NCBI RefSeq assembly: GCF_000788395.1
Contig: NZ_CP009889.1
Location: 310,001 to 374,000 of the forward strand
From: Pseudoalteromonas piratica
Lineage (GTDB): Bacteria > Pseudomonadota > Gammaproteobacteria > Enterobacterales > Alteromonadaceae
Length of the DNA stretch: 64,000 nucleotides
Direction of reading: 5' to 3'
In this document: positions 1-64,000 of the stretch, one piece after another
How the letters are laid out: each line of letters opens with the position of its first letter
Position numbering within the stretch: the stretch's first letter is position 1
The notes under the pieces: model-generated
Databases searched by the model: none
What the model was told of the DNA's origin: nothing
The model's input: the letters and a program-made list of their open reading frames with translations, nothing else
Translations under genes and position numbers: made by a program

Positions 1-270
1 AATGGCGAAAAAGCCGTTCAAGCAGTAAAAGAATCGCATTTTGATTTAGTGCTGATGGATATGGTGATGCCGGTGATGGATGGCGTCAATGCCGCGCGTA
101 CCATTCGCAACGAACTTGGGGAAATGGCCCCACCGATTATTGCGTTAACGGCAAATGCAGGTCTTGGTGATAAAACTAAATGTTTAAATGCAGGTATGTT
201 GGATGTGCTAACTAAACCACTTAATAGTGCGTTGTTAGACGAAAAAATAAAAGAATTATTTACCACTTAA
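1..270 (+). CDS. Response-regulator receiver domain, C-terminal part (gene cut by window edge)
   Basis: The reading frame is open from the first base, so only the end of a longer gene is present. The 89 visible residues are most of a receiver (REC) domain. They include the phosphoacceptor strand LVLMDMVMPVMDG, with the aspartate in LMD, the ALTA switch segment, and the conserved lysine in LTKPL. Nothing follows the receiver fold. It is therefore either a stand-alone regulator or the terminal receiver of a hybrid histidine kinase; the MDG...ALTAN style is typical of hybrid kinases, but that is inference. A long inverted repeat follows the stop codon. The output of the protein cannot be told from this fragment. 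Confidence 0.85.
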   Translation, partial: NGEKAVQAVKESHFDLVLMDMVMPVMDGVNAARTIRNELGEMAPPIIALTANAGLGDKTKCLNAGMLDVLTKPLNSALLDEKIKELFTT

Positions 271-277
271 ATATCAA

Positions 278-321
278 TCAACTCTGTTGGTTTTCGTGTG
301 AGCGCAAACTAACAGAGTTGA
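278..321. terminator. Long inverted repeat between convergent genes
   Basis: The arms at 278-293 and 306-321 pair over 16 positions with one G-T wobble, around a 12-base loop. It lies just after one stop codon and just before the stop of a convergent gene. It probably ends transcription in both directions, although no clear T-run follows on either side. Confidence 0.55.
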
Positions 322-335
322 CTGTGAATAACCCA

Positions 336-548
336 TTAGTTGTATCCTAGGATGCAGTCATAATCTTCACGAATACTCGGTTCTGCATACTCATCTTTGA
401 TTTGCTGCAGCATACGCTCTTGTTGTTTGAAACTAAAAATTACTTTACGACGGTAATCGATAGAACGATTAAATAGTTCTAAATCAATAAATGGTCTCAT
501 TGCTTGAAGCTTTTGATCGATTGAAAATTGTTGTTTGGCATTGTTCAT
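336..548 (-). CDS. Small uncharacterised cytoplasmic protein (70 aa)
   Basis: I do not recognise the family. The protein is 70 residues long, polar, without signal peptide or membrane segment. It is rich in charged and Gln residues and probably mostly helical (for example SIDQKLQAMRPFIDLELF and KQQERMLQQIKDEY). A good ribosome binding site (GGAGA, 7 bases before the ATG) supports the start. The gene ends facing the upstream receiver gene, separated by an inverted repeat. It reads as a genuine small gene rather than a shadow because of the ribosome site and the absence of any better overlapping frame. Function unknown. Confidence 0.65.
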   Translation of the reverse strand: MNNAKQQFSIDQKLQAMRPFIDLELFNRSIDYRRKVIFSFKQQERMLQQIKDEYAEPSIREDYDCILGYN

Positions 549-858
549 AACACTTCTCCGGTATGTTCTTAAATCTCACTTTTACTAAAGCAAATTATAA
601 ACCAGCTGTAATCCTATGAATTATTGAGAAATTTATTTTATAGTGTGACACTTTCTGAAAAATGCATCGCATTATGCAAAAACATTTAGGCAAATTGAGT
701 GTGTTACTTATAATGTGACATGTGCTAGTAGGGAAACATTTGAAAAGCGAGCAGCGCACTGTTAGTGTAGTAAAAGTACATAAAATCAACTGGCTAGAAG
801 TCATACTTCTAAAAGTCACTAAATTATTTGCGTATGCTCTGTAATCTAAGGAATAGAT
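549..858. other. Intergenic region between two divergent genes
   Basis: About 310 AT-rich bases hold promoters for the flanking divergent genes. A consensus-like -10 hexamer TATAAT occurs at 709-714, with only a poor -35 match 17 bases upstream. An 11-base palindrome (AGTGT-G-ACACT, 642-652) and a nearby GTGACA may be regulator sites. No coding potential was found. Confidence 0.4.
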
Positions 859-1353
859 ATGAATAGACCTCTCATTTCGTTTATAAGTCTCACTTTTGCG
901 CTTTTCACCACGATCACTTCAACTTTTCTACATGCTTCAGAAAGCACAGCCAGCAACCAGGAGAAAGCGAATTTAGAGAAGTCGCTTTACTGTATGGAGA
1001 TCCTTGAAAATCGTCCAGATATGGCATCAAAAGAGCGGCTTTCTATACTGCGAAATGAATGCTTTTCAGAGCATTACATTCAACATTCACCTCATATTGA
1101 AGATGGACGAGACGCAGTTTTAGCTGTGTTTGCTAAGCGATATAAAAAATACCCAAACTTATCAATGTCAGTTAAGCGTACGGCCGCTGAAGGCGATTTA
1201 GTGTGGATGCACTTGCATGTTAAACGTACACCTGACTCTTTGGGCGCAGCTGTAATTCATATTTTCCGTATGGAAGATGGAAAATGGGCGGAACACTGGG
1301 GAGTTGGTCAACGGGTACCAAAAGAGTCAAAAAATAAAAATACCATGTTTTAA
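859..1353 (+). CDS. Exported SnoaL/NTF2-like protein
   Basis: A typical Sec signal peptide occupies residues 1-26 (hydrophobic core LISFISLTFALFTTITSTF, cleavage after LHAS). The mature part matches the NTF2/SnoaL-like fold often annotated as a predicted aldol-condensation-like enzyme. Recognisable pieces are ENRPDMA, the HYIQHSPHIEDGRDA segment and the late strands DLVWMHLHVKRT and HIFRMEDGKWAEHWG. These small alpha+beta barrels bind or convert varied small molecules, so the substrate cannot be named. A ribosome site (AAGGA) lies 7 bases before the ATG. The gene stands alone ahead of a small membrane-protein gene. Confidence 0.75.
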   Translation: MNRPLISFISLTFALFTTITSTFLHASESTASNQEKANLEKSLYCMEILENRPDMASKERLSILRNECFSEHYIQHSPHIEDGRDAVLAVFAKRYKKYPNLSMSVKRTAAEGDLVWMHLHVKRTPDSLGAAVIHIFRMEDGKWAEHWGVGQRVPKESKNKNTMF

Positions 1354-1451
1354 GCAAAGGTTGCTAAAGCGAAACCGAGAGTTGAAAAACTTATTACCCA
1401 CTTAAAACATGTTTTCGTTGGTAAAGCATGGGTTATTCAAGGAAGAGAATC

Positions 1452-1856
1452 ATGAGTTATAAATTATTGAGTATGTTAGCGTCGGGCGTCGCCTCGGTGT
1501 TGGCGATTTTGCTTATTACTTACCCAAATATCTTATTTTTACTGTTTAGCATAGAACCAGAAAATGGTGCATTTTTTATCGGTCGCCGAGCTGCCATGCT
1601 ATTTTTAGGAATTGCGATATTAACTTGGGCTACCCGCCATATTGCACATTCAGAGGCTCGCCAAGCGATCTGTTTAAGTATGTGTACTTCAATGTTGGGA
1701 TTGGCGCTGCTAGGCACTTTTGAGTATCTTCGAGGCGTTGCAGGAATCGGCATTTTACTGGCGGTTTTGACTGAAGTTATTTTTGCAATATTGTATTTTA
1801 GAATTTGGTTTCATCACAAAGCTGACTTTTTACCCATTAGCATAAAAAATACCTAA
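1452..1856 (+). CDS. Small integral membrane protein with four predicted helices
   Basis: The 134-residue product has four hydrophobic stretches (about residues 5-27, 42-60, 70-92 and 98-118), so it is an inner-membrane protein. Short loops contain Arg pairs (GRRAAMLF, TRHIAHSEARQ). It resembles small four-helix proteins of the DUF4345 type, but the match is loose and I give no function. An in-frame start 24 bases upstream has no ribosome site. The ATG at 1452 follows GGAAGAGAATC, so I chose it. It lies about 100 bases after the SnoaL-like gene, possibly in the same transcript. Confidence 0.65.
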   Translation: MSYKLLSMLASGVASVLAILLITYPNILFLLFSIEPENGAFFIGRRAAMLFLGIAILTWATRHIAHSEARQAICLSMCTSMLGLALLGTFEYLRGVAGIGILLAVLTEVIFAILYFRIWFHHKADFLPISIKNT

Positions 1857-1927
1857 GCAAGGGAGGGCGTCCGCTTGCGTCTTCTCTTAAAGAATGAAAA
1901 CTAATGAATCTCATGAAAGGAACTGGA

Positions 1928-2179
1928 ATGAATAGCGAACTACAAGGAAAAGTATTAACACGTGGCGAATCAGGTTTAATTGCTGGCGTATGCAGCGGCT
2001 TGGCTGATTATTATACGTTAAGAAAAAATGGGTTACGCCTTGCGTTTATCTTCACCAGTCTTTTGTTGGTATTTCCAATCATAATCTATATTGTGCTTTG
2101 GATGATTTTACCTAAATACCCGTCAACACAAGCCATGGCGAGGCAGCTAAGACGAGAAGCATTGGCAAAAAAATTATAA
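1928..2179 (+). CDS. PspC-domain membrane protein
   Basis: This 83-residue protein is essentially one PspC domain. It has the signature LIAGVCSGLADYYTLRKNGLR, followed by a strongly hydrophobic helix (LAFIFTSLLLVFPIIIYIVLWMILP). PspC-domain proteins sit in the inner membrane. In enterics PspC helps signal envelope stress to the phage-shock system, but stand-alone single-domain proteins like this one are common and mostly uncharacterised. I chose the ATG at 1928, preceded by AAAGGAACTGGA, over two upstream in-frame ATGs. No pspA or pspB is nearby. The gene ends 20 bases from the convergent kinase gene. Confidence 0.8.
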   Translation: MNSELQGKVLTRGESGLIAGVCSGLADYYTLRKNGLRLAFIFTSLLLVFPIIIYIVLWMILPKYPSTQAMARQLRREALAKKL

Positions 2180-2199
2180 GTTGTCTAACTTAGCGTTGA

Positions 2200-3708
2200 T
2201 TAGATTGACTCATAAAATGCAATTTTAAATTCAGTGCCCACACCCACTTTGCTGTTCACTTTCACTTTAGCATTGTGCTGTTGCAAAATACTGTAAGAGA
2301 TAGCCAACCCTAAGCCTGTGCCCTCTCCCGGTGCTTTGGTAGTGAAAAATGGTGTGAAGATATCGGCCAAATGAGAAGGGTCTATTCCGTGCCCTTCATC
2401 TTTCACTTTTACAATCACTTTATTGCGATCTTTTTCACTGCTTATCGTGAGGGTGCCACCATCGGGCATCGCGTGTTTCGCATTAACAAATAAATTAATA
2501 AACACTTGCTGTAATTTACCCGCGTTACCCAGAATACTTGCATCAGGTATAAGGTTTTTCACAACTTGGTGATGGTATTTAAATTCGTTACTGACAACAT
2601 TTAACGATTTGTCGATTACTTCATTGAGATCAATGCTATCGAGCTCATCATTGTCCATGCGAGAAAACGTACTTAAATCAGAAACAATGTCTTTTACTCT
2701 GACTAACCCCTGTACCGAAGAGGTGAGAATTTCTTCGCTGTCTTGCAATAAAAAATCGCCATCGAGTGTTTGCCATTCATTATGCATCGCATTTACTTTT
2801 TCTTGATCGTTTAGCTGATCGTTTTTTAAGGGCGATAAGATACTTGAAAAATCGGTAAAATAATCTCGCATTGTATCAAGGTTGCTCAATACAAAACCGA
2901 CGGGGTTGTTGATTTCATGTGCAACACCTGCAGCTAATTGACCAAGTGATGCGAGTTTTTCTTGTTGTAAGAGTTGCTGTTGCGTTTGCTCTAACATGCT
3001 ATTGGTGGTTTCAAGCTCTTTTAACCGATCTTGCAACGATTCTTCGGCGCGTTTGCGCTCAATAGCAACCGAAAGCATGCTCCGAGATGACTCTAAGGTT
3101 TGCAGCTTTACAATATTGATATCATCTTGTGATTCGTACAATAAAATGGCAATGCCAATGCTTTTACCAGAAGTAAGTTCAAGATTGTATAAAGGGACAA
3201 TAACAGAGTAGCTAAAGTATGGATTTGAAGATTTACTGATTTCGGCAAGTTCGAAAATTTGAGACTCATTTTCAGTAGAGACTTGCTGATACAATTTACT
3301 GCGAATTAGTTGACTTAATACCACCTTATAGCGTTCTGGCAGCTTTTCAGATTGCTGTTTAGAAGCTTGGCAGTAGTATTGAAATTGGTGAAACGAGAGA
3401 TCAGCATGAAGTTCGACAAATATATTATGGGCATTACTCATAAAGGTATTTGTACGTTCTAAATAATTAGCAACTATTTTTTGTAAACTAGGCTGACGCC
3501 ATGTCTCTGCCAGTAAGCCGGTTAAAAATTCCAGCTGGCCTTGCTGAGTTGCAACTTCTTGCTGTGTTTGATGAACCGATTCTTCCTGCTGATACAACTC
3601 GCGCGAGTAGTCCTCGAGTTGTTTTTCCGCTTCCTTTCGTGCAAGACGCTCGCGCTGTAAAATACGTTCAAGCGCCGCGACTTTCTCCAAGGCTTCTTTA
3701 TTGTCCAT
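2200..3708 (-). CDS. Sensor histidine kinase partnered with H-NOX (HnoK-like)
   Basis: This 502-residue cytoplasmic kinase has no membrane helix. Residues 1-60 form a coiled coil; about 65-215 look like a GAF-type sensory region; about 220-252 form a second coiled coil. The dimerisation/phosphoacceptor segment has LAAGVAHEINNP with His264. The ATPase domain shows the N box (QQVFINLFVNAKHAMPDGG), G1 (DEGHGI), F box (FTPFFTT) and G2 (GTGLGLAIS). Its start overlaps the end of the H-NOX gene by 11 bases, so the two are translationally coupled. In known systems (Shewanella, Vibrio) H-NOX bound to nitric oxide inhibits such a kinase, which otherwise phosphorylates cyclic-di-GMP regulators. The opposed response regulator is the likely target; that link is inferred. 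Confidence 0.88.
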   Translation of the reverse strand: MDNKEALEKVAALERILQRERLARKEAEKQLEDYSRELYQQEESVHQTQQEVATQQGQLEFLTGLLAETWRQPSLQKIVANYLERTNTFMSNAHNIFVELHADLSFHQFQYYCQASKQQSEKLPERYKVVLSQLIRSKLYQQVSTENESQIFELAEISKSSNPYFSYSVIVPLYNLELTSGKSIGIAILLYESQDDINIVKLQTLESSRSMLSVAIERKRAEESLQDRLKELETTNSMLEQTQQQLLQQEKLASLGQLAAGVAHEINNPVGFVLSNLDTMRDYFTDFSSILSPLKNDQLNDQEKVNAMHNEWQTLDGDFLLQDSEEILTSSVQGLVRVKDIVSDLSTFSRMDNDELDSIDLNEVIDKSLNVVSNEFKYHHQVVKNLIPDASILGNAGKLQQVFINLFVNAKHAMPDGGTLTISSEKDRNKVIVKVKDEGHGIDPSHLADIFTPFFTTKAPGEGTGLGLAISYSILQQHNAKVKVNSKVGVGTEFKIAFYESI

Positions 3709-4246
3709 TAAACGTTACTTCTATTTCGCAGCAATCGGCCCCTTGATGCATGCAGCATTTTTGCGAGAGCGAAACTGTTTCCTTAAAATGTTCAGCTGCC
3801 CCCAGAATAAGCCCCTCTGACAAAAAGCACAACTTTCTTGGTGAGCGATAAATCATAACTAATTGTTCATCAATATGGTCGTCATAGTTGAACTCAGGCA
3901 GTTGAGCATCTTTATAGAGCTTTTTTACTTCCACATGGATCAGCTCGTCAACCATCATCAAAAACGCCCGCAGTGACGGGGCATCTTGTGCTTCTTGTGG
4001 CGCTTGCGGCATTAATAATGGAAATAAAAAAACACCAAATGCGCGAACAAGGTCAGGTATAGGCACTGCTAATTTTTCTGATAAATAGCCAACAATCGCA
4101 AACAGCTCACTGTCGTCATATTGCTTGGTTGATGTGTAAATGCCATGAGAGGGTAACGTGGTATTAGTGAGTGCGTCATCCCATACTTGGTAGCCATGCC
4201 CTTGCTCAACAAACTCTTGCAAAGCGTTGAAGATCGCTCCTTTCAT
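3698..4246 (-). CDS. hnoX: H-NOX heme nitric-oxide sensor
   Basis: The 182-residue product matches the H-NOX (heme NO/oxygen binding) family over its full length and begins with the typical MKGAIFNALQEFVE. The proximal heme ligand is His104 in IHVEVKKLYKDA. The heme-propionate motif Y-x-S-x-R is Tyr133-Ser135-Arg137. Cysteines at 140, 164, 165, 172 and 173 match the region that forms a zinc/thiol redox site in Vibrio and Shewanella H-NOX. The distal pocket shows no obvious oxygen-binding tyrosine signature, so NO selectivity is likely. I took the ATG at 4246, preceded by GGAGATATT, over one 18 bases upstream. The gene overlaps the downstream kinase. Confidence 0.93.
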   Translation of the reverse strand: MKGAIFNALQEFVEQGHGYQVWDDALTNTTLPSHGIYTSTKQYDDSELFAIVGYLSEKLAVPIPDLVRAFGVFLFPLLMPQAPQEAQDAPSLRAFLMMVDELIHVEVKKLYKDAQLPEFNYDDHIDEQLVMIYRSPRKLCFLSEGLILGAAEHFKETVSLSQKCCMHQGADCCEIEVTFNGQ

Positions 4247-4360
4247 AATATCTCCGTTTTTCACAAAATCAGGTTGATCTATTTAAAAAATAGTGTCACT
4301 TTTTAGTTAAGGCAATGTTTTTATAGTAAATAGCGGATATCGCTTTGTTTGGACATAATC

Positions 4361-5647
4361 ATGACTGATAAGCTTAAAATGATGGTCGTAGATGACGAAG
4401 TCGAAGTATTAAATGCGCTTAAAAGGCTATTTAGAAAAGACTTTGAGGTTGTTGCGTTTAGCGAGCCTGAAGCGGCGGCTGCAGCGCTGTCTGAAACAAG
4501 CTTTGCGGTTATCGTGTCTGATATGAAAATGCCAAAAATGAGTGGGGCAGAATTATTATCGATAGCCCATGAAACATGCCCTGATACGCCAAGAATTCTG
4601 CTTACTGGCTATTCTGATATTGACTCAACTGCGATGGCCATTAACCAGGGCAAAATTAATAATTATATTAATAAGCCATGGAATAATGACGATCTTAAAA
4701 ATATTGTGTTGCAAGCTGCAGAGCAATTTCAATTAAAGCAATCAGTTCAACGATTAGAAAATGAACTTAAGCTAAAAAATGATTTACTGCGTAAACAAAA
4801 CCAAGATCTTGAGAGTAAAGTACAAGAACGCACCCAATCGCTGTCGAATCTGAATGAAAAATTAAAATCAGCGAATGATCGCCAACGCAGCTTGTTTTAC
4901 GATGTCATTGAGATGATAAATTTAATCATTGAAGACACCACTGGCGGCGGTGATGGGCACGTTAAGCGGGTCGCTGGCCATTGCCGCATGCTCGCACTTG
5001 AAATGGGCCTTGAAAAAAACCAAGTGACACAAGTGTATCTTGCGGGGCTTATGCATGAAATCGGTAAGGTATCGCTTAGTGACAATTTAGCTAAAAGCAT
5101 TGAAAACGAACTCACTCGCGCTGAATTAAATGAAAAGCAGTCACATGCTGTTAAAGGCGCTGAAATTTTACAAACCGTGCCGCATTTAAAAGCCATTGGT
5201 GTGGCTGTTAAACATCAATATGAACGCTTTGATGGTAGCGGGCTGCCTGATCACCTAATTGGTACCAATATCCCATTGGCTTCACGCATTTTAACTGTGG
5301 TTAATGAGTTCGATAAATTGGTACTGGGTCGCATTAGTTCACAAAAGCTTTCGCAATCGCAAGCAATCGATTATTTAAAGAAAGAAAGTAAAACGTTTTT
5401 TGACCCCGAGATTGTTGATGCATATGTCACACTTCTTAACAGTGAAATCTCACTCGATCAGCATAATATCGACCTGTGTATTGGGGTCGATAAGCTTGAG
5501 CCTGGTATGCACTTAAGTCAAGATTTACTTAATAAACAAGGTGGAGTAGTGCTGACCCAAGGAACCGAAATTACGCCTACAGTCATAGCTAAACTAAAAG
5601 CTTATGAAAAAGAGTGGCGCTATATTTTTAATATTTTTGTGCATTAA
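4361..5647 (+). CDS. Response regulator with degenerate HD-GYP domain (HnoD-like)
   Basis: The 428-residue product has a receiver domain (residues 1-120; acidic DD11-12, phosphoacceptor Asp54 in VSDMKMP, Lys105 in INKPW). A coiled coil (about 125-175) and an HD-GYP domain (about 180-370) follow. HD-GYP domains normally hydrolyse cyclic di-GMP, but the metal ligands here are altered. The HD pair reads HE (232-233), the expected HHE reads QYE (286-288), GYP reads GLP (294-296) and the later Asp reads Asn (315). It is therefore probably inactive as an enzyme and acts as a regulatory partner. Shewanella HnoD, controlled by H-NOX and its kinase, also has a degenerate HD-GYP domain. I chose the ATG over an upstream TTG. 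Confidence 0.87.
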   Translation: MTDKLKMMVVDDEVEVLNALKRLFRKDFEVVAFSEPEAAAAALSETSFAVIVSDMKMPKMSGAELLSIAHETCPDTPRILLTGYSDIDSTAMAINQGKINNYINKPWNNDDLKNIVLQAAEQFQLKQSVQRLENELKLKNDLLRKQNQDLESKVQERTQSLSNLNEKLKSANDRQRSLFYDVIEMINLIIEDTTGGGDGHVKRVAGHCRMLALEMGLEKNQVTQVYLAGLMHEIGKVSLSDNLAKSIENELTRAELNEKQSHAVKGAEILQTVPHLKAIGVAVKHQYERFDGSGLPDHLIGTNIPLASRILTVVNEFDKLVLGRISSQKLSQSQAIDYLKKESKTFFDPEIVDAYVTLLNSEISLDQHNIDLCIGVDKLEPGMHLSQDLLNKQGGVVLTQGTEITPTVIAKLKAYEKEWRYIFNIFVH

Positions 5648-5724
5648 TCCCACAACTCTAGAATCTTGTTTCGAAATATTTTCATTTCTCAACGCTTTCA
5701 AAAGCACTTTATCCTGCTTATTTG

Positions 5725-5753
5725 TTGACCTATCTCTTTAGCTACATTTAAAT
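5725..5753 (+). promoter_or_regulatory. Candidate sigma-70 promoter of the RND operon
   Basis: TTGACC at 5725-5730, a 17-base spacer, then TTAAAT at 5748-5753. The -35 is good and the -10 only moderate. It lies about 190 bases before the permease start. Confidence 0.3.
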
Positions 5754-5941
5754 TTCTTATGGTTAACATTTGGCTAACGCGGTGTGTCAAAATGTGACCA
5801 AAAACACACTTGCTTACCTAAAAAGCCCATTTTGCAGCCCATCTTATTTCTTTGAGCGTTAAACTATTTCTCACTTTCTTGCGACTAATTTCTAACTATA
5901 GTCAAGCACGTTGTTTGCGAAAAAATAAAATAGGGAACGCA

Positions 5942-8900
5942 ATGAACATTACAACTCGGGCTTTAAAAAATCCGGCGGGGGTGGCGATATTTGTTACCTT
6001 GTGCTTGGTACTTGGAATAGTGAGTTTTACCAAACTGCCTATTCAACTCTTTCCAGATATTGAACGACCACAAATTACTATTTTTACAAGTTGGCGCCAA
6101 GCATCGCCAGCGGAAATGGAATCTGAAATCCTTGAGCCACAAGAAGATGTATTACAAGGCTTACCAGGGCTCACCAGTTTAAGAACATTTGCCAATTCAG
6201 GTTCATCGTTTGTGAATTTAACTTTCACACTCGATACCGATATGGATAAAACCCTGATAGAAGTCATCAGTCGCATGAATCGTGTGCCACCTTTGCCACG
6301 TGATGTTAACCCGCCGGTGATAAGCCTAGGTGGGTTTAATGGTGGAGCACCTGCTCTGACATACTTCTTTTTACAAGCTTTACCGGGCAATGAAAAACCA
6401 ATTGGTGAGTACGCAACGTTTTTTGATGACACCATTCGCCCACGTTTAGAAAGTATTCCAGGCGTAGCACGTGTTCAGTTACAAACCGGTAATTCACGCG
6501 AGCAACTACAGATTGAATTTGACGCTTATCGCGCAGCAGAACTTGGCATTAACTTAACGCGAGTCAGCAACTTAATTGGGTCGGCAAATGATGCATCGGG
6601 TGGTTATGCTGATATAGGTCGCCGTCGCTATACGTTGCGTTTTGCAGGTCGCTTTGACCCTACTCAGCTAGGTAACTTGGTACTGGAATGGCGTGATGGA
6701 AAACCGATTAAACTCAGTGATATTGCAGAAATTAAAGTCACGCGCGACGCCGACAATGGCAGTGCTGTGCAAAATGGTAACCCTGCAATGTCGGTGCGCA
6801 TTGACCGTGAAAGTGGCGCCAATGTATTAGCAACGCTTGAACGTGTAAAAGCCGAAGTTGATAAGATCCGCAGCCAAGTGCTGGAACCGCAACAATTAAC
6901 GATGCACCAATCGTTTGACGCATCTGTTTTTATTTATCGTGCGATTAACCTAGTATCGAGCAACTTAGTGTTGGGCATTTTACTTGCCGTTGGCGTGCTT
7001 TGGTGGTTCTTACGACAGCGTCGTGCCACTTTAATCGTGGCAATGGCAATTCCAATTTCCATTATGACGACCTTTATTGTACTCAATATTACTGGTCGCT
7101 CACTTAACGTTATCTCATTGGCGGGTTTAGCCTTTGCCACAGGCATGGTGCTAGATGCGGCAATTGTAGTGCTTGAGAATATTGTCAGGCTGAAAACTCA
7201 AGGCTTGCGCGCTGATAAAGCCGCTGCGAAAGGCACTCAGTTAGTCTCAGGTGCATTAATGGCCTCAACGGCAACTACCATAGCGATTTTTATTCCGGTT
7301 ATTTTCTTACGCGATGTGGCGGGTCAGTTCTTTGCTGACTTAGCGCTGACCATCGCGATTGCTGTATTTATTTCACTGTTAGTGGCACTCACTATATTAC
7401 CTGTGGCTGCAAAAATGTGGCTTAAGCAAGCCGTTGAAGAAGATAGGCTTGATGGTCTTTGGCAAAATATCACAGCTAAAATTATGCAGTTGACTAATTC
7501 AAGCAAAAAACGTGTAGCAGTGATTGTTACTCTGATGGCGGCACCAGTAGCGTTAACTGTATGGTTATTGCCGCCACTTGATTATTTACCGCCAGTAAAA
7601 CGCGATGCAGTGGACGCGTTTGTGAGACTTCCAACTGGCTCGAATCAAGAGTTTGTGGAGCGCGAATACATCAAACCTTTAGTCGAACGCCTGCAACCTT
7701 ATATGGACGGTACCAAACAACCTGCACTTAAAAATTACTATATTTTATCTTTCCCAGGTAATGCCAACCTTGGTGTGCGCGCGAAGGATCAATCACAAGT
7801 GAAAGAGCTCGAGCGAGTGATGCGTGAAGAGATCTTAGTTGATCTGCCAGATACACGCGTATTTTCACAGCAAGGCAACTTATTTGGAGGGTTGGGTTCA
7901 GGTCGTAGCATTCAAATCCATTTGCAAAGCCGCGATACTCGTGCCATGGCTGATGTAGCCGACAAAGCACGCGATATTTTGCAAGCTCGCTTTGAGGGCA
8001 GCAATATCAACATCAACCCAGGGACCCAAGACGCGGAGCCCGAATTACGCCTGTTGCCTAACGACCGACGAATGATGGAAGTGGGCTTTAATCGTCGTGA
8101 TTTAGCGCAAATTACACGCGCCATGGGCACAGGCCTTTATGTTGGTGAATATTTCGATGGTAATAAACGCCTTGATATGATTTTTAAAGCGGAAGGTTGG
8201 CAGAACCCTGAAGAGCTCTCATCAATGCCAATCACAACACCAAGTGGCACGGTTGTTCAACTTGGTGAGTTAGTGGATGTGACACGCACTGTTGGCCCTT
8301 CACGCATTCAACGTATTGATCGTCGTCGCACAATTACCGTCAATGTGAATCCTCCGGAAGGAATGTCATTACAACAAGCGATGGCAATTATTGAAAGTGA
8401 AATCGAGCCACAAATTAAAGCGCTAATGCCAGCAGATGGTTCAATTAACTATGGTGGCAGCGCTGATAGCTTAAAACAGTCAATTCAAACCATGGGACAG
8501 AACTTTTTGCTAGCTCTGGGGTTACTTTTTATTCTGATGGCCGGTCTCTTTAAATCGCTAAAAGATAGCTTGATGGTAACGCTAGCAATTCCACTTGCAA
8601 CAGTGGGTGGCGTAGTGGCATTACAATTAATGAACCTGATTCAGTTCCAGCCGCTTGATTTGTTAACCATGATTGGTTTCATCATTTTACTTGGTCTCGT
8701 TGTTAATAATGCGATTTTGCTGGTCGATCAGACCCGTCAAGGTGAACGCGAAGGCTTAAGCCGTGAAGAGGCCGTTGAGCAAGCGCTTAAGCTACGTTTA
8801 CGTCCCATCTTTATGAGCACCTTAACCAGTATTTTCGGCATGCTACCGCTGCTTATTATGCCGGGAGAGGGTAGCGTGATTTACCGTGGCCTTGCAGCTG

Positions 8901-9037
8901 TTATTGTCGGCGGCATGGTGTTCTCAACATTATTTACTTTGGTCTTGCTGCCTGCACTATTAAAACAGTTTTCAACGCGCACAAGTGTTAAACCAACCCC
9001 TGTTACTTCTACTCAAACGCAACTGGAAGGGAATTAG
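5942..9037 (+). CDS. RND-family efflux permease
   Basis: The 1031-residue product has the RND transporter plan: a first membrane helix (residues 10-30), a periplasmic loop, a bundle of helices, a second loop and a second bundle. It opens with the typical NPAGVAIFVTLCLVLG and KLPIQLFPDIERP. In helix 4 the proton-relay motif reads VLDAAIVVLEN, so one of the two neighbouring aspartates of AcrB is Ala, as in several metal-pump and divergent drug-pump families. In helix 10 VNNAILLVDQ replaces the lysine-bearing KNAILIVE of AcrB. The substrate cannot be inferred. The chosen ATG follows AGGGAACGCA. Two bases separate it from the adaptor gene, an order reversed from the usual acrAB layout. Confidence 0.92.
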   Translation: MNITTRALKNPAGVAIFVTLCLVLGIVSFTKLPIQLFPDIERPQITIFTSWRQASPAEMESEILEPQEDVLQGLPGLTSLRTFANSGSSFVNLTFTLDTDMDKTLIEVISRMNRVPPLPRDVNPPVISLGGFNGGAPALTYFFLQALPGNEKPIGEYATFFDDTIRPRLESIPGVARVQLQTGNSREQLQIEFDAYRAAELGINLTRVSNLIGSANDASGGYADIGRRRYTLRFAGRFDPTQLGNLVLEWRDGKPIKLSDIAEIKVTRDADNGSAVQNGNPAMSVRIDRESGANVLATLERVKAEVDKIRSQVLEPQQLTMHQSFDASVFIYRAINLVSSNLVLGILLAVGVLWWFLRQRRATLIVAMAIPISIMTTFIVLNITGRSLNVISLAGLAFATGMVLDAAIVVLENIVRLKTQGLRADKAAAKGTQLVSGALMASTATTIAIFIPVIFLRDVAGQFFADLALTIAIAVFISLLVALTILPVAAKMWLKQAVEEDRLDGLWQNITAKIMQLTNSSKKRVAVIVTLMAAPVALTVWLLPPLDYLPPVKRDAVDAFVRLPTGSNQEFVEREYIKPLVERLQPYMDGTKQPALKNYYILSFPGNANLGVRAKDQSQVKELERVMREEILVDLPDTRVFSQQGNLFGGLGSGRSIQIHLQSRDTRAMADVADKARDILQARFEGSNININPGTQDAEPELRLLPNDRRMMEVGFNRRDLAQITRAMGTGLYVGEYFDGNKRLDMIFKAEGWQNPEELSSMPITTPSGTVVQLGELVDVTRTVGPSRIQRIDRRRTITVNVNPPEGMSLQQAMAIIESEIEPQIKALMPADGSINYGGSADSLKQSIQTMGQNFLLALGLLFILMAGLFKSLKDSLMVTLAIPLATVGGVVALQLMNLIQFQPLDLLTMIGFIILLGLVVNNAILLVDQTRQGEREGLSREEAVEQALKLRLRPIFMSTLTSIFGMLPLLIMPGEGSVIYRGLAAVIVGGMVFSTLFTLVLLPALLKQFSTRTSVKPTPVTSTQTQLEGN

Positions 9038-9039
9038 TT

Positions 9040-10098
9040 ATGAGATACATTATTTCAACCATTTTATGTAGCTTACTGGCATTTTTAAGCTGTTTTGTAA
9101 GTGCCAATGAGCGTCCCGATCCGCTTGTTGCACTCGGTGAAGTCGAGCAGGCAGAAATTGCTGAACAAATGTGGGTGCCAGGTACCGTAGTGAGCCGTTT
9201 TGATTCGCGTCTGACTACTGAAGTGTCAGGTGTGGTAAAGCAAATTGCTGAAGTTGGTGAACGCTTCAAAAAAGGCGACACGATTTTGCTTTTGGATGAC
9301 GCTTTTTTACAGTTAGAAAAGCAGCAAGCCAGTGCCAGTATCAAAAGTTTTAATACGCGCGTGAACTTACTGGAACGTCAGTTAACGCGCATTGAGAAGC
9401 TTGGCAAAAATGCCTCTGTTGATGCTTTAGAAGCAAAAGAAGCAGAGCTTATGATGGCAAGACAAGAACTTGAACAAGCAAAAATCACCTTCCAACGCAT
9501 TGCATTACAGTTAGCAAAAACTCAGCTCGTTGCACCGTTTGATGGCACCATTGTGGAACGTTATAAACAGGTTGGTGAGTTTAGCCAAACTAATGCACCA
9601 GCGGTGCGATTAGTTAGCCTTGATGATTTGGAAGTGCGTGCAAATGCGCCACTTACGCATACGCAATTTAACCAAGTAGGGGATGAGGTTTATATCGCTA
9701 ACAAAGCAGGACGCTTTAGCTCAACAGTGCGTGCACTGGTCCCTGTTGGTGATGAATTAAGCCGTACCATGGAAGTACGTGTTTCGCTTAACGATCGCGC
9801 GTTACCGATTGGCAGTGCAGTGCGAGTGAGTCTTGCCAGTAGTGCCAAACACAACGCATTAACTGTGCATCGTGATGCACTTATTTTACGTCAGGATAAA
9901 GTGTACGTTAATGTGGTACAGGATGATTTAACGGTAAAACAAGTTACTGTGACCCCAGGTAGTGGCTTTAATGAACTGATTGAAGTGAAAGGGGCGTTAT
10001 CGTTAGGTGAAAAAGTTGCTATTCGTGGCAGTGAAATGCTGCGTGATGGTGCCAAAGTACGTGTTAAGTCGAAAGAAGATTTAGTTGCATTGCGCTAA
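9040..10098 (+). CDS. RND efflux periplasmic adaptor (membrane-fusion protein)
   Basis: The 352-residue product has a signal peptide (residues 1-22, ending FVSAN). It then has the adaptor architecture: a split biotinyl-lipoyl-like domain (SGVVKQIAEVGERFKKGD and VAPFDGTIVERYKQVGE) around an alpha-helical hairpin (about 85-155), and a beta-barrel region (about 180-260). It links the inner-membrane pump to an outer-membrane channel. No outer-membrane factor gene is present, so a shared TolC-like protein is presumed. It is transcribed with the permease and followed directly by a strong bidirectional terminator. Confidence 0.9.
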   Translation: MRYIISTILCSLLAFLSCFVSANERPDPLVALGEVEQAEIAEQMWVPGTVVSRFDSRLTTEVSGVVKQIAEVGERFKKGDTILLLDDAFLQLEKQQASASIKSFNTRVNLLERQLTRIEKLGKNASVDALEAKEAELMMARQELEQAKITFQRIALQLAKTQLVAPFDGTIVERYKQVGEFSQTNAPAVRLVSLDDLEVRANAPLTHTQFNQVGDEVYIANKAGRFSSTVRALVPVGDELSRTMEVRVSLNDRALPIGSAVRVSLASSAKHNALTVHRDALILRQDKVYVNVVQDDLTVKQVTVTPGSGFNELIEVKGALSLGEKVAIRGSEMLRDGAKVRVKSKEDLVALR

Positions 10099-10103
10099 AC
10101 AAA

Positions 10104-10130
10104 AAAAGCGAGCCTAACTGGCTCGCTTTT
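10104..10130. terminator. Bidirectional Rho-independent terminator
   Basis: The stem GCGAGCC (10108-10114) pairs with GGCTCGC (10120-10126) around a 5-base loop. It is flanked by an A-run on the left and a T-run on the right, so it can end both the RND operon and the convergent small gene. Confidence 0.85.
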
Positions 10131-10353
10131 ACCTAATCAAAATTGATGGGTTAGTATTTACCTCACCATAATCGTCAATGGTGGCGACAGAATCCTCTAA
10201 TGTCAGCACCGCTAACTTACCGTTTCCTAAGTTTCGAACAAATGCTAAGTCATACCCATAGTTGTGTAAATCATAAATGGCTATTCTTTGTTCATCCGTT
10301 AACATATCCATATGTTCATTAAATTTAGGATTGTTTACTCTACGGTCAATCAT
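10129..10353 (-). CDS. Small uncharacterised protein (74 aa)
   Basis: This 74-residue soluble protein has no signal peptide. It has a helical first half (NPKFNEHMDMLTDEQRIAIY) and a beta-rich second half (LAFVRNLGNGKLAVLTLED, then ATIDDYGEV). The pattern looks like a conserved small protein of marine gammaproteobacteria, but I cannot name a family. The ribosome site is weak (GAGCAG, about 8 bases before the ATG). It shares the bidirectional terminator with the RND operon. Confidence 0.65.
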   Translation of the reverse strand: MIDRRVNNPKFNEHMDMLTDEQRIAIYDLHNYGYDLAFVRNLGNGKLAVLTLEDSVATIDDYGEVNTNPSILIR

Positions 10354-10502
10354 ATTTACTGCTCAAAAATTAACCCTGACTTTTAAATATAGTTCGTATT
10401 TATTGCTGGGTAAATTTTAGCCAACAAATAATTGCATATAGGCGTTTGCTGTTTTTACACAAATTGATTAAAGTTTGCCTCTTTTCTTGGCACGAAGATG
10501 TG

Positions 10503-11429
10503 ATGTTTTCTTCTCTTTTTCCGTTAGTTGCTTTAGTTTTTCTAGGCTATCTAGCCATTCGCAAAGGTGGTGTAAGCCAAAGTACCATTGCCGAACTAAG
10601 TAAGGTGACGTTTAGTTGGTTGTTTCCGCTCTTTTTATTTATCAATATCGCCGAAGCTGATTTATCCGGTTTGCTTTCGTATTCGGTCTTTTTAGCATTT
10701 TATGGTGCTGTACTTTTCACATTTTTAATGACTTGTTGGCTCTCACCAAGCTTATTAAAAACGCACAAAGAGAGTGGTGCTGTGTTTGCTCTTGGCAGCA
10801 CTTATTCCAATACCATTATTGTCGGTTTGCCAATTTTGATAAGTGTGTTGTCGCCAAGCGTTACTGCGCAGGTCTTTTTAATAATCAGTTTTCACAGCGC
10901 GATGCTTTTTGCTGCTACCAGCATTTTCGCAAGTGTGGGTAGCAATAATACATTTGACTTTAAATCTTTTCTGGTTGGGCTTTTGAAAAACCCTCTGCTG
11001 ATTGGTATTTACAGTGGATTAATCATAAATTTTATGGGCATAGCCTTTGCTGAATTTATCAGTAATACATTGCACTTAATCACAAAGCCTGCGTTGACAT
11101 TGGCATTGTTTATTCTTGGTGCCAACCTTTACCAATATCGCTTATCAGGTAGTTATGGGCACATCATCTCTGCCAGCGTCATTAAATTGCTGTTATTACC
11201 ATTAATAACATTGCTTTTAGCACACGGGGTCTTTCGCTTGAATAGCGATATTGTGATGATACTCGTTGTTTTAACGGCATGCCCAACAGGTGTGAATGCT
11301 TATATTGTTGCCTGCCAACAAAACCAAGGGCAAAGTGTGGTTGCAGGCAGTGTTGTAATGAGTACTTTATTGAGTGCTTTGACCATTCCAGCTTGGTTAC
11401 TCTTATTAGAATATGGTGTGTTTTTGTAA
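10503..11429 (+). CDS. AEC-family (auxin efflux carrier-like) transporter
   Basis: The 308-residue product has about ten hydrophobic helices in two groups, as in AEC/malonate-type transporters. It begins LFPLVALVFLGYLAIRKGGV. The first half has the signature LGSTYSNTIIVGLPI, and the second has TLALFILGANLYQY and VLTACPTGVNAYIVACQ, both typical of the family. Bacterial members export or import small organic anions such as malate or malonate; the substrate here is unknown. I chose the ATG at 10503, which gives the usual family length, instead of an upstream start that would add 19 non-conserved residues. It is a single gene followed by a small terminator-like hairpin. Confidence 0.85.
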   Translation: MFSSLFPLVALVFLGYLAIRKGGVSQSTIAELSKVTFSWLFPLFLFINIAEADLSGLLSYSVFLAFYGAVLFTFLMTCWLSPSLLKTHKESGAVFALGSTYSNTIIVGLPILISVLSPSVTAQVFLIISFHSAMLFAATSIFASVGSNNTFDFKSFLVGLLKNPLLIGIYSGLIINFMGIAFAEFISNTLHLITKPALTLALFILGANLYQYRLSGSYGHIISASVIKLLLLPLITLLLAHGVFRLNSDIVMILVVLTACPTGVNAYIVACQQNQGQSVVAGSVVMSTLLSALTIPAWLLLLEYGVFL

Positions 11430-11462
11430 CACATCCTAAACTACCCAAATTTATAATCGGTT

Positions 11463-11483
11463 GCAGTGGCACTGCTTCTTTTT
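11463..11483 (+). terminator. Probable Rho-independent terminator of the AEC gene
   Basis: The stem GCAGT/ACTGC (11463-11467 and 11471-11475) has a 3-base loop and is followed by TTCTTTTT. It lies 34 bases after the AEC stop codon. Confidence 0.5.
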
Positions 11484-11735
11484 AAATATCTGTCTTTCGT
11501 TCAAACCTGAACATCAGTATCGCCATTCTTAGCATATGCTTTATTTGCCCCATTCATGTTACAACTTTTAGACAACACCCATTGCTCTTGTAGCCTTAGG
11601 CAAAAGTCAGCTGATTAGAATTGAAAATATCTTATGACGGCGATCATGCTTCATTGCCGACGACTTGATTAAGGCGGTTTTAATTTAGATGAGGTATTTA
11701 TGGAGAATTAAACAGCACCATTACCCATGGAATTG

Positions 11736-11780
11736 ATTAGTGTTCTAACTAATGTTATATTTGTTCGAGTACTAACTAAT
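11736..11780 (+). promoter_or_regulatory. Candidate operator repeats upstream of ablB-like gene
   Basis: The palindrome ATTAGT-6-ACTAAT (11736-11753) is followed by a second copy of its right half. CTAACTAAT occurs at 11745-11753 and 11772-11780, 27 bases apart. They lie about 190 bases before the acetyltransferase gene in a 540-base stretch without genes. A weak promoter-like TTGACT sits at 11906. The nearby MarR regulator is a possible binder; this is a guess. Confidence 0.3.
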
Positions 11781-11969
11781 TTTCAAGAGACTTTCACCAG
11801 TTAGAGAAGCTGAATACTCTAATGTTAAATATTTATGAACTATTCCCTTCAATATTTTAATTATCATATTGCTATCAATTCTAAAGATGTATGCCATGTT
11901 TTACATTGACTAAATTAACCATTAGACAATTAAATTTTTTACACAAATTAACTGCAAGGATTATTAAAG

Positions 11970-12809
11970 ATGACAGCGACGCAATTTGACAGTGAAATGA
12001 ATCTTACTGGAAATAACATCCGATTTGGCAAACTCAATGACCGAGTTTACATCACTGATGCAACCATTGAGTTGCCAAACGCGTTTCATAAAGAAGTTGA
12101 AGACTTTGCTAAAAAAGGCGGCTACAGCAAAATTATTGCAAAAGTTAAAGATGCGCAAGTGCTGCCTTTTTTACAACGTGGCTACCAAATTGAGGCAACG
12201 GTACCAGGCTATTTTGGTCTGCAAGATGCAATCTTTATATCTCGCTTTTTTGATGAATCGCGCGCTGAGTGTGATCATAGTGATCTGAGTGATGGCATTA
12301 TCAATGAAGTTCAAAATGCAGATTTGTGGCAACCTTCTTCATTCTCTCAACCAGTGCTGTTTCGCAAGTGTAACCAAGCAGACGTTCGCGCCCTTTCCAA
12401 ACTTTATCAATTGGCTTTTTCAAGCTATGGTTCACCAATCGGTGACGAAAACTATATCTCTCGAAGCATTGACAGTGGTGTGGATTATTTTTGTGTTGAA
12501 TACATGGATGCCATTGTTGCCTGTGTTCGTATCGAGTATGAGAAGGATGCGCCAAACGCAAGACTTTACGATACTGTGGTGTTAAGTCAATTTCGCAATG
12601 AAGGGATTGCATCTGCGCTAATTTTTGAAGCGAGCAAATACCTCAAAAGTAATGATGTTGAGTTTATTTATTCGGTTTGTAGAGCATCTTCATTTGCCAT
12701 CAACAAAGTATTTGCGCGTCTTGACTTTGAGTATGGTGGTCGCTTGATAAACAACAATCTTGTGAATAACAAACTTGTTTCAATGAATGTGTGGTCGCAA
12801 AAACTGTAA
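11970..12809 (+). CDS. ablB: Putative beta-lysine N-acetyltransferase (AblB-like, GNAT fold)
   Basis: The 279-residue product has the two-part form of AblB. An N-terminal domain of about 115 residues is followed by a GNAT acetyltransferase domain with LYDTVVLSQFRNEGIASALI (acetyl-CoA loop region) and the typical AblB ending GGRLINNNLV...SMNVW. AblB acetylates beta-lysine, made by lysine 2,3-aminomutase (AblA), to give the osmolyte N-epsilon-acetyl-beta-lysine. No ablA gene lies in the window, so the substrate may differ or AblA may be elsewhere. A ribosome site (AAGGA) precedes the ATG. The GlnD-like gene follows 30 bases downstream, probably in the same operon. Confidence 0.75.
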   Translation: MTATQFDSEMNLTGNNIRFGKLNDRVYITDATIELPNAFHKEVEDFAKKGGYSKIIAKVKDAQVLPFLQRGYQIEATVPGYFGLQDAIFISRFFDESRAECDHSDLSDGIINEVQNADLWQPSSFSQPVLFRKCNQADVRALSKLYQLAFSSYGSPIGDENYISRSIDSGVDYFCVEYMDAIVACVRIEYEKDAPNARLYDTVVLSQFRNEGIASALIFEASKYLKSNDVEFIYSVCRASSFAINKVFARLDFEYGGRLINNNLVNNKLVSMNVWSQKL

Positions 12810-12839
12810 TATCAGATTACCTTGAGGGAGAGGCGACAG

Positions 12840-15386
12840 ATGAAAACAGTTTTTAAAGAACAGTTAGATAATTTAACGCATCAGCAAAACTCACGGTTTT
12901 TTACTAGTCAAATAAGCCAACTACTAACAGAACGCGCTAATGCACTCGATAATATTCTGATAGAAATGTGGTGCTCGCATGGCTTAGATAAAAGCAACTG
13001 TTCATTAAATGCTGTGGGCGGTTATGGCCGTGCATCGTTACATCCATTCTCAGACATTGATATTGCGATTATTCTACCTTGCAATGACGAGCAAATTCCT
13101 GAGACGGCACTGCGCGCATTTATTGCGGGGTTGTGGGATCTCGGACTCGACATCGGCCACTCTGTTAGAACCTTATCACAAGCAAAACACTATGCCGTTG
13201 ACGATATTACGATAGCGACAAACTTACTTGATATTCGCTGTTTATATGGTAATTGTCAGCACAGTGAACAACTGCGTGCGTTTTTGTATGATAACGAAGT
13301 CATATCTGATAAAGCATTTTTCGATGCAAAATTACTTGAACAAAAAACGCGCCACAAAAAAGCCTTAAATACAGCGCTTTATTTAGAACCAAATATAAAA
13401 ACAAACCCAGGTGGGTTGCGCGATTTTCAGACGATCGTTTGGGTAGCGCGAAAACATCTTAAATTGTCGAATAATGAGTTACTTGTGGAAGGTGAATTAC
13501 TGCAAGAGGATGAACAATTTGAGTTGATAGAATGTCATGACTTTCTCTGCCGTATTCGTTGGGCACTGCATTGCGTAGCAAAGCGGCCGCAAGAGGTTTT
13601 GTTATTTGAGTATCAGGCACAAGTTGCTGAGTTTTTAAAGTTTGGTCGGGGTGATAGTGCCCAACAGGCGATTGAACGTATGATGAGACAATTGTTTCGT
13701 GCAATGACGCGCTTACAAGAGCTTAATCAAATCTTATGTGACAATGTACACCGTTGTATTACACATAACAGAGAGAAGAACACGTTAAAAATCAATGAGC
13801 AATTTTCATTGGTTGATGGCTTTTTAGAAACAAGTTCATCCAGTGTTTTTATTGATAAATCACAGGTTATCAGTTTATTTAAACTGCTTGCTGAGCATCC
13901 AGATGCTCACGGTATTTCGTCAAACACATTACAATTATTGAGAAAAGTAAGGCACCGCTTACTTGGCGAGTTACAGGATTATCAGAGCTGTCGTGAACTA
14001 TTTATTTCTCTATTTGAGCGACCTAAAACATTAAAAAAAGTATTAGGATTAATGCATCGCTATGGTGTGCTTGAAATGTATGCAACACAATGGGCACAAA
14101 GCGAAGGGCGCATGCAGTTTGATATCCATAATGCCTACACCGTAGATGAACATGTTTACAAAACGGTGTCATACATTTCTGATTTTGCGAATCAAAATGA
14201 CAACCATGAAAGTTACCACCTTGCATATGGTCGGGTGCAAAACAAATTAGCACTATGTATGGCGGCGTTCTGCCACCACTTAGCGGGTTCTCAGGAAAGT
14301 GAAAGCCACGCCACAAGTGCCATGCTTGCAAAAGAGTTTGCACGCTTTCACAGTCTGAAAAAGGCATCGGTAGATCTGATAGTGTGGCTAATTGAGAACC
14401 AAGATCTATTGATAAATACTAGTCGAACGCTCGACGTATATGACCCTCGTACAATACAGTCATTGAATAAAAAGGTGGGTTCATTAGAGCGTTTAAATGC
14501 GCTATACACGCTTACAGTGGCAGATATTATGGCCACTAATGAAGAAGCGTGGAGTGATTGGCAAGCCGCCATGTTAGAGCAATTGTACATAGCATCTCGA
14601 GAAGCATTTAAAACCGACGGTAAAAGCATTTTTGAGCAGCGAACTGTGATCCGCGAGAATAAAGCCGAGGCGCAAACACGTTTAGCGAATAGCACTATCT
14701 CTGAAGATGAAGTGATGGCATTTTGGGCCACCTTACCCAATAGCTTTTTTACGTTTACCAGTGCCAAAGAACTATCAGAAATAACTGAAAAAGTAGTCTC
14801 TACGCACCAATTTCCATTAGTGTTTTTAACCCAAAGTGAACAAATAGGGTGTTCAACTTTAGTGGTTTACACCCCTAATCGGGCAAAACTGTTTGTCGAT
14901 ATTTTTAACACATTAACGCGTGCAAAAGTAAATGTTAAAGATGCTGAATTGCTTGAAACAAAAGATGGCAATGTGCTCGAAATATTCCGTGTACTTGATG
15001 TTAATGACGAACAACTGTGCGAACGTTATCGTATTGAGCGCGTTATTCGTCAAATAGAGCAAGTGATCACAAAAGGCTATAAAGAGTGTAAATTGCCTGT
15101 AGCGAAGAAGATTAAAAGCTTCGAATCAGAGCCTGTTGTGGAATTTATTCCAACACCAAAACGTGATCGTACCTTGCTTAAAGTGACCACCTTAAATAAC
15201 CCGACCTATGTCGACAAAATTTGCTCTGTATTTCGCAATCATACGTTGTCGATCCACTCAGCAAAAGTGACCACTTTGGGTGAGAGTTTAGAAAGTGTAT
15301 TTTTACTTTCAGACAGTAATAATGAAAGCTTGAAAGAAGCGATGCAAAGCAAAGTGTTAGATGCCTTTGGCTATAATCTATCCTAA
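12840..15386 (+). CDS. GlnD-like PII uridylyltransferase paralogue with degenerate HD domain
   Basis: The 848-residue product follows GlnD order: nucleotidyltransferase domain (VGGYGRASLHPFSDIDIAI, catalytic Asp72 and Asp74), helical domain (TNPGGLRDFQ), HD domain (about 428-550) and two ACT domains at the end. GlnD uridylylates PII proteins when glutamine is low and removes UMP through its HD domain when glutamine is high. Here the HD core, HD followed by I-A-K in E. coli, reads CHHLAGSQESESH (from Cys478), so the metal-binding Asp is His and UMP removal is probably lost. glnD normally lies near map and dapD; this position beside ablB suggests a paralogue. The ATG at 12840 follows GAGGGAGAGG. 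It overlaps the convergent marR by 4 bases. Confidence 0.82.
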   Translation: MKTVFKEQLDNLTHQQNSRFFTSQISQLLTERANALDNILIEMWCSHGLDKSNCSLNAVGGYGRASLHPFSDIDIAIILPCNDEQIPETALRAFIAGLWDLGLDIGHSVRTLSQAKHYAVDDITIATNLLDIRCLYGNCQHSEQLRAFLYDNEVISDKAFFDAKLLEQKTRHKKALNTALYLEPNIKTNPGGLRDFQTIVWVARKHLKLSNNELLVEGELLQEDEQFELIECHDFLCRIRWALHCVAKRPQEVLLFEYQAQVAEFLKFGRGDSAQQAIERMMRQLFRAMTRLQELNQILCDNVHRCITHNREKNTLKINEQFSLVDGFLETSSSSVFIDKSQVISLFKLLAEHPDAHGISSNTLQLLRKVRHRLLGELQDYQSCRELFISLFERPKTLKKVLGLMHRYGVLEMYATQWAQSEGRMQFDIHNAYTVDEHVYKTVSYISDFANQNDNHESYHLAYGRVQNKLALCMAAFCHHLAGSQESESHATSAMLAKEFARFHSLKKASVDLIVWLIENQDLLINTSRTLDVYDPRTIQSLNKKVGSLERLNALYTLTVADIMATNEEAWSDWQAAMLEQLYIASREAFKTDGKSIFEQRTVIRENKAEAQTRLANSTISEDEVMAFWATLPNSFFTFTSAKELSEITEKVVSTHQFPLVFLTQSEQIGCSTLVVYTPNRAKLFVDIFNTLTRAKVNVKDAELLETKDGNVLEIFRVLDVNDEQLCERYRIERVIRQIEQVITKGYKECKLPVAKKIKSFESEPVVEFIPTPKRDRTLLKVTTLNNPTYVDKICSVFRNHTLSIHSAKVTTLGESLESVFLLSDSNNESLKEAMQSKVLDAFGYNLS

Positions 15387-15877
15387 GATTTTTTTTCCTC
15401 GTTTACACTTACACTCATAGGATCAATTTCAAGCATAGGTGCAGCATCTAAATCATTTGCATCCATCATGCTAGCAATACGTTGCATTGAAGAAAGTAAT
15501 AAGCTCTGTTCCCATTGCTCTAGGCCACAAAAATTTTGAATAAAGTGCTCTTGCAATGGTTGTGGCGCATCAATTAACGAGGCTTTTCCTTTTTCTGTAA
15601 GAAATAAACTAACTCGACGTTTGTCTTCTTTGCTGCGCACGCGCTCGATTAAATCGCGCGATTCTAAACGATCTAAAATATTAGTGACGGTAGCCGCACT
15701 TAAATTAATTTCTTTGGCAACGGCACCCGCTGTAACGCCTTTAACACGGGCAATTTCTTGCATTATTAATAATTGTGGACCGGTTAAACCCGAAGATTTA
15801 TTGAGCTGTTTTGAATGTAAATCGATGGCTCGAATGACTTTACGGATAGAGACGAGCAGTTCTTCGTATTTTTCCAT
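15383..15877 (-). CDS. MarR-family transcriptional regulator
   Basis: This 164-residue protein has a MarR-type winged helix. The recognition region is AGAVAKEINLSAATVTNILDR, followed by the wing ERVRSKEDKRRVSLFLTEKG. Flanking helices (residues 1-35 and about 110-140) would form the dimer interface. An acidic tail (LEIDPMSVSVNEEKKS) extends past the normal end. MarR proteins bind palindromic operators and are often released by small ligands. It converges on the GlnD-like gene with a 4-base overlap, so it may regulate the ablB-glnD unit, whose upstream region holds palindromic repeats. That is inference. Confidence 0.88.
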   Translation of the reverse strand: MEKYEELLVSIRKVIRAIDLHSKQLNKSSGLTGPQLLIMQEIARVKGVTAGAVAKEINLSAATVTNILDRLESRDLIERVRSKEDKRRVSLFLTEKGKASLIDAPQPLQEHFIQNFCGLEQWEQSLLLSSMQRIASMMDANDLDAAPMLEIDPMSVSVNEEKKS

Positions 15878-16070
15878 TATTAGATCTTAATGAGAGAATA
15901 TAATCGTTAATTTTCCGAAATAATAACAAAATCTGAGACGCAAAACATTTTAATATTTTGCTCTGCTAACAGTTTTGATTGGAATAGAGCGAAAAGTGGG
16001 TATTCATATGATTTTTAGCGCGAATATGACTAACCTGATGGTATAGATATGCCAACTTGTAGGCTTTAGA

Positions 16071-16469
16071 ATGACAAAGAAAAGTTTTAACTTTGAAGAT
16101 ATTGTTCAAATATGTGTGGGGGCATTTGCACTTGCCGTACCAATATCTTTTTCTGAAGAAGCATGGCAACTAGCTGAAACGTTACCACTTACCAATTTAT
16201 TATTACTACTGTGCTTATCGCTTACTTTTTTAACGCTTTATACCTACCAAAGTGTCTTTCAACGAAATATCAATACGCGTCGTTTTTTGTTTATAACTCG
16301 TATAGTCGTTGCCTACTTAATCACATTTTTCATTGTCAGCTTAGTACTATTAAGTATTGATAAACTGCCCTTTGTCAGCGACCCTCTTATAGCCTTAAAG
16401 CGAGTTGTGGTGATATCCATGCCTGCGTCTATGGGAGCCATTATTGTTGATGGATTTGACAAAGAATAA
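16071..16469 (+). CDS. DUF2391-like integral membrane protein
   Basis: The 132-residue product has four hydrophobic segments (about residues 12-32, 40-60, 74-96 and 105-124). Its opening DIVQICVGAFALAVPISFSEEAW fits the DUF2391/TIGR02587 family of putative membrane proteins, whose function is unknown. The ribosome site before the ATG is weak (AGGC). It stands alone ahead of the ethylene-receptor-like operon, with about 110 bases between. Confidence 0.7.
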   Translation: MTKKSFNFEDIVQICVGAFALAVPISFSEEAWQLAETLPLTNLLLLLCLSLTFLTLYTYQSVFQRNINTRRFLFITRIVVAYLITFFIVSLVLLSIDKLPFVSDPLIALKRVVVISMPASMGAIIVDGFDKE

Positions 16470-16583
16470 TCACGCCTGCCAATGAGTGACTTTTAGCGGT
16501 GGCCAAGCCCGCTATCAAATTGTTTTTTAACGAGTGTCTGCCATACTCAAGTGTACTTTCATTGTAATTTAAAAGGATGTCAC

Positions 16584-19238
16584 TTGAGCACAATGACTGA
16601 GCAGTTTTTGCGTGGTGATTATATGCCCCATGGCCACTGTTATCTTTGGCAACCGCATATTCTATGGACCCATGTTGTTTCCGATTTGCTGATCGCGACG
16701 GCTTATTTTTCAATACCTTTTGCGATTATCCTCTTTATGCGAAAACGCCGCGATATTGGCTATCACAAGGTGTTTTTACTGTTTTCGTTGTTTATCTTGT
16801 TTTGCGGAATTACCCATTTGTTTGGTATTTGGACAATTTGGCAAGGTGTATATGGTTATCATGGCATTGCAAAAGCTTTAACAGCGGGGATATCAATGGC
16901 AACCGCGTTTTATCTTTATAAATTATTGCCTGAACTGTTAAAAGTACCGACCATTTCTCAGTACGAAGGGATTAAGTCAGAGTATGGCAATACTAAACGA
17001 CAAAATAAAATCCTGACACATTTATTACAAGATCATACCCAAACAAAATGGATGTTAGATGCATTACCGCTAAGTTTTATCTTGGCAAATGAACAGGGCG
17101 AAATTGTCTTTACAAACGAACATTTTAAAACTGAGTTTGGTAGTACATGGGATAAGTTAGAGGCACTTCTCACAACCAACAGTCAAGATTTTGAAAAGCT
17201 TATACAGACAAACTCGAGCACCCTAGTGTTAAATCAAACATTGAGTTTTATTGGCCATATCACAACTGAGAAAGAAACTAAGAGTGTTGAAGTCAGCTTA
17301 ACAAAGAAAGAATTTGAAGGTGAGGTTCACCTGTTTGTTACATTAAAAGATTTAAAAGAAGTGGCTTTGTTAAAACAACAACTTGTTGAGTCTAACGCGC
17401 GTTTTGAAAGGGCCATAGGTGCCACTAATGATGGTATTTGGGATTGGAATATCGTCACCGGTGAACAAGTATGGTCGCCAAAGTTTTTTGAGCTTATTGG
17501 CTTGTCCCATAGTGAAGAAGCAAAGTATGAAACTTGGTTTAACCATATTCATCCAACGCATCAGGAAAAAGTACAACAAGCAGTTGATTTGCATCTTAAA
17601 ACAGGTACCCATTATGAAGTGGAATACCTCGGTAAAAATAGCCAAGGCGAGTATGGTTGGTTTTTAACACGCGGCAATTCTATATGTGATGAAAACGGTG
17701 AACCGATCATGATGTCTGGTTCATTACGTTATATTGATGAGCAAAAGAAATCACAAAATTTATTATTAGAGCGCACTCGATTTTTAGAAGCCTTGTATAT
17801 GGGGACGAATCACGGCATTTGGGTAGTGGAATACGTTGACGATGACTTTATTTTTACAACCTATAATAATACGGCGCTCAAATGGACAGGAATTACACAG
17901 CAACAAATCATTAATAAACGACTCTCCGAGTTATCCTTTTTTAGTGATGAAATAAAACAGCATGTTTTTTCACGTTATTTAACCTGTATCACACAAGATA
18001 AGCCACTAGAATACGTTGAATACATTCCATTTGCGGGAGACGCTAAATGGTTTAAAACCTCTCTGTATCCAGTAAAAGGCGATAATGATACGCACTTTTT
18101 AATAGGCAGCGCAGTTGATATTACGACCGAGAAAGAAACGCAGCAGCAACTTGCAAAAAATCATAACTTCCTCGAAAGCTTATTAGATAGCTCTGTCTGC
18201 GGGTTTTATATTTTCAATTTAGAAACACAGCAAAACGAGCGTATTAACCGAACCTATACAGAATTACTGGGGTATGAGCTAGAAGATTTTGCAAATGATG
18301 TTGATCTACTCGAAAAATTCCATCCCGATGATCGGGATAATGTCATTGAGCATATGCAGGTTGTGATGGCGTCCTCAGACAATAGTAAACATTACTTAGA
18401 GTATCGGTTTCGGCATAAAAATGGTCATTGGGTGTGGTGTTATTCGGTTGATTCAGTGTTAGAGCGAGATGAAAGTGGCAATCCAAAACGCATGCTGGGT
18501 ACATTTGTTGATGTTAGTGATAAAAACGAACTATTAAATAAATTAAAATCATCGAATGATTATTTAGAGCAATTTGCGTTTATCGCATCACATGACTTAC
18601 AAGAACCATTACGAAAAATCTCAGCTTTTAGCGAGTCTTTGTACCATCGACTTCATGGACAATTTGACACGGATCCTGATAGTGAATTTGAGTTAGAACG
18701 TCTACAACTTGCAGCTAAACGTTTAAGTAAAATGATTGAAGACTTGCTTAAACTTTCACGTATTAATAGTGATGCATTAAACCTTGATACCGTGGAATTT
18801 GGACAAATTTTAGCGCCAGTAATTGACGGCCTAGAGTTAGCGATAGAAAAGGTTAAAGCATCCGTACATTGCGAAAATGAAGAGCAAATTATTACTGTTG
18901 ATGTTGGACTTTTTTCACAGGTGTTACAGAACCTTATTGGAAATGCAATTAAATTTGCCAAACCCAACACTGCCCCAAAGATACACATTCTTGTTGATCA
19001 GCGCGAGATATCAATCGTCATTAAAATAATTGATAATGGTATTGGCCTTGATCAAAGCCATGCGAAACGTATTTTTGAACCATTTAAACGTTTACACACG
19101 CGAGAAAAATATGAGGGCAGTGGTATTGGTTTAGCCATAGTTGCGCAAATATTGAAAGTCCATAACGCTCACATTTATTGTGAAAGTGTTGAAAATGAAG
19201 GAGCAACCTTTACTATCGAATTACCGAAGGAGCAATAG
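16584..19238 (+). CDS. Ethylene-receptor-like membrane histidine kinase with PAS domains
   Basis: The product has about 884 residues. Three membrane helices at the N-terminus match the ethylene-binding domain of plant ETR1: SDLLIATAYFSIP and FCGITHLFGIW. Counting from the ATG at 16593, Asp31, Tyr38, Ile41, Pro42, Cys71 and His75 sit at a constant offset of 6 from the ETR1 residues; Cys and His bind copper(I). Several PAS/PAC sensor domains follow, then a HisKA domain (FAFIASHDLQEPLRKISAF) and an ATPase domain (LQNLIGNAIKFA, DNGIGL, GSGIGLAI). It is membrane bound and probably phosphorylates the downstream regulators. AAGGATG sits ideally for the TTG at 16584 but far from the ATG, so the TTG is chosen tentatively. 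Confidence 0.85.
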   Translation: MSTMTEQFLRGDYMPHGHCYLWQPHILWTHVVSDLLIATAYFSIPFAIILFMRKRRDIGYHKVFLLFSLFILFCGITHLFGIWTIWQGVYGYHGIAKALTAGISMATAFYLYKLLPELLKVPTISQYEGIKSEYGNTKRQNKILTHLLQDHTQTKWMLDALPLSFILANEQGEIVFTNEHFKTEFGSTWDKLEALLTTNSQDFEKLIQTNSSTLVLNQTLSFIGHITTEKETKSVEVSLTKKEFEGEVHLFVTLKDLKEVALLKQQLVESNARFERAIGATNDGIWDWNIVTGEQVWSPKFFELIGLSHSEEAKYETWFNHIHPTHQEKVQQAVDLHLKTGTHYEVEYLGKNSQGEYGWFLTRGNSICDENGEPIMMSGSLRYIDEQKKSQNLLLERTRFLEALYMGTNHGIWVVEYVDDDFIFTTYNNTALKWTGITQQQIINKRLSELSFFSDEIKQHVFSRYLTCITQDKPLEYVEYIPFAGDAKWFKTSLYPVKGDNDTHFLIGSAVDITTEKETQQQLAKNHNFLESLLDSSVCGFYIFNLETQQNERINRTYTELLGYELEDFANDVDLLEKFHPDDRDNVIEHMQVVMASSDNSKHYLEYRFRHKNGHWVWCYSVDSVLERDESGNPKRMLGTFVDVSDKNELLNKLKSSNDYLEQFAFIASHDLQEPLRKISAFSESLYHRLHGQFDTDPDSEFELERLQLAAKRLSKMIEDLLKLSRINSDALNLDTVEFGQILAPVIDGLELAIEKVKASVHCENEEQIITVDVGLFSQVLQNLIGNAIKFAKPNTAPKIHILVDQREISIVIKIIDNGIGLDQSHAKRIFEPFKRLHTREKYEGSGIGLAIVAQILKVHNAHIYCESVENEGATFTIELPKEQ

Positions 19239-19240
19239 CT

Positions 19241-19639
19241 GTGTTGAATTTAATTTTAATTGATGATGACCCTGATGAAGCCTACATCTTGAAAAAAGCA
19301 TTAAAGCAGGTCGATAAAGACAAAGAATTTACTCACTTTGATGATGGCAATCAGTTTATTGCTTCATTGAATCAGTATCTGGGCTCAAAGAGTTTAATTT
19401 TATTAGACTTAAATATGCCTCAAAGTGCAGGCTTTGATGTACTTCAAAAGATCAAAATGAATAAGCAAGCTGCTAATTTACCTGTGGTAATTTATTCTAA
19501 CTCAAATAGCCCACATGATATCGAAATGTCATACCAAAAAGGGGCGAACTCATACGTGCGAAAGCCACAAGGATTTAATGAAATGGTTGATTTTCTAACT
19601 GCACTGTTAGATTACTGGCAAAGGATCAATAAAACATGA
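19241..19639 (+). CDS. Single-domain response regulator (Rcp1-like)
   Basis: The 132 residues are one receiver domain. It has acidic residues DDD in LILIDDDPDEAYI, the phosphoacceptor in ILLDLNMPQSAGFDVL, the Ser in VVIYSNSNSP and Lys in YVRKPQGF. The long D-P-D-E stretch and SNSNSP loop resemble the Rcp1 regulators that partner phytochrome-like and ethylene-receptor-like kinases. It begins with GTG two bases after the kinase stop, with its GGAG site inside the kinase end, and its stop overlaps the next start by 4 bases. It probably shuttles phosphate from the kinase. Confidence 0.92.
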   Translation: MLNLILIDDDPDEAYILKKALKQVDKDKEFTHFDDGNQFIASLNQYLGSKSLILLDLNMPQSAGFDVLQKIKMNKQAANLPVVIYSNSNSPHDIEMSYQKGANSYVRKPQGFNEMVDFLTALLDYWQRINKT

Positions 19640-20544
19640 GTGAGCAAAAGATGTTTAAATCAAATCACTTGATCTATTTACTCGAAGATGACAGTGATGA
19701 TGCTTATTTGATACGAAATGCATTAAAGAATGACAAGATAATGAGTCATTCTATTATGACTTTTGATTCCTTAGAAAAATTAGTAAAAGCACTGAGTAAC
19801 TTTAAACCAGACCTGATTATAATGGATTTAAACGTTACTGACAGTGATGGCTTTAATACCATGTTGACAGTTAAGCATAGTGCCCAATCGGTGCCGATTG
19901 TCGTGGTGACAGGTATGGCTGATGAAGCGATGGGAGATAGACTCATTCAACTCGGGGCGCAAGATTATGTGCCAAAATCAGAACTTACCTCATCACTTTT
20001 GCAGCGCGTTATTCGGTTTTCAAAAGAACGTCATCATCTGTTGCAAATTTTAGAAAACTCAGCGAATAGAGATGCACTCACCATGCTTTACAGCCGAAAA
20101 GCATTGGATTCTAAACTGGATGAGTTAGTAAAGCATGCTGAACGATACGGTGAAAAGTTTGCTGTATTATTTATTGATTTAGATAACTTTAAACCAATCA
20201 ATGATCAGTTTGGTCATGATGCGGGCGATCAATTATTGCAGCATGTTGCTAATCGCCTGACTTTATTTAGCCGCTCTACCGACTTCGTTGCGCGTTTTGG
20301 TGGTGATGAATTTGTAACCTTATTACCGCATGTTAAAACTAGAGACGACGCAGAACAAGCCAGTAAACAACAGCTTAATGCCATTTGTGATGACTTTTAT
20401 GTGACTGACAGCGATGGTCAAGCTCAACAAGTGCATTTATCAGCAAGTATCGGTTACGCGCTTTATGGGGAAGACGGCGAATGTGGCGTTGAATTGATAA
20501 AGGCTGCGGATGCTGCTATGTATCAAAACAAACAAAACCGCTAA
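19636..20544 (+). CDS. Response regulator with GGDEF diguanylate cyclase domain
   Basis: The 302-residue product joins a receiver domain (residues 1-125; YLLEDDSDDAYL, phosphoacceptor in IIMDLNVTDSDGF, Lys in YVPKSE) to a GGDEF domain (about 140-302). The active-site motif is intact (FVARFGGDEFVTLLPH), as is the metal-binding IDLDNFKPIND. It should make cyclic di-GMP from GTP when phosphorylated. The inhibitory RxxD site normally just before the GGDEF motif is not evident (RSTDFVARFGGDEF does contain R-S-T-D, so it may be present). It is translationally coupled to the previous regulator. Confidence 0.93.
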   Translation: MSEQKMFKSNHLIYLLEDDSDDAYLIRNALKNDKIMSHSIMTFDSLEKLVKALSNFKPDLIIMDLNVTDSDGFNTMLTVKHSAQSVPIVVVTGMADEAMGDRLIQLGAQDYVPKSELTSSLLQRVIRFSKERHHLLQILENSANRDALTMLYSRKALDSKLDELVKHAERYGEKFAVLFIDLDNFKPINDQFGHDAGDQLLQHVANRLTLFSRSTDFVARFGGDEFVTLLPHVKTRDDAEQASKQQLNAICDDFYVTDSDGQAQQVHLSASIGYALYGEDGECGVELIKAADAAMYQNKQNR

Positions 20545-20564
20545 TACTCCTGTGGTAATTAAAA

Positions 20565-20613
20565 TAACCGCCAAGGTGATGCTCTAGCTTTAAAGCGTCA
20601 GTCTTGGCGGTTA
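20565..20613. terminator. Inverted repeat between convergent genes
   Basis: TAACCGCCAAG (20565-20575) pairs perfectly with CTTGGCGGTTA (20603-20613) around 27 bases that include the palindrome GCTTTAAAGC. It lies between the stop codons of convergent genes and probably ends both transcripts, though no T-run follows. Confidence 0.55.
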
Positions 20614-20646
20614 GCTGTAAAATTTCAACAAGTACAGTTAATTTGA

Positions 20647-20841
20647 TTAATCGTAAAAATCGAAGTGGTTATTCGCTAGTTGCCTATTGAGCTTCGCTTC
20701 ATCTTTTAACAATTCAATTCGTTGCCAAGGCGATAAACGTTTTTTGTTTTGCATTGGCGCCGGTTTTCCTGATGTATAGGAAATTTGATATTTCACTTCC
20801 AGCTCATCATCATAATCGAAATCAGCTTCGTCAATATCCAT
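20647..20841 (-). CDS. Small acidic/basic protein, PA3496-like
   Basis: The 64-residue product has an acidic start (MDIDEADFDYDDELEVKY) and a basic helical end (KKRLSPWQRIELLKDEAKL). This is the layout of the PA3496 family of small putative envelope-integrity proteins; the match is by impression. A longer frame reaches to 20979 but would overlap the upstream gene by 46 bases. The ATG at 20841 has a good site (AAAAGGTG, 7-8 bases upstream), so I chose it. It lies downstream of the MaoP-like gene in the same direction. Confidence 0.6.
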   Translation of the reverse strand: MDIDEADFDYDDELEVKYQISYTSGKPAPMQNKKRLSPWQRIELLKDEAKLNRQLANNHFDFYD

Positions 20842-20933
20842 CTTTAAACACCTTTTAAACTCATTACTTGGTATTTTTAATACAACAATTAAGGTTATAA
20901 ACAAACGGCTTTTCAGCCCCTCTTTGGCGACGA

Positions 20934-21212
20934 CTAAAAGCCATTGCTTGCGGTCATCGCGAATAGAAATTTTTGCCACAGTTTTACTGCGTAAAGTGTG
21001 GCTGCTTCTTCACTGTTTAACTCGGCTACAAACATTGCTTCTTCTGCGTTTTCAGGAGAAAGTAAGCCATTTTGCAGTGCGAATAAGGTGTCACCATAGG
21101 TAATTAATACCTCCGATTCGTTACTGGTAAAGTAGCCGCTTCTTGCTATGCCTAGTGGGAAAATATTATTCGCATTAAAAGGTGATTTACCTCTTCGAAT
21201 TGCCGTTTCCAC
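20934..21212 (-). CDS. DUF413 / MaoP-like protein
   Basis: The 92-residue product carries the DUF413 pattern: FPLGIARSGYFTSNESEVL, then YGDTLFALQNGLLSPENAEE and a final LWQKF. The founding member, E. coli MaoP, is needed for organisation of the chromosomal Ori macrodomain together with the site maoS. In E. coli maoP lies beside hdfR. Here too an HdfR-like LysR gene lies nearby and divergent, which supports the assignment, with one small exported-protein gene between. The GTG start overlaps the previous stop by one base (TAGTG). Confidence 0.72.
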   Translation of the reverse strand: METAIRRGKSPFNANNIFPLGIARSGYFTSNESEVLITYGDTLFALQNGLLSPENAEEAMFVAELNSEEAATLYAVKLWQKFLFAMTASNGF

Positions 21213-21472
21213 TAGTCTTCACCTGATTCTACATATGCTATTAATGCTCTGTAGTTAGCGAATGGTGTGAACCCATCACCTTCTAATTCTGTGTTAACAC
21301 AGTTGAGTAAGTTTGTTTCGTGCTCACTATCATTATCAATTAGAATACCCTGACAATACTCTAAATAATTAAGCACTATCGACGGAGGCGCTTTTGCAGC
21401 TTCTTCGGCTTTAACAATCGTAGGACTTGTCATCACAAGTAAACCAAATACGATTATTTTAATAAGTTTCAT
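21212..21472 (-). CDS. Small exported protein of unknown function
   Basis: The 86-residue product has a clear signal peptide (MKLIKIIVFGLLVMTSPTIV, cleavage after VKA). The mature part of about 64 residues has two cysteines (EYCQGIL and LLNCVNTE) that could form a disulfide in the periplasm. No family is recognised. A good ribosome site (AGAGGAC) precedes the ATG. It is the first gene of the short minus-strand operon with the MaoP-like and PA3496-like genes. Confidence 0.7.
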   Translation of the reverse strand: MKLIKIIVFGLLVMTSPTIVKAEEAAKAPPSIVLNYLEYCQGILIDNDSEHETNLLNCVNTELEGDGFTPFANYRALIAYVESGED

Positions 21473-21599
21473 GTCCAGTCCTCTGGGTTAGTTTCTGCGC
21501 TAAATTTAGGGCCTGATTGAGCAAATGAAAAGCAAATAATTATTGTCGATATAACAAAAAATCTTTAGATTAATAGGGCGTATAAAACTAGGTAAAATC

Positions 21600-22427
21600 A
21601 TGGATATTAAGGTTTTTAAAACGTTCATCGCAGTGGCTGAAAATAAACATTTTGGTAAAGCCGCTGAGCAGCTATACATAACGCAGGCAGCCGTGAGCGC
21701 ACGTATTAAGCAACTCGAAGAGTATTACAATACGCCAATGTTTATCCGCGATAAAAACAATCTAACGTTAACCCCCGCAGGATCGGCATTATTGCCCTTC
21801 GCGCATTTAGTAATTGAGCAAATTGACCAATCAAAAACAGTTGTGGGCAGTGCCAGTAAGCAAAAAGAGCTTTTTAATATTGCTGCCACACCGAACGTTT
21901 GGGATGCCTTTTTAAGTGGTCACATGAGTGAGATGAACGCCAGACTCAACTCAGTTGTGGTCGGTACCGAAATATCTGTGCGCGAAGCGATTCAACGTAA
22001 ATTAGATGATAAAAGCTTGAGCATTGCCTTTTTAACGGATCCTATAAAAGACAGTGATTTTACTAATACCTTAATTGGTCATTTTGATATTACCTTGGTT
22101 GGCACTGAAGCTGAATTCAGAGATGATGTGAGCAATTACATTTTTGTTGATTGGGGAATCACATTTGCGAAGGAACATACCTCGCAACATAAAGTGCAAG
22201 CAATGCACCGAACTTCCACCGCGGTAATCGCGTTTGACCTTATGCTGGCTCACAGTGGGTTTGCATACTTGCCGACCCACTTAGTACAAGGGCACATTGA
22301 TGAAGGACGACTTTATAATATTGCCAGTTCGATGCAACTGACACGCCCGGTGTATTTAACCCATAAAAAATCAGCGCCGCAGGCGGCGCTGATAGAAGAG
22401 ATCATAACGTTACTAAGTGTGAAATAA
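21600..22427 (+). CDS. LysR-type regulator, HdfR-like
   Basis: The 275-residue product has the LysR helix-turn-helix at the start (FKTFIAVAENKHFGKAAEQL, then YITQAAVSARIKQLEE) and a ligand-binding domain after residue 90. The order of features and the later GFAYLPTHLVQ and LTRPVYLTHKK resemble HdfR, a repressor of flagellar genes in E. coli. Gene context agrees, because a MaoP-like gene lies divergently upstream as in enterics. The segment coding KSAPQAALIEE contains a perfect GC-rich palindrome that seems to terminate the convergent zntB transcript. Confidence 0.85.
   Translation: MDIKVFKTFIAVAENKHFGKAAEQLYITQAAVSARIKQLEEYYNTPMFIRDKNNLTLTPAGSALLPFAHLVIEQIDQSKTVVGSASKQKELFNIAATPNVWDAFLSGHMSEMNARLNSVVVGTEISVREAIQRKLDDKSLSIAFLTDPIKDSDFTNTLIGHFDITLVGTEAEFRDDVSNYIFVDWGITFAKEHTSQHKVQAMHRTSTAVIAFDLMLAHSGFAYLPTHLVQGHIDEGRLYNIASSMQLTRPVYLTHKKSAPQAALIEEIITLLSVK
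22365..22393 (-). terminator. zntB terminator nested inside the convergent lysR coding end
   Basis: An 11-base perfect inverted repeat (22370-22380 and 22383-22393) is followed on the minus strand by six T residues. This is the classic shape of an intrinsic terminator for zntB, which stops 51 bases away. The hairpin lies within the last codons of the lysR gene on the other strand. Confidence 0.75.
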
Positions 22428-22443
22428 TCAATTAGTTGGCATA

Positions 22444-23391
22444 TCAAAGAAATTTCCAGCGTCGAAATAAAACCAATGCAAAGACACCAATACCTGTGAG
22501 GATCCCACAAAACAGATAAAAGGCATTAGGATTCTCTACCCCTGGCATGCCGCCAATGTTAATGCCAAATAGACCGGTTAAAAAACCAAGCGGTAAGAAA
22601 ATCCCCGCAATGATTGATAATAAATAGGTATTGCGATTCATAATCTCACTGTGTAATTGTGAAATGCGATTATTTATGACATCAATTTGCGCAATATAGA
22701 AATCAATAGTGTCTACAATGCGTGATAAGGTGTCCAACTGATTCGCCAAATCAACCTCATACTCATGAAAAGTCGTCACTTTGTTTTTACACAATGATGC
22801 TAATGCATACACTTGAGGCTTTAAAAAGCGATTTAGACGCAGTAATTTACGATTTTGTACGCTAATTTCGGCAATTTCATTTGAGTTAAAAGAATCATTG
22901 TCTTGGGAATCAATAAATTGCTCTATTGGCTCGATAACTGATTCAATTTTGCTGTTGAGCTGATTCAGTATTTCCAACACGAGGTACTCAAGTGTTTCAG
23001 GGCCTTTACCCGTTTGCATTTGTGTCGAAACTGCTTCTATTGCGCGCAGCCGTTGTAAGCTACAAGTCACAACGCGCTCTGGTGTATATAACAGACGAAC
23101 TGTGAGCATATCATCCGGTTCTTTACCTGGGTTAAGGTTGACACCGCGTAGTATTAAAAAGAAGCGATGCTTATCAATTTGTTGAAAACGTGGTCGGGTA
23201 TCAGTTGCGAGTAATGATTCGATAATTGATTCATCTAAACCAAGTTCTTTAAGCCATTGCTCAAACTCATTAGAGGATCTATCACAGTGTACCCAGTAAT
23301 TTTGGTTTTGTAATTGCTCGCCAGTTTCGACTTTGGAAGGTGCTGAATTTGCGTTGATCTGCCAACCTTCAATAATAAAATTTTGCTTCAT
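22444..23391 (-). CDS. zntB: Zinc transporter ZntB (CorA family)
   Basis: The 315-residue product has the CorA/ZntB plan: a large cytoplasmic funnel domain (residues 1-255), a long stalk helix, and two membrane helices at the end (about 256-278 and 288-308). The selectivity motif reads FGINIGGMPG, the ZntB-type version of the Gly-x-Asn motif (GMN in CorA). N-terminal features (WVHCDRSSNEFEQWL, LLATDTRPRF, FLILRGVNLNPG) match ZntB more than CorA. It works as a pentamer; ZntB was first described as a zinc exporter and later as a proton-coupled importer. It is a single gene. Confidence 0.9.
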   Translation of the reverse strand: MKQNFIIEGWQINANSAPSKVETGEQLQNQNYWVHCDRSSNEFEQWLKELGLDESIIESLLATDTRPRFQQIDKHRFFLILRGVNLNPGKEPDDMLTVRLLYTPERVVTCSLQRLRAIEAVSTQMQTGKGPETLEYLVLEILNQLNSKIESVIEPIEQFIDSQDNDSFNSNEIAEISVQNRKLLRLNRFLKPQVYALASLCKNKVTTFHEYEVDLANQLDTLSRIVDTIDFYIAQIDVINNRISQLHSEIMNRNTYLLSIIAGIFLPLGFLTGLFGINIGGMPGVENPNAFYLFCGILTGIGVFALVLFRRWKFL

Positions 23392-23560
23392 AGTCTGATA
23401 ACCTTTCTAAAAATTGGCTTGTAAGACGCGCTTACTATTGCCCATAGTGATAGCCATTTTTAATCATCGCCAATGTTACTGAGTCACACATGCTCTACTA
23501 AATTAAATTGGCTCAGTGTGTAATGTACATCCTGTTATTACGCCACCGAGCCATTAAAAC

Positions 23561-24436
23561 CTAGGAATTTGACTGCTGATTTACAATGTTCAGCGTGCCA
23601 TCAAGGTGAATATCACGCTGTGGAAAAGCGATAGTGATATCCGCTGCTTTAAAGGCTTCATCTAATTCAAAGCGTATATTACTTGCTACTAATCGTAAGC
23701 CGCCCTCAACCTGCGAATTAATCCAAAAATACACCTCAAATAGCAGAGAGTTGTCGCCAAAATCTTGGAAAAAAACCAGTGGTGCTCTGCCATCTTCATT
23801 GAGGGTTTCTGGCTGCGCATTGGCCACTGCTAACATGATTTCTTTGACCTTTTTACAATCGGTACCATAGGCCACTCCAACAGCAACAGTACCGCGCACC
23901 AATTTGTCTCTAAGCGTCCAGTTAGTCACCGTATTTTCAAGTAATTTACTGTTTGGAATAAGCATGTGAACACCGTCAACGCGACGAATTCGCGTTGAAC
24001 GTGTATTGATCTCTTCAACCACACCTTTTACGCCTTCAACTTCGAGAAAGTCGCCTATACGAATAGGCTTTTCGCCCATTAAAATCCAGCCACTGATAAA
24101 GTTGTTAATAATATTTTGTGCACCGAAACCGAAACCAATCGCGATAGCACCGGATAAAAATGCAAAGGCGGTAATTGGCACGTTGACCATCGACAACGTC
24201 GTCATAAAGATGATAGCTAACGCGATAACATATAAAATTCGCTGTACTAAATGAACAATATTCGGATCTTTGTTCTTTTTAGTTAAACGTTTGCCAATTA
24301 ATTTAATTAAAAAGTGCGAAAACCACACACTGGCAATTATCCAAAGTGGTACAGCTAATACTTCAATTAATGTGATAACACGTTCATTAAATTTAAATAG
24401 TGGGTAATTCAACCAATATTTAAGTTGTTCAAACAT
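23561..24436 (-). CDS. MscS-family small-conductance mechanosensitive channel
   Basis: The 291-residue product has three membrane helices (about 20-45, 65-85 and 90-115), the third with the small-residue packing pattern GAIAIGFGFGAQNIINNFISG. The MscS beta domain (RIGDFLEVEGVKGVVEEINT, RSTRIRRVDGVHMLIPNS) and a C-terminal alpha/beta domain follow. It should open under membrane tension to release osmolytes during osmotic downshock. It is close to minimal MscS length. It lies between the rimK operon and zntB in the same direction, but with gaps of about 110 and 170 bases it is probably its own transcript. Confidence 0.9.
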   Translation of the reverse strand: MFEQLKYWLNYPLFKFNERVITLIEVLAVPLWIIASVWFSHFLIKLIGKRLTKKNKDPNIVHLVQRILYVIALAIIFMTTLSMVNVPITAFAFLSGAIAIGFGFGAQNIINNFISGWILMGEKPIRIGDFLEVEGVKGVVEEINTRSTRIRRVDGVHMLIPNSKLLENTVTNWTLRDKLVRGTVAVGVAYGTDCKKVKEIMLAVANAQPETLNEDGRAPLVFFQDFGDNSLLFEVYFWINSQVEGGLRLVASNIRFELDEAFKAADITIAFPQRDIHLDGTLNIVNQQSNS

Positions 24437-24549
24437 TCACGTTTCCTCTGTTATTCGTTTTTTTTTGAGAATATGGCTGCAAAAATGCGTTGTTTCTACT
24501 CACAATTTTCAGCCATTGACAGCAAAGGGGTTTTACTTATATTTCGACT

Positions 24550-24987
24550 TTAAAGTTCCGTTTGCGACGCAACAAAGCCATTTGCCGGATCGATATAAAA
24601 ATGATCGCCCATTGCTTGTCGTCCTAACAACATAAGATACGTCATATCTGATCGATCTGTTAAAGTGATTTCGATATGCCACTTGTGATTTCCCAAAATA
24701 GCGGGTGTTTTAATGACATAACGTTGTTCACTCATACCATTTGATGATTTCACTTTACGAATGTCATGCAAAATAGCCGTACAGCGCACCGTTTTTTCGA
24801 CATTGTGTATCTCTGGGTGAATGTCAAACGAAACCGCAGGCTTTTTATCAAGCTTTGTGCGCTGAATATTATCCACGTGTAATGATGATGTTTGTGCACC
24901 TGTATCAACACGAACCGTCATTTGCGTAATGCCCAAATCGGGTAGGTCAATGTTTTCTACATGACCGATTATGATTCTCTCACTCAT
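24550..24987 (-). CDS. RimB-like aspartic-protease-fold protein (ATP-dependent zinc protease family)
   Basis: The 145-residue product belongs to the COG4067 / Zn_protease family, with the retropepsin-like core TVRVDTGAQTSSLHV and the second conserved segment LLGRQAMGDHFYIDP. Members accompany rimK; in Pseudomonas a homologue is called RimB. Despite the family name, the DTGA motif points to an aspartic-protease-like fold. Substrate and activity are unproven; trimming of the glutamate tails added by RimK is one suggestion. Its start overlaps the end of the M14 gene by 4 bases, so it is the last gene of the rimK operon. Confidence 0.85.
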   Translation of the reverse strand: MSERIIIGHVENIDLPDLGITQMTVRVDTGAQTSSLHVDNIQRTKLDKKPAVSFDIHPEIHNVEKTVRCTAILHDIRKVKSSNGMSEQRYVIKTPAILGNHKWHIEITLTDRSDMTYLMLLGRQAMGDHFYIDPANGFVASQTEL

Positions 24988-26018
24988 AGCAATCCCTCAC
25001 TGCTTTCAATATGGTTTACCAACTCTTCTTCGACACTACCAATATGTTCTGCAATTTCCTCATCGTCTTCTTTAAAGTAGGCAATGTGGTACATGGCCTC
25101 GCCTTCTTGAACTAAAGGAATGTTTTGTTTTCCGATGATCACACCACTTTTATTGGCAAGTACTTCGGTCAGTATCTCACCATATGGACTGCCTATTTCG
25201 GCAAGCACTTGGCCTTTTTTAACTTGATCGCCCAAATTAAATAAGTGAGTGACAATACCACTACTGGTGGCCCGTACCCAGCCACTGTTATTTGCAACAA
25301 ACTGCGTCACGGTTTTCTTACGCGCTCTGCCTTTTGGTGTCATTTTTAAATGACGTAATACATTTACAATACCCTTGATGCCAGCTCGAATCGAAAACTC
25401 ATCAAAGCGTAGGGCTTCACCAGCCTCATAAAGCAGTACTTTTGTGCCATTATCTACCGCGGCATCGCGCAGAGAGCCGTCGATAATTTCCGAATTTAAG
25501 ATGACTGGTGCGCCAAATGCATTTGCAAGTGCAAGCGTTTCTTCATCTGCCAACTGTGCGCGGATCTGTGGTAGATTCGAACGGTGAATGGCACCAGTAT
25601 GTAAATCAATTCCGTAGTCGCAATGGCTTACGATTTCTTTCAAGAAAATATTCGCTACACGTGCTGCTAATGAACCTTTTGCAGAGCCCGGAAAGCTGCG
25701 GTTTAAATCGCGTCTATCTGGCATGTAACGGCTTTGGTTTATTACTCCATACACATTCACCATTGGCACTGCGATTAATGTACCTGCGGAAATTTTAAAT
25801 CCTTTTAGGTTCATCAAACGTCTGATGATTTCAATGCCATTGAGCTCGTCACCATGAACCGCAGCACTGATAAACATGGTTGGGCCCGGTTTTTTACCGC
25901 GAATAATATGCACTGGTAAATGCACTTCGGCATCGGTATAGAGTTTTGCCACTGGCAAATCGATTTTTTTCGTTTCGCCAGGCAAAATGGTGTGTTCACC
26001 AATAATCAATTTGTCCAT
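24984..26018 (-). CDS. M14-family deacylase/carboxypeptidase (succinylglutamate desuccinylase-like)
   Basis: The 344-residue product has the AstE/aspartoacylase zinc core: AAVHGDELNGIEIIRRL, with His and Glu ligands in HGDE. Then come the substrate-binding DRRDLNRSFPG and the later zinc His in GIDLHTG. A final beta-rich domain (about 245-320, STGIVTHLF-like strands and KKGQVLAEIGSPYGE) resembles a lipoyl-type fold. It acts in the cytoplasm on acyl-amino acids or peptide C-termini. It lies 21 bases after rimK and overlaps the RimB-like gene, so processing of glutamylated products made by RimK is plausible but not shown. Confidence 0.85.
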   Translation of the reverse strand: MDKLIIGEHTILPGETKKIDLPVAKLYTDAEVHLPVHIIRGKKPGPTMFISAAVHGDELNGIEIIRRLMNLKGFKISAGTLIAVPMVNVYGVINQSRYMPDRRDLNRSFPGSAKGSLAARVANIFLKEIVSHCDYGIDLHTGAIHRSNLPQIRAQLADEETLALANAFGAPVILNSEIIDGSLRDAAVDNGTKVLLYEAGEALRFDEFSIRAGIKGIVNVLRHLKMTPKGRARKKTVTQFVANNSGWVRATSSGIVTHLFNLGDQVKKGQVLAEIGSPYGEILTEVLANKSGVIIGKQNIPLVQEGEAMYHIAYFKEDDEEIAEHIGSVEEELVNHIESSEGLL

Positions 26019-26039
26019 CGTTATACGCTAACCTTTTAA

Positions 26040-26945
26040 TTAACCTTGACCTTTGGTCTTATTCGTAGCTGACTTTGATGTTTTTTCAATAAACTCAATC
26101 AGTTTACCTGCAACATCAAGCCCTGTAGCACTTTCAATACCTTCAAGGCCGGGTGATGAATTTACTTCCATTACCATTGGACCATTATGTGAGCGAAGTA
26201 AATCGACACCACAGAAATTAAGGCCCATTACTTTTGCTGCGTTAACAGCTGTTGCGCGCTCTTCTTTTGTGAGTTTTACAAGTTCAGCACTGCCACCACG
26301 ATGCAGGTTTGAACGAAACTCGCCCTCTGCACCTTGGCGCTTCATTGCAGCCACAACTTTGCCACCAACAACCAAGCAACGAATGTCTGCACCACCGGCT
26401 TCTTTGATGTATTCTTGCACCAAGATGTTTGCTTTTAAGCCCATAAATGCTTCGATGATGCTTTCAGCAGCTTTCGCTGTATCAGCTAATACCACCCCAA
26501 TACCCTGCGTACCTTCTAGTAATTTAATCACTAATGGCGCACCACCAACATTTTTGATTAAGTCTTTAATGTTGTCTGGTTTACTCGCAAATCCAGTGCG
26601 CGGTAAGCCAATACCTTTACGCGATAAAAGTTGTAATGAACGAAGCTTATCGCGAGAACGGCTGATTGCCACTGACTCGTTTACATTAAAGGTGCCCATC
26701 ATTTCAAACTGTCTTGCAACTGCGGTTCCGTAAAAGGTAACTGATGCACCAATACGTGGAATAATCGCATCGTATTTAGGTAATTCTTTACCATGGTAGC
26801 GCACAGCAGGTCGACTGCTGGTGATGTCCATGTAGCAGTGAAGTGTGTCAATAACATCTACTTCATGACCACGTGCAATGCCAGCCTCTTTAAGGCGGCG
26901 TGTTGAATATAAGTTTTCGTTTCTAGATAAAATAGCAATTTTCAC
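26040..26945 (-). CDS. rimK: Ribosomal protein S6 L-glutamate ligase RimK
   Basis: The 301-residue product matches RimK from its start ([21 protein letters not shown]) and through the ATP-grasp domain. Visible motifs are [49 protein letters not shown] and [14 protein letters not shown]. RimK adds glutamate residues to the C-terminus of ribosomal protein S6 and can make poly-glutamate. The GTG start at 26945 follows GGGAGCCAAATT and gives the E. coli length; a longer in-frame ATG at 26978 lacks support. It is the first gene of the operon with the M14 enzyme and RimB-like protein, divergent from an HdfR-like regulator. Confidence 0.94.
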
Positions 26946-27080
26946 AATTTGGCTCCCAATCGGTTCTTTATTGCCCATCCATAATTTATGTTTGCAAAGT
27001 TAGTTGATAATTTTTAAAAATAAAAACAAAATAAAATATGTTGTTTAATAGAAAAAATTTATCAAACAGGCGCTTTTTGT

Positions 27081-27923
27081 ATGAAAATCGATCTTTTAAC
27101 CACGTTTTTAGAAGTAAGTCGTACATTACATGTACGGGTTGCAGCGGATAATTTATACCTAACACAAGCTGCCATTAGTAGCCGAATCAAATTGTTGGAA
27201 GAAGAGCTTGGCGTCCAACTATTTGACCGTACACAAAAAAGGTTAAAACTTACAGCAGAAGGGCATCGCTTGGTGAAACACGCCAATGAAATGATCTTAA
27301 TGTGGCAAAAACTTAAGCAAGATGTTGGTGTTGCCCAATCAAATTCATCGCAATTATCGGTGGGTTCAATGATTTCAATTTGGGATATTATCCTCCAAGA
27401 TTGGCTGCAGAAAATTCACCGAAATCTTGATGATGTGCACTTGTTTACGCATACATTCTCGCCGTTAGAGCTTCGAAAACAAGTAATTAGTCGTTTGATA
27501 GACATTGCTTTTTTATTTGAACCACCGTTTGTCGAAGACATTGTTAATGAAAAAGTTGCGACTGTGCCATTACAGCTAGTCTCGACTGAAAAAGGCATTA
27601 AACAAGACGAGGTAGATAATATGGTGATGGTTGAATACGGTGAATCGGTTAATAGCCAGATCCTGCGAGATTACAGTGAAACAAATGCGATTCGCCATCA
27701 TATGAATCAACCTAAAATAGCGATGAATTTTATTCTCGAAGCGGGTGGCTGTGCTTATTTGCCTAAGCAGATATGTTTTGAACCAATGCGCAAAGGCAAG
27801 CTGTATCGCGTTGAAGGGGCACCAGAATATAGTCGTGATATTTACGCTATTTATCTCGATAAAAGTAGTAAAAGGCAATTAATAGAAGATGCCTTGTTTC
27901 TATTTCCATACATGCGGAAGTAA
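27081..27923 (+). CDS. LysR-type regulator, second HdfR-like protein
   Basis: The 280-residue product has a LysR helix-turn-helix (LLTTFLEVSRTLHVRVAADN and LTQAAISSRIKLLEEELG) and a co-inducer domain with ISIWDIILQDWLQK. The start KIDLLTTFLEVSRTLH is close to that of E. coli HdfR, more so than the LysR gene at 21600. It is divergent from rimK, with 135 AT-rich bases between the starts, the usual arrangement for a LysR regulator and its target. Control of the rimK operon is therefore likely but inferred. A GGDEF remnant follows downstream. Confidence 0.87.
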   Translation: MKIDLLTTFLEVSRTLHVRVAADNLYLTQAAISSRIKLLEEELGVQLFDRTQKRLKLTAEGHRLVKHANEMILMWQKLKQDVGVAQSNSSQLSVGSMISIWDIILQDWLQKIHRNLDDVHLFTHTFSPLELRKQVISRLIDIAFLFEPPFVEDIVNEKVATVPLQLVSTEKGIKQDEVDNMVMVEYGESVNSQILRDYSETNAIRHHMNQPKIAMNFILEAGGCAYLPKQICFEPMRKGKLYRVEGAPEYSRDIYAIYLDKSSKRQLIEDALFLFPYMRK

Positions 27924-28079
27924 TCGAATTAATAAAAAATATTATTCGATATTGATTTTTTGATAATTTAAATTTATTAACGTAGTTTTTTTGTGTGTTT
28001 AATGCGCAATTAAATTTAAATAAGCGCTTCATCAATGTGCTTTTTAATATGCGGATCTCATTATTTTATTCAATAATTA

Positions 28080-28289
28080 ATGAAACTAAGCGTTACTTTA
28101 AGCATCATGAATATACAAAAAATTCGTCACATTGGGATCTTTACCGATTCAGACAATGTGACAGCTTGGCTCTCGTGTTCACTTAAATTGACAACGCTAT
28201 TAGTTGACACTGTATCCATCATTAAAAAAGCGGATCAAGCAGTTTACCTTGCCAAAGAAATTGAAGGAACGAGCTTTGTGATTGTGTAA
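28080..28289 (+). pseudogene. Remnant of a GGDEF diguanylate cyclase (C-terminal end only)
   Basis: The last part of this 69-codon frame, SIIKKADQAVYLAKEIEGT and the following hydrophobic strand, is the standard end of a GGDEF domain (leucine-K-x-ADxAxYxAK-x-GxN). The preceding RHIGIFTDSDN fits the SIGI strand just before it. The GGDEF motif, the substrate pocket and the whole upstream part are missing. The frame is therefore a decayed fragment, not a functional enzyme. It lies in an otherwise gene-free stretch between a LysR gene and a chemoreceptor gene. Confidence 0.7.
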
Positions 28290-28487
28290 AGGTGTTTTTA
28301 TTTATTGCTCTCGTCTAAAGTTACATAGCAAAGATATTTAAAATCAATCACAAATAAATCGAGAGTTTCTGCTATTGGCCGATACGTTTGTGTTCAGTGT
28401 AGAGCACTATGATGACAGTTTATTGCTAAATACCGTATTAGTAAGAGGTGTTCTAGCATTACCTATTTATATAAACAGAGGTGTTTA

Positions 28488-29624
28488 ATGTTCTTTAATT
28501 GGGTGAACAAAAGTGAGCTTGAAAAATTACAACAAGAAAACCAAAGCTTACAACAAGAAAATTTTAAATTACGCCAAGCCCTTGAGCAAACAGAACAAGA
28601 GAAAATAAGTATTTCAGGCGACATTGATAAACTCTCAGCAAGAGAGCAACATCAAGAATCAATGTGTAAATTAACCCTGCAATCGGGTGAGCTGCTCAGT
28701 CAAATTAGAGAAAGTTTAGCGGCGTCTTCTACGGAACTCATTGCCCACAGAGATGACTTTAAAGCGTCACAACAATTATTTGATCAAATAAAAGATATGC
28801 TTGAGTCAACGATTAGTGCCACTTCTATTATTTCTAATGATTCCCAACAAGCGTCTACCTCTGTCAATGAGCTCAATGAAGTAACCAAAGGTATTAATGA
28901 GTTTGTTAACATTATCAAAGGAATATCCGATCAAACTAATTTGCTCGCACTCAACGCAGCTATTGAAGCTGCTCGTGCAGGTGAGCAGGGCCGTGGCTTT
29001 GCGGTTGTGGCAGACGAAGTAAGAACACTAGCGCAACGCTCTGCAGAGGCATCTAACGAAATTTCAGTATTAATTGAACAAGTTAATAATCAGATGAAAG
29101 ACGTGGTTACTAGCATTAGCGGTGTAGGTGAGAAAAGTATAAAAATAAACGACAGTACAGCGAGTATTGATAAAACCGCAAATCGAATCGTTGAATTTTC
29201 TCAAAATATGTACACAGTGATTACTAACTCTACTTCAGACGCCTTCTTACAAACCGTTAAAATGGACCATGTTGTGTGGAAAATGGATGTGTACCGGGTG
29301 ATGTTAGGATTATCCAACAAGTCTCCCGAGGATTTTGCTGATCATACAATGTGTCGATTAGGTAAGTGGTATTATGAGGGTGAAGGAAACAACAAATACA
29401 CAAGTTTTTCCGCTTTCAAAAAGCTTGAAAAACCACATGCTGAAGTTCATAGAAATGGTTTAGCCGCTTTAAATGCAAATCTTGAAGGCGATAAACAAAC
29501 TGCTGCACATCATCTTGCACTTATGGAAGCAGCAAGCTTTGAAGTTGTGGAACAATTATCCCAGTTATCACACCAAATAGCCGGTGAAGTCAGCTTATCT
29601 AAAAACCATACCGAGTTATTTTAA
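28488..29624 (+). CDS. Soluble methyl-accepting chemoreceptor with CZB zinc-binding domain
   Basis: The 378-residue product has no signal peptide or membrane helix. It starts with a coiled coil (residues 5-55). A shortened chemoreceptor signalling domain (about 60-250) contains the hairpin tip [20 protein letters not shown] and [22 protein letters not shown] domain (about 258-370) follows, with the expected ligands: His in MDHVVWK, Cys in [13 protein letters not shown] and two His in [13 protein letters not shown] domains bind zinc very tightly and in known cases tune chemotaxis or cyclic-di-GMP synthesis to zinc or hypochlorite. It is a single cytoplasmic-receptor gene followed by a strong terminator. 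Confidence 0.93.
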
Positions 29625-29639
29625 ATGTAATAGCGGATT

Positions 29640-29680
29640 AAGTTACTTTCTATCTATTAGAGGGTAACTTTTTATTTTTC
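29640..29680 (+). terminator. Rho-independent terminator of the chemoreceptor gene
   Basis: The arms at 29640-29652 and 29658-29670 form a 13-base-pair stem with two G-T wobbles and a 5-base loop, followed by a T-rich run. It lies 15 bases after the stop codon. Confidence 0.8.
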
Positions 29681-30000
29681 ATTTTTTAGAAAATCAAAAT
29701 ACCAAAACTCTCTCACCTCCTTACTTTTAGTGAATGCAATTGCATGAAATTAATTCACATTCGCATTAATTTAATTCGCTTGTACCTTTTTCAATAGATT
29801 CTATACTCATTTGGCTTATATTTTGCGTTAAAAGGATATATGGCGAATATTTAGTGTCAATTCGTGAGATTTGCATCATAAAAGTGCATAAATAGTTTTT
29901 TCTGCACTGTCACGAAGCGTAAATATTCCTATGTTTAGATAATCACAGTTATGCGCTAGGCAGTTTGAAGCGTGTTAGTTAAATGGAAAGGAAAGGCACA
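29681..30000 (+). promoter_or_regulatory. Upstream region of the glycogen operon
   Basis: About 320 AT-rich bases precede the operon without coding potential. A perfect 12-base palindrome ATGCAATTGCAT at 29734-29745 may be a regulator site. No convincing -35/-10 pair was found by eye. AAAGGAAAGG just before 30001 is the ribosome site of the first gene. Confidence 0.35.
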
Positions 30001-30300
30001 ATGTTAACTAAACGATTTTTTAAGACCAAGCAAGAAGCAGAAGTAACATTTGAATTCGCAGCTGAAGCAGATACGCAAGTATCATTGGCGGGTGAGTTTA
30101 ACGATTGGCAGCCAGTGTCAATGAAGTACGTTAAAAAGGATCAGGTTTTTCGTACTAAACTGCGCTTACCAATTGAGCAAGATTTTCAATTCAAATACTT
30201 AGTTAACGAGCAAGAATGGCAAAATGACCATGCTGCAGATCACTATTTACTAAACGAGTTTGGTACTGATAACTCAGTTGTTTCTACAGCGCGAGTTTAA
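30001..30300 (+). CDS. Stand-alone CBM48 / glycogen-binding protein
   Basis: The 99-residue product is one early-set (CBM48, isoamylase-N-like) domain. It has VSLAGEFNDWQPVSMKYVKK, the typical glycogen-binding surface of AMPK-beta-like modules, and then FKYLVNEQEWQNDHAAD. It has no catalytic part, so it probably binds glycogen or a partner enzyme. It is the first gene of the glycogen operon, ending 5 bases before malQ. The ATG at 30001 follows AAAGGAAAGGCACA and gives a start that fits the domain; an ATG 18 bases upstream is less likely. Confidence 0.87.
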   Translation: MLTKRFFKTKQEAEVTFEFAAEADTQVSLAGEFNDWQPVSMKYVKKDQVFRTKLRLPIEQDFQFKYLVNEQEWQNDHAADHYLLNEFGTDNSVVSTARV

Positions 30301-30305
30301 TTTGA

Positions 30306-32312
30306 GTGAATGCAGTAGAACAGCTCTGCTACCTACAAGGGGTAGCACTCGATTATGTTGATTATTACGGACAGCAAACACGTATCAGTGATGATGTAAG
30401 GCAACACATACTCAAAGCGTGTGGTCATGATGTTACTAATCAGCAAGCGATTCGCGAAACAAACTTTCGCCTTGATGCATTGCCTTGGAAAACACTCGTT
30501 AATGAGTTTCAAGTAACGTCAACTGAACATGCCTTGCTAAAGGTGCGTGCGCAGAGTTACGAGCCAAACAAACACCTTGAAATTGTTATTTTACAAGGTG
30601 GTAATGCGTTTTGCCGTTTGGCAGTCGATCTCTCAGAGAGCATTGAAGTAGGTAACTATGTTATTGATGATGTGCGTTACTCAGAGTATCAGATTGACTT
30701 ACCGGCACTTGAAGCAAACTACTATCAAGTTGAAGTTGTTTTCACTTCACAAATTTCAAAAGCTCAAAGATCAAATGCGACATTAGCTGTGGCACCACCC
30801 AGTTGTTTTTCATTAAATGAAAGTCAAAGACCGTGGGGAATTTCGTGTCAGCTTTATACTTTGCGAGATAAGCGTGAAAGTGGTTTTGGTGATTTTTCAT
30901 CTTTAAAAGAATTGGTTCAGCGAAGCAGTGAGAAAGGGGCGGATTACATTTTGTTAAACCCCTTGCATAAGCTGTTTGCAAAAGAACCTGAAAGAGCGAG
31001 TCCATATAGTCCAAACGACCGTAACCAAATCAACCCGCTTTATATCAGCCCACGTCTGTGTATTGATTACAGCTTGCCTAATGGTGAATACCGCAGTGAG
31101 CAGCCATTTATTGACTACAGTGAGGCTACGCAACACAAGTATCAATGCTTTAAGGTAATGTACCTTAATTTTTGTGAGCTTGAGTTAGCCAAAAACACCG
31201 ACAGGGCTGTTGATTTTGAGCAGTTTGTTGAGTGCCATGCTGACTGGCAAATTTCACAGTATGAGTACTATTTACAGTGGGTTGCTAAGGAGCAATTAGG
31301 TTATTGCCAGCGCTACGCAAAATCAAAAGGTATGAAAATAGGGTTAATCCTTGATTTAGCGGTGGGCTGCACCCGTGATGGTGAAGAATATGCTCGCAAT
31401 CGCTCGCTGTTTGTGCAGCACGCCAACATTGGTGCACCACCCGATCCTTGGGCGCGTGATGGTCAAGATTGGGGTTTAGCGGTGCAAGATCCTGTTAAGT
31501 TAAAAGCCTCTCACTACTCACATTTTATTGCCTTAATTCGTGCAAATATGATTGCGGGTGGTTTGCGCATTGATCATGTTATGGGACTACTGCGCTTGTG
31601 GTGGTGTATTAGTGTAAATAACAATCCCGAAGGGTGTTATGTCTATTACCCCTTTCAGGAACTGTTGGCTATTTTGTGCCTAGAAAGCCATCTCAATCAA
31701 TGCTTAGTAATTGGCGAAGATTTGGGGGTTGTACCTGATCAAATTAAACATGATTTAGATGCAGCACACGTCTATGGCAATGATATTTTCTATTTTGAAA
31801 AAAACGCTGAAGGACAGTTTTTATCACCCAAAGAGCATCGAAAACATGCCCTTTTGATGGTTGCCAACCACGATGTCGCGCCATTTTATGCATGGTGGCA
31901 AAAGCTTGATATAGACACTCGAGCTAAATACCAACTTTACTCAAATGATGCGCAATATGGTTTCGATTTAACGCAACGCGAACATGACAAGCACGCACTG
32001 ATTAACTGGTTAAAAGAAGCAAATGAAATGCCTGTTAAAAATGATGCAGAGAGTATTTATCGTGCAGTTGTACTCACACTTGCAACCACAAAGGCACAAT
32101 TTTTATGCCTTCAACTGGATGACTTAAGTGGTGAAACCCTTGCCGTTAATATCCCAGGAACCGACCAAGAATACCCCAACTGGCGACGTCGCTTATCTTG
32201 CTCTTTAGCGCACATTTTTGGCCCACTCAGTAGTGAAGAGCAAGCAATCAATGTTGAAAACAGACGTTTTTGGCAGCTATTAAATGCTAGGAGAGATCAT
32301 GTCAGTAGCTAA
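30306..32312 (+). CDS. malQ: 4-alpha-glucanotransferase MalQ
   Basis: The 668-residue product is a GH77 amylomaltase. Recognisable motifs are QLYTLRDKRESGFGDFSSL, PYSPNDRNQINPLY, the nucleophile strand GGLRIDHVMGLLRLWW, the acid/base strand VIGEDLGVVP and VANHDVAPFYAWW. It transfers glucan chains between malto-oligosaccharides in the cytoplasm, rebuilding short chains released during glycogen breakdown. It has a GTG start at 30306 with a weak ribosome site, perhaps relying on coupling to the preceding gene. Its end overlaps the glgB start by 14 bases. Confidence 0.93.
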   Translation: MNAVEQLCYLQGVALDYVDYYGQQTRISDDVRQHILKACGHDVTNQQAIRETNFRLDALPWKTLVNEFQVTSTEHALLKVRAQSYEPNKHLEIVILQGGNAFCRLAVDLSESIEVGNYVIDDVRYSEYQIDLPALEANYYQVEVVFTSQISKAQRSNATLAVAPPSCFSLNESQRPWGISCQLYTLRDKRESGFGDFSSLKELVQRSSEKGADYILLNPLHKLFAKEPERASPYSPNDRNQINPLYISPRLCIDYSLPNGEYRSEQPFIDYSEATQHKYQCFKVMYLNFCELELAKNTDRAVDFEQFVECHADWQISQYEYYLQWVAKEQLGYCQRYAKSKGMKIGLILDLAVGCTRDGEEYARNRSLFVQHANIGAPPDPWARDGQDWGLAVQDPVKLKASHYSHFIALIRANMIAGGLRIDHVMGLLRLWWCISVNNNPEGCYVYYPFQELLAILCLESHLNQCLVIGEDLGVVPDQIKHDLDAAHVYGNDIFYFEKNAEGQFLSPKEHRKHALLMVANHDVAPFYAWWQKLDIDTRAKYQLYSNDAQYGFDLTQREHDKHALINWLKEANEMPVKNDAESIYRAVVLTLATTKAQFLCLQLDDLSGETLAVNIPGTDQEYPNWRRRLSCSLAHIFGPLSSEEQAINVENRRFWQLLNARRDHVSS

Positions 32313-34497
32313 TTTAGTTTCACTTAGCCAGCTAAATGAAGAACAACAATCCTTAGAAAAAGCGCATTCATTACAACGTGCAGATTTTATTAATGCGTTT
32401 AGCTTTTTGGGTAAGCACGTTATTAACCAAGAATTATCGATTGTACGTTGCTTTATACCAGGTGCGAAGAAGGTGTCAGTGTGCGCCAATAAGCAGTTGT
32501 TGAAAATGGAGCAACTGCAGCAGACAGGCCTTTTTCAACTGGTCGTTAGTAACAACAAGGTACCAGAGCCAATTCAGCTGGATATTGATTTCGGTGACTG
32601 CCAGGTGCAGCGTTTTTTACCCTATAGCTTTGCATCTACCCTCGATGATGATGCTATGTATTTATTTAATCAGGGAACACTTGCCCATGGTTATCGCCAT
32701 TTTGGCGCGCATGTGATTACTCATCAAGGCATTAAAGGTACCCGTTTTACAGTATGGGCGCCTAATGCGAAGTCTGTTTCAGTAATTGGTGATTTTAATC
32801 ATTGGGATGCGAGCTGTTACCCAATGCGTTTTCACCCAGCTTCAGGCGTATGGGAAATTTTTATTGCAGAAGATTTGTCGGGCAAACACTACAAATACTC
32901 GCTTTTAACCGAGCATAATCAGCGTATTGAAAAAGCAGATCCATTTGCCATGCAAATGCAATTACCGCCTCATACCGCTTCTCAAGTTGCAAGCTTGCCA
33001 CAAAATCATCAGCCAATAGCACTTATCAATCAATTTAACCAAGCGATCAGCATTTATGAAGTGCACTTAGGGTCTTGGCGTCGCAATGTTGAACAGGGCA
33101 ATGGATATTTAAATTATACCGAGTTAGCAGAACAGTTAATTCCATACGTGTTAGATCTTGGTTTTACTCATATTCAGTTAATGCCAATTAGCGAATTTCC
33201 ATTTGATGGCTCTTGGGGATATCAACCTGTGGGCTTATTTGCTCCAACCAGTCGCTTTGGTGATATTAATGCGTTTTCCGAGTTTATTGGCAAAATAAAA
33301 GCGGCAGGCATAGGTGTATTAATTGACTGGGTACCGGGACATTTCCCAAATGATCCCCATGGCTTGGCAATGTTTGATGGTACTCACTTATATGAACACG
33401 CCGACAAGCGTCAGGGGTATCATCCTGATTGGAATACACATATTTATAATTATGATCGCGCTGAAGTACGCAGCTTTTTGCTGTCAAATGCAACCTATTG
33501 GTTAAATGAATTTGGTATTGATGGGCTCCGCGTTGATGCTGTGGCGTCTATGCTTTATCTCGATTACAGCCGTAAAGAGGGCGAGTGGGTACCTAATTGT
33601 TTTGGTGGTCGCGAAAATCTCGGGGCGATTAGTTTGCTTCAGCAGATCAATGCCACTGTGTATGGTGAGAATCCAAATATTGTCACCATTGCCGAAGAGT
33701 CAACTGCCTGGCCGGGTGTCACCAAACCAACAGACCAATCAGGGCTTGGCTTCGGTTTTAAATGGAATATGGGCTGGATGAACGATAGCCTGGAGTATAT
33801 TAAAAAAGACCCACTTTATCGTCGTCATCACCACAACGAAATGACCTTTTCGTTAGTATATGCCTTTAGTGAAAATTACATATTACCGCTGTCCCATGAC
33901 GAAGTCGTTCATGGCAAGGGATCCCTAATTAATAAAATGCCTGGAGATGATTGGCAAAAATTTGCAAATCTACGCGCATTTTATGGCTTTATGTGGGCAC
34001 ATCCAGGCAAAAAGCTGTTGTTTATGGGGGGGGAGTTTGCGCAATACCATGAGTGGGATCACGATTTTAGCTTGGATTGGCATTTACTTGATGAAGCAAA
34101 GCATCAAGGTGTTTACACCCTTATTAAATCATTGAATAGCCTCTACAAAGCCTATCCTGCATTTTATGAAATGGATAATAGCGGTGAAGGCTTTCGTTGG
34201 ATTGATGGTGGCAATGCTGAGCAAAGCGTATTTAGCTTTGTGCGACAAAGTGGCGAACAGTCAAAGGTCATTGCAATATGTAATTTTACCCCTGAAGTAC
34301 GCACACAGTTTAAATTGGGCGTGCCCAACGCGAAACGCTACAAATTAGTGCTCAATACAGACGATATTCAATTTGGCGGTAGCGGTGTGCCGGTTGAAAC
34401 AGACATTGCTGTGCTAAATGAAGCAAATCATGGCTTTGAAAACAGCATTTCGCTCACTTTGGCACCATTAGCTACCTATTATTTGGTGGAGAAATAG
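32299..34497 (+). CDS. glgB: 1,4-alpha-glucan branching enzyme GlgB
   Basis: The 732-residue product has the long form of GlgB: a first N-terminal domain (residues 1-110), a CBM48 domain (about 120-215, RFTVWAPNAKSVSVIGDFNH), a GH13 barrel, and a C-terminal beta domain. Catalytic strands are present: GLRVDAVASMLYLDY (nucleophile Asp), IAEES (acid Glu) and LPLSHDEVVHG. It makes alpha-1,6 branches in glycogen. The ATG at 32299 follows AGGAGAGATC. A run of eight G residues (34026-34033) codes the conserved MGGEF region and might be slippage-prone. Confidence 0.95.
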   Translation: MSVANLVSLSQLNEEQQSLEKAHSLQRADFINAFSFLGKHVINQELSIVRCFIPGAKKVSVCANKQLLKMEQLQQTGLFQLVVSNNKVPEPIQLDIDFGDCQVQRFLPYSFASTLDDDAMYLFNQGTLAHGYRHFGAHVITHQGIKGTRFTVWAPNAKSVSVIGDFNHWDASCYPMRFHPASGVWEIFIAEDLSGKHYKYSLLTEHNQRIEKADPFAMQMQLPPHTASQVASLPQNHQPIALINQFNQAISIYEVHLGSWRRNVEQGNGYLNYTELAEQLIPYVLDLGFTHIQLMPISEFPFDGSWGYQPVGLFAPTSRFGDINAFSEFIGKIKAAGIGVLIDWVPGHFPNDPHGLAMFDGTHLYEHADKRQGYHPDWNTHIYNYDRAEVRSFLLSNATYWLNEFGIDGLRVDAVASMLYLDYSRKEGEWVPNCFGGRENLGAISLLQQINATVYGENPNIVTIAEESTAWPGVTKPTDQSGLGFGFKWNMGWMNDSLEYIKKDPLYRRHHHNEMTFSLVYAFSENYILPLSHDEVVHGKGSLINKMPGDDWQKFANLRAFYGFMWAHPGKKLLFMGGEFAQYHEWDHDFSLDWHLLDEAKHQGVYTLIKSLNSLYKAYPAFYEMDNSGEGFRWIDGGNAEQSVFSFVRQSGEQSKVIAICNFTPEVRTQFKLGVPNAKRYKLVLNTDDIQFGGSGVPVETDIAVLNEANHGFENSISLTLAPLATYYLVEK

Positions 34498-34499
34498 CC

Positions 34500-36623
34500 G
34501 TGTCAGCGCGCTTTGCTATTCGCCCTGGCAGTACCTCGCCACTTGGTTCAACACCGAGTGAAAATGGTACTAATTTCGCTATTTTTTCAGAGCGTGCCAG
34601 TAAAGTTGAATTGTGTCTATTTGATCAAAGTGGTCACAATGAAATTGCGCGCATCCCACTTTATCGCGATGAACAAGGTATTTGGCATATTTTTATACGT
34701 GGCGTGGGGCAAGGGCAGCTTTATGGTTATCGGGTTTATGGCAACTACAACCCAAAAAAAGGGGAATACTTTAACCCCAATAAGCTGCTGTTAGATCCGT
34801 ATGCCAAATCACTGTTTGGCGAGTTTAATTGGGGTAATTCCCACAAATCAGACGACGCTTTTAGACAGCTTGATTCAGCAAGTGATATGCCTAAATGTAA
34901 AGTGGTGTCATTACCACACTATGAAGGTATCAAACCCAATATTCCATGGCATAAAACGGTGATTTATGAATGCCATGTTAAAGGCGCTACTCAATTATAT
35001 AGGTCAATTCCTGAAGAGTTACGGGGTACTTACTTGGGCTTGGCACATCCTAACTTTATTTGGCATTTAAAAAGTTTAGGGGTGACGGCCATTGAGCTAT
35101 TACCTGTCCATAGCTTTATTAGTGAAGCTTTTTTGCCAGAGCGAGAGCTCAGTAATTATTGGGGATATAACACACTTAACTTCTTCACGCCGCATTTAGC
35201 CTATACCCACACTAAGCAAGAACAAGAATTTCAGCAAATGGTGTCAGTGCTTCATGAAGCTGGCATTGAAGTGATTATCGATGTGGTGTTTAACCACACA
35301 GCAGAAGGTAATGAACAAGGGCCAACTTTGTCACTACGCGGTATTGATAATCAAGCTTACTACCGCTTGCAGCAAGATAACTTTGCTTATTATGTTAATG
35401 ATACGGGCTGTGGCAATACCTTGAATATTTCACACCCGAAAAGCTTACAACTGGTAATGGATAGCCTGCGACATTGGGTGCAAGTGTATGGCGTTGATGG
35501 CTTTCGCTTTGATTTAGCAAGTATTTTAGGGCGCGATCAAGATGGCTTTAAGAAGCATCACACCTTTTTTCAGACCCTTGCCCAAGATCCAATATTAAAA
35601 GGCATTAAATTGATTGCTGAGCCTTGGGACCTTGCCATCGATGGTTATCAACTTGGTAATTACGTAGCGCCTTGGCGCGAGTGGAATGACCAATACCGTG
35701 ATACTGTGCGCAGCTTCTGGCGGGGTGATATGAGTATGTTGCCTGGCTTTGCTCGCTTTTTTCATGGTTCCAGCCACTTATTTGAGAAAAAAGGACGTTC
35801 GGTCACATCAAGCATCAATTTTATCACCGCCCATGATGGTTTCACGCTAGCTGATTTAGTCAGTTACAACAACAAACACAACTTAGCTAACAAAGAAGAT
35901 AATCGTGACGGGCATGATCACAACCGTTCTTATAATTGGGGTGCGGAAGGGGTTACCGATGATAGCGATATTGCTGCATTGCGTATGCGCGCACAAAAGA
36001 ATTTCCTACTCACATTGTGTTTATCAAGTGGTGTGCCTATGTTGTCCGCAGGCAGTGAGGTGTCACATTCACAAGGTGGCAACAATAATGCCTATTGCCA
36101 AGATAATGAAATTAGCTGGATCAATTGGCAAATTGATAAAAATACGGATATTCAACAACATGCGCTTTATCAGTTCATTAGTCGCGCCTTAAAGTTGCGC
36201 AGCGAGTTCTCGTTATACCGGCAAAATCATTTTATTCACGATGATGATCCGCGCTTTAGTGTGACATGGTTAAACGAGCATGGTGCCCTCATGCAAGATA
36301 GCGATTGGCATAATGCAGAGGGTCATTGCCTTGGCTATTTAATGGAAGATATCCAAGATGATAAGGCACTTTTACTGTTATTTAATGCGTCCAGCAAAAA
36401 TGTGATGTTTCAACTGCCTTCGCAAGAAGCGCATCACTGCTGGCGAATTCGCCTTTATACCTTTTCAAATGAGCGCGATGACGAATGCTTAGCTCCGGGC
36501 CAAACCCTGCTGCTAAATAGTCACAGTGCTTGGGTTCTTTCCAGCCATATCAAAATGCCTGCTAGCAAGCAGGAAAGTGAAGATGCTTCCCAAACGTTCA
36601 ATTTAACTAAGCAAGGAGTTTAG
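34500..36623 (+). CDS. glgX: Glycogen debranching enzyme GlgX
   Basis: The 707-residue product has the isoamylase/GlgX layout: a CBM48 domain (SPLGSTPSENGTNFAIFSE) then a GH13 barrel. Visible motifs are VVFNHTAEGNEQGP, the nucleophile strand GFRFDLASILGRD, the acid strand LIAEPWD and FITAHDGFTLADLVSYN. A late SAGSEVSHSQGGNNNAYCQD stands where the family normally has GDE. It removes alpha-1,6 branches from the limit dextrin left by phosphorylase. The GTG start lies two bases after glgB, with GGAG inside the end of glgB. Confidence 0.94.
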   Translation: MSARFAIRPGSTSPLGSTPSENGTNFAIFSERASKVELCLFDQSGHNEIARIPLYRDEQGIWHIFIRGVGQGQLYGYRVYGNYNPKKGEYFNPNKLLLDPYAKSLFGEFNWGNSHKSDDAFRQLDSASDMPKCKVVSLPHYEGIKPNIPWHKTVIYECHVKGATQLYRSIPEELRGTYLGLAHPNFIWHLKSLGVTAIELLPVHSFISEAFLPERELSNYWGYNTLNFFTPHLAYTHTKQEQEFQQMVSVLHEAGIEVIIDVVFNHTAEGNEQGPTLSLRGIDNQAYYRLQQDNFAYYVNDTGCGNTLNISHPKSLQLVMDSLRHWVQVYGVDGFRFDLASILGRDQDGFKKHHTFFQTLAQDPILKGIKLIAEPWDLAIDGYQLGNYVAPWREWNDQYRDTVRSFWRGDMSMLPGFARFFHGSSHLFEKKGRSVTSSINFITAHDGFTLADLVSYNNKHNLANKEDNRDGHDHNRSYNWGAEGVTDDSDIAALRMRAQKNFLLTLCLSSGVPMLSAGSEVSHSQGGNNNAYCQDNEISWINWQIDKNTDIQQHALYQFISRALKLRSEFSLYRQNHFIHDDDPRFSVTWLNEHGALMQDSDWHNAEGHCLGYLMEDIQDDKALLLLFNASSKNVMFQLPSQEAHHCWRIRLYTFSNERDDECLAPGQTLLLNSHSAWVLSSHIKMPASKQESEDASQTFNLTKQGV

Positions 36624-36624
36624 T

Positions 36625-39135
36625 GTGAACAAAAAAACTAATTTAGCGAAAAAGAAAACCCCGATTTCAGCCAGTGTGATTGAAAACTCTGACTTGAGTG
36701 AAGACTTATATCGCCACTTTTACTACACATTAGGACGTGACCAAGTCAATAAATCACAACGTTATTTATACCAAGCATTAGCGCTGACTATTCGCGATAG
36801 GCTGGTCGCAAAATGCCGCGCGACAAATCAACATCGTGAGACTACGCCGCACAAACAGGTGGCGTATTTATCGCTTGAGTTTTTAATGGGCCGGGCACTT
36901 AACAATGCAATATTGAACTTAGATTTAGCACCTCAAGTCACCCAAGCGTTAACGCATTATGGCAGTGAATTAGAGCAAGTTGCCGCTGCTGAACATGATG
37001 CAGGGCTTGGCAATGGCGGTTTAGGCCGTTTGGCTGCGTGTTTTTTAGATAGCTGTGCGACGTTAAAATTACCCGTGGTAGGTTATGGGTTGCGCTACGA
37101 ATATGGCATGTTCAATCAATCGCTCGAACAAGGACGTCAAATAGAGCAGCCCGATCACTGGCTACATGAAGGCCACCCGTGGGAAATCGCCGCACCTGAA
37201 CAAAGTCAGCGGGTTAAGTTCTTCGGCCATGTGGAAGTGTATAAAGACAAAAATGGCCGTGAACATCGTGTTTGGGTAAATACGCAAGATGTACTTGCTG
37301 TACCTTACGATGTGCCTATTCCTGGCTACCGTAATGACGTTGTAAATCGCCTACGCCTTTGGAAAAGCGAAGCAACTGAAGAGTTTGATTTAAGTGAATT
37401 TAATGCCGGAAGTTATCCTGAAGCTGTGGCGAAAAAGAACCAGGCTGAACAAATCACCATGGTGCTTTACCCGAACGATGCCAGCGAAAATGGTAAAGAG
37501 CTGCGTTTACGTCAGCAATACTTTTTATCAAGCGCAACACTGCAAGATATTATTGCAAAATGGGTTAAACAATACGGTGAAGACTTTCATAACTTCCCGA
37601 AATTTCATGTTTTTCAATTAAACGATACACACCCGAGTATTGCCGTTGCTGAGTTGATGCGCATCTTACTTGATGATTATCAGCTAGATTGGGATAAAGC
37701 CTGGCAAATTACCTCAAGTACCATGGCGTACACCAATCATACCTTGCTGCCTGAAGCGCTAGAAAAATGGCCTGTTAGGCTATTTGAACGTTTATTACCG
37801 CGCTTGTTAGAGATCATTTATGAAATTAATGCCCGTTTTTTACAGCAAGTAGCAACCTGTTGGCCGGGCGATACGCAAAAGCAGCGTGATATGTCACTGA
37901 TTGAAGAAGGCCCAGAACCTAAAGTGCGCATGGCGTATTTAGCGATTGTTGGTTCTTACTCGGTGAACGGGGTGGCGGCGCTGCATACTGAATTATTAAC
38001 AAATGGCCTATTTAAAGATTTTTATGCCCTTTGGCCAGAGCGTTTTAACAACAAAACCAATGGTGTGACGCCAAGACGCTGGCTGTCGCACTGCAACCCT
38101 AAATTAGCGAATCTCATTAACCAACAGATTGGTGATGAGTGGGTAAGTGACTTCAGTAAGGTGAATGCGTTACGCGCAAAATTTGATAATAAGTCTCTGC
38201 ATAAACAATGGCAGCAAGTAAAGCTTGATAACAAACAAGCGCTGGTGGATTTAGTGAAGCGTGAAACCGGCGTTGAGTTTGATGCGACTATGCTGTTCGA
38301 TGTGCAAGTAAAGCGCATTCATGAATATAAACGTCAGTTGCTTAATATTTTGCATGTTATTCATTTATATGAGCGTATTCGAGAAGGGGAACTTGAAGGC
38401 TTTACACCACGCTGTGTGCTATTTGGTGGCAAAGCAGCGCCGGGCTATTTTATGGCGAAACTCACTATTCGTTTAATCAATCATGTGGCAGACGCCATTA
38501 ACAATGACCCTGTCGCGAAACCCTATTTACGGGTTGCTTTTTTACCTAACTACAATGTAACCGCCATGGAAACCATTTGCCCTGCGACCGATCTTTCTGA
38601 GCAAATCTCGACCACAGGCAAAGAAGCGTCAGGCACCGGTAATATGAAGTTTATGATGAATGGCGCACTGACTATTGGCACATTGGATGGCGCAAATATT
38701 GAAATTTCAGAAGCTGTTGGGCTTGATAACTTTTTCTTGTTTGGTGCTAAAGCAGAACAGCTTACGCAAATTCGTGAGCATTATAATCCAAATGAGATTA
38801 TTGCTAATTCTCCCAATCTCTCAAGGGTTATGGGGTTATTAGAAAGTGGGCATTTTAACTTATTTGACCCAGACTTATTCCAGCCGCTGATTAATTCTAT
38901 TCGTGATAATCATGATCAATGGTTAACCGCATATGACTTTGACAGCTATGTGAAAGCACAAGAAGACGCAGCAGCACTTTACCAAGATCAAAGCGCTTGG
39001 ACTCAAAAAAGCATTTTAAATACGGCCGCATCAGGTATGTTTTCGAGCGACCGCACCATTAGCCAATACAACAATGATATTTGGCAAGTACAGGCAATCG
39101 AATTCAACAAGGCACAAGGAGAACGCAATGCCTAA
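36625..39135 (+). CDS. glgP: Glycogen phosphorylase GlgP
   Basis: The 836-residue product is a full-length GT35 phosphorylase. Motifs include [48 protein letters not shown], and the pyridoxal-phosphate lysine region [20 protein letters not shown]. It releases glucose-1-phosphate from glycogen. It is the main degradative enzyme of the operon and is co-transcribed with the synthetic genes. The GTG start follows AAGGAGTTTAGT. Its end overlaps the glgC start by 8 bases. Confidence 0.96.
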
Positions 39136-40447
39136 TTCCGCAAATCGTTATATTAGTAACCTTACCCGCGATACGTATGCACTTATATTGGCAGGTGGTC
39201 GAGGTTCACGTTTAAAAGAACTAACCGATTGGCGTGCCAAGCCTGCGGTGTATTTTGGTGGTAAATTTCGCATCATCGATTTTCCCCTGTCAAACTGCAT
39301 TAACTCGGGCGTGCGTAAAGTGGGTATTGCGACACAATATAAGTCGCACAGCTTAATTCGCCACGTTAATCGTGCATGGGGTCACTTCAAAAAGGAACTC
39401 GGTGATTCAGTGGAGATTTTACCGGCATCACAGCGTTACAGTGACGATTGGTATTGCGGCACTGCCGATGCGGTTTATCAAAATATGGATATTATTCGTC
39501 ATGACTTACCAAAATATGTGATGATTTTATCAGGCGATCATGTTTATCGTATGGATTATGGTGAGTTGATTGCTAAGCACGTAGAAACGGGCGCAGATAT
39601 GACAGTATGTTGTTTAGAAGTGCCAGTGGAAGAAGCGGCAGGCGCGTTTGGTGTGATGGCTGTAAACAACGAAAAACGTGTTCAACGATTTGAAGAAAAA
39701 CCAGCAAACCCTGCGCCATTACCAAATGATCCTACTAAATGTTTAGCGTCGATGGGTAATTACGTATTTAATACTGAGTTTTTGTTTGAACAATTGAAAA
39801 AAGACGCGCAAAACAGCTGTTCTGGCCGCGATTTTGGTCACGACATTATCCCATCTATCATTGAAGAGCATAATGTGTATGCGTATCCATTTAGAGATAC
39901 CCGCCAAGGAGGCACACCGTACTGGCGTGATGTTGGTACGCTAGATTCGTTCTGGGAAGCCAATATGGAGTTAGTGTCACCAACACCTTCACTTGATTTA
40001 TATGATAGAAATTGGCCAATTTGGACTTACCAAGAACAGTTACCGCCGGCTAAATTTATTTTTGATGACGAAACACGTCGCGGCATGGCAGTGGATTCAA
40101 CGGTGTCAGGCGGTTGTATTATTTCGGGCTCAACAATCCGTAAATCGCTACTTTTCTCAAATGTGCATGTACATTCGTATTGTACGGTGGAAGAAGCAGT
40201 TATTTTACCGGGCGTGGTAATTAACCGAAATTGTGTGATTAAAAAAGCCATTATCGATCGCAGTTGTGTGGTACCAGAAGGGCTAAGCATTGGTGTTGAC
40301 CACAAACAAGATGAAGCCAATGGCTTTAGAATCTCAAGTGGCGGTGTGGTTCTTGTTACCCGTGACATGATTGCTGCACTAACAAAAAAGTCGCAACAAG
40401 TGGATGCTAAAAACACCGAATCACAAAGCCAAGTAGCGATTGCATAA
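39128..40447 (+). CDS. glgC: Glucose-1-phosphate adenylyltransferase GlgC
   Basis: The 439-residue product has the ADP-glucose pyrophosphorylase fold. The nucleotide loop is [20 protein letters not shown]; the substrate segments are [28 protein letters not shown] and RFEEKPANP; a left-handed beta-helix with hexapeptide repeats occupies about 300-420. It makes ADP-glucose, the committed step of glycogen synthesis, and is usually regulated by fructose-1,6-bisphosphate and AMP in gammaproteobacteria. The ATG at 39128 follows AAGGAGAACGCA; a longer start inside glgP is rejected. Confidence 0.96.
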
Positions 40448-40456
40448 GAGGACACT

Positions 40457-42004
40457 ATGCGAATTTTGATGTTAGCGGCTGAAAATGATTGTATTTCAGG
40501 CGCGAAAGTAGGCGGTGTTGCCGATGTAATTCGCGATGTGCCAAAGGCACTTGCAGAACATAATGTTAATGTAGACGTTGTGATCCCCGATTATGGCTAT
40601 TACCACAGCCATTATCAGGGGGAGTGTGTTGCTGAAGTGAGTTTTTCATTTGCTCACCAGCAGCATAGTGCTTACTTATATAAGCTACATGCTATTTCAA
40701 GCGAAAAAGTAGCACAGTATGTAGTGGTTCATCCGCTATTTCAGCAAGCGGGGGAAAGCCGTGTTTATTGTCATGATGAAGATAATCGCCCTTTTGCCAA
40801 AGATGCCACTAAGTTTGCGCTCTTTTGTAATGTGATTGCCGAATGTATCCTACAAGGTCATCTCTCGGCTGATATTTTTCATTTGCATGATTGGCATGCT
40901 GCCACTTTATCGGTGCTATTAAAATTTGATTCACGCTACCGTGATTTTGCTAATACTAAGCTGGTATACACAGTTCATAATCTTGCGCTACAAGGTACAC
41001 GACCTTTTAATGGCGATGATTCAAGTTTAGAAGCGTGGTTTCCAAGTCTTAGTTATGACGGCCAACAATTATGCGACCCGCGCTATCCGTTTTGTTATAA
41101 CCCAATGCGCGCAGCGATTAGTTTGGTTGATAAAGTTCATTTTGTATCAGACAGTTATGCTGAAGAGGTTCTCTATGCCAGCGACCATCAAAATGGCATT
41201 TATGGTGGCGAAGGGCTGGAACAGGTACTTGCAGGAAATAGTGACAAATTGGTTGGTATTTTGAACGGGTGTGAATATAGCAATGAGCCAGAGCCTAAAG
41301 TCACGCTCGATTGCTTTTTACGCAGCAGTAAATCTTGCCTTAGAAACTGGATGAGTCGTTTTGAGCAATTAAAAACAGTGCATTACCTCGCTAATGAACA
41401 GATTACACTTTGGCAAGACAGCCCACAGTTCAAAGGCCCCATTGTGTCGAGTATTGGCCGATTAACCGAGCAAAAAGTACGCTTATTGCTTGAACGTGTT
41501 GACGGTGAACTCGTATTAAGCACACTGCTTTTAGCCTTAGAGCAAAAAGGTGGCCGCTTTATCATGCTAGGCAGTGGCGACAGCCACTACGAATTTCAAT
41601 TAATGCAACTTATGGCAAAACATGGAAATTTCTTGTTTCTCAATGGCTATGGCCAAAGTTTGTCAGACGATCTTTATCTTTTAGGGGATATGTTTTTAAT
41701 GCCGAGCTCGTTTGAACCTTGTGGCATTAGCCAAATGCTCGCACTAAAAGCAGGCCAACCTTGTATTGTACATGGTGTAGGCGGTTTAAAAGATACAGTT
41801 AAGCATAATGAAAATGGGTTTGTATTTGAGGGGGATACTATTAGTGAACAAGTAGTCTCATTGCAAAATGTGTTTAATGATGCGCTTAATTGTTATATGA
41901 ACGAAAGTAGCCATTGGCAAACTATGATCAATACCGCAAAAGCCAGCCGCTTTAGTTGGCAAAGCAGTATCGAGCAGTATTTATCTAAGCTTTACAACTA
42001 CTAA
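40457..42004 (+). CDS. glgA: Glycogen synthase GlgA (GT5)
   Basis: The 515-residue product is a GT5 ADP-glucose-dependent glucan synthase. The N-terminal acceptor/ADP-glucose loop reads SGAKVGGVADVIRDVPKAL (Lys17-Val-Gly-Gly). Further motifs are FHLHDWHAATLSVLL, VYTVHNLALQG, the central SIGRLTEQK, and the E-x7-E pair in SSFEPCGISQMLALKAG. It is about 35 residues longer than E. coli GlgA and differs around the second-domain entry (EQKVRLLLERVDGELV), so it is a divergent member. It is the last gene of the operon, followed by a clear terminator. Confidence 0.93.
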   Translation: MRILMLAAENDCISGAKVGGVADVIRDVPKALAEHNVNVDVVIPDYGYYHSHYQGECVAEVSFSFAHQQHSAYLYKLHAISSEKVAQYVVVHPLFQQAGESRVYCHDEDNRPFAKDATKFALFCNVIAECILQGHLSADIFHLHDWHAATLSVLLKFDSRYRDFANTKLVYTVHNLALQGTRPFNGDDSSLEAWFPSLSYDGQQLCDPRYPFCYNPMRAAISLVDKVHFVSDSYAEEVLYASDHQNGIYGGEGLEQVLAGNSDKLVGILNGCEYSNEPEPKVTLDCFLRSSKSCLRNWMSRFEQLKTVHYLANEQITLWQDSPQFKGPIVSSIGRLTEQKVRLLLERVDGELVLSTLLLALEQKGGRFIMLGSGDSHYEFQLMQLMAKHGNFLFLNGYGQSLSDDLYLLGDMFLMPSSFEPCGISQMLALKAGQPCIVHGVGGLKDTVKHNENGFVFEGDTISEQVVSLQNVFNDALNCYMNESSHWQTMINTAKASRFSWQSSIEQYLSKLYNY

Positions 42005-42053
42005 TGTTATAAATAACAGTTAGTTGCATTGTTTAATTTAAATATAAATGATA

Positions 42054-42085
42054 GGGTGGCTAATAGGATTTAGTCACCCATTTTT
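42054..42085 (+). terminator. Rho-independent terminator of the glycogen operon
   Basis: GGGTGGCTAA (42054-42063) pairs with TTAGTCACCC (42070-42079), ten pairs with one G-T wobble. It is followed by ATTTTT. Confidence 0.85.
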
Positions 42086-42129
42086 ATGTGTGTCTTTCTA
42101 TTTTAAATAGTAATTAAACGGATTTATTT

Positions 42130-42588
42130 ATGAAGTCAAAAATAGGGTTTCTTGCCCTTTTCCCACTATTTGTAAACGCACAACCAAGTTTAGATAATTT
42201 ACCAATATCAACCCCATCAGATTTTCTGAAATTAATCAAAGAAGATGGTTTTGGTAACATTGCACTTAATGATGTGCTCTCACATATCAAAAATAAAAAA
42301 CCTTTTAGACTGAAAAAGCGCTATGGGAAATGTACAGTGGAATCTGATGCAGGGTATGAACCCGAATATGGCGGTTTTGGCGTATCTTGCAGTGATGAAG
42401 GAGAATCATTCGATATCACTGAGCAAGCAGTTAAAAACGCATTTGCAGGCTTTAAAAATTTAAAGGTAGGCAAGTTTGGCGAATCTACTTCATTTGACTG
42501 GCAAAACTCAAAGTTCAAATGTACGGTATTTGTCGATGACAAACACCGTTTATTTGAATATATGTGTAATTACAGCAAGGATTTGTAG
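42130..42588 (+). CDS. Exported protein of unknown function (152 aa)
   Basis: No family is recognised. A short signal peptide (MKSKIGFLALFPLFVNA) is followed by a soluble domain of about 135 residues. It has three cysteines (GKCTVES, GVSCSDEG, FKCTVF) and a fourth near the end (YMCNY), a pattern that suggests two disulfides in the periplasm or outside. It begins the run of exported unknowns after the glycogen operon, ending 2 bases before a DUF4124 gene, so the two are probably one transcript. Confidence 0.7.
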   Translation: MKSKIGFLALFPLFVNAQPSLDNLPISTPSDFLKLIKEDGFGNIALNDVLSHIKNKKPFRLKKRYGKCTVESDAGYEPEYGGFGVSCSDEGESFDITEQAVKNAFAGFKNLKVGKFGESTSFDWQNSKFKCTVFVDDKHRLFEYMCNYSKDL

Positions 42589-42590
42589 AT

Positions 42591-43034
42591 ATGAGACAGT
42601 ATCAAATCGAGATTTTATTGCTCTTCGTTTCATTAATAGCGTTTAATGCTAACGCAAAAATTTATAAATGGACTGATGAAAAAGGCAACGTACATTTTTC
42701 TGATAAACCTACTCATCAAGATGCACAGACAATCACTGTAAACTCTGGACATGGAATAAAATCAAATGCTAAACACTATGACTTTTCAACGAGTAGTTCG
42801 TCTAGTTCAGTAAACTGCAATAAAGCCAGTAAAAATGCTCTATCCATATTGAAAAAAATGTCAAAAAAAGGCAGCGAATCGTATGCCAAACTCGCTCACC
42901 CCAGTGCGCTGCCTACTTTTATTGCTAAATGTAACAGCGAGTTATCAACGTCAAATCGAAAACGTTGGGAATGTGCTCAAAATGCACGTGGCGTACTTGA
43001 GTTAATTGGTACGTGCAAGTTAATGGAAGACTAA
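42591..43034 (+). CDS. Exported DUF4124-domain protein
   Basis: The 147-residue product has a signal peptide (ending AFNANA) and then a DUF4124 domain with its typical KIYKWTDEKGNVHFSDKPT. A Ser-rich linker (STSSSSSS-like, about residues 64-72) leads to a C-terminal part with four cysteines. DUF4124 proteins are envelope proteins of uncertain role, often with peptidoglycan or stress genes. It shares a transcript with the preceding gene. The deacetylase gene begins 44 bases later. Confidence 0.82.
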   Translation: MRQYQIEILLLFVSLIAFNANAKIYKWTDEKGNVHFSDKPTHQDAQTITVNSGHGIKSNAKHYDFSTSSSSSSVNCNKASKNALSILKKMSKKGSESYAKLAHPSALPTFIAKCNSELSTSNRKRWECAQNARGVLELIGTCKLMED

Positions 43035-43078
43035 TCTTTAAAGCTGTTTTCCTTAAAAACAATACAGAAGGGTTAAAT

Positions 43079-43993
43079 ATGCGAAAGCAGCTACTTTATA
43101 TATCCGTTACAACATTATTATTGCTTTCATTGAGTTTAACGGCAAAGCAAATAGCCTTTACCTTTGATGATGCGCCGAGGCAAGCTAACGGCTATTTTGA
43201 TGGGCCAACCCGCGCGAAAACCCTGATTAAAGAATTACAGGATCACGGTATAAAACAAGCGGCATTTTTCGCAACCACTAGCCATTTAAATGAAGAAGGC
43301 AAAACGCGCTTAAAGGCGTACGCCAATGCTGGTCACATTATTGCTAACCACACGCATACACACCCCGATATCAATAAAACGACTTTAGTTGCCTATTTAG
43401 AAGAAATTACAACGGCTCATAACCAGATTAAAGATTACCCAAACTTTAAACCTTGGTTTCGCTTCCCCTATTTGCGAGAAGGCGATACTCAACAAAAGCG
43501 TGATGGGGTACGCGCTTATTTAGCCAAAAATGGTTATCACAATGCATATATCACACTCAATAATTACGACTGGTACATTGAAAACTTATTACAAGATGCG
43601 CTTAAAAGTGGCAAAGAAATCGACTTTGAAAAGCTAAAAGAGTTTTACATTGATGTAATTATACAAGGTGCGCAATACTACGATGAATTAGCAGTAAAAT
43701 ATTTAGGCCACTCGCCAAAACACGTTATTTTATTACATGAAATGGATATTACCGCCATGTTTGTTGGCGACTTAGCCGATGCTTTTCGCCAAAAAGGATG
43801 GCAAGTCATTTCGCCAGAAAAAGCCTACCAAGACCCAATTGCCAGTTATCAAACAGAGCGTGTGATGAAATATAACCCAGGACGCATTGGCGAAATCGCA
43901 AAAGATAAAGGCCAAACAAAAAGGCTTTGGCACAACACATTAGATGAAACGTATTTAAAAGCGCGCTTTGACAAGGAAGTAGTGAAAAAGTGA
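43079..43993 (+). CDS. Exported polysaccharide deacetylase (NodB-like, CE4)
   Basis: The 304-residue product has a signal peptide (residues 1-22) and a NodB homology domain. The catalytic/metal aspartates lie in FTFDDAPR (Asp30, Asp31) and the zinc histidines in NHTHTHPD. Later motifs are RFPYLREGD and VILLHEMD. CE4 enzymes remove acetyl groups from chitin, peptidoglycan or similar sugars. A C-terminal extension after about residue 225 is not part of the core. The ATG at 43079 follows AGAAGGG; an in-frame start 66 bases upstream lies in the previous gene and would break the signal peptide. Confidence 0.88.
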   Translation: MRKQLLYISVTTLLLLSLSLTAKQIAFTFDDAPRQANGYFDGPTRAKTLIKELQDHGIKQAAFFATTSHLNEEGKTRLKAYANAGHIIANHTHTHPDINKTTLVAYLEEITTAHNQIKDYPNFKPWFRFPYLREGDTQQKRDGVRAYLAKNGYHNAYITLNNYDWYIENLLQDALKSGKEIDFEKLKEFYIDVIIQGAQYYDELAVKYLGHSPKHVILLHEMDITAMFVGDLADAFRQKGWQVISPEKAYQDPIASYQTERVMKYNPGRIGEIAKDKGQTKRLWHNTLDETYLKARFDKEVVKK

Positions 43994-44188
43994 GGGAGTA
44001 AAAATACGCAATAAATAGTATTTAAAGTGAGAGCCTTGTTAAATGGGTATAATTTTTTAGTAAAAATCTTTGGTTTATTAATACTGTCAACTAGTGATGA
44101 GTTAAAATCCGAGCCGCAAAAAAAAATTAAACTTTTAAAATTATTTTTGCATCAAAGCAATGATGTACAGGCAAAAAACCTGCTATGA

Positions 44189-45229
44189 CTAGTTCTGGTT
44201 ACTATTAATTTTTGAAAATGATATAGAACCCTTTTTAAAGTCGAGCACTGCGTGAGCAGTTTGGCCCCACCAATCACATTCTTTAAAACAATACCCTTCA
44301 ACTTTAATCGCCTTAGACGAATGCTTGCTGATGCCATTGAGTGGAAAATACCCTTTAGAGGATTCAAGACCTGAATAAAGCAAATGCCATTTTCCACCGA
44401 GCTTTACAAAACTATAAGCAAAGTTTTCATACACAGGCTGGTTTTTTGTTTGTACTTGCACAAAGGTAAAAAGCTCAGTTGAAATGCGTGAAACCGAAAA
44501 CCATGTTTGCATCTCGTTAAGCAATTTCTCAAAGGCCTTTGTGGATGTTAATTTGAGCGGCACAAGTGTCAGGTTAAACTCATTTGCCGTACTAGCATCA
44601 AAATTTTGATTTAAATACTCATCAAATTTGGGCAAGTAAGCATTAATCGTTTCTTTTTGCTTTTCAATGAGTTCAAAGTGACCCAAGTCACTTTCGCAGA
44701 ATGTGGCAGAATCTGACGTTATACTTTTATCAAAAGTTGAAATTGCATTGGGTTGGCAAGTAAATGCATAACTTGGGCTTATAGTGTTAGTTTGCTCATA
44801 ATAACTATCTGGAGCGGCTATAATTGGGTAAGTTTTAAATCCAGACGCTGAAGAAATAACAAGCTCCGAGAAAGGCAAGCCGACACCATCATTAACAGCC
44901 GTGATTTCAAATGCTAAATAAGGTTGGTTTTTAAGTTTTACAATGCGACTTACATGTAAGCCATTACCGTGGTTGTAATAGCGATGATTCCCATAAGTCA
45001 TTTCGATTTCTGCATCACCCTCTAAATCATTAATTACTGAAAACTGATAAACATGTTTACCATCAAGTGTACTAGCTGAAAAACTGGTGCGGCCAAACTC
45101 TTTAAATTTTCTATCTAAGACGGGATCAATGACGTTGATATCAATGCGATAATTATTTTGGTCATTCGCTAATGCACCTGTAGCCGATAAAGCCAATAGC
45201 AAAAAATAAAGTAAGATGAATATTCGCAT
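44189..45229 (-). CDS. Exported protein of unknown function (346 aa)
   Basis: I do not recognise this protein. It has a signal peptide (MRIFILLYFLLLALSATGA, cleavage near LAND) and a beta-rich mature domain. There are four cysteines in two groups (TCQPNA/FCESD and YCFKECDWW), so it is likely an oxidised periplasmic or surface protein. It stands alone and opposite to its neighbours. The stretch 43994-44188 downstream of it is AT-rich without a gene. Confidence 0.65.
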   Translation of the reverse strand: MRIFILLYFLLLALSATGALANDQNNYRIDINVIDPVLDRKFKEFGRTSFSASTLDGKHVYQFSVINDLEGDAEIEMTYGNHRYYNHGNGLHVSRIVKLKNQPYLAFEITAVNDGVGLPFSELVISSASGFKTYPIIAAPDSYYEQTNTISPSYAFTCQPNAISTFDKSITSDSATFCESDLGHFELIEKQKETINAYLPKFDEYLNQNFDASTANEFNLTLVPLKLTSTKAFEKLLNEMQTWFSVSRISTELFTFVQVQTKNQPVYENFAYSFVKLGGKWHLLYSGLESSKGYFPLNGISKHSSKAIKVEGYCFKECDWWGQTAHAVLDFKKGSISFSKINSNQN

Positions 45230-45390
45230 TATGAGATGAGCCTTTATCTGCTTTAATTACATCTTAGAATACGGATATTAAATGTATAGTGTCTAGTTTA
45301 GTAAACACTAATAAATTAGCTTGTAAATCTAAGTGGGGTTATCCGTAATAATGTATATAAATCGATCATAAAATCATCATAGAGGTAAAT

Positions 45391-45789
45391 ATGAAGACAA
45401 TGGCATCGTTGACTACAGCGTTAACGTTAATTTTGTCGAGTGTTAATTTAGCTGCCAAGCCGTTGATTCTAAAAAAGCGTGATGCAGCAGGTGCTATATA
45501 CAGTCAAATTGACTTGTTTTTGCATAAGCAATGTCAACGTGATGTTGCTTCGCAATTTGCATCACACTATAACGGCATTAAAAGTGGATTAAACAGCAGT
45601 AACACAAAGAGTGCTGAAGACTATGAGGCTCGAGCAAAAAGAGTACAGGTCATTATAGATTATACTGATAATCACAATTGTACTGTGGATATGCCTTTGC
45701 TTCCTACAGGTAATGCTAGTGTAATTTCCGAACCCGGACGTAACATTAAAACCTATGTACTGATGATATATCCTTATTTTTCAATGTAA
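45391..45789 (+). CDS. Exported protein of unknown function (132 aa)
   Basis: A signal peptide (MKTMASLTTALTLILSSVNL, cleavage near AAK) is followed by about 110 residues with two cysteines (HKQCQRD and NHNCTVD). These probably form a disulfide. A helix-rich middle (VASQFASHYNGIKSGL) and no membrane segment suggest a soluble periplasmic protein. An AGAGGT site precedes the ATG. The next exported-protein gene follows 20 bases later. No family assigned. Confidence 0.65.
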   Translation: MKTMASLTTALTLILSSVNLAAKPLILKKRDAAGAIYSQIDLFLHKQCQRDVASQFASHYNGIKSGLNSSNTKSAEDYEARAKRVQVIIDYTDNHNCTVDMPLLPTGNASVISEPGRNIKTYVLMIYPYFSM

Positions 45790-45809
45790 TAAAAATAAGA
45801 GACTGCAAT

Positions 45810-46220
45810 ATGAAAAAGTGCCTAATTTTATTTGTAATATGTTTGCTTCCGATCATATCACTTGCAAATACACCCGCTAACGCTTTAGAAAATCACCTTA
45901 ATAAATTAAATACAGCGTGTTTAGCAAAAGTTAAACAATCAGCTAGTAAAAAAGGTGAAGTAATTGATAAGTGCATTACTCAGCTAGATGAACTGCTAGC
46001 GACAAAAGTTGCCAAAAACGATATTGTTAATGTGCAAAAAATTTATATGCTTGAATACATTATGCAAGACTATAAAAACGATGCAACCTGTCTTCAATTT
46101 CAAAGTTCATTGCACGGTATACATGAGCATTTCACCCTTGAACATCTTGATGCACTGTCAGACCATGCACTTAAATGGTATGACTTACTGTGTGATGAAA
46201 ATCGCTGGAAGGATGAGTAG
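45810..46220 (+). CDS. Exported helical protein of unknown function (136 aa)
   Basis: The 136-residue product has a signal peptide (MKKCLILFVICLLPIISLA) and a mature part that reads as an all-helical bundle (ALENHLNKLNTACLAKVKQS, then CITQLDELLATKVAKNDIV). It has four cysteines in the mature domain (TACLA, DKCIT, ATCLQ, LLCDE). It lies 20 bases after the preceding exported-protein gene and is probably co-transcribed. No family is recognised. Confidence 0.65.
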   Translation: MKKCLILFVICLLPIISLANTPANALENHLNKLNTACLAKVKQSASKKGEVIDKCITQLDELLATKVAKNDIVNVQKIYMLEYIMQDYKNDATCLQFQSSLHGIHEHFTLEHLDALSDHALKWYDLLCDENRWKDE

Positions 46221-46379
46221 AACACTTTGAATGCACTTAAGATATAAAGTTTATTACTTTGCAGACTAAAGCTTTTCGTCTAAAATTTTCGCAATACTCC
46301 AAGTCCACTGTAGCGAAATTAGCGATGTATTAATTTTATAATAGCTTGGAGGAATCTATAAAATACAGGAAAGTTTGAA

Positions 46380-47495
46380 ATGAAAAAAACCTTGTTATTA
46401 TTTTGCATGATGAGCAGTTATGCACAAGCTAATAATTGTCTGAGTGTGATAACCAACTCTAAATTAGTAAATGAAAGGCAAGAAAGTAGAGAGACAATTA
46501 GGTCGTTTAAAAATAATTTTTGCCAAGAATATCGAAGAAATGAGTCGAACAATAATACTAGGGCCCTAAACGCGAGTTACAAGCTGTTTTCAGGTTCGAT
46601 TAATCGCGGCAACTCTTCAACAGATGAGCTCTTTCAGAGGTATTGTAGATCGGAAAGTAGCCAACTCGATGATGAAAGATTGTTCAAAGAACATATTCAA
46701 ACGATTGCCCCAGCTGCTTACACTGCTTATGAAAGTTGTCTGAGGTTCCAGCAAAATGATCCCGTTGATTTTTCACTTTTTAGAAATATGCCAACAGAAT
46801 TTGGTATCCAAATTGATTATCAGCCAACAAATATAGGCTCAAAGGCTCAATTTGAAGTAATGCCCTCAAATGGAGTCAACTGTAATTCCGGAACAAACGA
46901 ACAAGAGGTAACAAATTTCGAATTAACATACACCAACCGTTCGGTTGTTATTAGTTGTTCAAGAAGTGATTCAAATCAACAATCTGAAGTAGGCATTGTC
47001 AGAAGAGATCAAAGTGCGTCTATCAATTTAACTTGGCCGAGATACGTTAATGATGGCAATGGCGATTATGTACCGGTACCTGAGTTAGTTAATTTAAATA
47101 AAAAAGTTGCTGCCCTCGAAACACAAATCCAAGAGATGAATATTCAGGGTGAAGTAACAGCATTTAAAACTACTACTTGCCCAACGGGATGGGAACTTTT
47201 TGAAGAAGCTTATGGTCGCGTTATACGTGGCATTGATCCAACAGGCCAGATTGACGTAGATCGTGCAAACTTAGAGCTAAATGAAAAAGTAGCTTCGCTG
47301 CAAGAAGATGCACTACAACAACATGAACATAATACTGGTTCATATGATGCAGGTGGCGGTAATAAGGGTGCATTTCGACGTATGTATAACTATGGTCCTC
47401 CAAAACCTACTGAAGGGATTGCTGAGGGGGCAAGGGTATCTAAAACAGAAACACGAATGAAAAATGTAGCTCTTTTATATTGTGTTAAACAATAG
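46380..47495 (+). CDS. Exported protein with phage tail-collar-like C-terminus
   Basis: The 371-residue product has a signal peptide (residues 1-17, ending AQA), a Cys-containing N-terminal region, and a beta-rich middle. A coiled coil follows (about 236-255, NLNKKVAALETQIQEMN). The C-terminus resembles the receptor-binding collar domains of phage tail fibres: TTCPTGWELFEEAYGRVIRG, then LQEDALQQHEHNTG and the closing ETRMKNVALLYCVKQ. In phages this fold forms a trimeric tip that contacts the host surface. No other phage genes are present, so this is a cellular exported protein that has adopted the module, perhaps for adhesion. A terminator follows. Confidence 0.65.
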   Translation: MKKTLLLFCMMSSYAQANNCLSVITNSKLVNERQESRETIRSFKNNFCQEYRRNESNNNTRALNASYKLFSGSINRGNSSTDELFQRYCRSESSQLDDERLFKEHIQTIAPAAYTAYESCLRFQQNDPVDFSLFRNMPTEFGIQIDYQPTNIGSKAQFEVMPSNGVNCNSGTNEQEVTNFELTYTNRSVVISCSRSDSNQQSEVGIVRRDQSASINLTWPRYVNDGNGDYVPVPELVNLNKKVAALETQIQEMNIQGEVTAFKTTTCPTGWELFEEAYGRVIRGIDPTGQIDVDRANLELNEKVASLQEDALQQHEHNTGSYDAGGGNKGAFRRMYNYGPPKPTEGIAEGARVSKTETRMKNVALLYCVKQ

Positions 47496-47547
47496 GTTTC
47501 ATTGCGTATTATAGTTAGCACAATATAGCGTAGTAGTACTTAATACG

Positions 47548-47589
47548 AGAGGCTTTTATTTTTGATAACAAAATTAAAAGCCTCTTTTT
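47548..47589 (+). terminator. Rho-independent terminator after the collar-like gene
   Basis: AGAGGCTTTTA (47548-47558) pairs perfectly with TAAAAGCCTCT (47575-47585), followed by TTTT. Confidence 0.85.
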
Positions 47590-47691
47590 GATTTTAGATA
47601 CGTATTTTATATTTGAAAGTTATTTAGGCTGATGTAGCGATGCTCAATAAGTACACAGTTCCTATAACTAATTTTATAGAGTAAAGTTATT

Positions 47692-48180
47692 ATGAAAAGT
47701 TTACCTTTCATCTTACTTATGTTCTTCTCACCCGAAGTATTTGCTTCAGAATTAAAAAAAGGTCAACGCTGGCCTCAGTCAAGCGAGATTAAATCTTCAG
47801 GTGAAGCACGGCAAACATTGTCAGGTAGCAGCTTGCGAGATTGTATGAATAAAAGTGCAAATAATTTACCAGTTTTTAAGTTTGAAGAAGGAAATTTTAC
47901 GGATGTGCAAGCTTCAGAGAAATTATGTGCGGCTATAATGGATTTAAATAAGTTGGTAATGAAAGAGTGGCCTGGTAAAACACTTCGGGTCACAGAAGCT
48001 TATGATCAAGATGGTGAACATGCTAAGTTTAGCTTGCATAATGAAGGGCGTGCAGCTGATATGACAGTCAGTGACAGAGACTTAAAAAAGCTTGGGCGCC
48101 TTGGGTTCTTGGCCACAAAAGCAGGGTTTTCATGGGTATATTATGAACATAACCATATACATGCTTCAGTAAAACGTTAA
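47692..48180 (+). CDS. Exported bacterial Hedgehog-type domain protein (HH-signal / M15-like)
   Basis: The 162-residue product has a signal peptide (residues 1-19, ending VFAS). From about residue 60 it aligns with the N-terminal signalling domain of animal Hedgehog: [45 protein letters not shown] and [16 protein letters not shown]. Positions equal to the Sonic hedgehog calcium ligands (Glu65, Glu66, Asp71, Glu102, Asp105, Asp107), zinc ligands (His116, Asp123, His157) and peptidase-like residues (His110, Glu152) are all present. The fold is that of M15/LAS metallopeptidases, so a calcium-gated zinc peptidase acting on peptidoglycan is the most likely role. There is no Hint/intein domain. It is a single gene after a terminator. 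Confidence 0.85.
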
Positions 48181-48225
48181 TGTTTGTTCACTAAATACAA
48201 AATATTTATTTTAAACCTCACGAAT

Positions 48226-48272
48226 CTCAGTTTTTGACCGGATTACTCTAATAATTACATTAAAAACTGAGG
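48226..48272 (+). promoter_or_regulatory. Hairpin covering the ribosome site of the five-gene operon
   Basis: CTCAGTTTTT (48226-48235) pairs perfectly with AAAAACTGAG (48262-48271). The right arm contains the start of the GAGG ribosome site of the gene at 48281, and AAACCTCA just upstream offers a longer alternative pairing. It may control translation or transcription entry into the operon. Confidence 0.4.
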
Positions 48273-48280
48273 TTTCGATT

Positions 48281-48574
48281 ATGAAAAAATTTATTCTTTT
48301 AGCACTTTTATTCTCACCTTTTGTTTCATCGCACCACTTTCAACACTTACCGGTACCACAATACCAAACCTATACTTGGCATCAGGGGCAAGCACCCGTT
48401 TTAATGGGGCATGTTAATATGTGGTATTGCAGCTTAAGTAGTGTAAGCGGCAAGTTTGAAGGGGGCGGTGAGCAGGTGAGTGTCACAATAAATCAAAATG
48501 GCTTTTGGCAACTCAGTGGCCGCTCACAGCAAGTGTCAGTTGAAGCACAAGCAATTTGTATTAGAAGGTTTTAA
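48281..48574 (+). CDS. Small exported protein, first gene of the collagen/Lon-like/sigma-like operon
   Basis: The 97-residue product has a signal peptide (MKKFILLALLFSPFVSS) and a beta-rich mature part of about 79 residues with two cysteines (MWYCSLSS and QAICIRRF) likely joined by a disulfide. His and aromatic residues are frequent near the start (HHFQHLPVPQYQTYTWHQ). No family is recognised. Two bases separate it from the collagen-like gene, and a hairpin covers its ribosome site. Its position suggests it is the exported sensor or effector of the operon, which is inference. Confidence 0.68.
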   Translation: MKKFILLALLFSPFVSSHHFQHLPVPQYQTYTWHQGQAPVLMGHVNMWYCSLSSVSGKFEGGGEQVSVTINQNGFWQLSGRSQQVSVEAQAICIRRF

Positions 48575-48576
48575 AA

Positions 48577-49521
48577 ATGCACCAGCAATTTGTAAGCAAG
48601 GTGACATATTTATTGGCGGTTAGTTTGTTTTGCTTTAATTCAGCAACAGCAAACGCTAACCAAGGTATGCCGGTTATTTGTACCGCTAACACACAATTAA
48701 CCTTAGAAGCTGTATCAGAACGCTACCTAATCGTACCTGAGCAACAGATTTGTACGTTAAAATTACAGAATTCTCACGCACTTACCCCAAGTAAATTAGA
48801 GCTTAGACAAGGGGCGCAGCTTGCCGTTAAAGCAACTGTAAATAGGCACTCGCGCACTGTGGTGAGCCTTGTAACTGATTCAGTCTATTTTGGCAAAGAT
48901 GCTGCTATTCGTTTAGCTGGCGCTGACGGGGCCAATGGCGTTGATGGTAAGGACTATAGCCATACGCAGGCCAACTACTGTACAGACGGCATCGCTGGTG
49001 GGGATGGTAGCAATGGTTCAGACGGAAAAAATGGCTTAAGTGTGTATTTAAACATTAAACTACACGAAAAAAGTGAGATGCCAACCATTACAACTTATGG
49101 TGGGCTTGCTGGCAAGGGGGGGCTCGGCGGTTTAGGGCAACGTGGTGGTGGTAAAGCTAACGATGAAGTGATTTTAAAAGCAGCACATTCAATGCAAAAA
49201 TTATTAGGCAGCTTGGGTCATAAAAAAAGCGTGATTGACCCAAGCAAACTCGCATGTAAATCAAACAACCGTGAAGGACGAAAGGGAATTAAAGGAAACG
49301 ATGGAAAGCCAGGAAAGCAGGGGCGTTCAGGCAGTGTTTGGGGGCAAATTCAATTATCGAAAACCAGCAAACAAGCTAAGCTGAACCATACTCGGTTTAT
49401 CAAGTCACAAACCAATTATCATGGTGATGCTGGGCTTTTTTTCATAGTTCACCCTAATAGGGCGGGGGAAAATCCGTCTTATCAAGTAACCAGTTATATT
49501 GATTTGGAGATTTATCAGTGA
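48577..49521 (+). CDS. Exported collagen-like Gly-X-Y protein
   Basis: The 314-residue product has a signal peptide (ending near TANA, residue 27) and a beta-rich domain (about 30-112). Glycine repeats follow in three blocks: residues 115-125 (GADGANGVDGK), 138-153 (GIAGGDGSNGSDGKNG) with a glycine-rich loop near 176-192, and 233-252 (GRKGIKGNDGKPGKQG). These are short collagen-like triplets, some Gly-rich rather than true triplets. Two cysteines (YCTDG and LACKSN) may crosslink. It probably forms a surface or periplasmic fibre or scaffold. An AAGG site inside the previous gene drives it; its stop overlaps the next GTG start by 4 bases. Confidence 0.75.
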   Translation: MHQQFVSKVTYLLAVSLFCFNSATANANQGMPVICTANTQLTLEAVSERYLIVPEQQICTLKLQNSHALTPSKLELRQGAQLAVKATVNRHSRTVVSLVTDSVYFGKDAAIRLAGADGANGVDGKDYSHTQANYCTDGIAGGDGSNGSDGKNGLSVYLNIKLHEKSEMPTITTYGGLAGKGGLGGLGQRGGGKANDEVILKAAHSMQKLLGSLGHKKSVIDPSKLACKSNNREGRKGIKGNDGKPGKQGRSGSVWGQIQLSKTSKQAKLNHTRFIKSQTNYHGDAGLFFIVHPNRAGENPSYQVTSYIDLEIYQ

Positions 49522-51215
49522 TCCACGGGTTAATTTATCAAAGCCCGTGTACTAGTCGGGTTGAGCCGATCATAGTGATGAAAACAGCAGTGCCATTAAA
49601 AAATGAGCACAATCAGCACTTAGTTTGCGAGTTTATTGGCCAGGCGAATGAAGAACAAAAGGCTGCTTTAGCAAACGTTGTTGGCTTGCTAAATAAAGAA
49701 CTCGTTCGTTTTTTCAAACCTACTTCGCCTATTATGTTGCGCTTAAAATGGCACACATTACAAGCGAGTGAGATTAGTGGTCAGAGCGCACAGTTAACAC
49801 TAGCGCTGGCGATTGTACAATATTTGATTCGTGAATCTTTACTAATTGGTAGCTTTGTCTCATTTGATGAGCAGATTAGTTTAGTTGCATGTACAGGCGA
49901 GCTGGATAGTTACGGTAACGTTAAAAAAGTGGATAGCATTATCGGGAAGCTTGAAGCGGCGCTTAACTATAAAAGTGAACGCAAATTATGTCTGTTTATT
50001 CCTAAAGAGCAGTTGAAGCTAGTAAATGAAAGCCTTGATACTAAGCTACAAAGGGAAGGTGTCAGCATTACTGGGGTAAGTAGTTTAACGGATTTATTAG
50101 ATAAAGCGTTTGCACTTAATTCAAAACGCAATAAGCTGCGGGCATGGTTTAATCAAACGATTAACAGACGGGTTGTAAAAGGGTTAGCCTTATGTGGCTT
50201 TGTTTTTATAACTTATTTTATTTACGTTTTTATTGCCAATTTACAATACCAAATAAAAGTAGAGCAAGCACAAAAAGCATTGGCTAGTAATGATTTTCGT
50301 ACTTTGAAAACACATTTAAATTGCTTTGAAAAAAGTTGTATACAAGCTTTGCAGTTACCGCAGGATTTCAAAACAAAATTAAGTGAAGCAGTACCGCAAG
50401 CTTTAAGTAATGATAATAGTACTGCAAACTTTTCAGGGGCGAGTCAGGCATATATTTATTTTAACGGTGATGCAATTTCAGTGAATAACGAAATAGCTTA
50501 TTTAAGTGATAACAACGAAACTCGCCCGTTACTCAATATACCTTTGCCGTGGTCAGACAGAATAATAAAAGGCTCATTATGTGCAAAGCAAAATGCCGAT
50601 ATGAAGTATGCGCAATTGCGATATCTCACCCATGGCGGCTTTATGGTCGAAGTGAGCCCGTTATCGAGCTTAGTGAGTGATAGGCACCCTCTAATTGAGC
50701 ATATGGCACCTGAAGATAATGCATTTGAGTTTACACGCTACACCAGCGCAAAGTCACATGACTGTCAATCTTGGCTTTTAACAAGCGAAAATGACAGTGG
50801 TGAAGTAAAGCTCTCTCTCTATAATGCTAATCAGCCTTCAACTCAGTATCACTATATTGATAATGTATACGGCAACCAGTTAAACGTGCTGGTCTCATCC
50901 GTTAATAAGGTTAAACCTTTAAAAATAAGTGCAGGAAACCGTGAACGGATGGCCATTTTCAATAATCAAATTATGTGTCTTATTGATGCTGCTAAAGGCT
51001 CTAATATTGTTAAGTTAAATCAGTATGAAATTGAGCAATATGTAAGCTGCTCTGAAAGTAAATACTTTATTGCAAAACTAAACCAACATTTTCATCAGTT
51101 TGGTTCGTTAAAGGCGGGTCAATTTAGAGGGAGCATAGCGATTACCATGCAAACTGATTCGCAAAAGGTGTTTTATCCGTTAATTAACTTGACTGGAGGT
51201 GAATATGAAAATTGA
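49518..51215 (+). CDS. Membrane protein with Lon-protease-like N-terminal domain
   Basis: The 565-residue product has a cytoplasmic domain of about 200 residues resembling the Lon (S16) proteolytic domain. ISGQSAQLTLALAIVQYL corresponds to the catalytic-serine helix (Ser90), then CTGELDSYGNVKKVDSIIGK and KLCLFIPKEQ. The catalytic lysine of Lon aligns with Ile142, although Lys144 is close, so activity is doubtful. One membrane helix (about 222-241) precedes a periplasmic coiled coil (YQIKVEQAQKALASNDF) and a beta-rich domain of about 300 residues with several cysteines. There is no ATPase domain. The GTG start follows GGAGATTTATCA. It could act as a signal-transducing or substrate-binding membrane protein; this is inference. 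Confidence 0.7.
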   Translation: MIHGLIYQSPCTSRVEPIIVMKTAVPLKNEHNQHLVCEFIGQANEEQKAALANVVGLLNKELVRFFKPTSPIMLRLKWHTLQASEISGQSAQLTLALAIVQYLIRESLLIGSFVSFDEQISLVACTGELDSYGNVKKVDSIIGKLEAALNYKSERKLCLFIPKEQLKLVNESLDTKLQREGVSITGVSSLTDLLDKAFALNSKRNKLRAWFNQTINRRVVKGLALCGFVFITYFIYVFIANLQYQIKVEQAQKALASNDFRTLKTHLNCFEKSCIQALQLPQDFKTKLSEAVPQALSNDNSTANFSGASQAYIYFNGDAISVNNEIAYLSDNNETRPLLNIPLPWSDRIIKGSLCAKQNADMKYAQLRYLTHGGFMVEVSPLSSLVSDRHPLIEHMAPEDNAFEFTRYTSAKSHDCQSWLLTSENDSGEVKLSLYNANQPSTQYHYIDNVYGNQLNVLVSSVNKVKPLKISAGNRERMAIFNNQIMCLIDAAKGSNIVKLNQYEIEQYVSCSESKYFIAKLNQHFHQFGSLKAGQFRGSIAITMQTDSQKVFYPLINLTGGEYEN

Positions 51216-51774
51216 AATTACAGGTGAACACCTTGAAAAGCTACTGGTTAAACCTCGGACACACCACAACGTATTGAGTGATGAAATCATTGAGATTGCA
51301 CGGAAAAAAAAATTAAAAACCAAACTATCAAAAGTGGAGTTAGATACTGTTTTTGAAACACCTGCAAATTTTGAGTTTGTATTTCAGCAGTCGCTCACTG
51401 TTTCAGCATTAACTCGTAAAGCCGCAGATACCGGTAGTCAGGCGGACTGCCTGATTGTATCTGATGCACATTGTATTATTTACTTAGAGCCAATGGGCGA
51501 AGGGGGTAACCGCTTGTTGCTCACGTTTATGCCGATTGATGATTACTTCTTTGGTAAAACAGTTTACGTTTATTATATTGTTAAACCAACATCTCACTCG
51601 GCGGAACTAGCAGAGCCTTTAAGTGGCGTGTTGCTTCAATTTGAAGTGAATAGTATGGAGCAAATATGCGAAGAAGTTGAGTTTGTATCTTTTCCTAACT
51701 CAATTGCTGAGGGTAACTTTTCTAATATTTTAAACTTCTTTGACTTTGAAGTGCTGTCGAATAATCAGGGTTAA
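51205..51774 (+). CDS. Cytoplasmic protein of unknown function (189 aa)
   Basis: The 189-residue product has no signal peptide or membrane helix and belongs to no family I recognise. It starts with a helical basic part (HLEKLLVKPRTHHNVLSDEI, then ARKKKLKTKLSK) and continues with a beta-rich domain (CLIVSDAHCIIYLEPMG, LLLTFMPIDDYFFGK). The ATG at 51205 follows a near-perfect ribosome site (GGAGGTGAAT) and overlaps the end of the Lon-like gene by 11 bases. Tight coupling to its neighbours implies a shared job, perhaps linking the membrane protein and the sigma-like protein. Confidence 0.7.
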   Translation: MKIEITGEHLEKLLVKPRTHHNVLSDEIIEIARKKKLKTKLSKVELDTVFETPANFEFVFQQSLTVSALTRKAADTGSQADCLIVSDAHCIIYLEPMGEGGNRLLLTFMPIDDYFFGKTVYVYYIVKPTSHSAELAEPLSGVLLQFEVNSMEQICEEVEFVSFPNSIAEGNFSNILNFFDFEVLSNNQG

Positions 51775-51775
51775 C

Positions 51776-52864
51776 ATGAAAACAATTGTTCATTATTTTT
51801 CAAAGTTGATGGCGTATCAATTTATCTTACCTCAAGAACGCGCTAACAAGATTAACAACCCTGCTTTTATGAAATCGTTGGTTTTTAAAGAAAAGGTAAC
51901 GCAAGCAACTAAGCTGTTTGAAAATCAAGTAATAAAAACAGAAAATGAACATGCGCTCAGAGATGAGTTTATTGCAGGTTATGAAACCGCTGCAATGTTT
52001 CAATGCAAACAACACGCGCGATTTTCAGAGCTTATTGCTGGTTTTGACAGTTCCAAAACGGGCAAGGCTTTTGTTTATGAAAAACCTCAATGGCAAACAG
52101 CGTATGAACATTTAATGAGTGTATATTATTCACTAAACTCAAATGAAAACTTAAAAGTCACAAAACTCAGTGAATACTTAAAAGATGGTCTCGCACCAGA
52201 AATTGTTAAATGTATTGAGTTGTTAGTTTATTCATATTGGCAAACAAACCGCTATGGCGTGGTTGATAAAGGTATTGATTTACAGCTGATAGCAAGCAAC
52301 ACATTATTTTATTGTGTGACCTCTTTTTCTCCGCTTAAGCATGATGACCTCTTAACATTTATACGCTGGAAATTTAAAAATAATGTTTTGAGTACGCTTG
52401 ACGCATATAAAGATACCCTTTCAATTGAACAAAGCAATGAACAGCATCAAGCACTAAAACTTGAAAATAGACTGTTAGAAACCGAAGATTTATATGATGT
52501 ATGTTCTGGCTTTGTTTCGTTTATTGTTAATGAAAATGGCCTTAAGCTGGATACTGTGTGTGGGGTCGAACAAAAAGATGAGCACAAAGTTCATTTTTAT
52601 CGCGAAGATGCGCGCTCACTTGTGCATTTAGCTGTTGCCAACTTGATTGCGAAGCTTGAAAATAAAGACAACAAGCTTGCTGAAGAAAAAATAGAGATAT
52701 TAAAACAGATGCTTTATGGCGACAATTTTGCCAACCGTGAAATCATGGGGGCAACGTCGTTTTCTGAAAACCAAACAAGGCAACGAAGGGAAAAAGTTAT
52801 GGCTGAACTAAAAGAAGAGGTGCAGTCAATTTTAACTGATTATCCAGAAGATTTTCTCTTATAG
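51776..52864 (+). CDS. Protein with sigma-region-4-like C-terminal helix-turn-helix
   Basis: The 362-residue cytoplasmic product ends with EKIEILKQMLYGDNFANREI and SFSENQTRQRREKVMAELKE. This resembles the region-4 helix-turn-helix of sigma factors (recognition helix SENQTRQRREK). A middle segment, DDLLTFIRWKFKNNVLSTLD, recalls the end of sigma region 2. The N-terminal 100 residues are unfamiliar. It may be a divergent sigma factor or a sigma-like regulator. It begins one base after the previous stop codon and is the last gene of the operon. Its similarity to the sigma-like gene at 53407 is in layout rather than sequence. Confidence 0.55.
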   Translation: MKTIVHYFSKLMAYQFILPQERANKINNPAFMKSLVFKEKVTQATKLFENQVIKTENEHALRDEFIAGYETAAMFQCKQHARFSELIAGFDSSKTGKAFVYEKPQWQTAYEHLMSVYYSLNSNENLKVTKLSEYLKDGLAPEIVKCIELLVYSYWQTNRYGVVDKGIDLQLIASNTLFYCVTSFSPLKHDDLLTFIRWKFKNNVLSTLDAYKDTLSIEQSNEQHQALKLENRLLETEDLYDVCSGFVSFIVNENGLKLDTVCGVEQKDEHKVHFYREDARSLVHLAVANLIAKLENKDNKLAEEKIEILKQMLYGDNFANREIMGATSFSENQTRQRREKVMAELKEEVQSILTDYPEDFLL

Positions 52865-52943
52865 TTTTATTTAAAGCACTCTATTTTTAGCCACTTTCCC
52901 TCCCAGTCACATTGTTTTACTGCGAGGGGCAATACGTTAGTGT

Positions 52944-53246
52944 TTAACGATTGCTGCATTCGCGCTTGGCGATACGTTGGCAGTTGTCTTTTGCTGAGCA
53001 AAGCTCAACTTTTCCGTTATTATCTTTATTGTGTATCGCAATCTCTTCGTCAATTGTTTCGCCTCCTCCAGAGGTTGCTACGTCATTACCATCATCTAAC
53101 CAAGTGACAATTCCACCATCTTTACATTGCGCAAAAAAGATTATCTCATTATCAATGGTTGTTAGTTTTTTAACTAAGTATGTGTCTTCGGCAAATAGAT
53201 TAAAACTGAAGAAAAATGTCGCAAATATTAAAAAGTTGAATTTCAT
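52944..53246 (-). CDS. Small exported protein (100 aa)
   Basis: A signal peptide (MKFNFLIFATFFFSFNLFA) is followed by about 80 residues with four cysteines (AQCKDGG, ELCSAKDNCQR and RECSNR), which suggests two disulfides. An acidic, glycine-containing middle (DDGNDVATSGGGETIDEE) may bind cations. The ribosome site (GGGAG) is good. It converges on the five-gene operon and is divergent from the sigma-like gene at 53407, with 160 AT-rich bases between, so it may be a target of that regulator. No family is recognised. Confidence 0.65.
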   Translation of the reverse strand: MKFNFLIFATFFFSFNLFAEDTYLVKKLTTIDNEIIFFAQCKDGGIVTWLDDGNDVATSGGGETIDEEIAIHNKDNNGKVELCSAKDNCQRIAKRECSNR

Positions 53247-53406
53247 AGAGTGCTCCCGTCGTAATAAGCAAAGATTCGTATTATTAATGTGAATTTAACA
53301 ATTAAAAAATTATTTAAAAAATAAAAATCAGTTTTTTCTTATAAAAACCACGAATATTAAATTAAGCAGAGATTTTAGAGGTAGCACTTCTAATCAAGAG
53401 ACTAAT

Positions 53407-54294
53407 ATGAACTCTGCACCTCCAAAAAAAATAACACATGTTAAAGATTGGTATTCAGTTATATATTGTGAAAAGGGGAAGTTTCAGCAGTCGTTACTGT
53501 TAATTGCCAAACGCTATTTCTCTAATGCGATAGAGGCTGAAATTGCCTGCGACCAAGTAATGAATAGTATTGAGCGTGATAACTTCGCAAAGTTACATAC
53601 TTACAATCCAAAGTCATGCCCACTAAAGTTTATTTATAGGGTATTTAATAATGCATTATTAGATGTATTTAGAGCAAAGTATGGCCGCTACAATATACCG
53701 AAAGCTTTAAAAACGCAGCCTGAATTACACCAACGCATTCATAATGCACTATTCTTCAAAGATACTCGCCGAACTCAGCTGATAGAAGAGTTAATGCTAG
53801 AAGGTGTACAACAGTCAGTAATTGAACAAGCTATCAAAGATGTTACCCGCTTACATTTTAACGCTACCTATAATAAAAAGAAGCCTCTTAAGTTGTATCG
53901 TGCTGATATGAGTTATAGTGAAGAATTGAGTACCACAGCAAATACTTGCTCTATAAATCATGAAGCTACAGATGAAATACATATGTGGCTACAAACTAAC
54001 AATATAGATTCGCTTTGTGAAATAAAGCACTTACTAACTGAAATAGACAAAACGGTTTTAGTATATGTCTTGCAGGGTAAATCGGTTTCTGGAGTCGCTC
54101 GTAAGCTTGGTGTTTCAAGGTCTAAAGTTGAAACCGCTTTGAAAAATACACTTAGGTTGATGTCTACTTACTTTAAAAAGTTAGAGATAGATTATTCTGA
54201 GCTTGATATTGCATTATCTTTTATTACAAGTGTTGAAACTTTATTAGCTCTTGATGCTTTTTCTGGCAATGTGCCATTTAAAAAAGCTGCTTAA
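53407..54294 (+). CDS. Divergent sigma-70-like factor
   Basis: The 295-residue product has a region-2-like part (residues about 25-100): SNAIEAEIACDQVMNSIERD, then LKFIYRVFNNALLDVFRAKYG, where N-N-A-L-L-D matches the usual R-N-x-L-x-D segment. It has a region-4-like part near the end: LTEIDKTVLVYVLQGKSVSG followed by ARKLGVSRSKVETALKNTL. About 100 residues between the two are unfamiliar. This is the plan of a group-4/ECF-type sigma factor with a long linker, though divergent. It is followed 21 bases later by a small gene that may be its partner or anti-factor. Confidence 0.65.
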   Translation: MNSAPPKKITHVKDWYSVIYCEKGKFQQSLLLIAKRYFSNAIEAEIACDQVMNSIERDNFAKLHTYNPKSCPLKFIYRVFNNALLDVFRAKYGRYNIPKALKTQPELHQRIHNALFFKDTRRTQLIEELMLEGVQQSVIEQAIKDVTRLHFNATYNKKKPLKLYRADMSYSEELSTTANTCSINHEATDEIHMWLQTNNIDSLCEIKHLLTEIDKTVLVYVLQGKSVSGVARKLGVSRSKVETALKNTLRLMSTYFKKLEIDYSELDIALSFITSVETLLALDAFSGNVPFKKAA

Positions 54295-54315
54295 TATAGA
54301 AAGAGGTGATGTCGA

Positions 54316-54627
54316 ATGGTTTATAGTTACCTAGTTAATTTTCTAAATGCATATTCCATTAAAAAGAAAATCGTTCAAATTAATAAAAGAAATTTAGAGT
54401 TTGTGGGTCATCAGCCACAGTATCGTAAAAAGGTAAATGCAATATGCTATGAAGCCATTGAAGAGATAACGTTTATTCGTTTGGCCCAGCCGAAGATAGA
54501 TTACATAAATGAACTCTATGAAACATACCAATATTTATATGATAACTACGTGATGTATGACCCAGAGGGTATTGGTAAAGGGACTTGGAAGGATATCTTA
54601 TTAATGTTAGAAAAGTATTATTTATAG
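54316..54627 (+). CDS. Small cytoplasmic protein following the sigma-like gene (103 aa)
   Basis: This 103-residue, mainly helical and Tyr-rich soluble protein starts MVYSYLVNFLNAYSIKKK and ends WKDILLMLEKYYL. It has no signal peptide and no family I can name. An AGAGGTGATG ribosome site lies upstream, and the 21-base gap puts it in one operon with the sigma-like gene. An anti-sigma or co-regulator role would fit the context but has no sequence support. A terminator-like hairpin lies between it and the convergent FtsZ gene. Confidence 0.65.
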   Translation: MVYSYLVNFLNAYSIKKKIVQINKRNLEFVGHQPQYRKKVNAICYEAIEEITFIRLAQPKIDYINELYETYQYLYDNYVMYDPEGIGKGTWKDILLMLEKYYL

Positions 54628-54660
54628 TTTGCTGTAACTTCTTAAACTTATACCACCTTT

Positions 54661-54681
54661 GGCCTCGTTAATATTGAGGCC
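54661..54681. terminator. Hairpin between convergent genes
   Basis: GGCCTC (54661-54666) pairs with GAGGCC (54676-54681) around 9 bases. It lies between the stop codons of the small sigma-linked gene and the FtsZ paralogue. T-runs are weak on both sides. Confidence 0.5.
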
Positions 54682-54710
54682 ATCTGTTTAAATTATATAA
54701 ACGCTTTTAT

Positions 54711-55802
54711 TTAATCATCTTTTCGTTGCCTTAAGTATGCAGGGATACTGAAAAGATCGTCTGGGTGTATTTTATCATTTTGTTTGTCCTCTTCATGCTC
54801 ATCGGTTTCGTAGGTTTGCTCAACGTTAACATTAAAGGATTGGCATTGGTTTATACCTGTTGCAATGACCAGTATTTCAAATGGCGTTGACAAGTTTTCA
54901 ATCATACTGACGCCACAAATAACAAGTGCCGTTGCAGGTAATTTTTCTCTGACCTGCGAAATAACTTTGTTATACGAGCCAATGCTAATTTCTTGCGAAC
55001 AACTAATTTGAATGATGGCACCTGAGCTGTTGGTTAGATCAACAGCTTCAACCAATGGGTTATTAATAGCTGTATTCACTGCATTTGTAAGTTCATCTTC
55101 CGTATCGGCTTTACCAACCCCTAAGATTGCATCGCCTTGATTATTCATAACATTTGCAAAGTCTTTAAGATCCACATTGATAAGACCATGGTTTGATAAC
55201 ATATCGAGCAATGAGCGAATAAGAGATTGCAGTATTTGATTACTGTGCCTAAAGGCATCAAAAAGTCCGATATCCTCCCCTAAAACTTTGATAAGTTTGT
55301 CGTTAGGTAAGTTGATTACTGCGTTAGCTTTACTTTTTAGTGATTCAAGACCTTCCATTGCAATCTTATTTCTTAAAGGCCCTTCTGATTCGAACGGGCT
55401 TGTAGCAATAAAAATGCATGGTTTATCAAGCTCCTTATTGATAATTTCAGCTATTACAGGGCTAGCGCCAGTACCTGTTCCACCACCAAGACCTGTTGCA
55501 CATATAATAATGTCAAAAGGCTCAAGCATATTGGTAATATCGCTCATACTTTCTTCGGCTGCCTTTTTACCGATTTCAGGATCGGCCCCAGCACCAAAAC
55601 CCTGCGTTAAGGTCGAACCCATAAGTAATTTTTCGTGACTTGCACCATGCTCAAGTACCACTTTATCTGTGTTCATTGTAAATAATGTGACTGAACTAGA
55701 TTCAATTGCTGGATATATACTATCGATAGTATTGCACCCACAGCCACCAATACCGATTACTGCAACTTTAATAATCACTTCAGGTTCTATTAATTCAAAC
55801 AT
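54711..55802 (-). CDS. FtsZ paralogue with intact GTPase and C-terminal tail
   Basis: The 363-residue product is an FtsZ/tubulin-family GTPase. The nucleotide loop GIGGCGCNTID replaces the usual GGGGN. The tubulin signature GLGGGTGTG (104-112) is intact, as are SPFESEG..R (Glu140, Arg144), LPNDKL and the T7 catalytic loop NVDLKD (Asp211, Asp214). The last residues IPAYLRQRKDD match the conserved FtsZ tail that binds FtsA and ZipA; the linker before it is short and acidic. It is not in the usual division cluster but in an AT-rich accessory region, downstream of a SPOR-like gene, so it is almost certainly a second FtsZ. The ATG at 55802 is preferred to a GTG two codons upstream. Confidence 0.88.
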   Translation of the reverse strand: MFELIEPEVIIKVAVIGIGGCGCNTIDSIYPAIESSSVTLFTMNTDKVVLEHGASHEKLLMGSTLTQGFGAGADPEIGKKAAEESMSDITNMLEPFDIIICATGLGGGTGTGASPVIAEIINKELDKPCIFIATSPFESEGPLRNKIAMEGLESLKSKANAVINLPNDKLIKVLGEDIGLFDAFRHSNQILQSLIRSLLDMLSNHGLINVDLKDFANVMNNQGDAILGVGKADTEDELTNAVNTAINNPLVEAVDLTNSSGAIIQISCSQEISIGSYNKVISQVREKLPATALVICGVSMIENLSTPFEILVIATGINQCQSFNVNVEQTYETDEHEEDKQNDKIHPDDLFSIPAYLRQRKDD

Positions 55803-55885
55803 AATCACTCTTTAATAATAAATATTGTGAGAATGCGGTGTTTAAAAATCCGCTACATATAACTAAACGGATAAAAGGTGGGAAT

Positions 55886-56437
55886 TTAACGTTTTGATTT
55901 CACAATATTACATTTACGAATATTTTCAGTTTTTAATATATTATTTAATGCTTCTGCTGTTCGCTTTGTTGAAATTACAGGCAAAACCACTTGATACCAA
56001 TCATTGCTTATACGAATTTTGCTTTTAATAGTTTTGAGATCAATGTATTTGCTTTTGTATTTTGTAAGTTCGATACGGTTGATTTTTGTTCTTAAATTTT
56101 CAGCCGCTTTAAGGGAACGAAATGAAGCACAGCGCATTGTGAATATCCCAGCTTTTTTAGGTTCTTGCACAGCTACTTCAATTGAGTATTGCTCAAGCTG
56201 CTCACTAATGTTCATTGAGTTTATTGCATGCTCTTTGGCTAATTCAGATGAAACTGATGGCTTAGCTTTACTTTTTTTCGGCTGCTCTGCTGGTTTAAGC
56301 TGCCCTGAAAAGCTGTATAGAAAGACTAAAATAATAATTGATGCCACAACTATAGCGCTCTCAATTATTTTTATATTGGTCTTTCTTGTCTCAATTTGTT
56401 TAGCGGCCGGTTGTATTTTTACAAAGTCTCTAGTCAT
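55886..56437 (-). CDS. One-helix membrane protein with SPOR-like domain (FtsN-like)
   Basis: The 183-residue product has a short basic cytoplasmic tail, one membrane helix (about residues 26-45, SAIVVASIIILVFLYSFSG) and a Lys/Pro linker (PAEQPKKSKAKP). Its C-terminal domain (about 105-183) fits a SPOR fold: FTMRCASFRSLKAAENLRTK, then DWYQVVLPVISTKRTAEALN. This is the layout of FtsN and other divisome proteins that bind denuded peptidoglycan at the septum. It lies 83 bases upstream of the FtsZ paralogue on the same strand, so the two form an operon. The SPOR assignment is by pattern. Confidence 0.72.
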   Translation of the reverse strand: MTRDFVKIQPAAKQIETRKTNIKIIESAIVVASIIILVFLYSFSGQLKPAEQPKKSKAKPSVSSELAKEHAINSMNISEQLEQYSIEVAVQEPKKAGIFTMRCASFRSLKAAENLRTKINRIELTKYKSKYIDLKTIKSKIRISNDWYQVVLPVISTKRTAEALNNILKTENIRKCNIVKSKR

Positions 56438-57033
56438 TTTTTAATCCATATTTTTTTGCTTACTAAACATGACGGATTAATTTAGGTATTTGGCACAAGT
56501 GATGATTAATTAAGAGTCTATTTTATCTATTGAGCGCTATTTACATGAAAAATCTTTATAAGGTTACAAGAATGTGTTTGTCTTAAAGGTCTCTCCAATG
56601 ATATTCGCCTACAGGCAAAATTAAACTTGTGTTTAATTACTCTGGAGACATTGACTGAATATCAGAACTTTGTCTTTGACTAGTTCGATTTCATTACTCT
56701 GATTTATTTTACATCTTGGTGGAAAATTTTGCCTAGAATAATGGCAGGCTGGCCTTTTTTAAATCAATTATTTTTTCTATAGCTTGCCGGTTTGATTAAC
56801 TGCTTTCATTAGACGGTTTTGCTAGCAATTTTGCACAAAAAATTTAAAAAACATTATTAGATGAACTAAGCATATTCATCATGCATCGACAGCTCACAAA
56901 GTGATGAATTTTTGATAATTATTTAATTCAAAAGTTAGAATCTGGCTAAAAGCTTTTTTATGTAAAGCAGGAAGAATCGATAGAGCAACTTTTGTGCTAG
57001 TTCGAAATAAACATTGGGTAAAATGAGAAGTCC
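56438..57033. other. Gene-free AT-rich stretch with a structured element
   Basis: About 600 bases hold no supportable gene. Part of it must contain the promoter of the SPOR-ftsZ operon and of the membrane-protein gene at 57034. A compact set of inverted repeats lies at 56589-56649; the rest shows only AT-rich sequence. Confidence 0.5.
56589..56649 (+). ncRNA. Possible three-way-junction RNA element
   Basis: An imperfect outer stem (GTCTCTCC near 56589-56596 with GGAGAC at 56644-56649) encloses two hairpins: GCCT-ac-AGGC (56607-56616) and the perfect AATTAAAC-ttgt-GTTTAATT (56619-56638). This could be a structured RNA or a small mobile-element end. It matches no riboswitch class I recognise. 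Confidence 0.25.
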
Positions 57034-57591
57034 ATGAACACTATAAAACAAGAAAATAAACCCCTTGATAAGTCCAAAGATTTTATAGAGTTGGCAAGTT
57101 TTACGCTTGCGTTTTTAATACTACTGCTTGCAGATTCATGGCATTCAAATAGTTATTGGTTTAGAACTTGGAATATTTTTATAGGTCCTATATTTCTTAT
57201 AGCGAATATTCGTATTTTAAAGACTAATTCATCAATCAGTATATGGACTTTGAGTATATGTTATTTGTACTTTATTTACTTTACTGCATTTTATTGTGGT
57301 TTGTTTTCTGAGGTATCTTTTTTATTTGCTGCATTAGCTGTTATATCTGCTTATAAACGATTACCCCTACTGAAATATAAATACTATCTACTGTTTTTGA
57401 TGCCGGCAATCTTGCTTGTTTTTTATTTCTCATGGCAAACCTCTACACGATTATTTGCTTGTCCATACGGGTTAGCTCCAAGCTATTTTTGGCTTACTTG
57501 GGTTTGGGATGATTACCAGCTTTTAGTAATTCTTTTACTTATCAAAATATTACTAACTTTATATGTAGTACCTAAAGTAGAAAGTAAATAA
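57034..57591 (+). CDS. Integral membrane protein of unknown function (185 aa)
   Basis: The 185-residue product has about six hydrophobic segments and few charged residues: FIELASFTLAFLILLLADSW, IFIGPIFLIANIRIL, and several aromatic-rich helices to the end. It is an inner-membrane protein. The loop LFACPYGLAPSYFWLTWVWDD is distinctive, but I cannot assign it to a family. It lies between the SPOR/FtsZ operon and an IS3 remnant in AT-rich sequence, so it may belong to the accessory region. Confidence 0.65.
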   Translation: MNTIKQENKPLDKSKDFIELASFTLAFLILLLADSWHSNSYWFRTWNIFIGPIFLIANIRILKTNSSISIWTLSICYLYFIYFTAFYCGLFSEVSFLFAALAVISAYKRLPLLKYKYYLLFLMPAILLVFYFSWQTSTRLFACPYGLAPSYFWLTWVWDDYQLLVILLLIKILLTLYVVPKVESK

Positions 57592-57695
57592 ACATGGCGT
57601 TTTGATTTGAAACTCTAGCTATTTTACTGAGGGTAAATTGTACCAAAATACGAATCGGTTAGCGTTGCTCGGCTCTAATCAAACCGAACTAAACA

Positions 57696-57829
57696 GCAGA
57701 ATTTTTGCAAGAAGCTTAAGCATTAGTAACTGAGCAAGGTTACAGCATACAAGAGCAGCCGCATATTTAGGTAACACAGACAGATTACTATATTACTCGA
57801 AAGCTAAGCACTTAATAGAAAAGTGGTAG
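57696..57829 (+). pseudogene. Decayed IS3-family transposase OrfA fragment
   Basis: Read in two frames, the bases give EFLQEA-stop-ALVTEQGYSIQE and then, after a one-base shift, AAAYLGNTDRLLYYSKAKHL. Together they match the helix-turn-helix of IS3-type OrfA (xLVTEQGYSVxEAAxxLGIxxxLLxxW). An in-frame stop and a frameshift show it is dead. No OrfB or intact inverted ends were seen. Confidence 0.65.
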
Positions 57830-58058
57830 CACTAATAATGTAAAGCGTGGCAATACACCCAAAGTCAGTGCCGATGAAAAAGCAAAAGATATCGCACGTT
57901 GTAACCGTTACAAAGAAAGATACGAGCGTTATAAACGCGAAGGGATTTTAGGTTACAACGTTGCGACCGGACAAAAACGCATGATGACAAAGTCAGAAGA
58001 GAAATTTTGGCTAAAAAGCACAAAGGAAAACATGGAAATAATGTGTTCGGGTATTTAA
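57819..58058 (+). pseudogene. Startless open frame after the IS3 remnant
   Basis: About 79 codons are open without a usable start near the beginning. The product is very basic (NRYKERYERYKREG, GQKRMMTKSEEKFWLKS). Its first part could be a scrambled continuation of an IS3 OrfA, but the match is poor. I treat it as a gene fragment of unknown origin. Confidence 0.35.
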
Positions 58059-58110
58059 TAACCCCCGGGAATAGCTACCTTTCATTGTTATAGCCTAATA
58101 ATGCATAACT

Positions 58111-58149
58111 AAAAAACCACCTACATTTAGCGTATTAATGCAGGTGGTT
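58111..58149 (-). terminator. Rho-independent terminator of the small membrane-protein gene
   Basis: AACCACCT (58115-58122) pairs with AGGTGGTT (58142-58149), extended by inner CATT/AATG pairs. Reading the minus strand, the stem is followed by six T residues. Confidence 0.75.
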
Positions 58150-58207
58150 ATTTTGTATTGGTGGCATGCTGTTGTGTTAGTTTGCAATAAAACACGGTGA
58201 TTCTGTA

Positions 58208-58414
58208 TCACCACATTTCTTTGTGTTTGCGTTTGTTTACACGCTTATTGCCAGTAAAATCCACTTCATTAAAAAAGCCGATAAAAGTAAATAGCCCCAC
58301 CCACATTACCCATAAGTAACTCGGTGCAGTCACTAGGTTAATTAGCGTAAGGCCAATTAATAGAGGTAAATGTCTTAAGCTGTATTCAATAAAATGTTTG
58401 ATTAGGTTATTCAT
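58208..58414 (-). CDS. Small membrane protein (68 aa)
   Basis: The 68-residue product has two hydrophobic segments (about residues 14-30 and 33-47: LPLLIGLTLINLVTAPSYLW and VMWVGLFTFIGFF). A strongly basic C-terminus (GNKRVNKRKHKEM) should stay in the cytoplasm. An excellent ribosome site (AAGGAGAGACACC) and a matching terminator downstream support a real single gene. Similar two-helix 2TM-type proteins are common but uncharacterised. Function unknown. Confidence 0.7.
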   Translation of the reverse strand: MNNLIKHFIEYSLRHLPLLIGLTLINLVTAPSYLWVMWVGLFTFIGFFNEVDFTGNKRVNKRKHKEMW

Positions 58415-58569
58415 GGTGTCTCTCCTTGATTAGTTGTTATAAATATAGTGGCAGAGAACACGCCCCATAACAGCTAGCAATTGTCATCAATTTACTATGA
58501 CAATTGTCATAAGTTGACCGTGATTAACAGCCGGAGAGTTGGAATAATTAAGATAAACCGAGAGTAATT

Positions 58570-58608
58570 GGGCTTTAGCCTTGCCTTAAACGGCAAAGAA
58601 AAAAGCCC
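58570..58608 (-). terminator. Nested inverted repeat after the phosphatase gene
   Basis: GGGCTTT (58570-58576) pairs with AAAGCCC (58602-58608), enclosing TTGCC/GGCAA (58581-58585 and 58592-58596). It lies 12 bases beyond the stop codon of the minus-strand enzyme gene. There is no strong T-run. Confidence 0.45.
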
Positions 58609-58619
58609 ATAGGTGCAAG

Positions 58620-60767
58620 TTAAAGTCGCTCTATACGAAAGGTATCCATATTGGGTGTGCAATCCCATTTTGCATTACGTTCATTTGATAGCTTTCGGGC
58701 ATCCCATTCTAAACCACAAGTTTGTCCACTTGCTTGAGTAACAATTTTTGTTTGGTTGCTGTCTTCAACCAGCCACAAGGTGATTAAATCGCCCGATGAA
58801 TTTTCATCAAATTTCGCATTGCGCTCGTTCGACGATTTAGACGAATCCCACTCCAAAGCCCCTTTTCCGCCTTGTGCTACAAGGTAACCACTTACTATTA
58901 ATTTGCTTTCATCGTGTGTTACGTCGGTAACCGTCAAAGCCATCGGATCTGCATTGCCGCTGCAATCCCACTTTGCGTTGCGCTCATTAAAAAAGCGATT
59001 ATTGTCCCATTCCAGCCCACAGGTTTCACCGTTTACTGTGGTGGTAATTACTACAGGGTAGCTTTGGCCAATATCTAAATGTGAGTGTTTGGTTAAATAG
59101 CGGTTTTGCACATTATTAAGCAGCGAATTAAGCTCAGCGCCTTGCCCTTTATTATAAATAGTGCGTACTTCGTCTAATGTGAGTGCACGGCGCCACACTG
59201 CAAAATCGTCAAGGTCCGCTTTTAGGTTATAGGTGTAACTGCCTGTGCCGTCTTGGCCAATATTCCAATTAAGTTCTGAGTTGATATCGCCGACATTGCT
59301 GATATCACCTGCGATGATATTGAGTTCGCCTGTTGGACTACCAGCATACATGGTGGCCACACCTTTTCGGTCAAATGTGGCAACCAATAGCCACCAACCG
59401 TTAAAGGTGTAATCAATTGGATCGATGTCTTGTCTATCCGCACTGGATGACGCGATATTAATGCCAAAATCATCGCCATTGCCTTCGTTTGCCAATAACA
59501 AAGTACCGCGGTTTGCACCACTTGCCCAATTTTTATTGCCGACAATTACAGGATCACCTGATTGATCGCCACTTACTCTAAACCAGGTCATTAAGGTGAA
59601 ATTTGTGTCTTTACCAAAGTCTAATTCGCTCGGTTTACCTAATGTCAAGTATTCTTGGTCGTCATTGAGTTTCATATATTGACCAAACTTACCGCCAGCC
59701 TTAAGACTCGGTGTGCCACCTGCTACCTGAGCATGCAGTTGATTACCTGAAACGTCTTGATAGTTGCCATCAAATGGCAAATAGGTCGTGAGGTCTTGCT
59801 GTATCCCTTTGTCATTTGCAGGGCGAATATTTTGCCCCTGGACAATGCCATCCATGTTTGCTGGTACTGCTAACCCATGGTGGGCTAAGGTTGTGGGTGC
59901 GGCATCGTAATTGTGAGGAATGCCCGCTAAATAACCTTGTTGCACGGTTTTAGAACTTACTAAAAATGGGATAGTGTAGTTATCTGCTGCATGAATACCA
60001 TGAGATGAACCTCTGCCACCATGATCCGACGTTAATACGATTTGCCAATCTTCATTAGCAAAGTTAGGTCGGTTTTTAATGGCAGTGAGCACACGGCCAA
60101 TTTGGCTATCAACGTCTTTAATTTCATTTACATAGCCATCATCAGATGCGGTAAAACAACAGGCATGGCCTGCACCGTCTACATCATCTAAAAATAAAAA
60201 GAGGGCATCAACATCACTCCCTTGTGGCCAATTCGATGCGCTGAATGTACCACTTATAATGTCGACCGCATTTTGCGTATTGGTTGCATCATCTGCATCA
60301 ATTTTGATATCGGCAGAGTTAGTGATTTGCATATCCGTACCCCAAGTAACGAGATAGGCGGTGTTGAGTGACGGGTTTGATTGTTCTAGCAGCGTTAAAT
60401 AATGCGGGTAAGTGGCATAATTACCACCGCCAACATTACTGTTATTGGTTACGCCACTTTTTGTCGCAGTAACACCCGTCATAATGCCAACATGGTTTGG
60501 GCCACTGTTTGGTGCGGCATCTGTCATGGTTTGGGCATAATGTGCAAACGCTGTTTTGTAACCGTTTGCCCATGTGCCATTAATTACTTTATCAAGATTG
60601 GGCGTGTGCGCATTTTCAATACCATCACCGCGTAAGCCGTCTACTGCAATCAGTAATGAATGGGTACTGGCAAGCGTTGGGGTTGCCAGCCCCAAGGCAG
60701 TTAAACATAGCGATGTTTTTAGTATCTGTTTGAGTGTTTGGCACACCGATTGTGTGTTTGTTTTCAT
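58620..60767 (-). CDS. Exported alkaline-phosphatase-superfamily enzyme with LamG domain and C-terminal repeats
   Basis: The 715-residue product has a signal peptide (ending TPTLAS, residue 34). An alkaline-phosphatase/phosphodiesterase-superfamily domain (about 35-325) has metal-site strands SLLIAVDGLRGD, FLFLDDVDGAGHACC and VLTSDHGGRGSSHG. A LamG/concanavalin-like domain (about 333-545, QEYLTLGKPSELDFGKD and NFTLMTWFRVSG) follows. Three C-terminal repeats share the core LEWDxxxxxNERNAKxD, two of them with a Cys before and after. Phosphodiesterase, sulfatase or pyrophosphatase activity outside the cell is possible; the LamG and repeat domains probably bind a polymer. It is a single gene. Confidence 0.85.
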   Translation of the reverse strand: MKTNTQSVCQTLKQILKTSLCLTALGLATPTLASTHSLLIAVDGLRGDGIENAHTPNLDKVINGTWANGYKTAFAHYAQTMTDAAPNSGPNHVGIMTGVTATKSGVTNNSNVGGGNYATYPHYLTLLEQSNPSLNTAYLVTWGTDMQITNSADIKIDADDATNTQNAVDIISGTFSASNWPQGSDVDALFLFLDDVDGAGHACCFTASDDGYVNEIKDVDSQIGRVLTAIKNRPNFANEDWQIVLTSDHGGRGSSHGIHAADNYTIPFLVSSKTVQQGYLAGIPHNYDAAPTTLAHHGLAVPANMDGIVQGQNIRPANDKGIQQDLTTYLPFDGNYQDVSGNQLHAQVAGGTPSLKAGGKFGQYMKLNDDQEYLTLGKPSELDFGKDTNFTLMTWFRVSGDQSGDPVIVGNKNWASGANRGTLLLANEGNGDDFGINIASSSADRQDIDPIDYTFNGWWLLVATFDRKGVATMYAGSPTGELNIIAGDISNVGDINSELNWNIGQDGTGSYTYNLKADLDDFAVWRRALTLDEVRTIYNKGQGAELNSLLNNVQNRYLTKHSHLDIGQSYPVVITTTVNGETCGLEWDNNRFFNERNAKWDCSGNADPMALTVTDVTHDESKLIVSGYLVAQGGKGALEWDSSKSSNERNAKFDENSSGDLITLWLVEDSNQTKIVTQASGQTCGLEWDARKLSNERNAKWDCTPNMDTFRIERL

Positions 60768-61334
60768 TGATTTTCCTGTTAGCTTATTAATAGTTGTTTT
60801 GGTCTAGACCAATAAAATATTAAAACTAACATGTGACTGTTCAGTGATTTGTCTGTGACAACGGCATAACGTTTTGGTTAAAAATAAATCAAAATGTCAT
60901 CATGTCGTTGTGTTGCTTTGTTGCTAAATTTTATGCACGGCGATGATTGCATGAAGGGTTGAGAGGGTCTTTTGAACTACGAAAAAGCGCAAAAATATGC
61001 GTATTAAAGCGTCAAATTAAACCAAAAATTACGCAAGATACTAGATAGCTAATTCGATTACTGAAAAACAACAACGAATATTATTTAACTTTTACGATAT
61101 TTTTATGAAATAAATGCTAAAATTGCTTTTTGTGTATTAATCGTTTGGTAAAACAACAGTTAACTGTTTGATTTATCAAGATTACATATTAATTCAATTT
61201 TGCTAAATGCAATTGTAGATAAATGCTTAACCGCTTTTGCTGCACAAAATTGAAACAAAACGATTATAAATTACCGATGAACATGTCGTGCTAACTCTAG
61301 CAACTTCTCGGTATGAGCAAAAAGGCGCTACTTA
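60768..61334. other. Long intergenic region between divergent genes
   Basis: About 570 AT-rich bases separate the divergent starts of the exported phosphatase-family enzyme and the TonB-dependent receptor. No coding sequence and no convincing promoter hexamers were found. The length suggests regulated divergent promoters. Confidence 0.5.
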
Positions 61335-63530
61335 ATGACAACATCTCACTCTTTCTTGCGTTTTAGCAAGTTAAATTCAATCACTTTATCTTTGCTTGCA
61401 GTTTCAAGCTTTGCCACTGTGGCAAAGGAAGCCAATGAAACGCAAACGGCTAAAAAAGACATCGAAGCGATTACCGTAACTGCAACTAAGCGTTCACAGG
61501 TTATTTATGAAGTACCGATCGCAATGAGTGCATTTAGCGGTGACAAACTTGCTGAACAAGGTATTTCTGAAATCACAGATGTGGGTAAGTTTGTACCTAA
61601 TTTAAGTATTACCGGTTTTTCAGCAGGTCATAACTCGTCAGCTAACCCGTTTATTCGTGGTATTGGTTTACAAGATCACCTGATCACAACAGATCCAGGT
61701 GTAAGTGTATACGTTGATGGCGTTTACTTGGGTCGCCAAGTGGGTCAAAACTGGAATTTAGCTAATATTGAACGTATCGAAGTACTTCGTGGCCCGCAAG
61801 GTACACTTTATGGTCGTAACTCAATCGGTGGTGCAATTAACATCATAACCAAACAAGCTAGTAGCGAGTCTGTGACTAAGCTTTCTGCTGAAGTTGGTAC
61901 GCGTGAACGCGTTAAAGGTGATGTGTTTATTAACCGTGGTCTAACAGAGAACTTGGCATTTAACTTTAACGCTGGCTATAACCAACGCGGTGGTTTAGGT
62001 GAATTCATTAACTTGCCAGAGGCTAAATACGATGTCGGTGAAAACCGTGAATTCCACGGCCGTGTATCGGTTAAATATGATGCGACGGAAGATTTAAGCT
62101 TTATTGTTACTGCTGATGCAAATGATGCAGAGGGTGGCCTGCGTCCTTACACTACTTTAATTGATGAAATGCCAAATGGTGCTTACTACACAGGTATGCG
62201 TTTTGGTAGTCCAACACCAACAGGACCATTACGTAACTCTGACGTTGCTGCAGACCCATACGACAATGCTACGGGTTCAATTGAAGTAACCGAAGTAACC
62301 AATAAAGCCAGCGGTGTATCACTTACAACAAATTACAATATTTCAAATGAGCTTGGCGCAAAGTTTATTGTTAGTAATCGCTCATCTGAATATAAAGCAG
62401 GCCTTGATGATGACAGCACAATTTATGCGCTTGATCATTATCCAGAGCGTGGTGAAGCGGATCAAACCTCAGTTGAATTACAATTAAATGGTTATTTAGG
62501 ACAGTTTGATTTTGTTTCTGGCTTATATTGGTTTGAAGAAGAGGGCAGTAACCGACAAGGTGACGATTCTAGTTTTAACGGTGGCGCAAACTTACTCGAA
62601 TTAGACCAAACGACAACGAGTAAAGCGGTATTTGTAAATGTTGGTTACGACATGACAGATGATTTACGTGTGTCAGGTGGTTTACGTTATACCCAAGATG
62701 AGAAAGAAGCGATGGCAAACGTGGGAATTGGCCCAACGTATGCAAAAGACGATTGGAGTCAGTTGAGCTACGATTTATCAGCTAACTATACCCTTGAAAA
62801 TGGCTTAAATGTTTACGGTAGTATTCAAAGTGGTTACCAAGGGGGTCAATTCCCTGCGCGTCCATATTGTCTATTTGGCGATCCAAATTGCTTTGTTGCA
62901 ACCGATAATATTACCGCGGTTAACTACGAGGTCGGTTTAAAAGGCCAAGTAACTAGCGACTTTAGCATGAGCATTGCGCTATTTAATACAAACTACGACG
63001 ATTTACCATATCAAGTGAGTACCACATCTGAAGGTGGTTTTGATACGCGTAACTTAGTGGTGTCACAAACGTCACGTGGTATTGAGTGGGAAGGTACGGC
63101 ATACATTACCGATAACTTTAGTATTCATTCGAGCCTAGGTTATATGGATGTAGACGTTGATGAGCAAGCAGGTGTGAAACCGGTTGCGCCATTGACTCCT
63201 GACTTAACAGCATCTATTAGCCCTAACTATGAGTTTGCTCTCTCTGATGGTTCGTTAATCAATACGCGTATTGATTATTCATACCGCAGTGATATGTATG
63301 GTGAACCGAGCTCAGATCCAAATCGTCTGACAAAAGTAGAGTCGCGTGGTCTGGTTAACTTTACTGTTGGATACTCGCCAGCGAATGCTAACTGGCGTGT
63401 GGACTTATACGGTCGCAATATTTTTGATGAGCGTTATGATGACGCACGTTTAAATACTGGTGATTACGTATTGGTAATTAAGAGTAACGACGCAAGTGAG
63501 TTTGGTGTGCGTTATTCAATGACCTTCTAA
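61335..63530 (+). CDS. TonB-dependent outer-membrane receptor
   Basis: The 731-residue product has a signal sequence (to about residue 31), a TonB box (AITVTATKRS) and a plug domain (about 45-170: FVPNLSITGFSAGHNSSANP, FIRGIGLQDH, VYVDGVYLGRQVG and IEVLRGPQGTLYGRNSIGGA). A 22-strand barrel follows, ending in the outer-membrane signal GVRYSMTF with terminal Phe. The plug style (VPIAMSAFSGDKLAEQGI) is typical of marine receptors for complex organic nutrients rather than classical siderophore receptors. The ligand is unknown. It faces away from the exported phosphatase-family enzyme and could share its substrate. A strong terminator follows. Confidence 0.92.
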   Translation: MTTSHSFLRFSKLNSITLSLLAVSSFATVAKEANETQTAKKDIEAITVTATKRSQVIYEVPIAMSAFSGDKLAEQGISEITDVGKFVPNLSITGFSAGHNSSANPFIRGIGLQDHLITTDPGVSVYVDGVYLGRQVGQNWNLANIERIEVLRGPQGTLYGRNSIGGAINIITKQASSESVTKLSAEVGTRERVKGDVFINRGLTENLAFNFNAGYNQRGGLGEFINLPEAKYDVGENREFHGRVSVKYDATEDLSFIVTADANDAEGGLRPYTTLIDEMPNGAYYTGMRFGSPTPTGPLRNSDVAADPYDNATGSIEVTEVTNKASGVSLTTNYNISNELGAKFIVSNRSSEYKAGLDDDSTIYALDHYPERGEADQTSVELQLNGYLGQFDFVSGLYWFEEEGSNRQGDDSSFNGGANLLELDQTTTSKAVFVNVGYDMTDDLRVSGGLRYTQDEKEAMANVGIGPTYAKDDWSQLSYDLSANYTLENGLNVYGSIQSGYQGGQFPARPYCLFGDPNCFVATDNITAVNYEVGLKGQVTSDFSMSIALFNTNYDDLPYQVSTTSEGGFDTRNLVVSQTSRGIEWEGTAYITDNFSIHSSLGYMDVDVDEQAGVKPVAPLTPDLTASISPNYEFALSDGSLINTRIDYSYRSDMYGEPSSDPNRLTKVESRGLVNFTVGYSPANANWRVDLYGRNIFDERYDDARLNTGDYVLVIKSNDASEFGVRYSMTF

Positions 63531-63551
63531 CGGAACAGTTATTTTACTAAT

Positions 63552-63577
63552 AAAAAGGCGCTTATGCGCCTTTTTTG
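63552..63577 (+). terminator. Rho-independent terminator of the TonB receptor gene
   Basis: AAAAAGGCGC (63552-63561) pairs with GCGCCTTTTT (63566-63575) around a 4-base loop, with the T-run continuing. Confidence 0.88.
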
Positions 63578-64000
63578 TTTTTTAACTACCTACAGGTTAA
63601 ACCCAGTAAGGCAATCAGAAAATTGGCTGAAGTTTGTCGTGCAGCTTTTCTATCGTTACATGTGAAATCACCGAAAATAAAAGCAAATTTTAAGTGTGAG
63701 ACGGTGGCATAAAGTGCCACTTAGTTTGTTTACATTTTATTTACATTGAGTGGCGTATAAAATAATACTGATTAACTTAATAAAATTGCCAAAGCAATCA
63801 CGCTAACCATTTATCATTGTGTTATTTGATAAATAAAAGGCATGTTTAGGTTAGCACTCAAACCCTTTACTAAGACATTTTAGTGACTAAAACATATTGT
63901 TTTAAATGTAGTTTTTTTATCATTCTTTTTTATTATTTTAATTTTTCAGTTACAAATATTTACAATGCATAAACTATTTTTAAATAACTGCCATTTAGAT
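63578..64000. other. Gene-free stretch at window end
   Basis: No coding sequence is visible. A hairpin GTGGCA-taaag-TGCCAC lies at 63704-63720. The AT-rich remainder probably precedes a gene outside the window. Confidence 0.45.

Follow-up and report, generated by a model that had tools for sequence, protein, structure and literature searches.

Bacterial FtsZ is, to our knowledge, nearly always encoded by a single, essential gene, which raises the question of what a second ftsZ does in Pseudoalteromonas piratica, beside a gene for a SPOR-like membrane protein. The window is the whole 64,000-nucleotide stretch of contig NZ_CP009889.1 that was analyzed. A preliminary description of this DNA reported the pair and interpreted it as an accessory mini-divisome; our analysis confirms the observation and upholds the second FtsZ (FtsZ2), its FtsN-like partner (FtsN2) and the accessory site, whereas the term mini-divisome goes too far and the SPOR-ftsZ pair was seen in this genome alone. 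Neither of the two outcomes that would have refuted the observation arose: the genome does have another ftsZ, and a SPOR search with the upstream protein by itself succeeds. As a tentative answer, to which we give somewhat less than an even chance, we propose that the pair is a conditional brake on division, or a retuner of it, acting via the shared FtsA.

Locus and main division genes

Both genes are located on the second contig, a 1.6-Mb second replicon, far from the division cluster. They share a strand, are spaced by 83 bp and have intact reading frames; they may form an operon. The flanking features are as follows:

55803..55885, minus strand: gap between ftsN2 and ftsZ2 (83 bp), with one promoter-like site and promoter matches at chance level
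54660..54682, no strand assigned: stem-loop, possible terminator, lying between ftsZ2 and the plus-strand gene at 54316-54627, whose ends converge

The promoter and terminator scans performed no better than chance, with one stem-loop/terminator found against 1.7 expected. In DNA comparisons with the two closest relatives that were searched, the part of the window from about 44,040 to 57,825 found no match; the stretch around ftsN2-ftsZ2 is accessory. SOS control of the pair was considered and rejected: no LexA-like palindrome (three mismatches allowed) occurs upstream of ftsN2 (56438-57033), and matches across the window are near the chance level (37 observed, 29.8 expected).

The canonical ftsZ was found at C1:1072350 on the other replicon, between ftsA and lpxC, and the main FtsN gene is flanked by priA-like and hslV/hslU-like genes. 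Among the genes checked, the genome holds two copies of FtsZ, two of FtsN and one of FtsA. A second FtsA was not found in the genome, and “mini-divisome” is too strong a term because, of these, only FtsZ and FtsN were found twice.

FtsZ2 is a second FtsZ with its key motifs retained

55802 to 54711 is read on the minus strand, and the features of the gene are:

54711..55802, minus strand: ftsZ2, second FtsZ, 363 aa (Pfam Tubulin and FtsZ_C; alignment A1; AlphaFold2 model, pLDDT 80)
55464..55487, minus strand: nucleotide-binding motif GGGTGTGA, residues 106-113, none of the eight varying among the 24 rows of A1
55161..55178, minus strand: T7 loop NVDLKD, the catalytic NxDxxD, residues 209-214 (A1)
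54723..54746, minus strand: C-terminal tail motif IPAYLRQR, residues 353-360, with P354 and R358 invariant in A1

The reading as a true FtsZ is supported by Pfam matches above cut-off to both Tubulin (131 bits) and FtsZ_C (67 bits). In the T7 loop, N209, D211 and D214 are invariant across the 24 rows of A1, and the NxDxxD pattern is present in all 37 loci listed for the FtsZ2 group. By its sequence, the tail appears to be a peptide of the FtsA/ZipA-binding type. The linker before it, about 31 aa long, is acidic (9 acidic and 2 basic residues); the same script gave 75 aa for the linker of the main FtsZ, which ends in DVPTFLRNQAD. FtsZ2 is only 33% identical to the dcw-cluster FtsZ and scores 278.9 bits with TIGR00065 (ftsZ), slightly below the equivalog cut-off of 295.2; with its separate phylogenetic group, this places it outside the orthologues of the dcw-cluster gene. 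The start is best set at ATG 55802, because homologues begin with MFEL or similar; the alternative GTG 55808, which gives 365 aa, is probably not the real start.

TubZ/PhuZ-like plasmid or phage tubulins are not known to have FtsZ_C or the FtsA tail. Both are present in FtsZ2, and we reject its membership in that class.

Phylogeny and distribution of the FtsZ2 group

The second FtsZs form one branch with SH-aLRT 99 (46 rows, compared with 24 other FtsZs), and in two trees the group stands apart from 24-26 other FtsZs; the family is apparently undescribed. It is carried by 18 of the 108 same-genus genomes, including our own. At the order level, a matching row outranks the first ordinary FtsZ in 29 of 394 genomes; the count was bounded by eye and covers rows of this rank. 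Apart from our own genome and G089, loci were read in 20 of the 27 such genomes, the other seven all being f25. A contig scan gave, among its best 80 loci, mostly ordinary FtsZs of other phyla; L003-L006 were taken as members, and the 17 non-member loci placed in the tree all fell on the other side from the FtsZ2 group.

A phage origin was rejected, as no phage record among the matches listed reaches the identity level of the FtsZ2 group. Of 23 phage records matching FtsZ in general, the best 20 have 33-40% identity, and six viral contigs match FtsZ2 at 31-47%, with the highest value, 47%, confined to a short piece. The plasmid collection yielded 115 matching records, of which five Pseudoalteromonas secondary replicons have 51-55% identity, the other rows among the matches listed being below 36%. 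These five replicons, together with the position of ftsZ2 on the second contig, would suit a role outside division, for example as a TubZ-like filament for segregating the 1.6-Mb replicon. We regard this as highly improbable: FtsZ2 has FtsZ_C, an FtsA/ZipA-type tail and an FtsN-type partner, the family is carried on main-replicon-sized contigs of 4.3-4.9 Mb in other genera (G320:C1, G452:C1, G156:C1), and most same-genus genomes have no FtsZ2.

FtsN2 as a probable second FtsN that has diverged strongly

55886..56437, minus strand: ftsN2, FtsN-type SPOR membrane protein, 183 aa (Pfam SPOR; TIGR02223; match to own FtsN; alignment A3; survey of 127 FtsNs)
56423..56431, minus strand: RDF (residues 3-5), the counterpart of the R/K-D-Y motif where FtsN meets FtsA (127-FtsN survey; motif from excerpts of PMC7613929)
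56309..56374, minus strand: single membrane helix, about residues 22-43 (hydropathy peak 22-40; helix 11-43 in the model)
56192..56215, minus strand: MNISEQLE (residues 75-82), the segment that occupies the position of the activation (E) domain of FtsN (A3 is gapless there)
55901..56149, minus strand: SPOR domain, residues 97-179, beta-alpha-beta-beta-alpha-beta (Pfam; model; PDB matches)

Searched singly, FtsN2 matches Pfam SPOR with 22.0 bits against a cut-off of 21. The match is weak, since a genome-wide Pfam search at E 0.001 found four SPOR proteins, all on C1, and omitted FtsN2. With TIGR02223 (ftsN) it obtains 27.5 bits (E 2e-6), far under the NCBI equivalog cut-off of 107.65. When the AlphaFold2 model (pLDDT 60, built from two sequences that are nearly identical) is compared with the PDB, SPOR domains take the first four places: two entries of RlpA, one of CwlC and one of FtsN. 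Within its own genome at E 0.01, FtsN2 matches only itself and FtsN, despite the four SPOR proteins on the other replicon, and the two align end to end (residues 3-179) with about 28-29% identity. The one-helix SPOR partner of the preliminary description resembles FtsN in particular.

The N-terminus, MTRDFV, has the motif Asp that occurs in 127/127 FtsNs, where the next residue is Y in 93, F in 33 and H in one. Both SPOR cysteines, likewise conserved in 127/127, are kept. The column of the E segment that we equate with E. coli W83/Y85 by position only is F in 93 and Y in 34 of the 127 FtsNs, but Ile 77 in FtsN2; nearby, a Pro found in 127/127 is Ala. In all, FtsN2 differs at 13 of the 32 near-invariant columns of FtsN and may therefore also have different partners.

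A further reading is that the pair is a functionless, decaying duplicate. Long end branches (0.75 for the window FtsZ2 and, above all, 7.4 for FtsN2, whose ancestry the tree left without placement) and broken relatives elsewhere (G043:C4, G151) are consistent with decay. However, both frames are intact with key residues present, an FtsN2 of 97% identity lies on another contig, and 17 same-genus FtsZ2 genes, a set to which the window copy does not belong, have a median dN/dS of 0.084 over 53 usable pairs, indicating purifying selection. We consider decay very unlikely.

WYL-type regulators and defense genes beside FtsZ2

The usual partner of the FtsZ2 group is a WYL-type regulator and not a SPOR protein: such a regulator adjoins FtsZ2 in 17/17 other same-genus carriers and in 14/20 order-level loci read. 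For instance, FtsZ2 in L190 (7926-9044) comes directly after the WYL gene. The FtsN2-FtsZ2 pair, by comparison, was seen in the window genome only, and neither arrangement was found in the open-access literature searched. Searched against the PDB, the partner profile has WYL or DeoR-family regulators as its five best matches (E 1.6e-8 to 5e-8), including 7tzv, identified in excerpts of PMC12340889 as a DriD complex. The partner does not match the Pfam WYL model, matches WCX weakly, has weak PADLOC WYL matches and receives no useful name from NCBIfam.

In most relatives read, then, a WYL regulator lies beside a division gene, as in the DriD-type checkpoint, but not in the window genome, where the one WYL protein searched gave an empty result (a search run without a positive control). 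PADLOC returned nothing convincing for six window proteins, neither known defense genes nor a clear defense model match; two weak CARF-type matches lie at 53407-54294 (E 0.0018 and 0.0091). The argument for control of FtsZ2 consequently rests on the relatives.

In Pseudoalteromonas, the proteins upstream of WYL-ftsZ2 (64 proteins, 17 loci) match 73 PADLOC families, compared with none downstream (54 proteins, 15 loci). At least 11 of the 17 loci have an upstream match; the upstream ORF is on the strand of the WYL gene in 16/17 and ends within 27 bp of it in 10/17. From this arrangement, WYL-ftsZ2 often looks like the terminal part of apparent anti-phage operons. FtsZ2 could therefore be a defense-linked effector in the genus, an immune-coupled stop of division, of which the window copy left the WYL/defense setting and recruited FtsN2. 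Defense genes cluster at hotspots, and for that reason the neighborhood may be passive. Moreover, no PADLOC model matches FtsZ2, part of the upstream matches are only partial, to AAA or helicase domains, and outside the genus each of the 25 families listed, of 58, is matched by only one or two upstream proteins. We judge this explanation quite unlikely.

A proposed conditional brake through the shared FtsA

Under the division brake that we tentatively favor, FtsZ2 and FtsN2, once expressed, would join the cell's single FtsA-based divisome. FtsZ2 would bind GTP and form filaments, its IPAYLRQR tail competing for FtsA and ZipA, while the RDF tail of FtsN2 would touch FtsA and its SPOR domain would direct it to septal glycan. 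The altered E segment would fail to activate FtsWI normally, and FtsN2 would therefore displace the activating FtsN. Jointly, the two proteins would act on the first and the last step of division, slowing or retuning it under a particular condition, possibly stress or phage infection. The sequences themselves establish the gene identities, motifs, family, neighbors and single FtsA, from which filament formation, FtsA binding, braking and its control are inferred. In the window genome, FtsN2 may replace the regulated partner of a DriD-like WYL regulator.

In favor of a brake, FtsN2 keeps the 127/127 Asp yet loses the 127/127 E-segment aromatic, in a genome with one FtsA. According to excerpts of PMC9525312 and PMC7613929, E. 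coli FtsN with the E-domain WYAA change does not support division, and D5 is important for the FtsA interaction. The excerpts of PMC7613929 add that, in vitro, an FtsN peptide with D5N bound FtsA with undiminished affinity, the only effect of the change being to stop double-filament formation; hence, the retained Asp is no proof of FtsA binding. In Caulobacter, as described in excerpts of PMC12340889, the protein driven by DriD is DidA, an FtsN-binding protein that pauses division.

The altered E segment could also mean different rather than absent activation. FtsZ2 and FtsN2 might then replace or assist the main pair under special circumstances (cold, starvation or filament break-up), with FtsN2 activating FtsWI via an adapted E segment. 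The GTPase, T7 loop and tail retained across the FtsZ2 group, the SPOR fold and FtsA motif of FtsN2 and the selection maintaining FtsZ2 in other genomes all agree with such a productive role, which we nevertheless hold to be unlikely given the single FtsA, the lost aromatic and the patchy distribution.

Extending the brake to the whole group is bolder and, in our estimate, somewhat unlikely. The second FtsZ family of Gammaproteobacteria would be a switchable division effector under WYL regulators that sense ssDNA or nucleotides. In Pseudoalteromonas it would be co-transcribed with interchangeable phage-defense cargo, and septation would thereby also halt upon infection or DNA damage. The window lineage would have added a decoy FtsN, so that the effector acts at the start as well as at the end of the division pathway.

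An FtsZ2 that adjoins a stress-type regulator in most of the relatives read, and that is often located behind anti-phage genes in the genus, suggests that cell division is under a control that can be switched. This conserved group, with its regulator in most of those relatives, its recurrent defense context in Pseudoalteromonas and, in a single lineage, the linked FtsN2, offers a handle on switching the composition of the division filament on demand. FtsN2 itself is a natural FtsN in which the FtsA and glycan contacts are apparently kept and the activation motif is changed, and it thereby puts the present E. coli model for the triggering of septation to the test.

Comparison with known systems

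Canonical dcw FtsZ: FtsZ2 shares with it Tubulin plus FtsZ_C, the nucleotide-binding motif, the NxDxxD T7 loop and the IPxxxR tail, and its match to the sequences of FtsZ crystal structures has an E-value of 2e-61. It differs in having GCGCNT where GGGGNA stands, in its linker, in its low identity and sub-equivalog score, in its separate place in trees and in lying outside dcw.

Gammaproteobacterial FtsN: FtsN2 has the RD[YF] cytoplasmic motif, one helix and a SPOR domain with two cysteines; unlike FtsN, it has neither the E-segment aromatic nor the nearby Pro, and it has added residues inside SPOR.

DriD-DidA of Caulobacter: In FtsZ2 relatives, a WYL-type regulator likewise adjoins a division protein, the DriD structure is among the best PDB matches of these regulators, and FtsN is the point of action. 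However, DidA is a small membrane protein and not an FtsZ, and no such regulator lies beside FtsN2-FtsZ2 in the window genome.

BrxR and CapW: These WYL regulators lie beside diverse phage-defense genes (excerpts of PMC9122601 and PMC9122588), as the WYL regulators of the Pseudoalteromonas loci do. Here, by contrast, an FtsZ comes after the regulator, which does not match Pfam WYL and matches WCX weakly.

Other multiple FtsZs: Archaeal and plastid dual FtsZs, FtsZ-like families and TubZ/PhuZ represent other clades or other domain sets. Excerpts of PMC9871819 place them in the same way. Like these systems, including the two FtsZ-like families in excerpts of PMC2875224, the FtsZ2 group gives a cell more than one FtsZ-superfamily protein; it differs from them in combining FtsZ_C with an FtsA-type tail.

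A second FtsZ and its neighbor

The locus had been described as an accessory mini-divisome of two genes, and both proved to be real and intact:

54711-55802, minus strand: ftsZ2, a 363-residue FtsZ with an intact reading frame
55886-56437, minus strand: ftsN2, a 183-residue SPOR-domain protein with an intact reading frame

The genes are separated by 83 bp. FtsZ2 contains both the Tubulin and FtsZ_C domains and scores narrowly below the curated cut-off of the ordinary ftsZ orthologue (278.9 versus 295.2 bits). The genome spans 4.8 Mb in two contigs, with the window on the 1.6-Mb contig C2, and the canonical ftsZ that a “second” copy presupposes was found on the 3.2-Mb contig C1, flanked by ftsA and lpxC (neighbors named by sequence reading). 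This main FtsZ has 407 residues, ends in DVPTFLRNQAD, and is 33% identical to FtsZ2 across the aligned part.

Homologues of FtsZ2 occur at 51-57% identity in Pseudoalteromonas and at ~39-46% in proteins bearing the names of Moritella, Colwellia, Thalassotalea, Vibrio, and Shewanella. Among 52 FtsZ sequences placed in a tree, a fully supported branch (100/100) separates 26 members of this group from 26 others, and the two copies of our genome fall on opposite sides of it, the main FtsZ clustering with those of Proteus and Legionella. We enlarged the tree, without outgroup rooting, by adding 20 loci (two identical to existing rows) and dropping two long-branched outgroups; a single branch still divides 46 members from 24 others (SH-aLRT 99). 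Another branch (support 99) has 41 members on one side, and the five sequences of family f25 lie between these 41 and the ordinary FtsZs, so that their place in the group is the least secure. The group signature, G[IV]GGCGCNT, replaces GGGGNA, with a GGCGGN variant in f25 and two loci of family f1, and the NxDxxD T7 loop is present in all 37 loci displayed, including the truncated L187. Distribution within the genus is patchy (18 of 108 genomes, including our own). The 17 same-genus copies are under purifying selection, with a median dN/dS of 0.084 and a maximum of 0.145 over 53 usable pairs; broken members of the group occur in G043:C4 and G151. Separately, genomes G265, G288, G319, G329, G339, G349, G415, G469, and G494 of family f3 have two lower-scoring FtsZ matches outside this group.

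The SPOR protein as an FtsN

The SPOR assignment of the upstream protein was upheld, its domain lying barely above the Pfam cut-off (22.0 versus 21), and the protein is best interpreted as an FtsN. It weakly matches the ftsN model (27.5 bits, E 2e-6), and its AlphaFold2 model, of low confidence (pLDDT 60), has SPOR topology, with the SPOR domains of RlpA (twice), CwlC, and FtsN as its four best PDB matches. As a query, FtsN2 finds an FtsN-like match in all 108 genomes of the genus; in its own genome it recovers itself and a C1 protein (349242-349739; 29% identity over residues 3-179), and the other genomes with two matches are G022, where stops are present, and G048, which is 9% contaminated. 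The C1 gene sits between priA-like and hslV/hslU-like genes (named from their sequences), the usual position of ftsN. On C1, Pfam detects SPOR in four proteins at E 0.001, a result from which FtsN2 itself is absent, and FtsN alone among the four matches FtsN2 at E 0.01.

We compared FtsN2 with 127 FtsN-type proteins, comprising the best 119 others of 277 matches to the FtsN profile and eight loci. FtsN2 retains 19 and departs at 13 of the 32 columns conserved in at least 90% of the set. It keeps an N-terminal RDF, whose Asp is found in 127/127, the next residue being Y or F in 126. R/K-D-Y is the conserved FtsN motif at the FtsA contact, where D5N weakens the interaction in vivo and impairs FtsA double filaments in vitro, with peptide affinity unaffected (PMC7613929); residual midcell localization has been ascribed to D5 and FtsA (PMC9525312). 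At the position of the E domain, FtsN2 has Ile where all 127 have F or Y (an aromatic outside the 32-column list), and Ala replaces a nearby proline found in 127/127, one of the 13 lost columns. The altered segment would correspond in position to that of W83/Y85 in the E. coli E domain, whose change leaves division unsupported (PMC9525312). FtsN2 is unplaced in the FtsN tree, with an end branch of 7.4, and the one close relative found, encoded on a metagenome contig of 10 kb, is 97% identical.

Genomic setting

In G099 and G062, the two nearest of the relatives searched, window positions 37,500-42,087 and 43,142 to ~44,040 are collinear at 85-88%; ~44,040 to 57,825 has no DNA match in either genome, the next matching pieces being located elsewhere, and 49,400-57,824 has none in six more genomes of the genus. 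GC content is 36.0% in 43,994-57,825, versus ~40% on either flank, and 33.5% in ftsN2. The window contains no ARAGORN-predicted tRNA, and no integrase was recognized by eye in its ORF list.

Other genes in the window include a glycogen/maltodextrin cluster (30306-42004; 4-alpha-glucanotransferase, branching and debranching enzymes, phosphorylase, ADP-glucose pyrophosphorylase, and glycogen synthase, named by sequence reading) and a four-gene accessory cluster (48577-52864) encoding two unknown proteins, one with glycine-rich repeats, and one of 565 aa that weakly matches a Lon-type protease. Convergent with ftsZ2, 53407-54294 encodes a 295-aa sigma-70/ECF-like protein (TIGR02937, 36.2 bits, below the 42.9 threshold).

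A WYL-type regulator as the usual partner

The FtsZ-SPOR pair did not recur: among the displayed neighbor ORFs of FtsZ2 loci, no SPOR match to FtsN2 was found. The usual partner is a regulator of ~324 residues, directly upstream of ftsZ2 on the same strand in 17/17 other carriers of the genus and likewise upstream in 5/5 plasmid-collection records (L085 being the same as L139). At the level of the order it adjoins ftsZ2 in 14 of the 20 loci read (9/15 without the five f25 loci), 12 times upstream on the same strand, including L190, and twice downstream and convergent; it lies 1.5 kb away in one broken copy and is not found within 8 kb in five loci. It also adjoins ftsZ2 in Shewanella electrodiphila. 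At our locus, the SPOR gene occupies the regulator’s place, and searching the genome with a single regulator, that of L084, gave no match.

Annotated NCBI records name this protein “WYL domain-containing.” The Pfam WYL model matched none of the FtsZ2-linked regulators tested; Pfam WCX exceeded its cut-off in 4/5, and the PADLOC WYL model gave 34-35 bits in 2/2. The five best PDB matches of a 14-member profile are WYL or DeoR-family regulators (E 1.6e-8 to 5e-8), confined to the C-terminal third.

In three Colwellia loci (L003-L005) and the Colwellia-like L176 and L177, FtsZ2 lacks the WYL partner, and the upstream gene is divergent and encodes a HicB-like antitoxin (PF15919, tested in L003); no toxin gene was recognized by eye beside it.

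Defense genes upstream of the regulator

Up to four proteins of at least 100 residues preceding the regulator were taken from each of the 17 same-genus loci, and these 64 proteins matched 73 PADLOC families at 1e-15; downstream of FtsZ2, 54 proteins from 15 same-genus loci matched none. We then scanned 19 distinct upstream proteins individually (the nearest in 12 loci, the second or third in five, and one extra for L131 and L134), obtaining matches in 11/17 loci: PD-T4-3, DRT1a, IetA-type AAA (three loci), SoFic, HEC-06-like, type I methyltransferase, PDC-S11, and PDC-M27C (two loci), some being partial domain matches. The proteins scanned from L127, L128, L131, L132, L135, and L138 gave no match. 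The nearest upstream ORF is co-directional with the regulator in 16/17 loci (in L142 it has only 64 codons) and within 27 bp of it in 10/17, a spacing that appears operon-like. Outside the genus, 73 upstream proteins matched 58 PADLOC families, and each of the 25 families displayed was matched by one protein or two. Six proteins scanned at our locus gave no convincing match.

Across 21 regulators of the genus (L126-L142, L083, L084, L086, and L093), residues 1-30 have a mean pairwise identity of 0.54 (minimum 0.30), the next 30 residues 0.80, and any other block 0.63-0.87. This variability looks like an exchange of the beginning of the DNA-binding domain along with the upstream cargo.

Proposed role and comparison with known systems

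FtsZ2 appears equipped to polymerize and to bind FtsA or ZipA, and FtsN2 to meet FtsA and septal glycan, albeit with an altered activation segment. Searched with the Pfam FtsA model, the genome gave one FtsA, that of the dcw cluster (in two stretches), and weaker matches to 365- and 380-residue proteins read as MreB and PilM (names inferred); since one FtsA was found, FtsZ2 and FtsN2, if acting in division, would use that of the main system. The simplest joint reading is a conditional division brake or retuner, in which FtsZ2 would compete with FtsZ at the start of the pathway and FtsN2 with FtsN at its end; the WYL-linked relatives would point to stress-controlled expression. The main rival is a productive alternative divisome formed by FtsZ2 and FtsN2, and sequence does not choose between it and the brake.

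Titles and abstract openings of the open-licence papers listed yielded no FtsZ-WYL pair, no FtsN paralogue paired with FtsZ, and no second FtsZ in these genera. The few bacteria reported with two ftsZ genes carry the second copy outside the dcw cluster (PMC9871819), a paper whose main text nowhere mentions Shewanella, Pseudoalteromonas, or Gammaproteobacteria. For the regulator, BrxR-family WYL proteins are reported beside defense systems in 48% of cases (PMC9122601). The five best PDB matches of its profile include 7tzv, a complex of DriD (PMC12340889), which upon DNA damage induces DidA (PMC4211646), a protein that pauses division by binding FtsN (PMC12340889).
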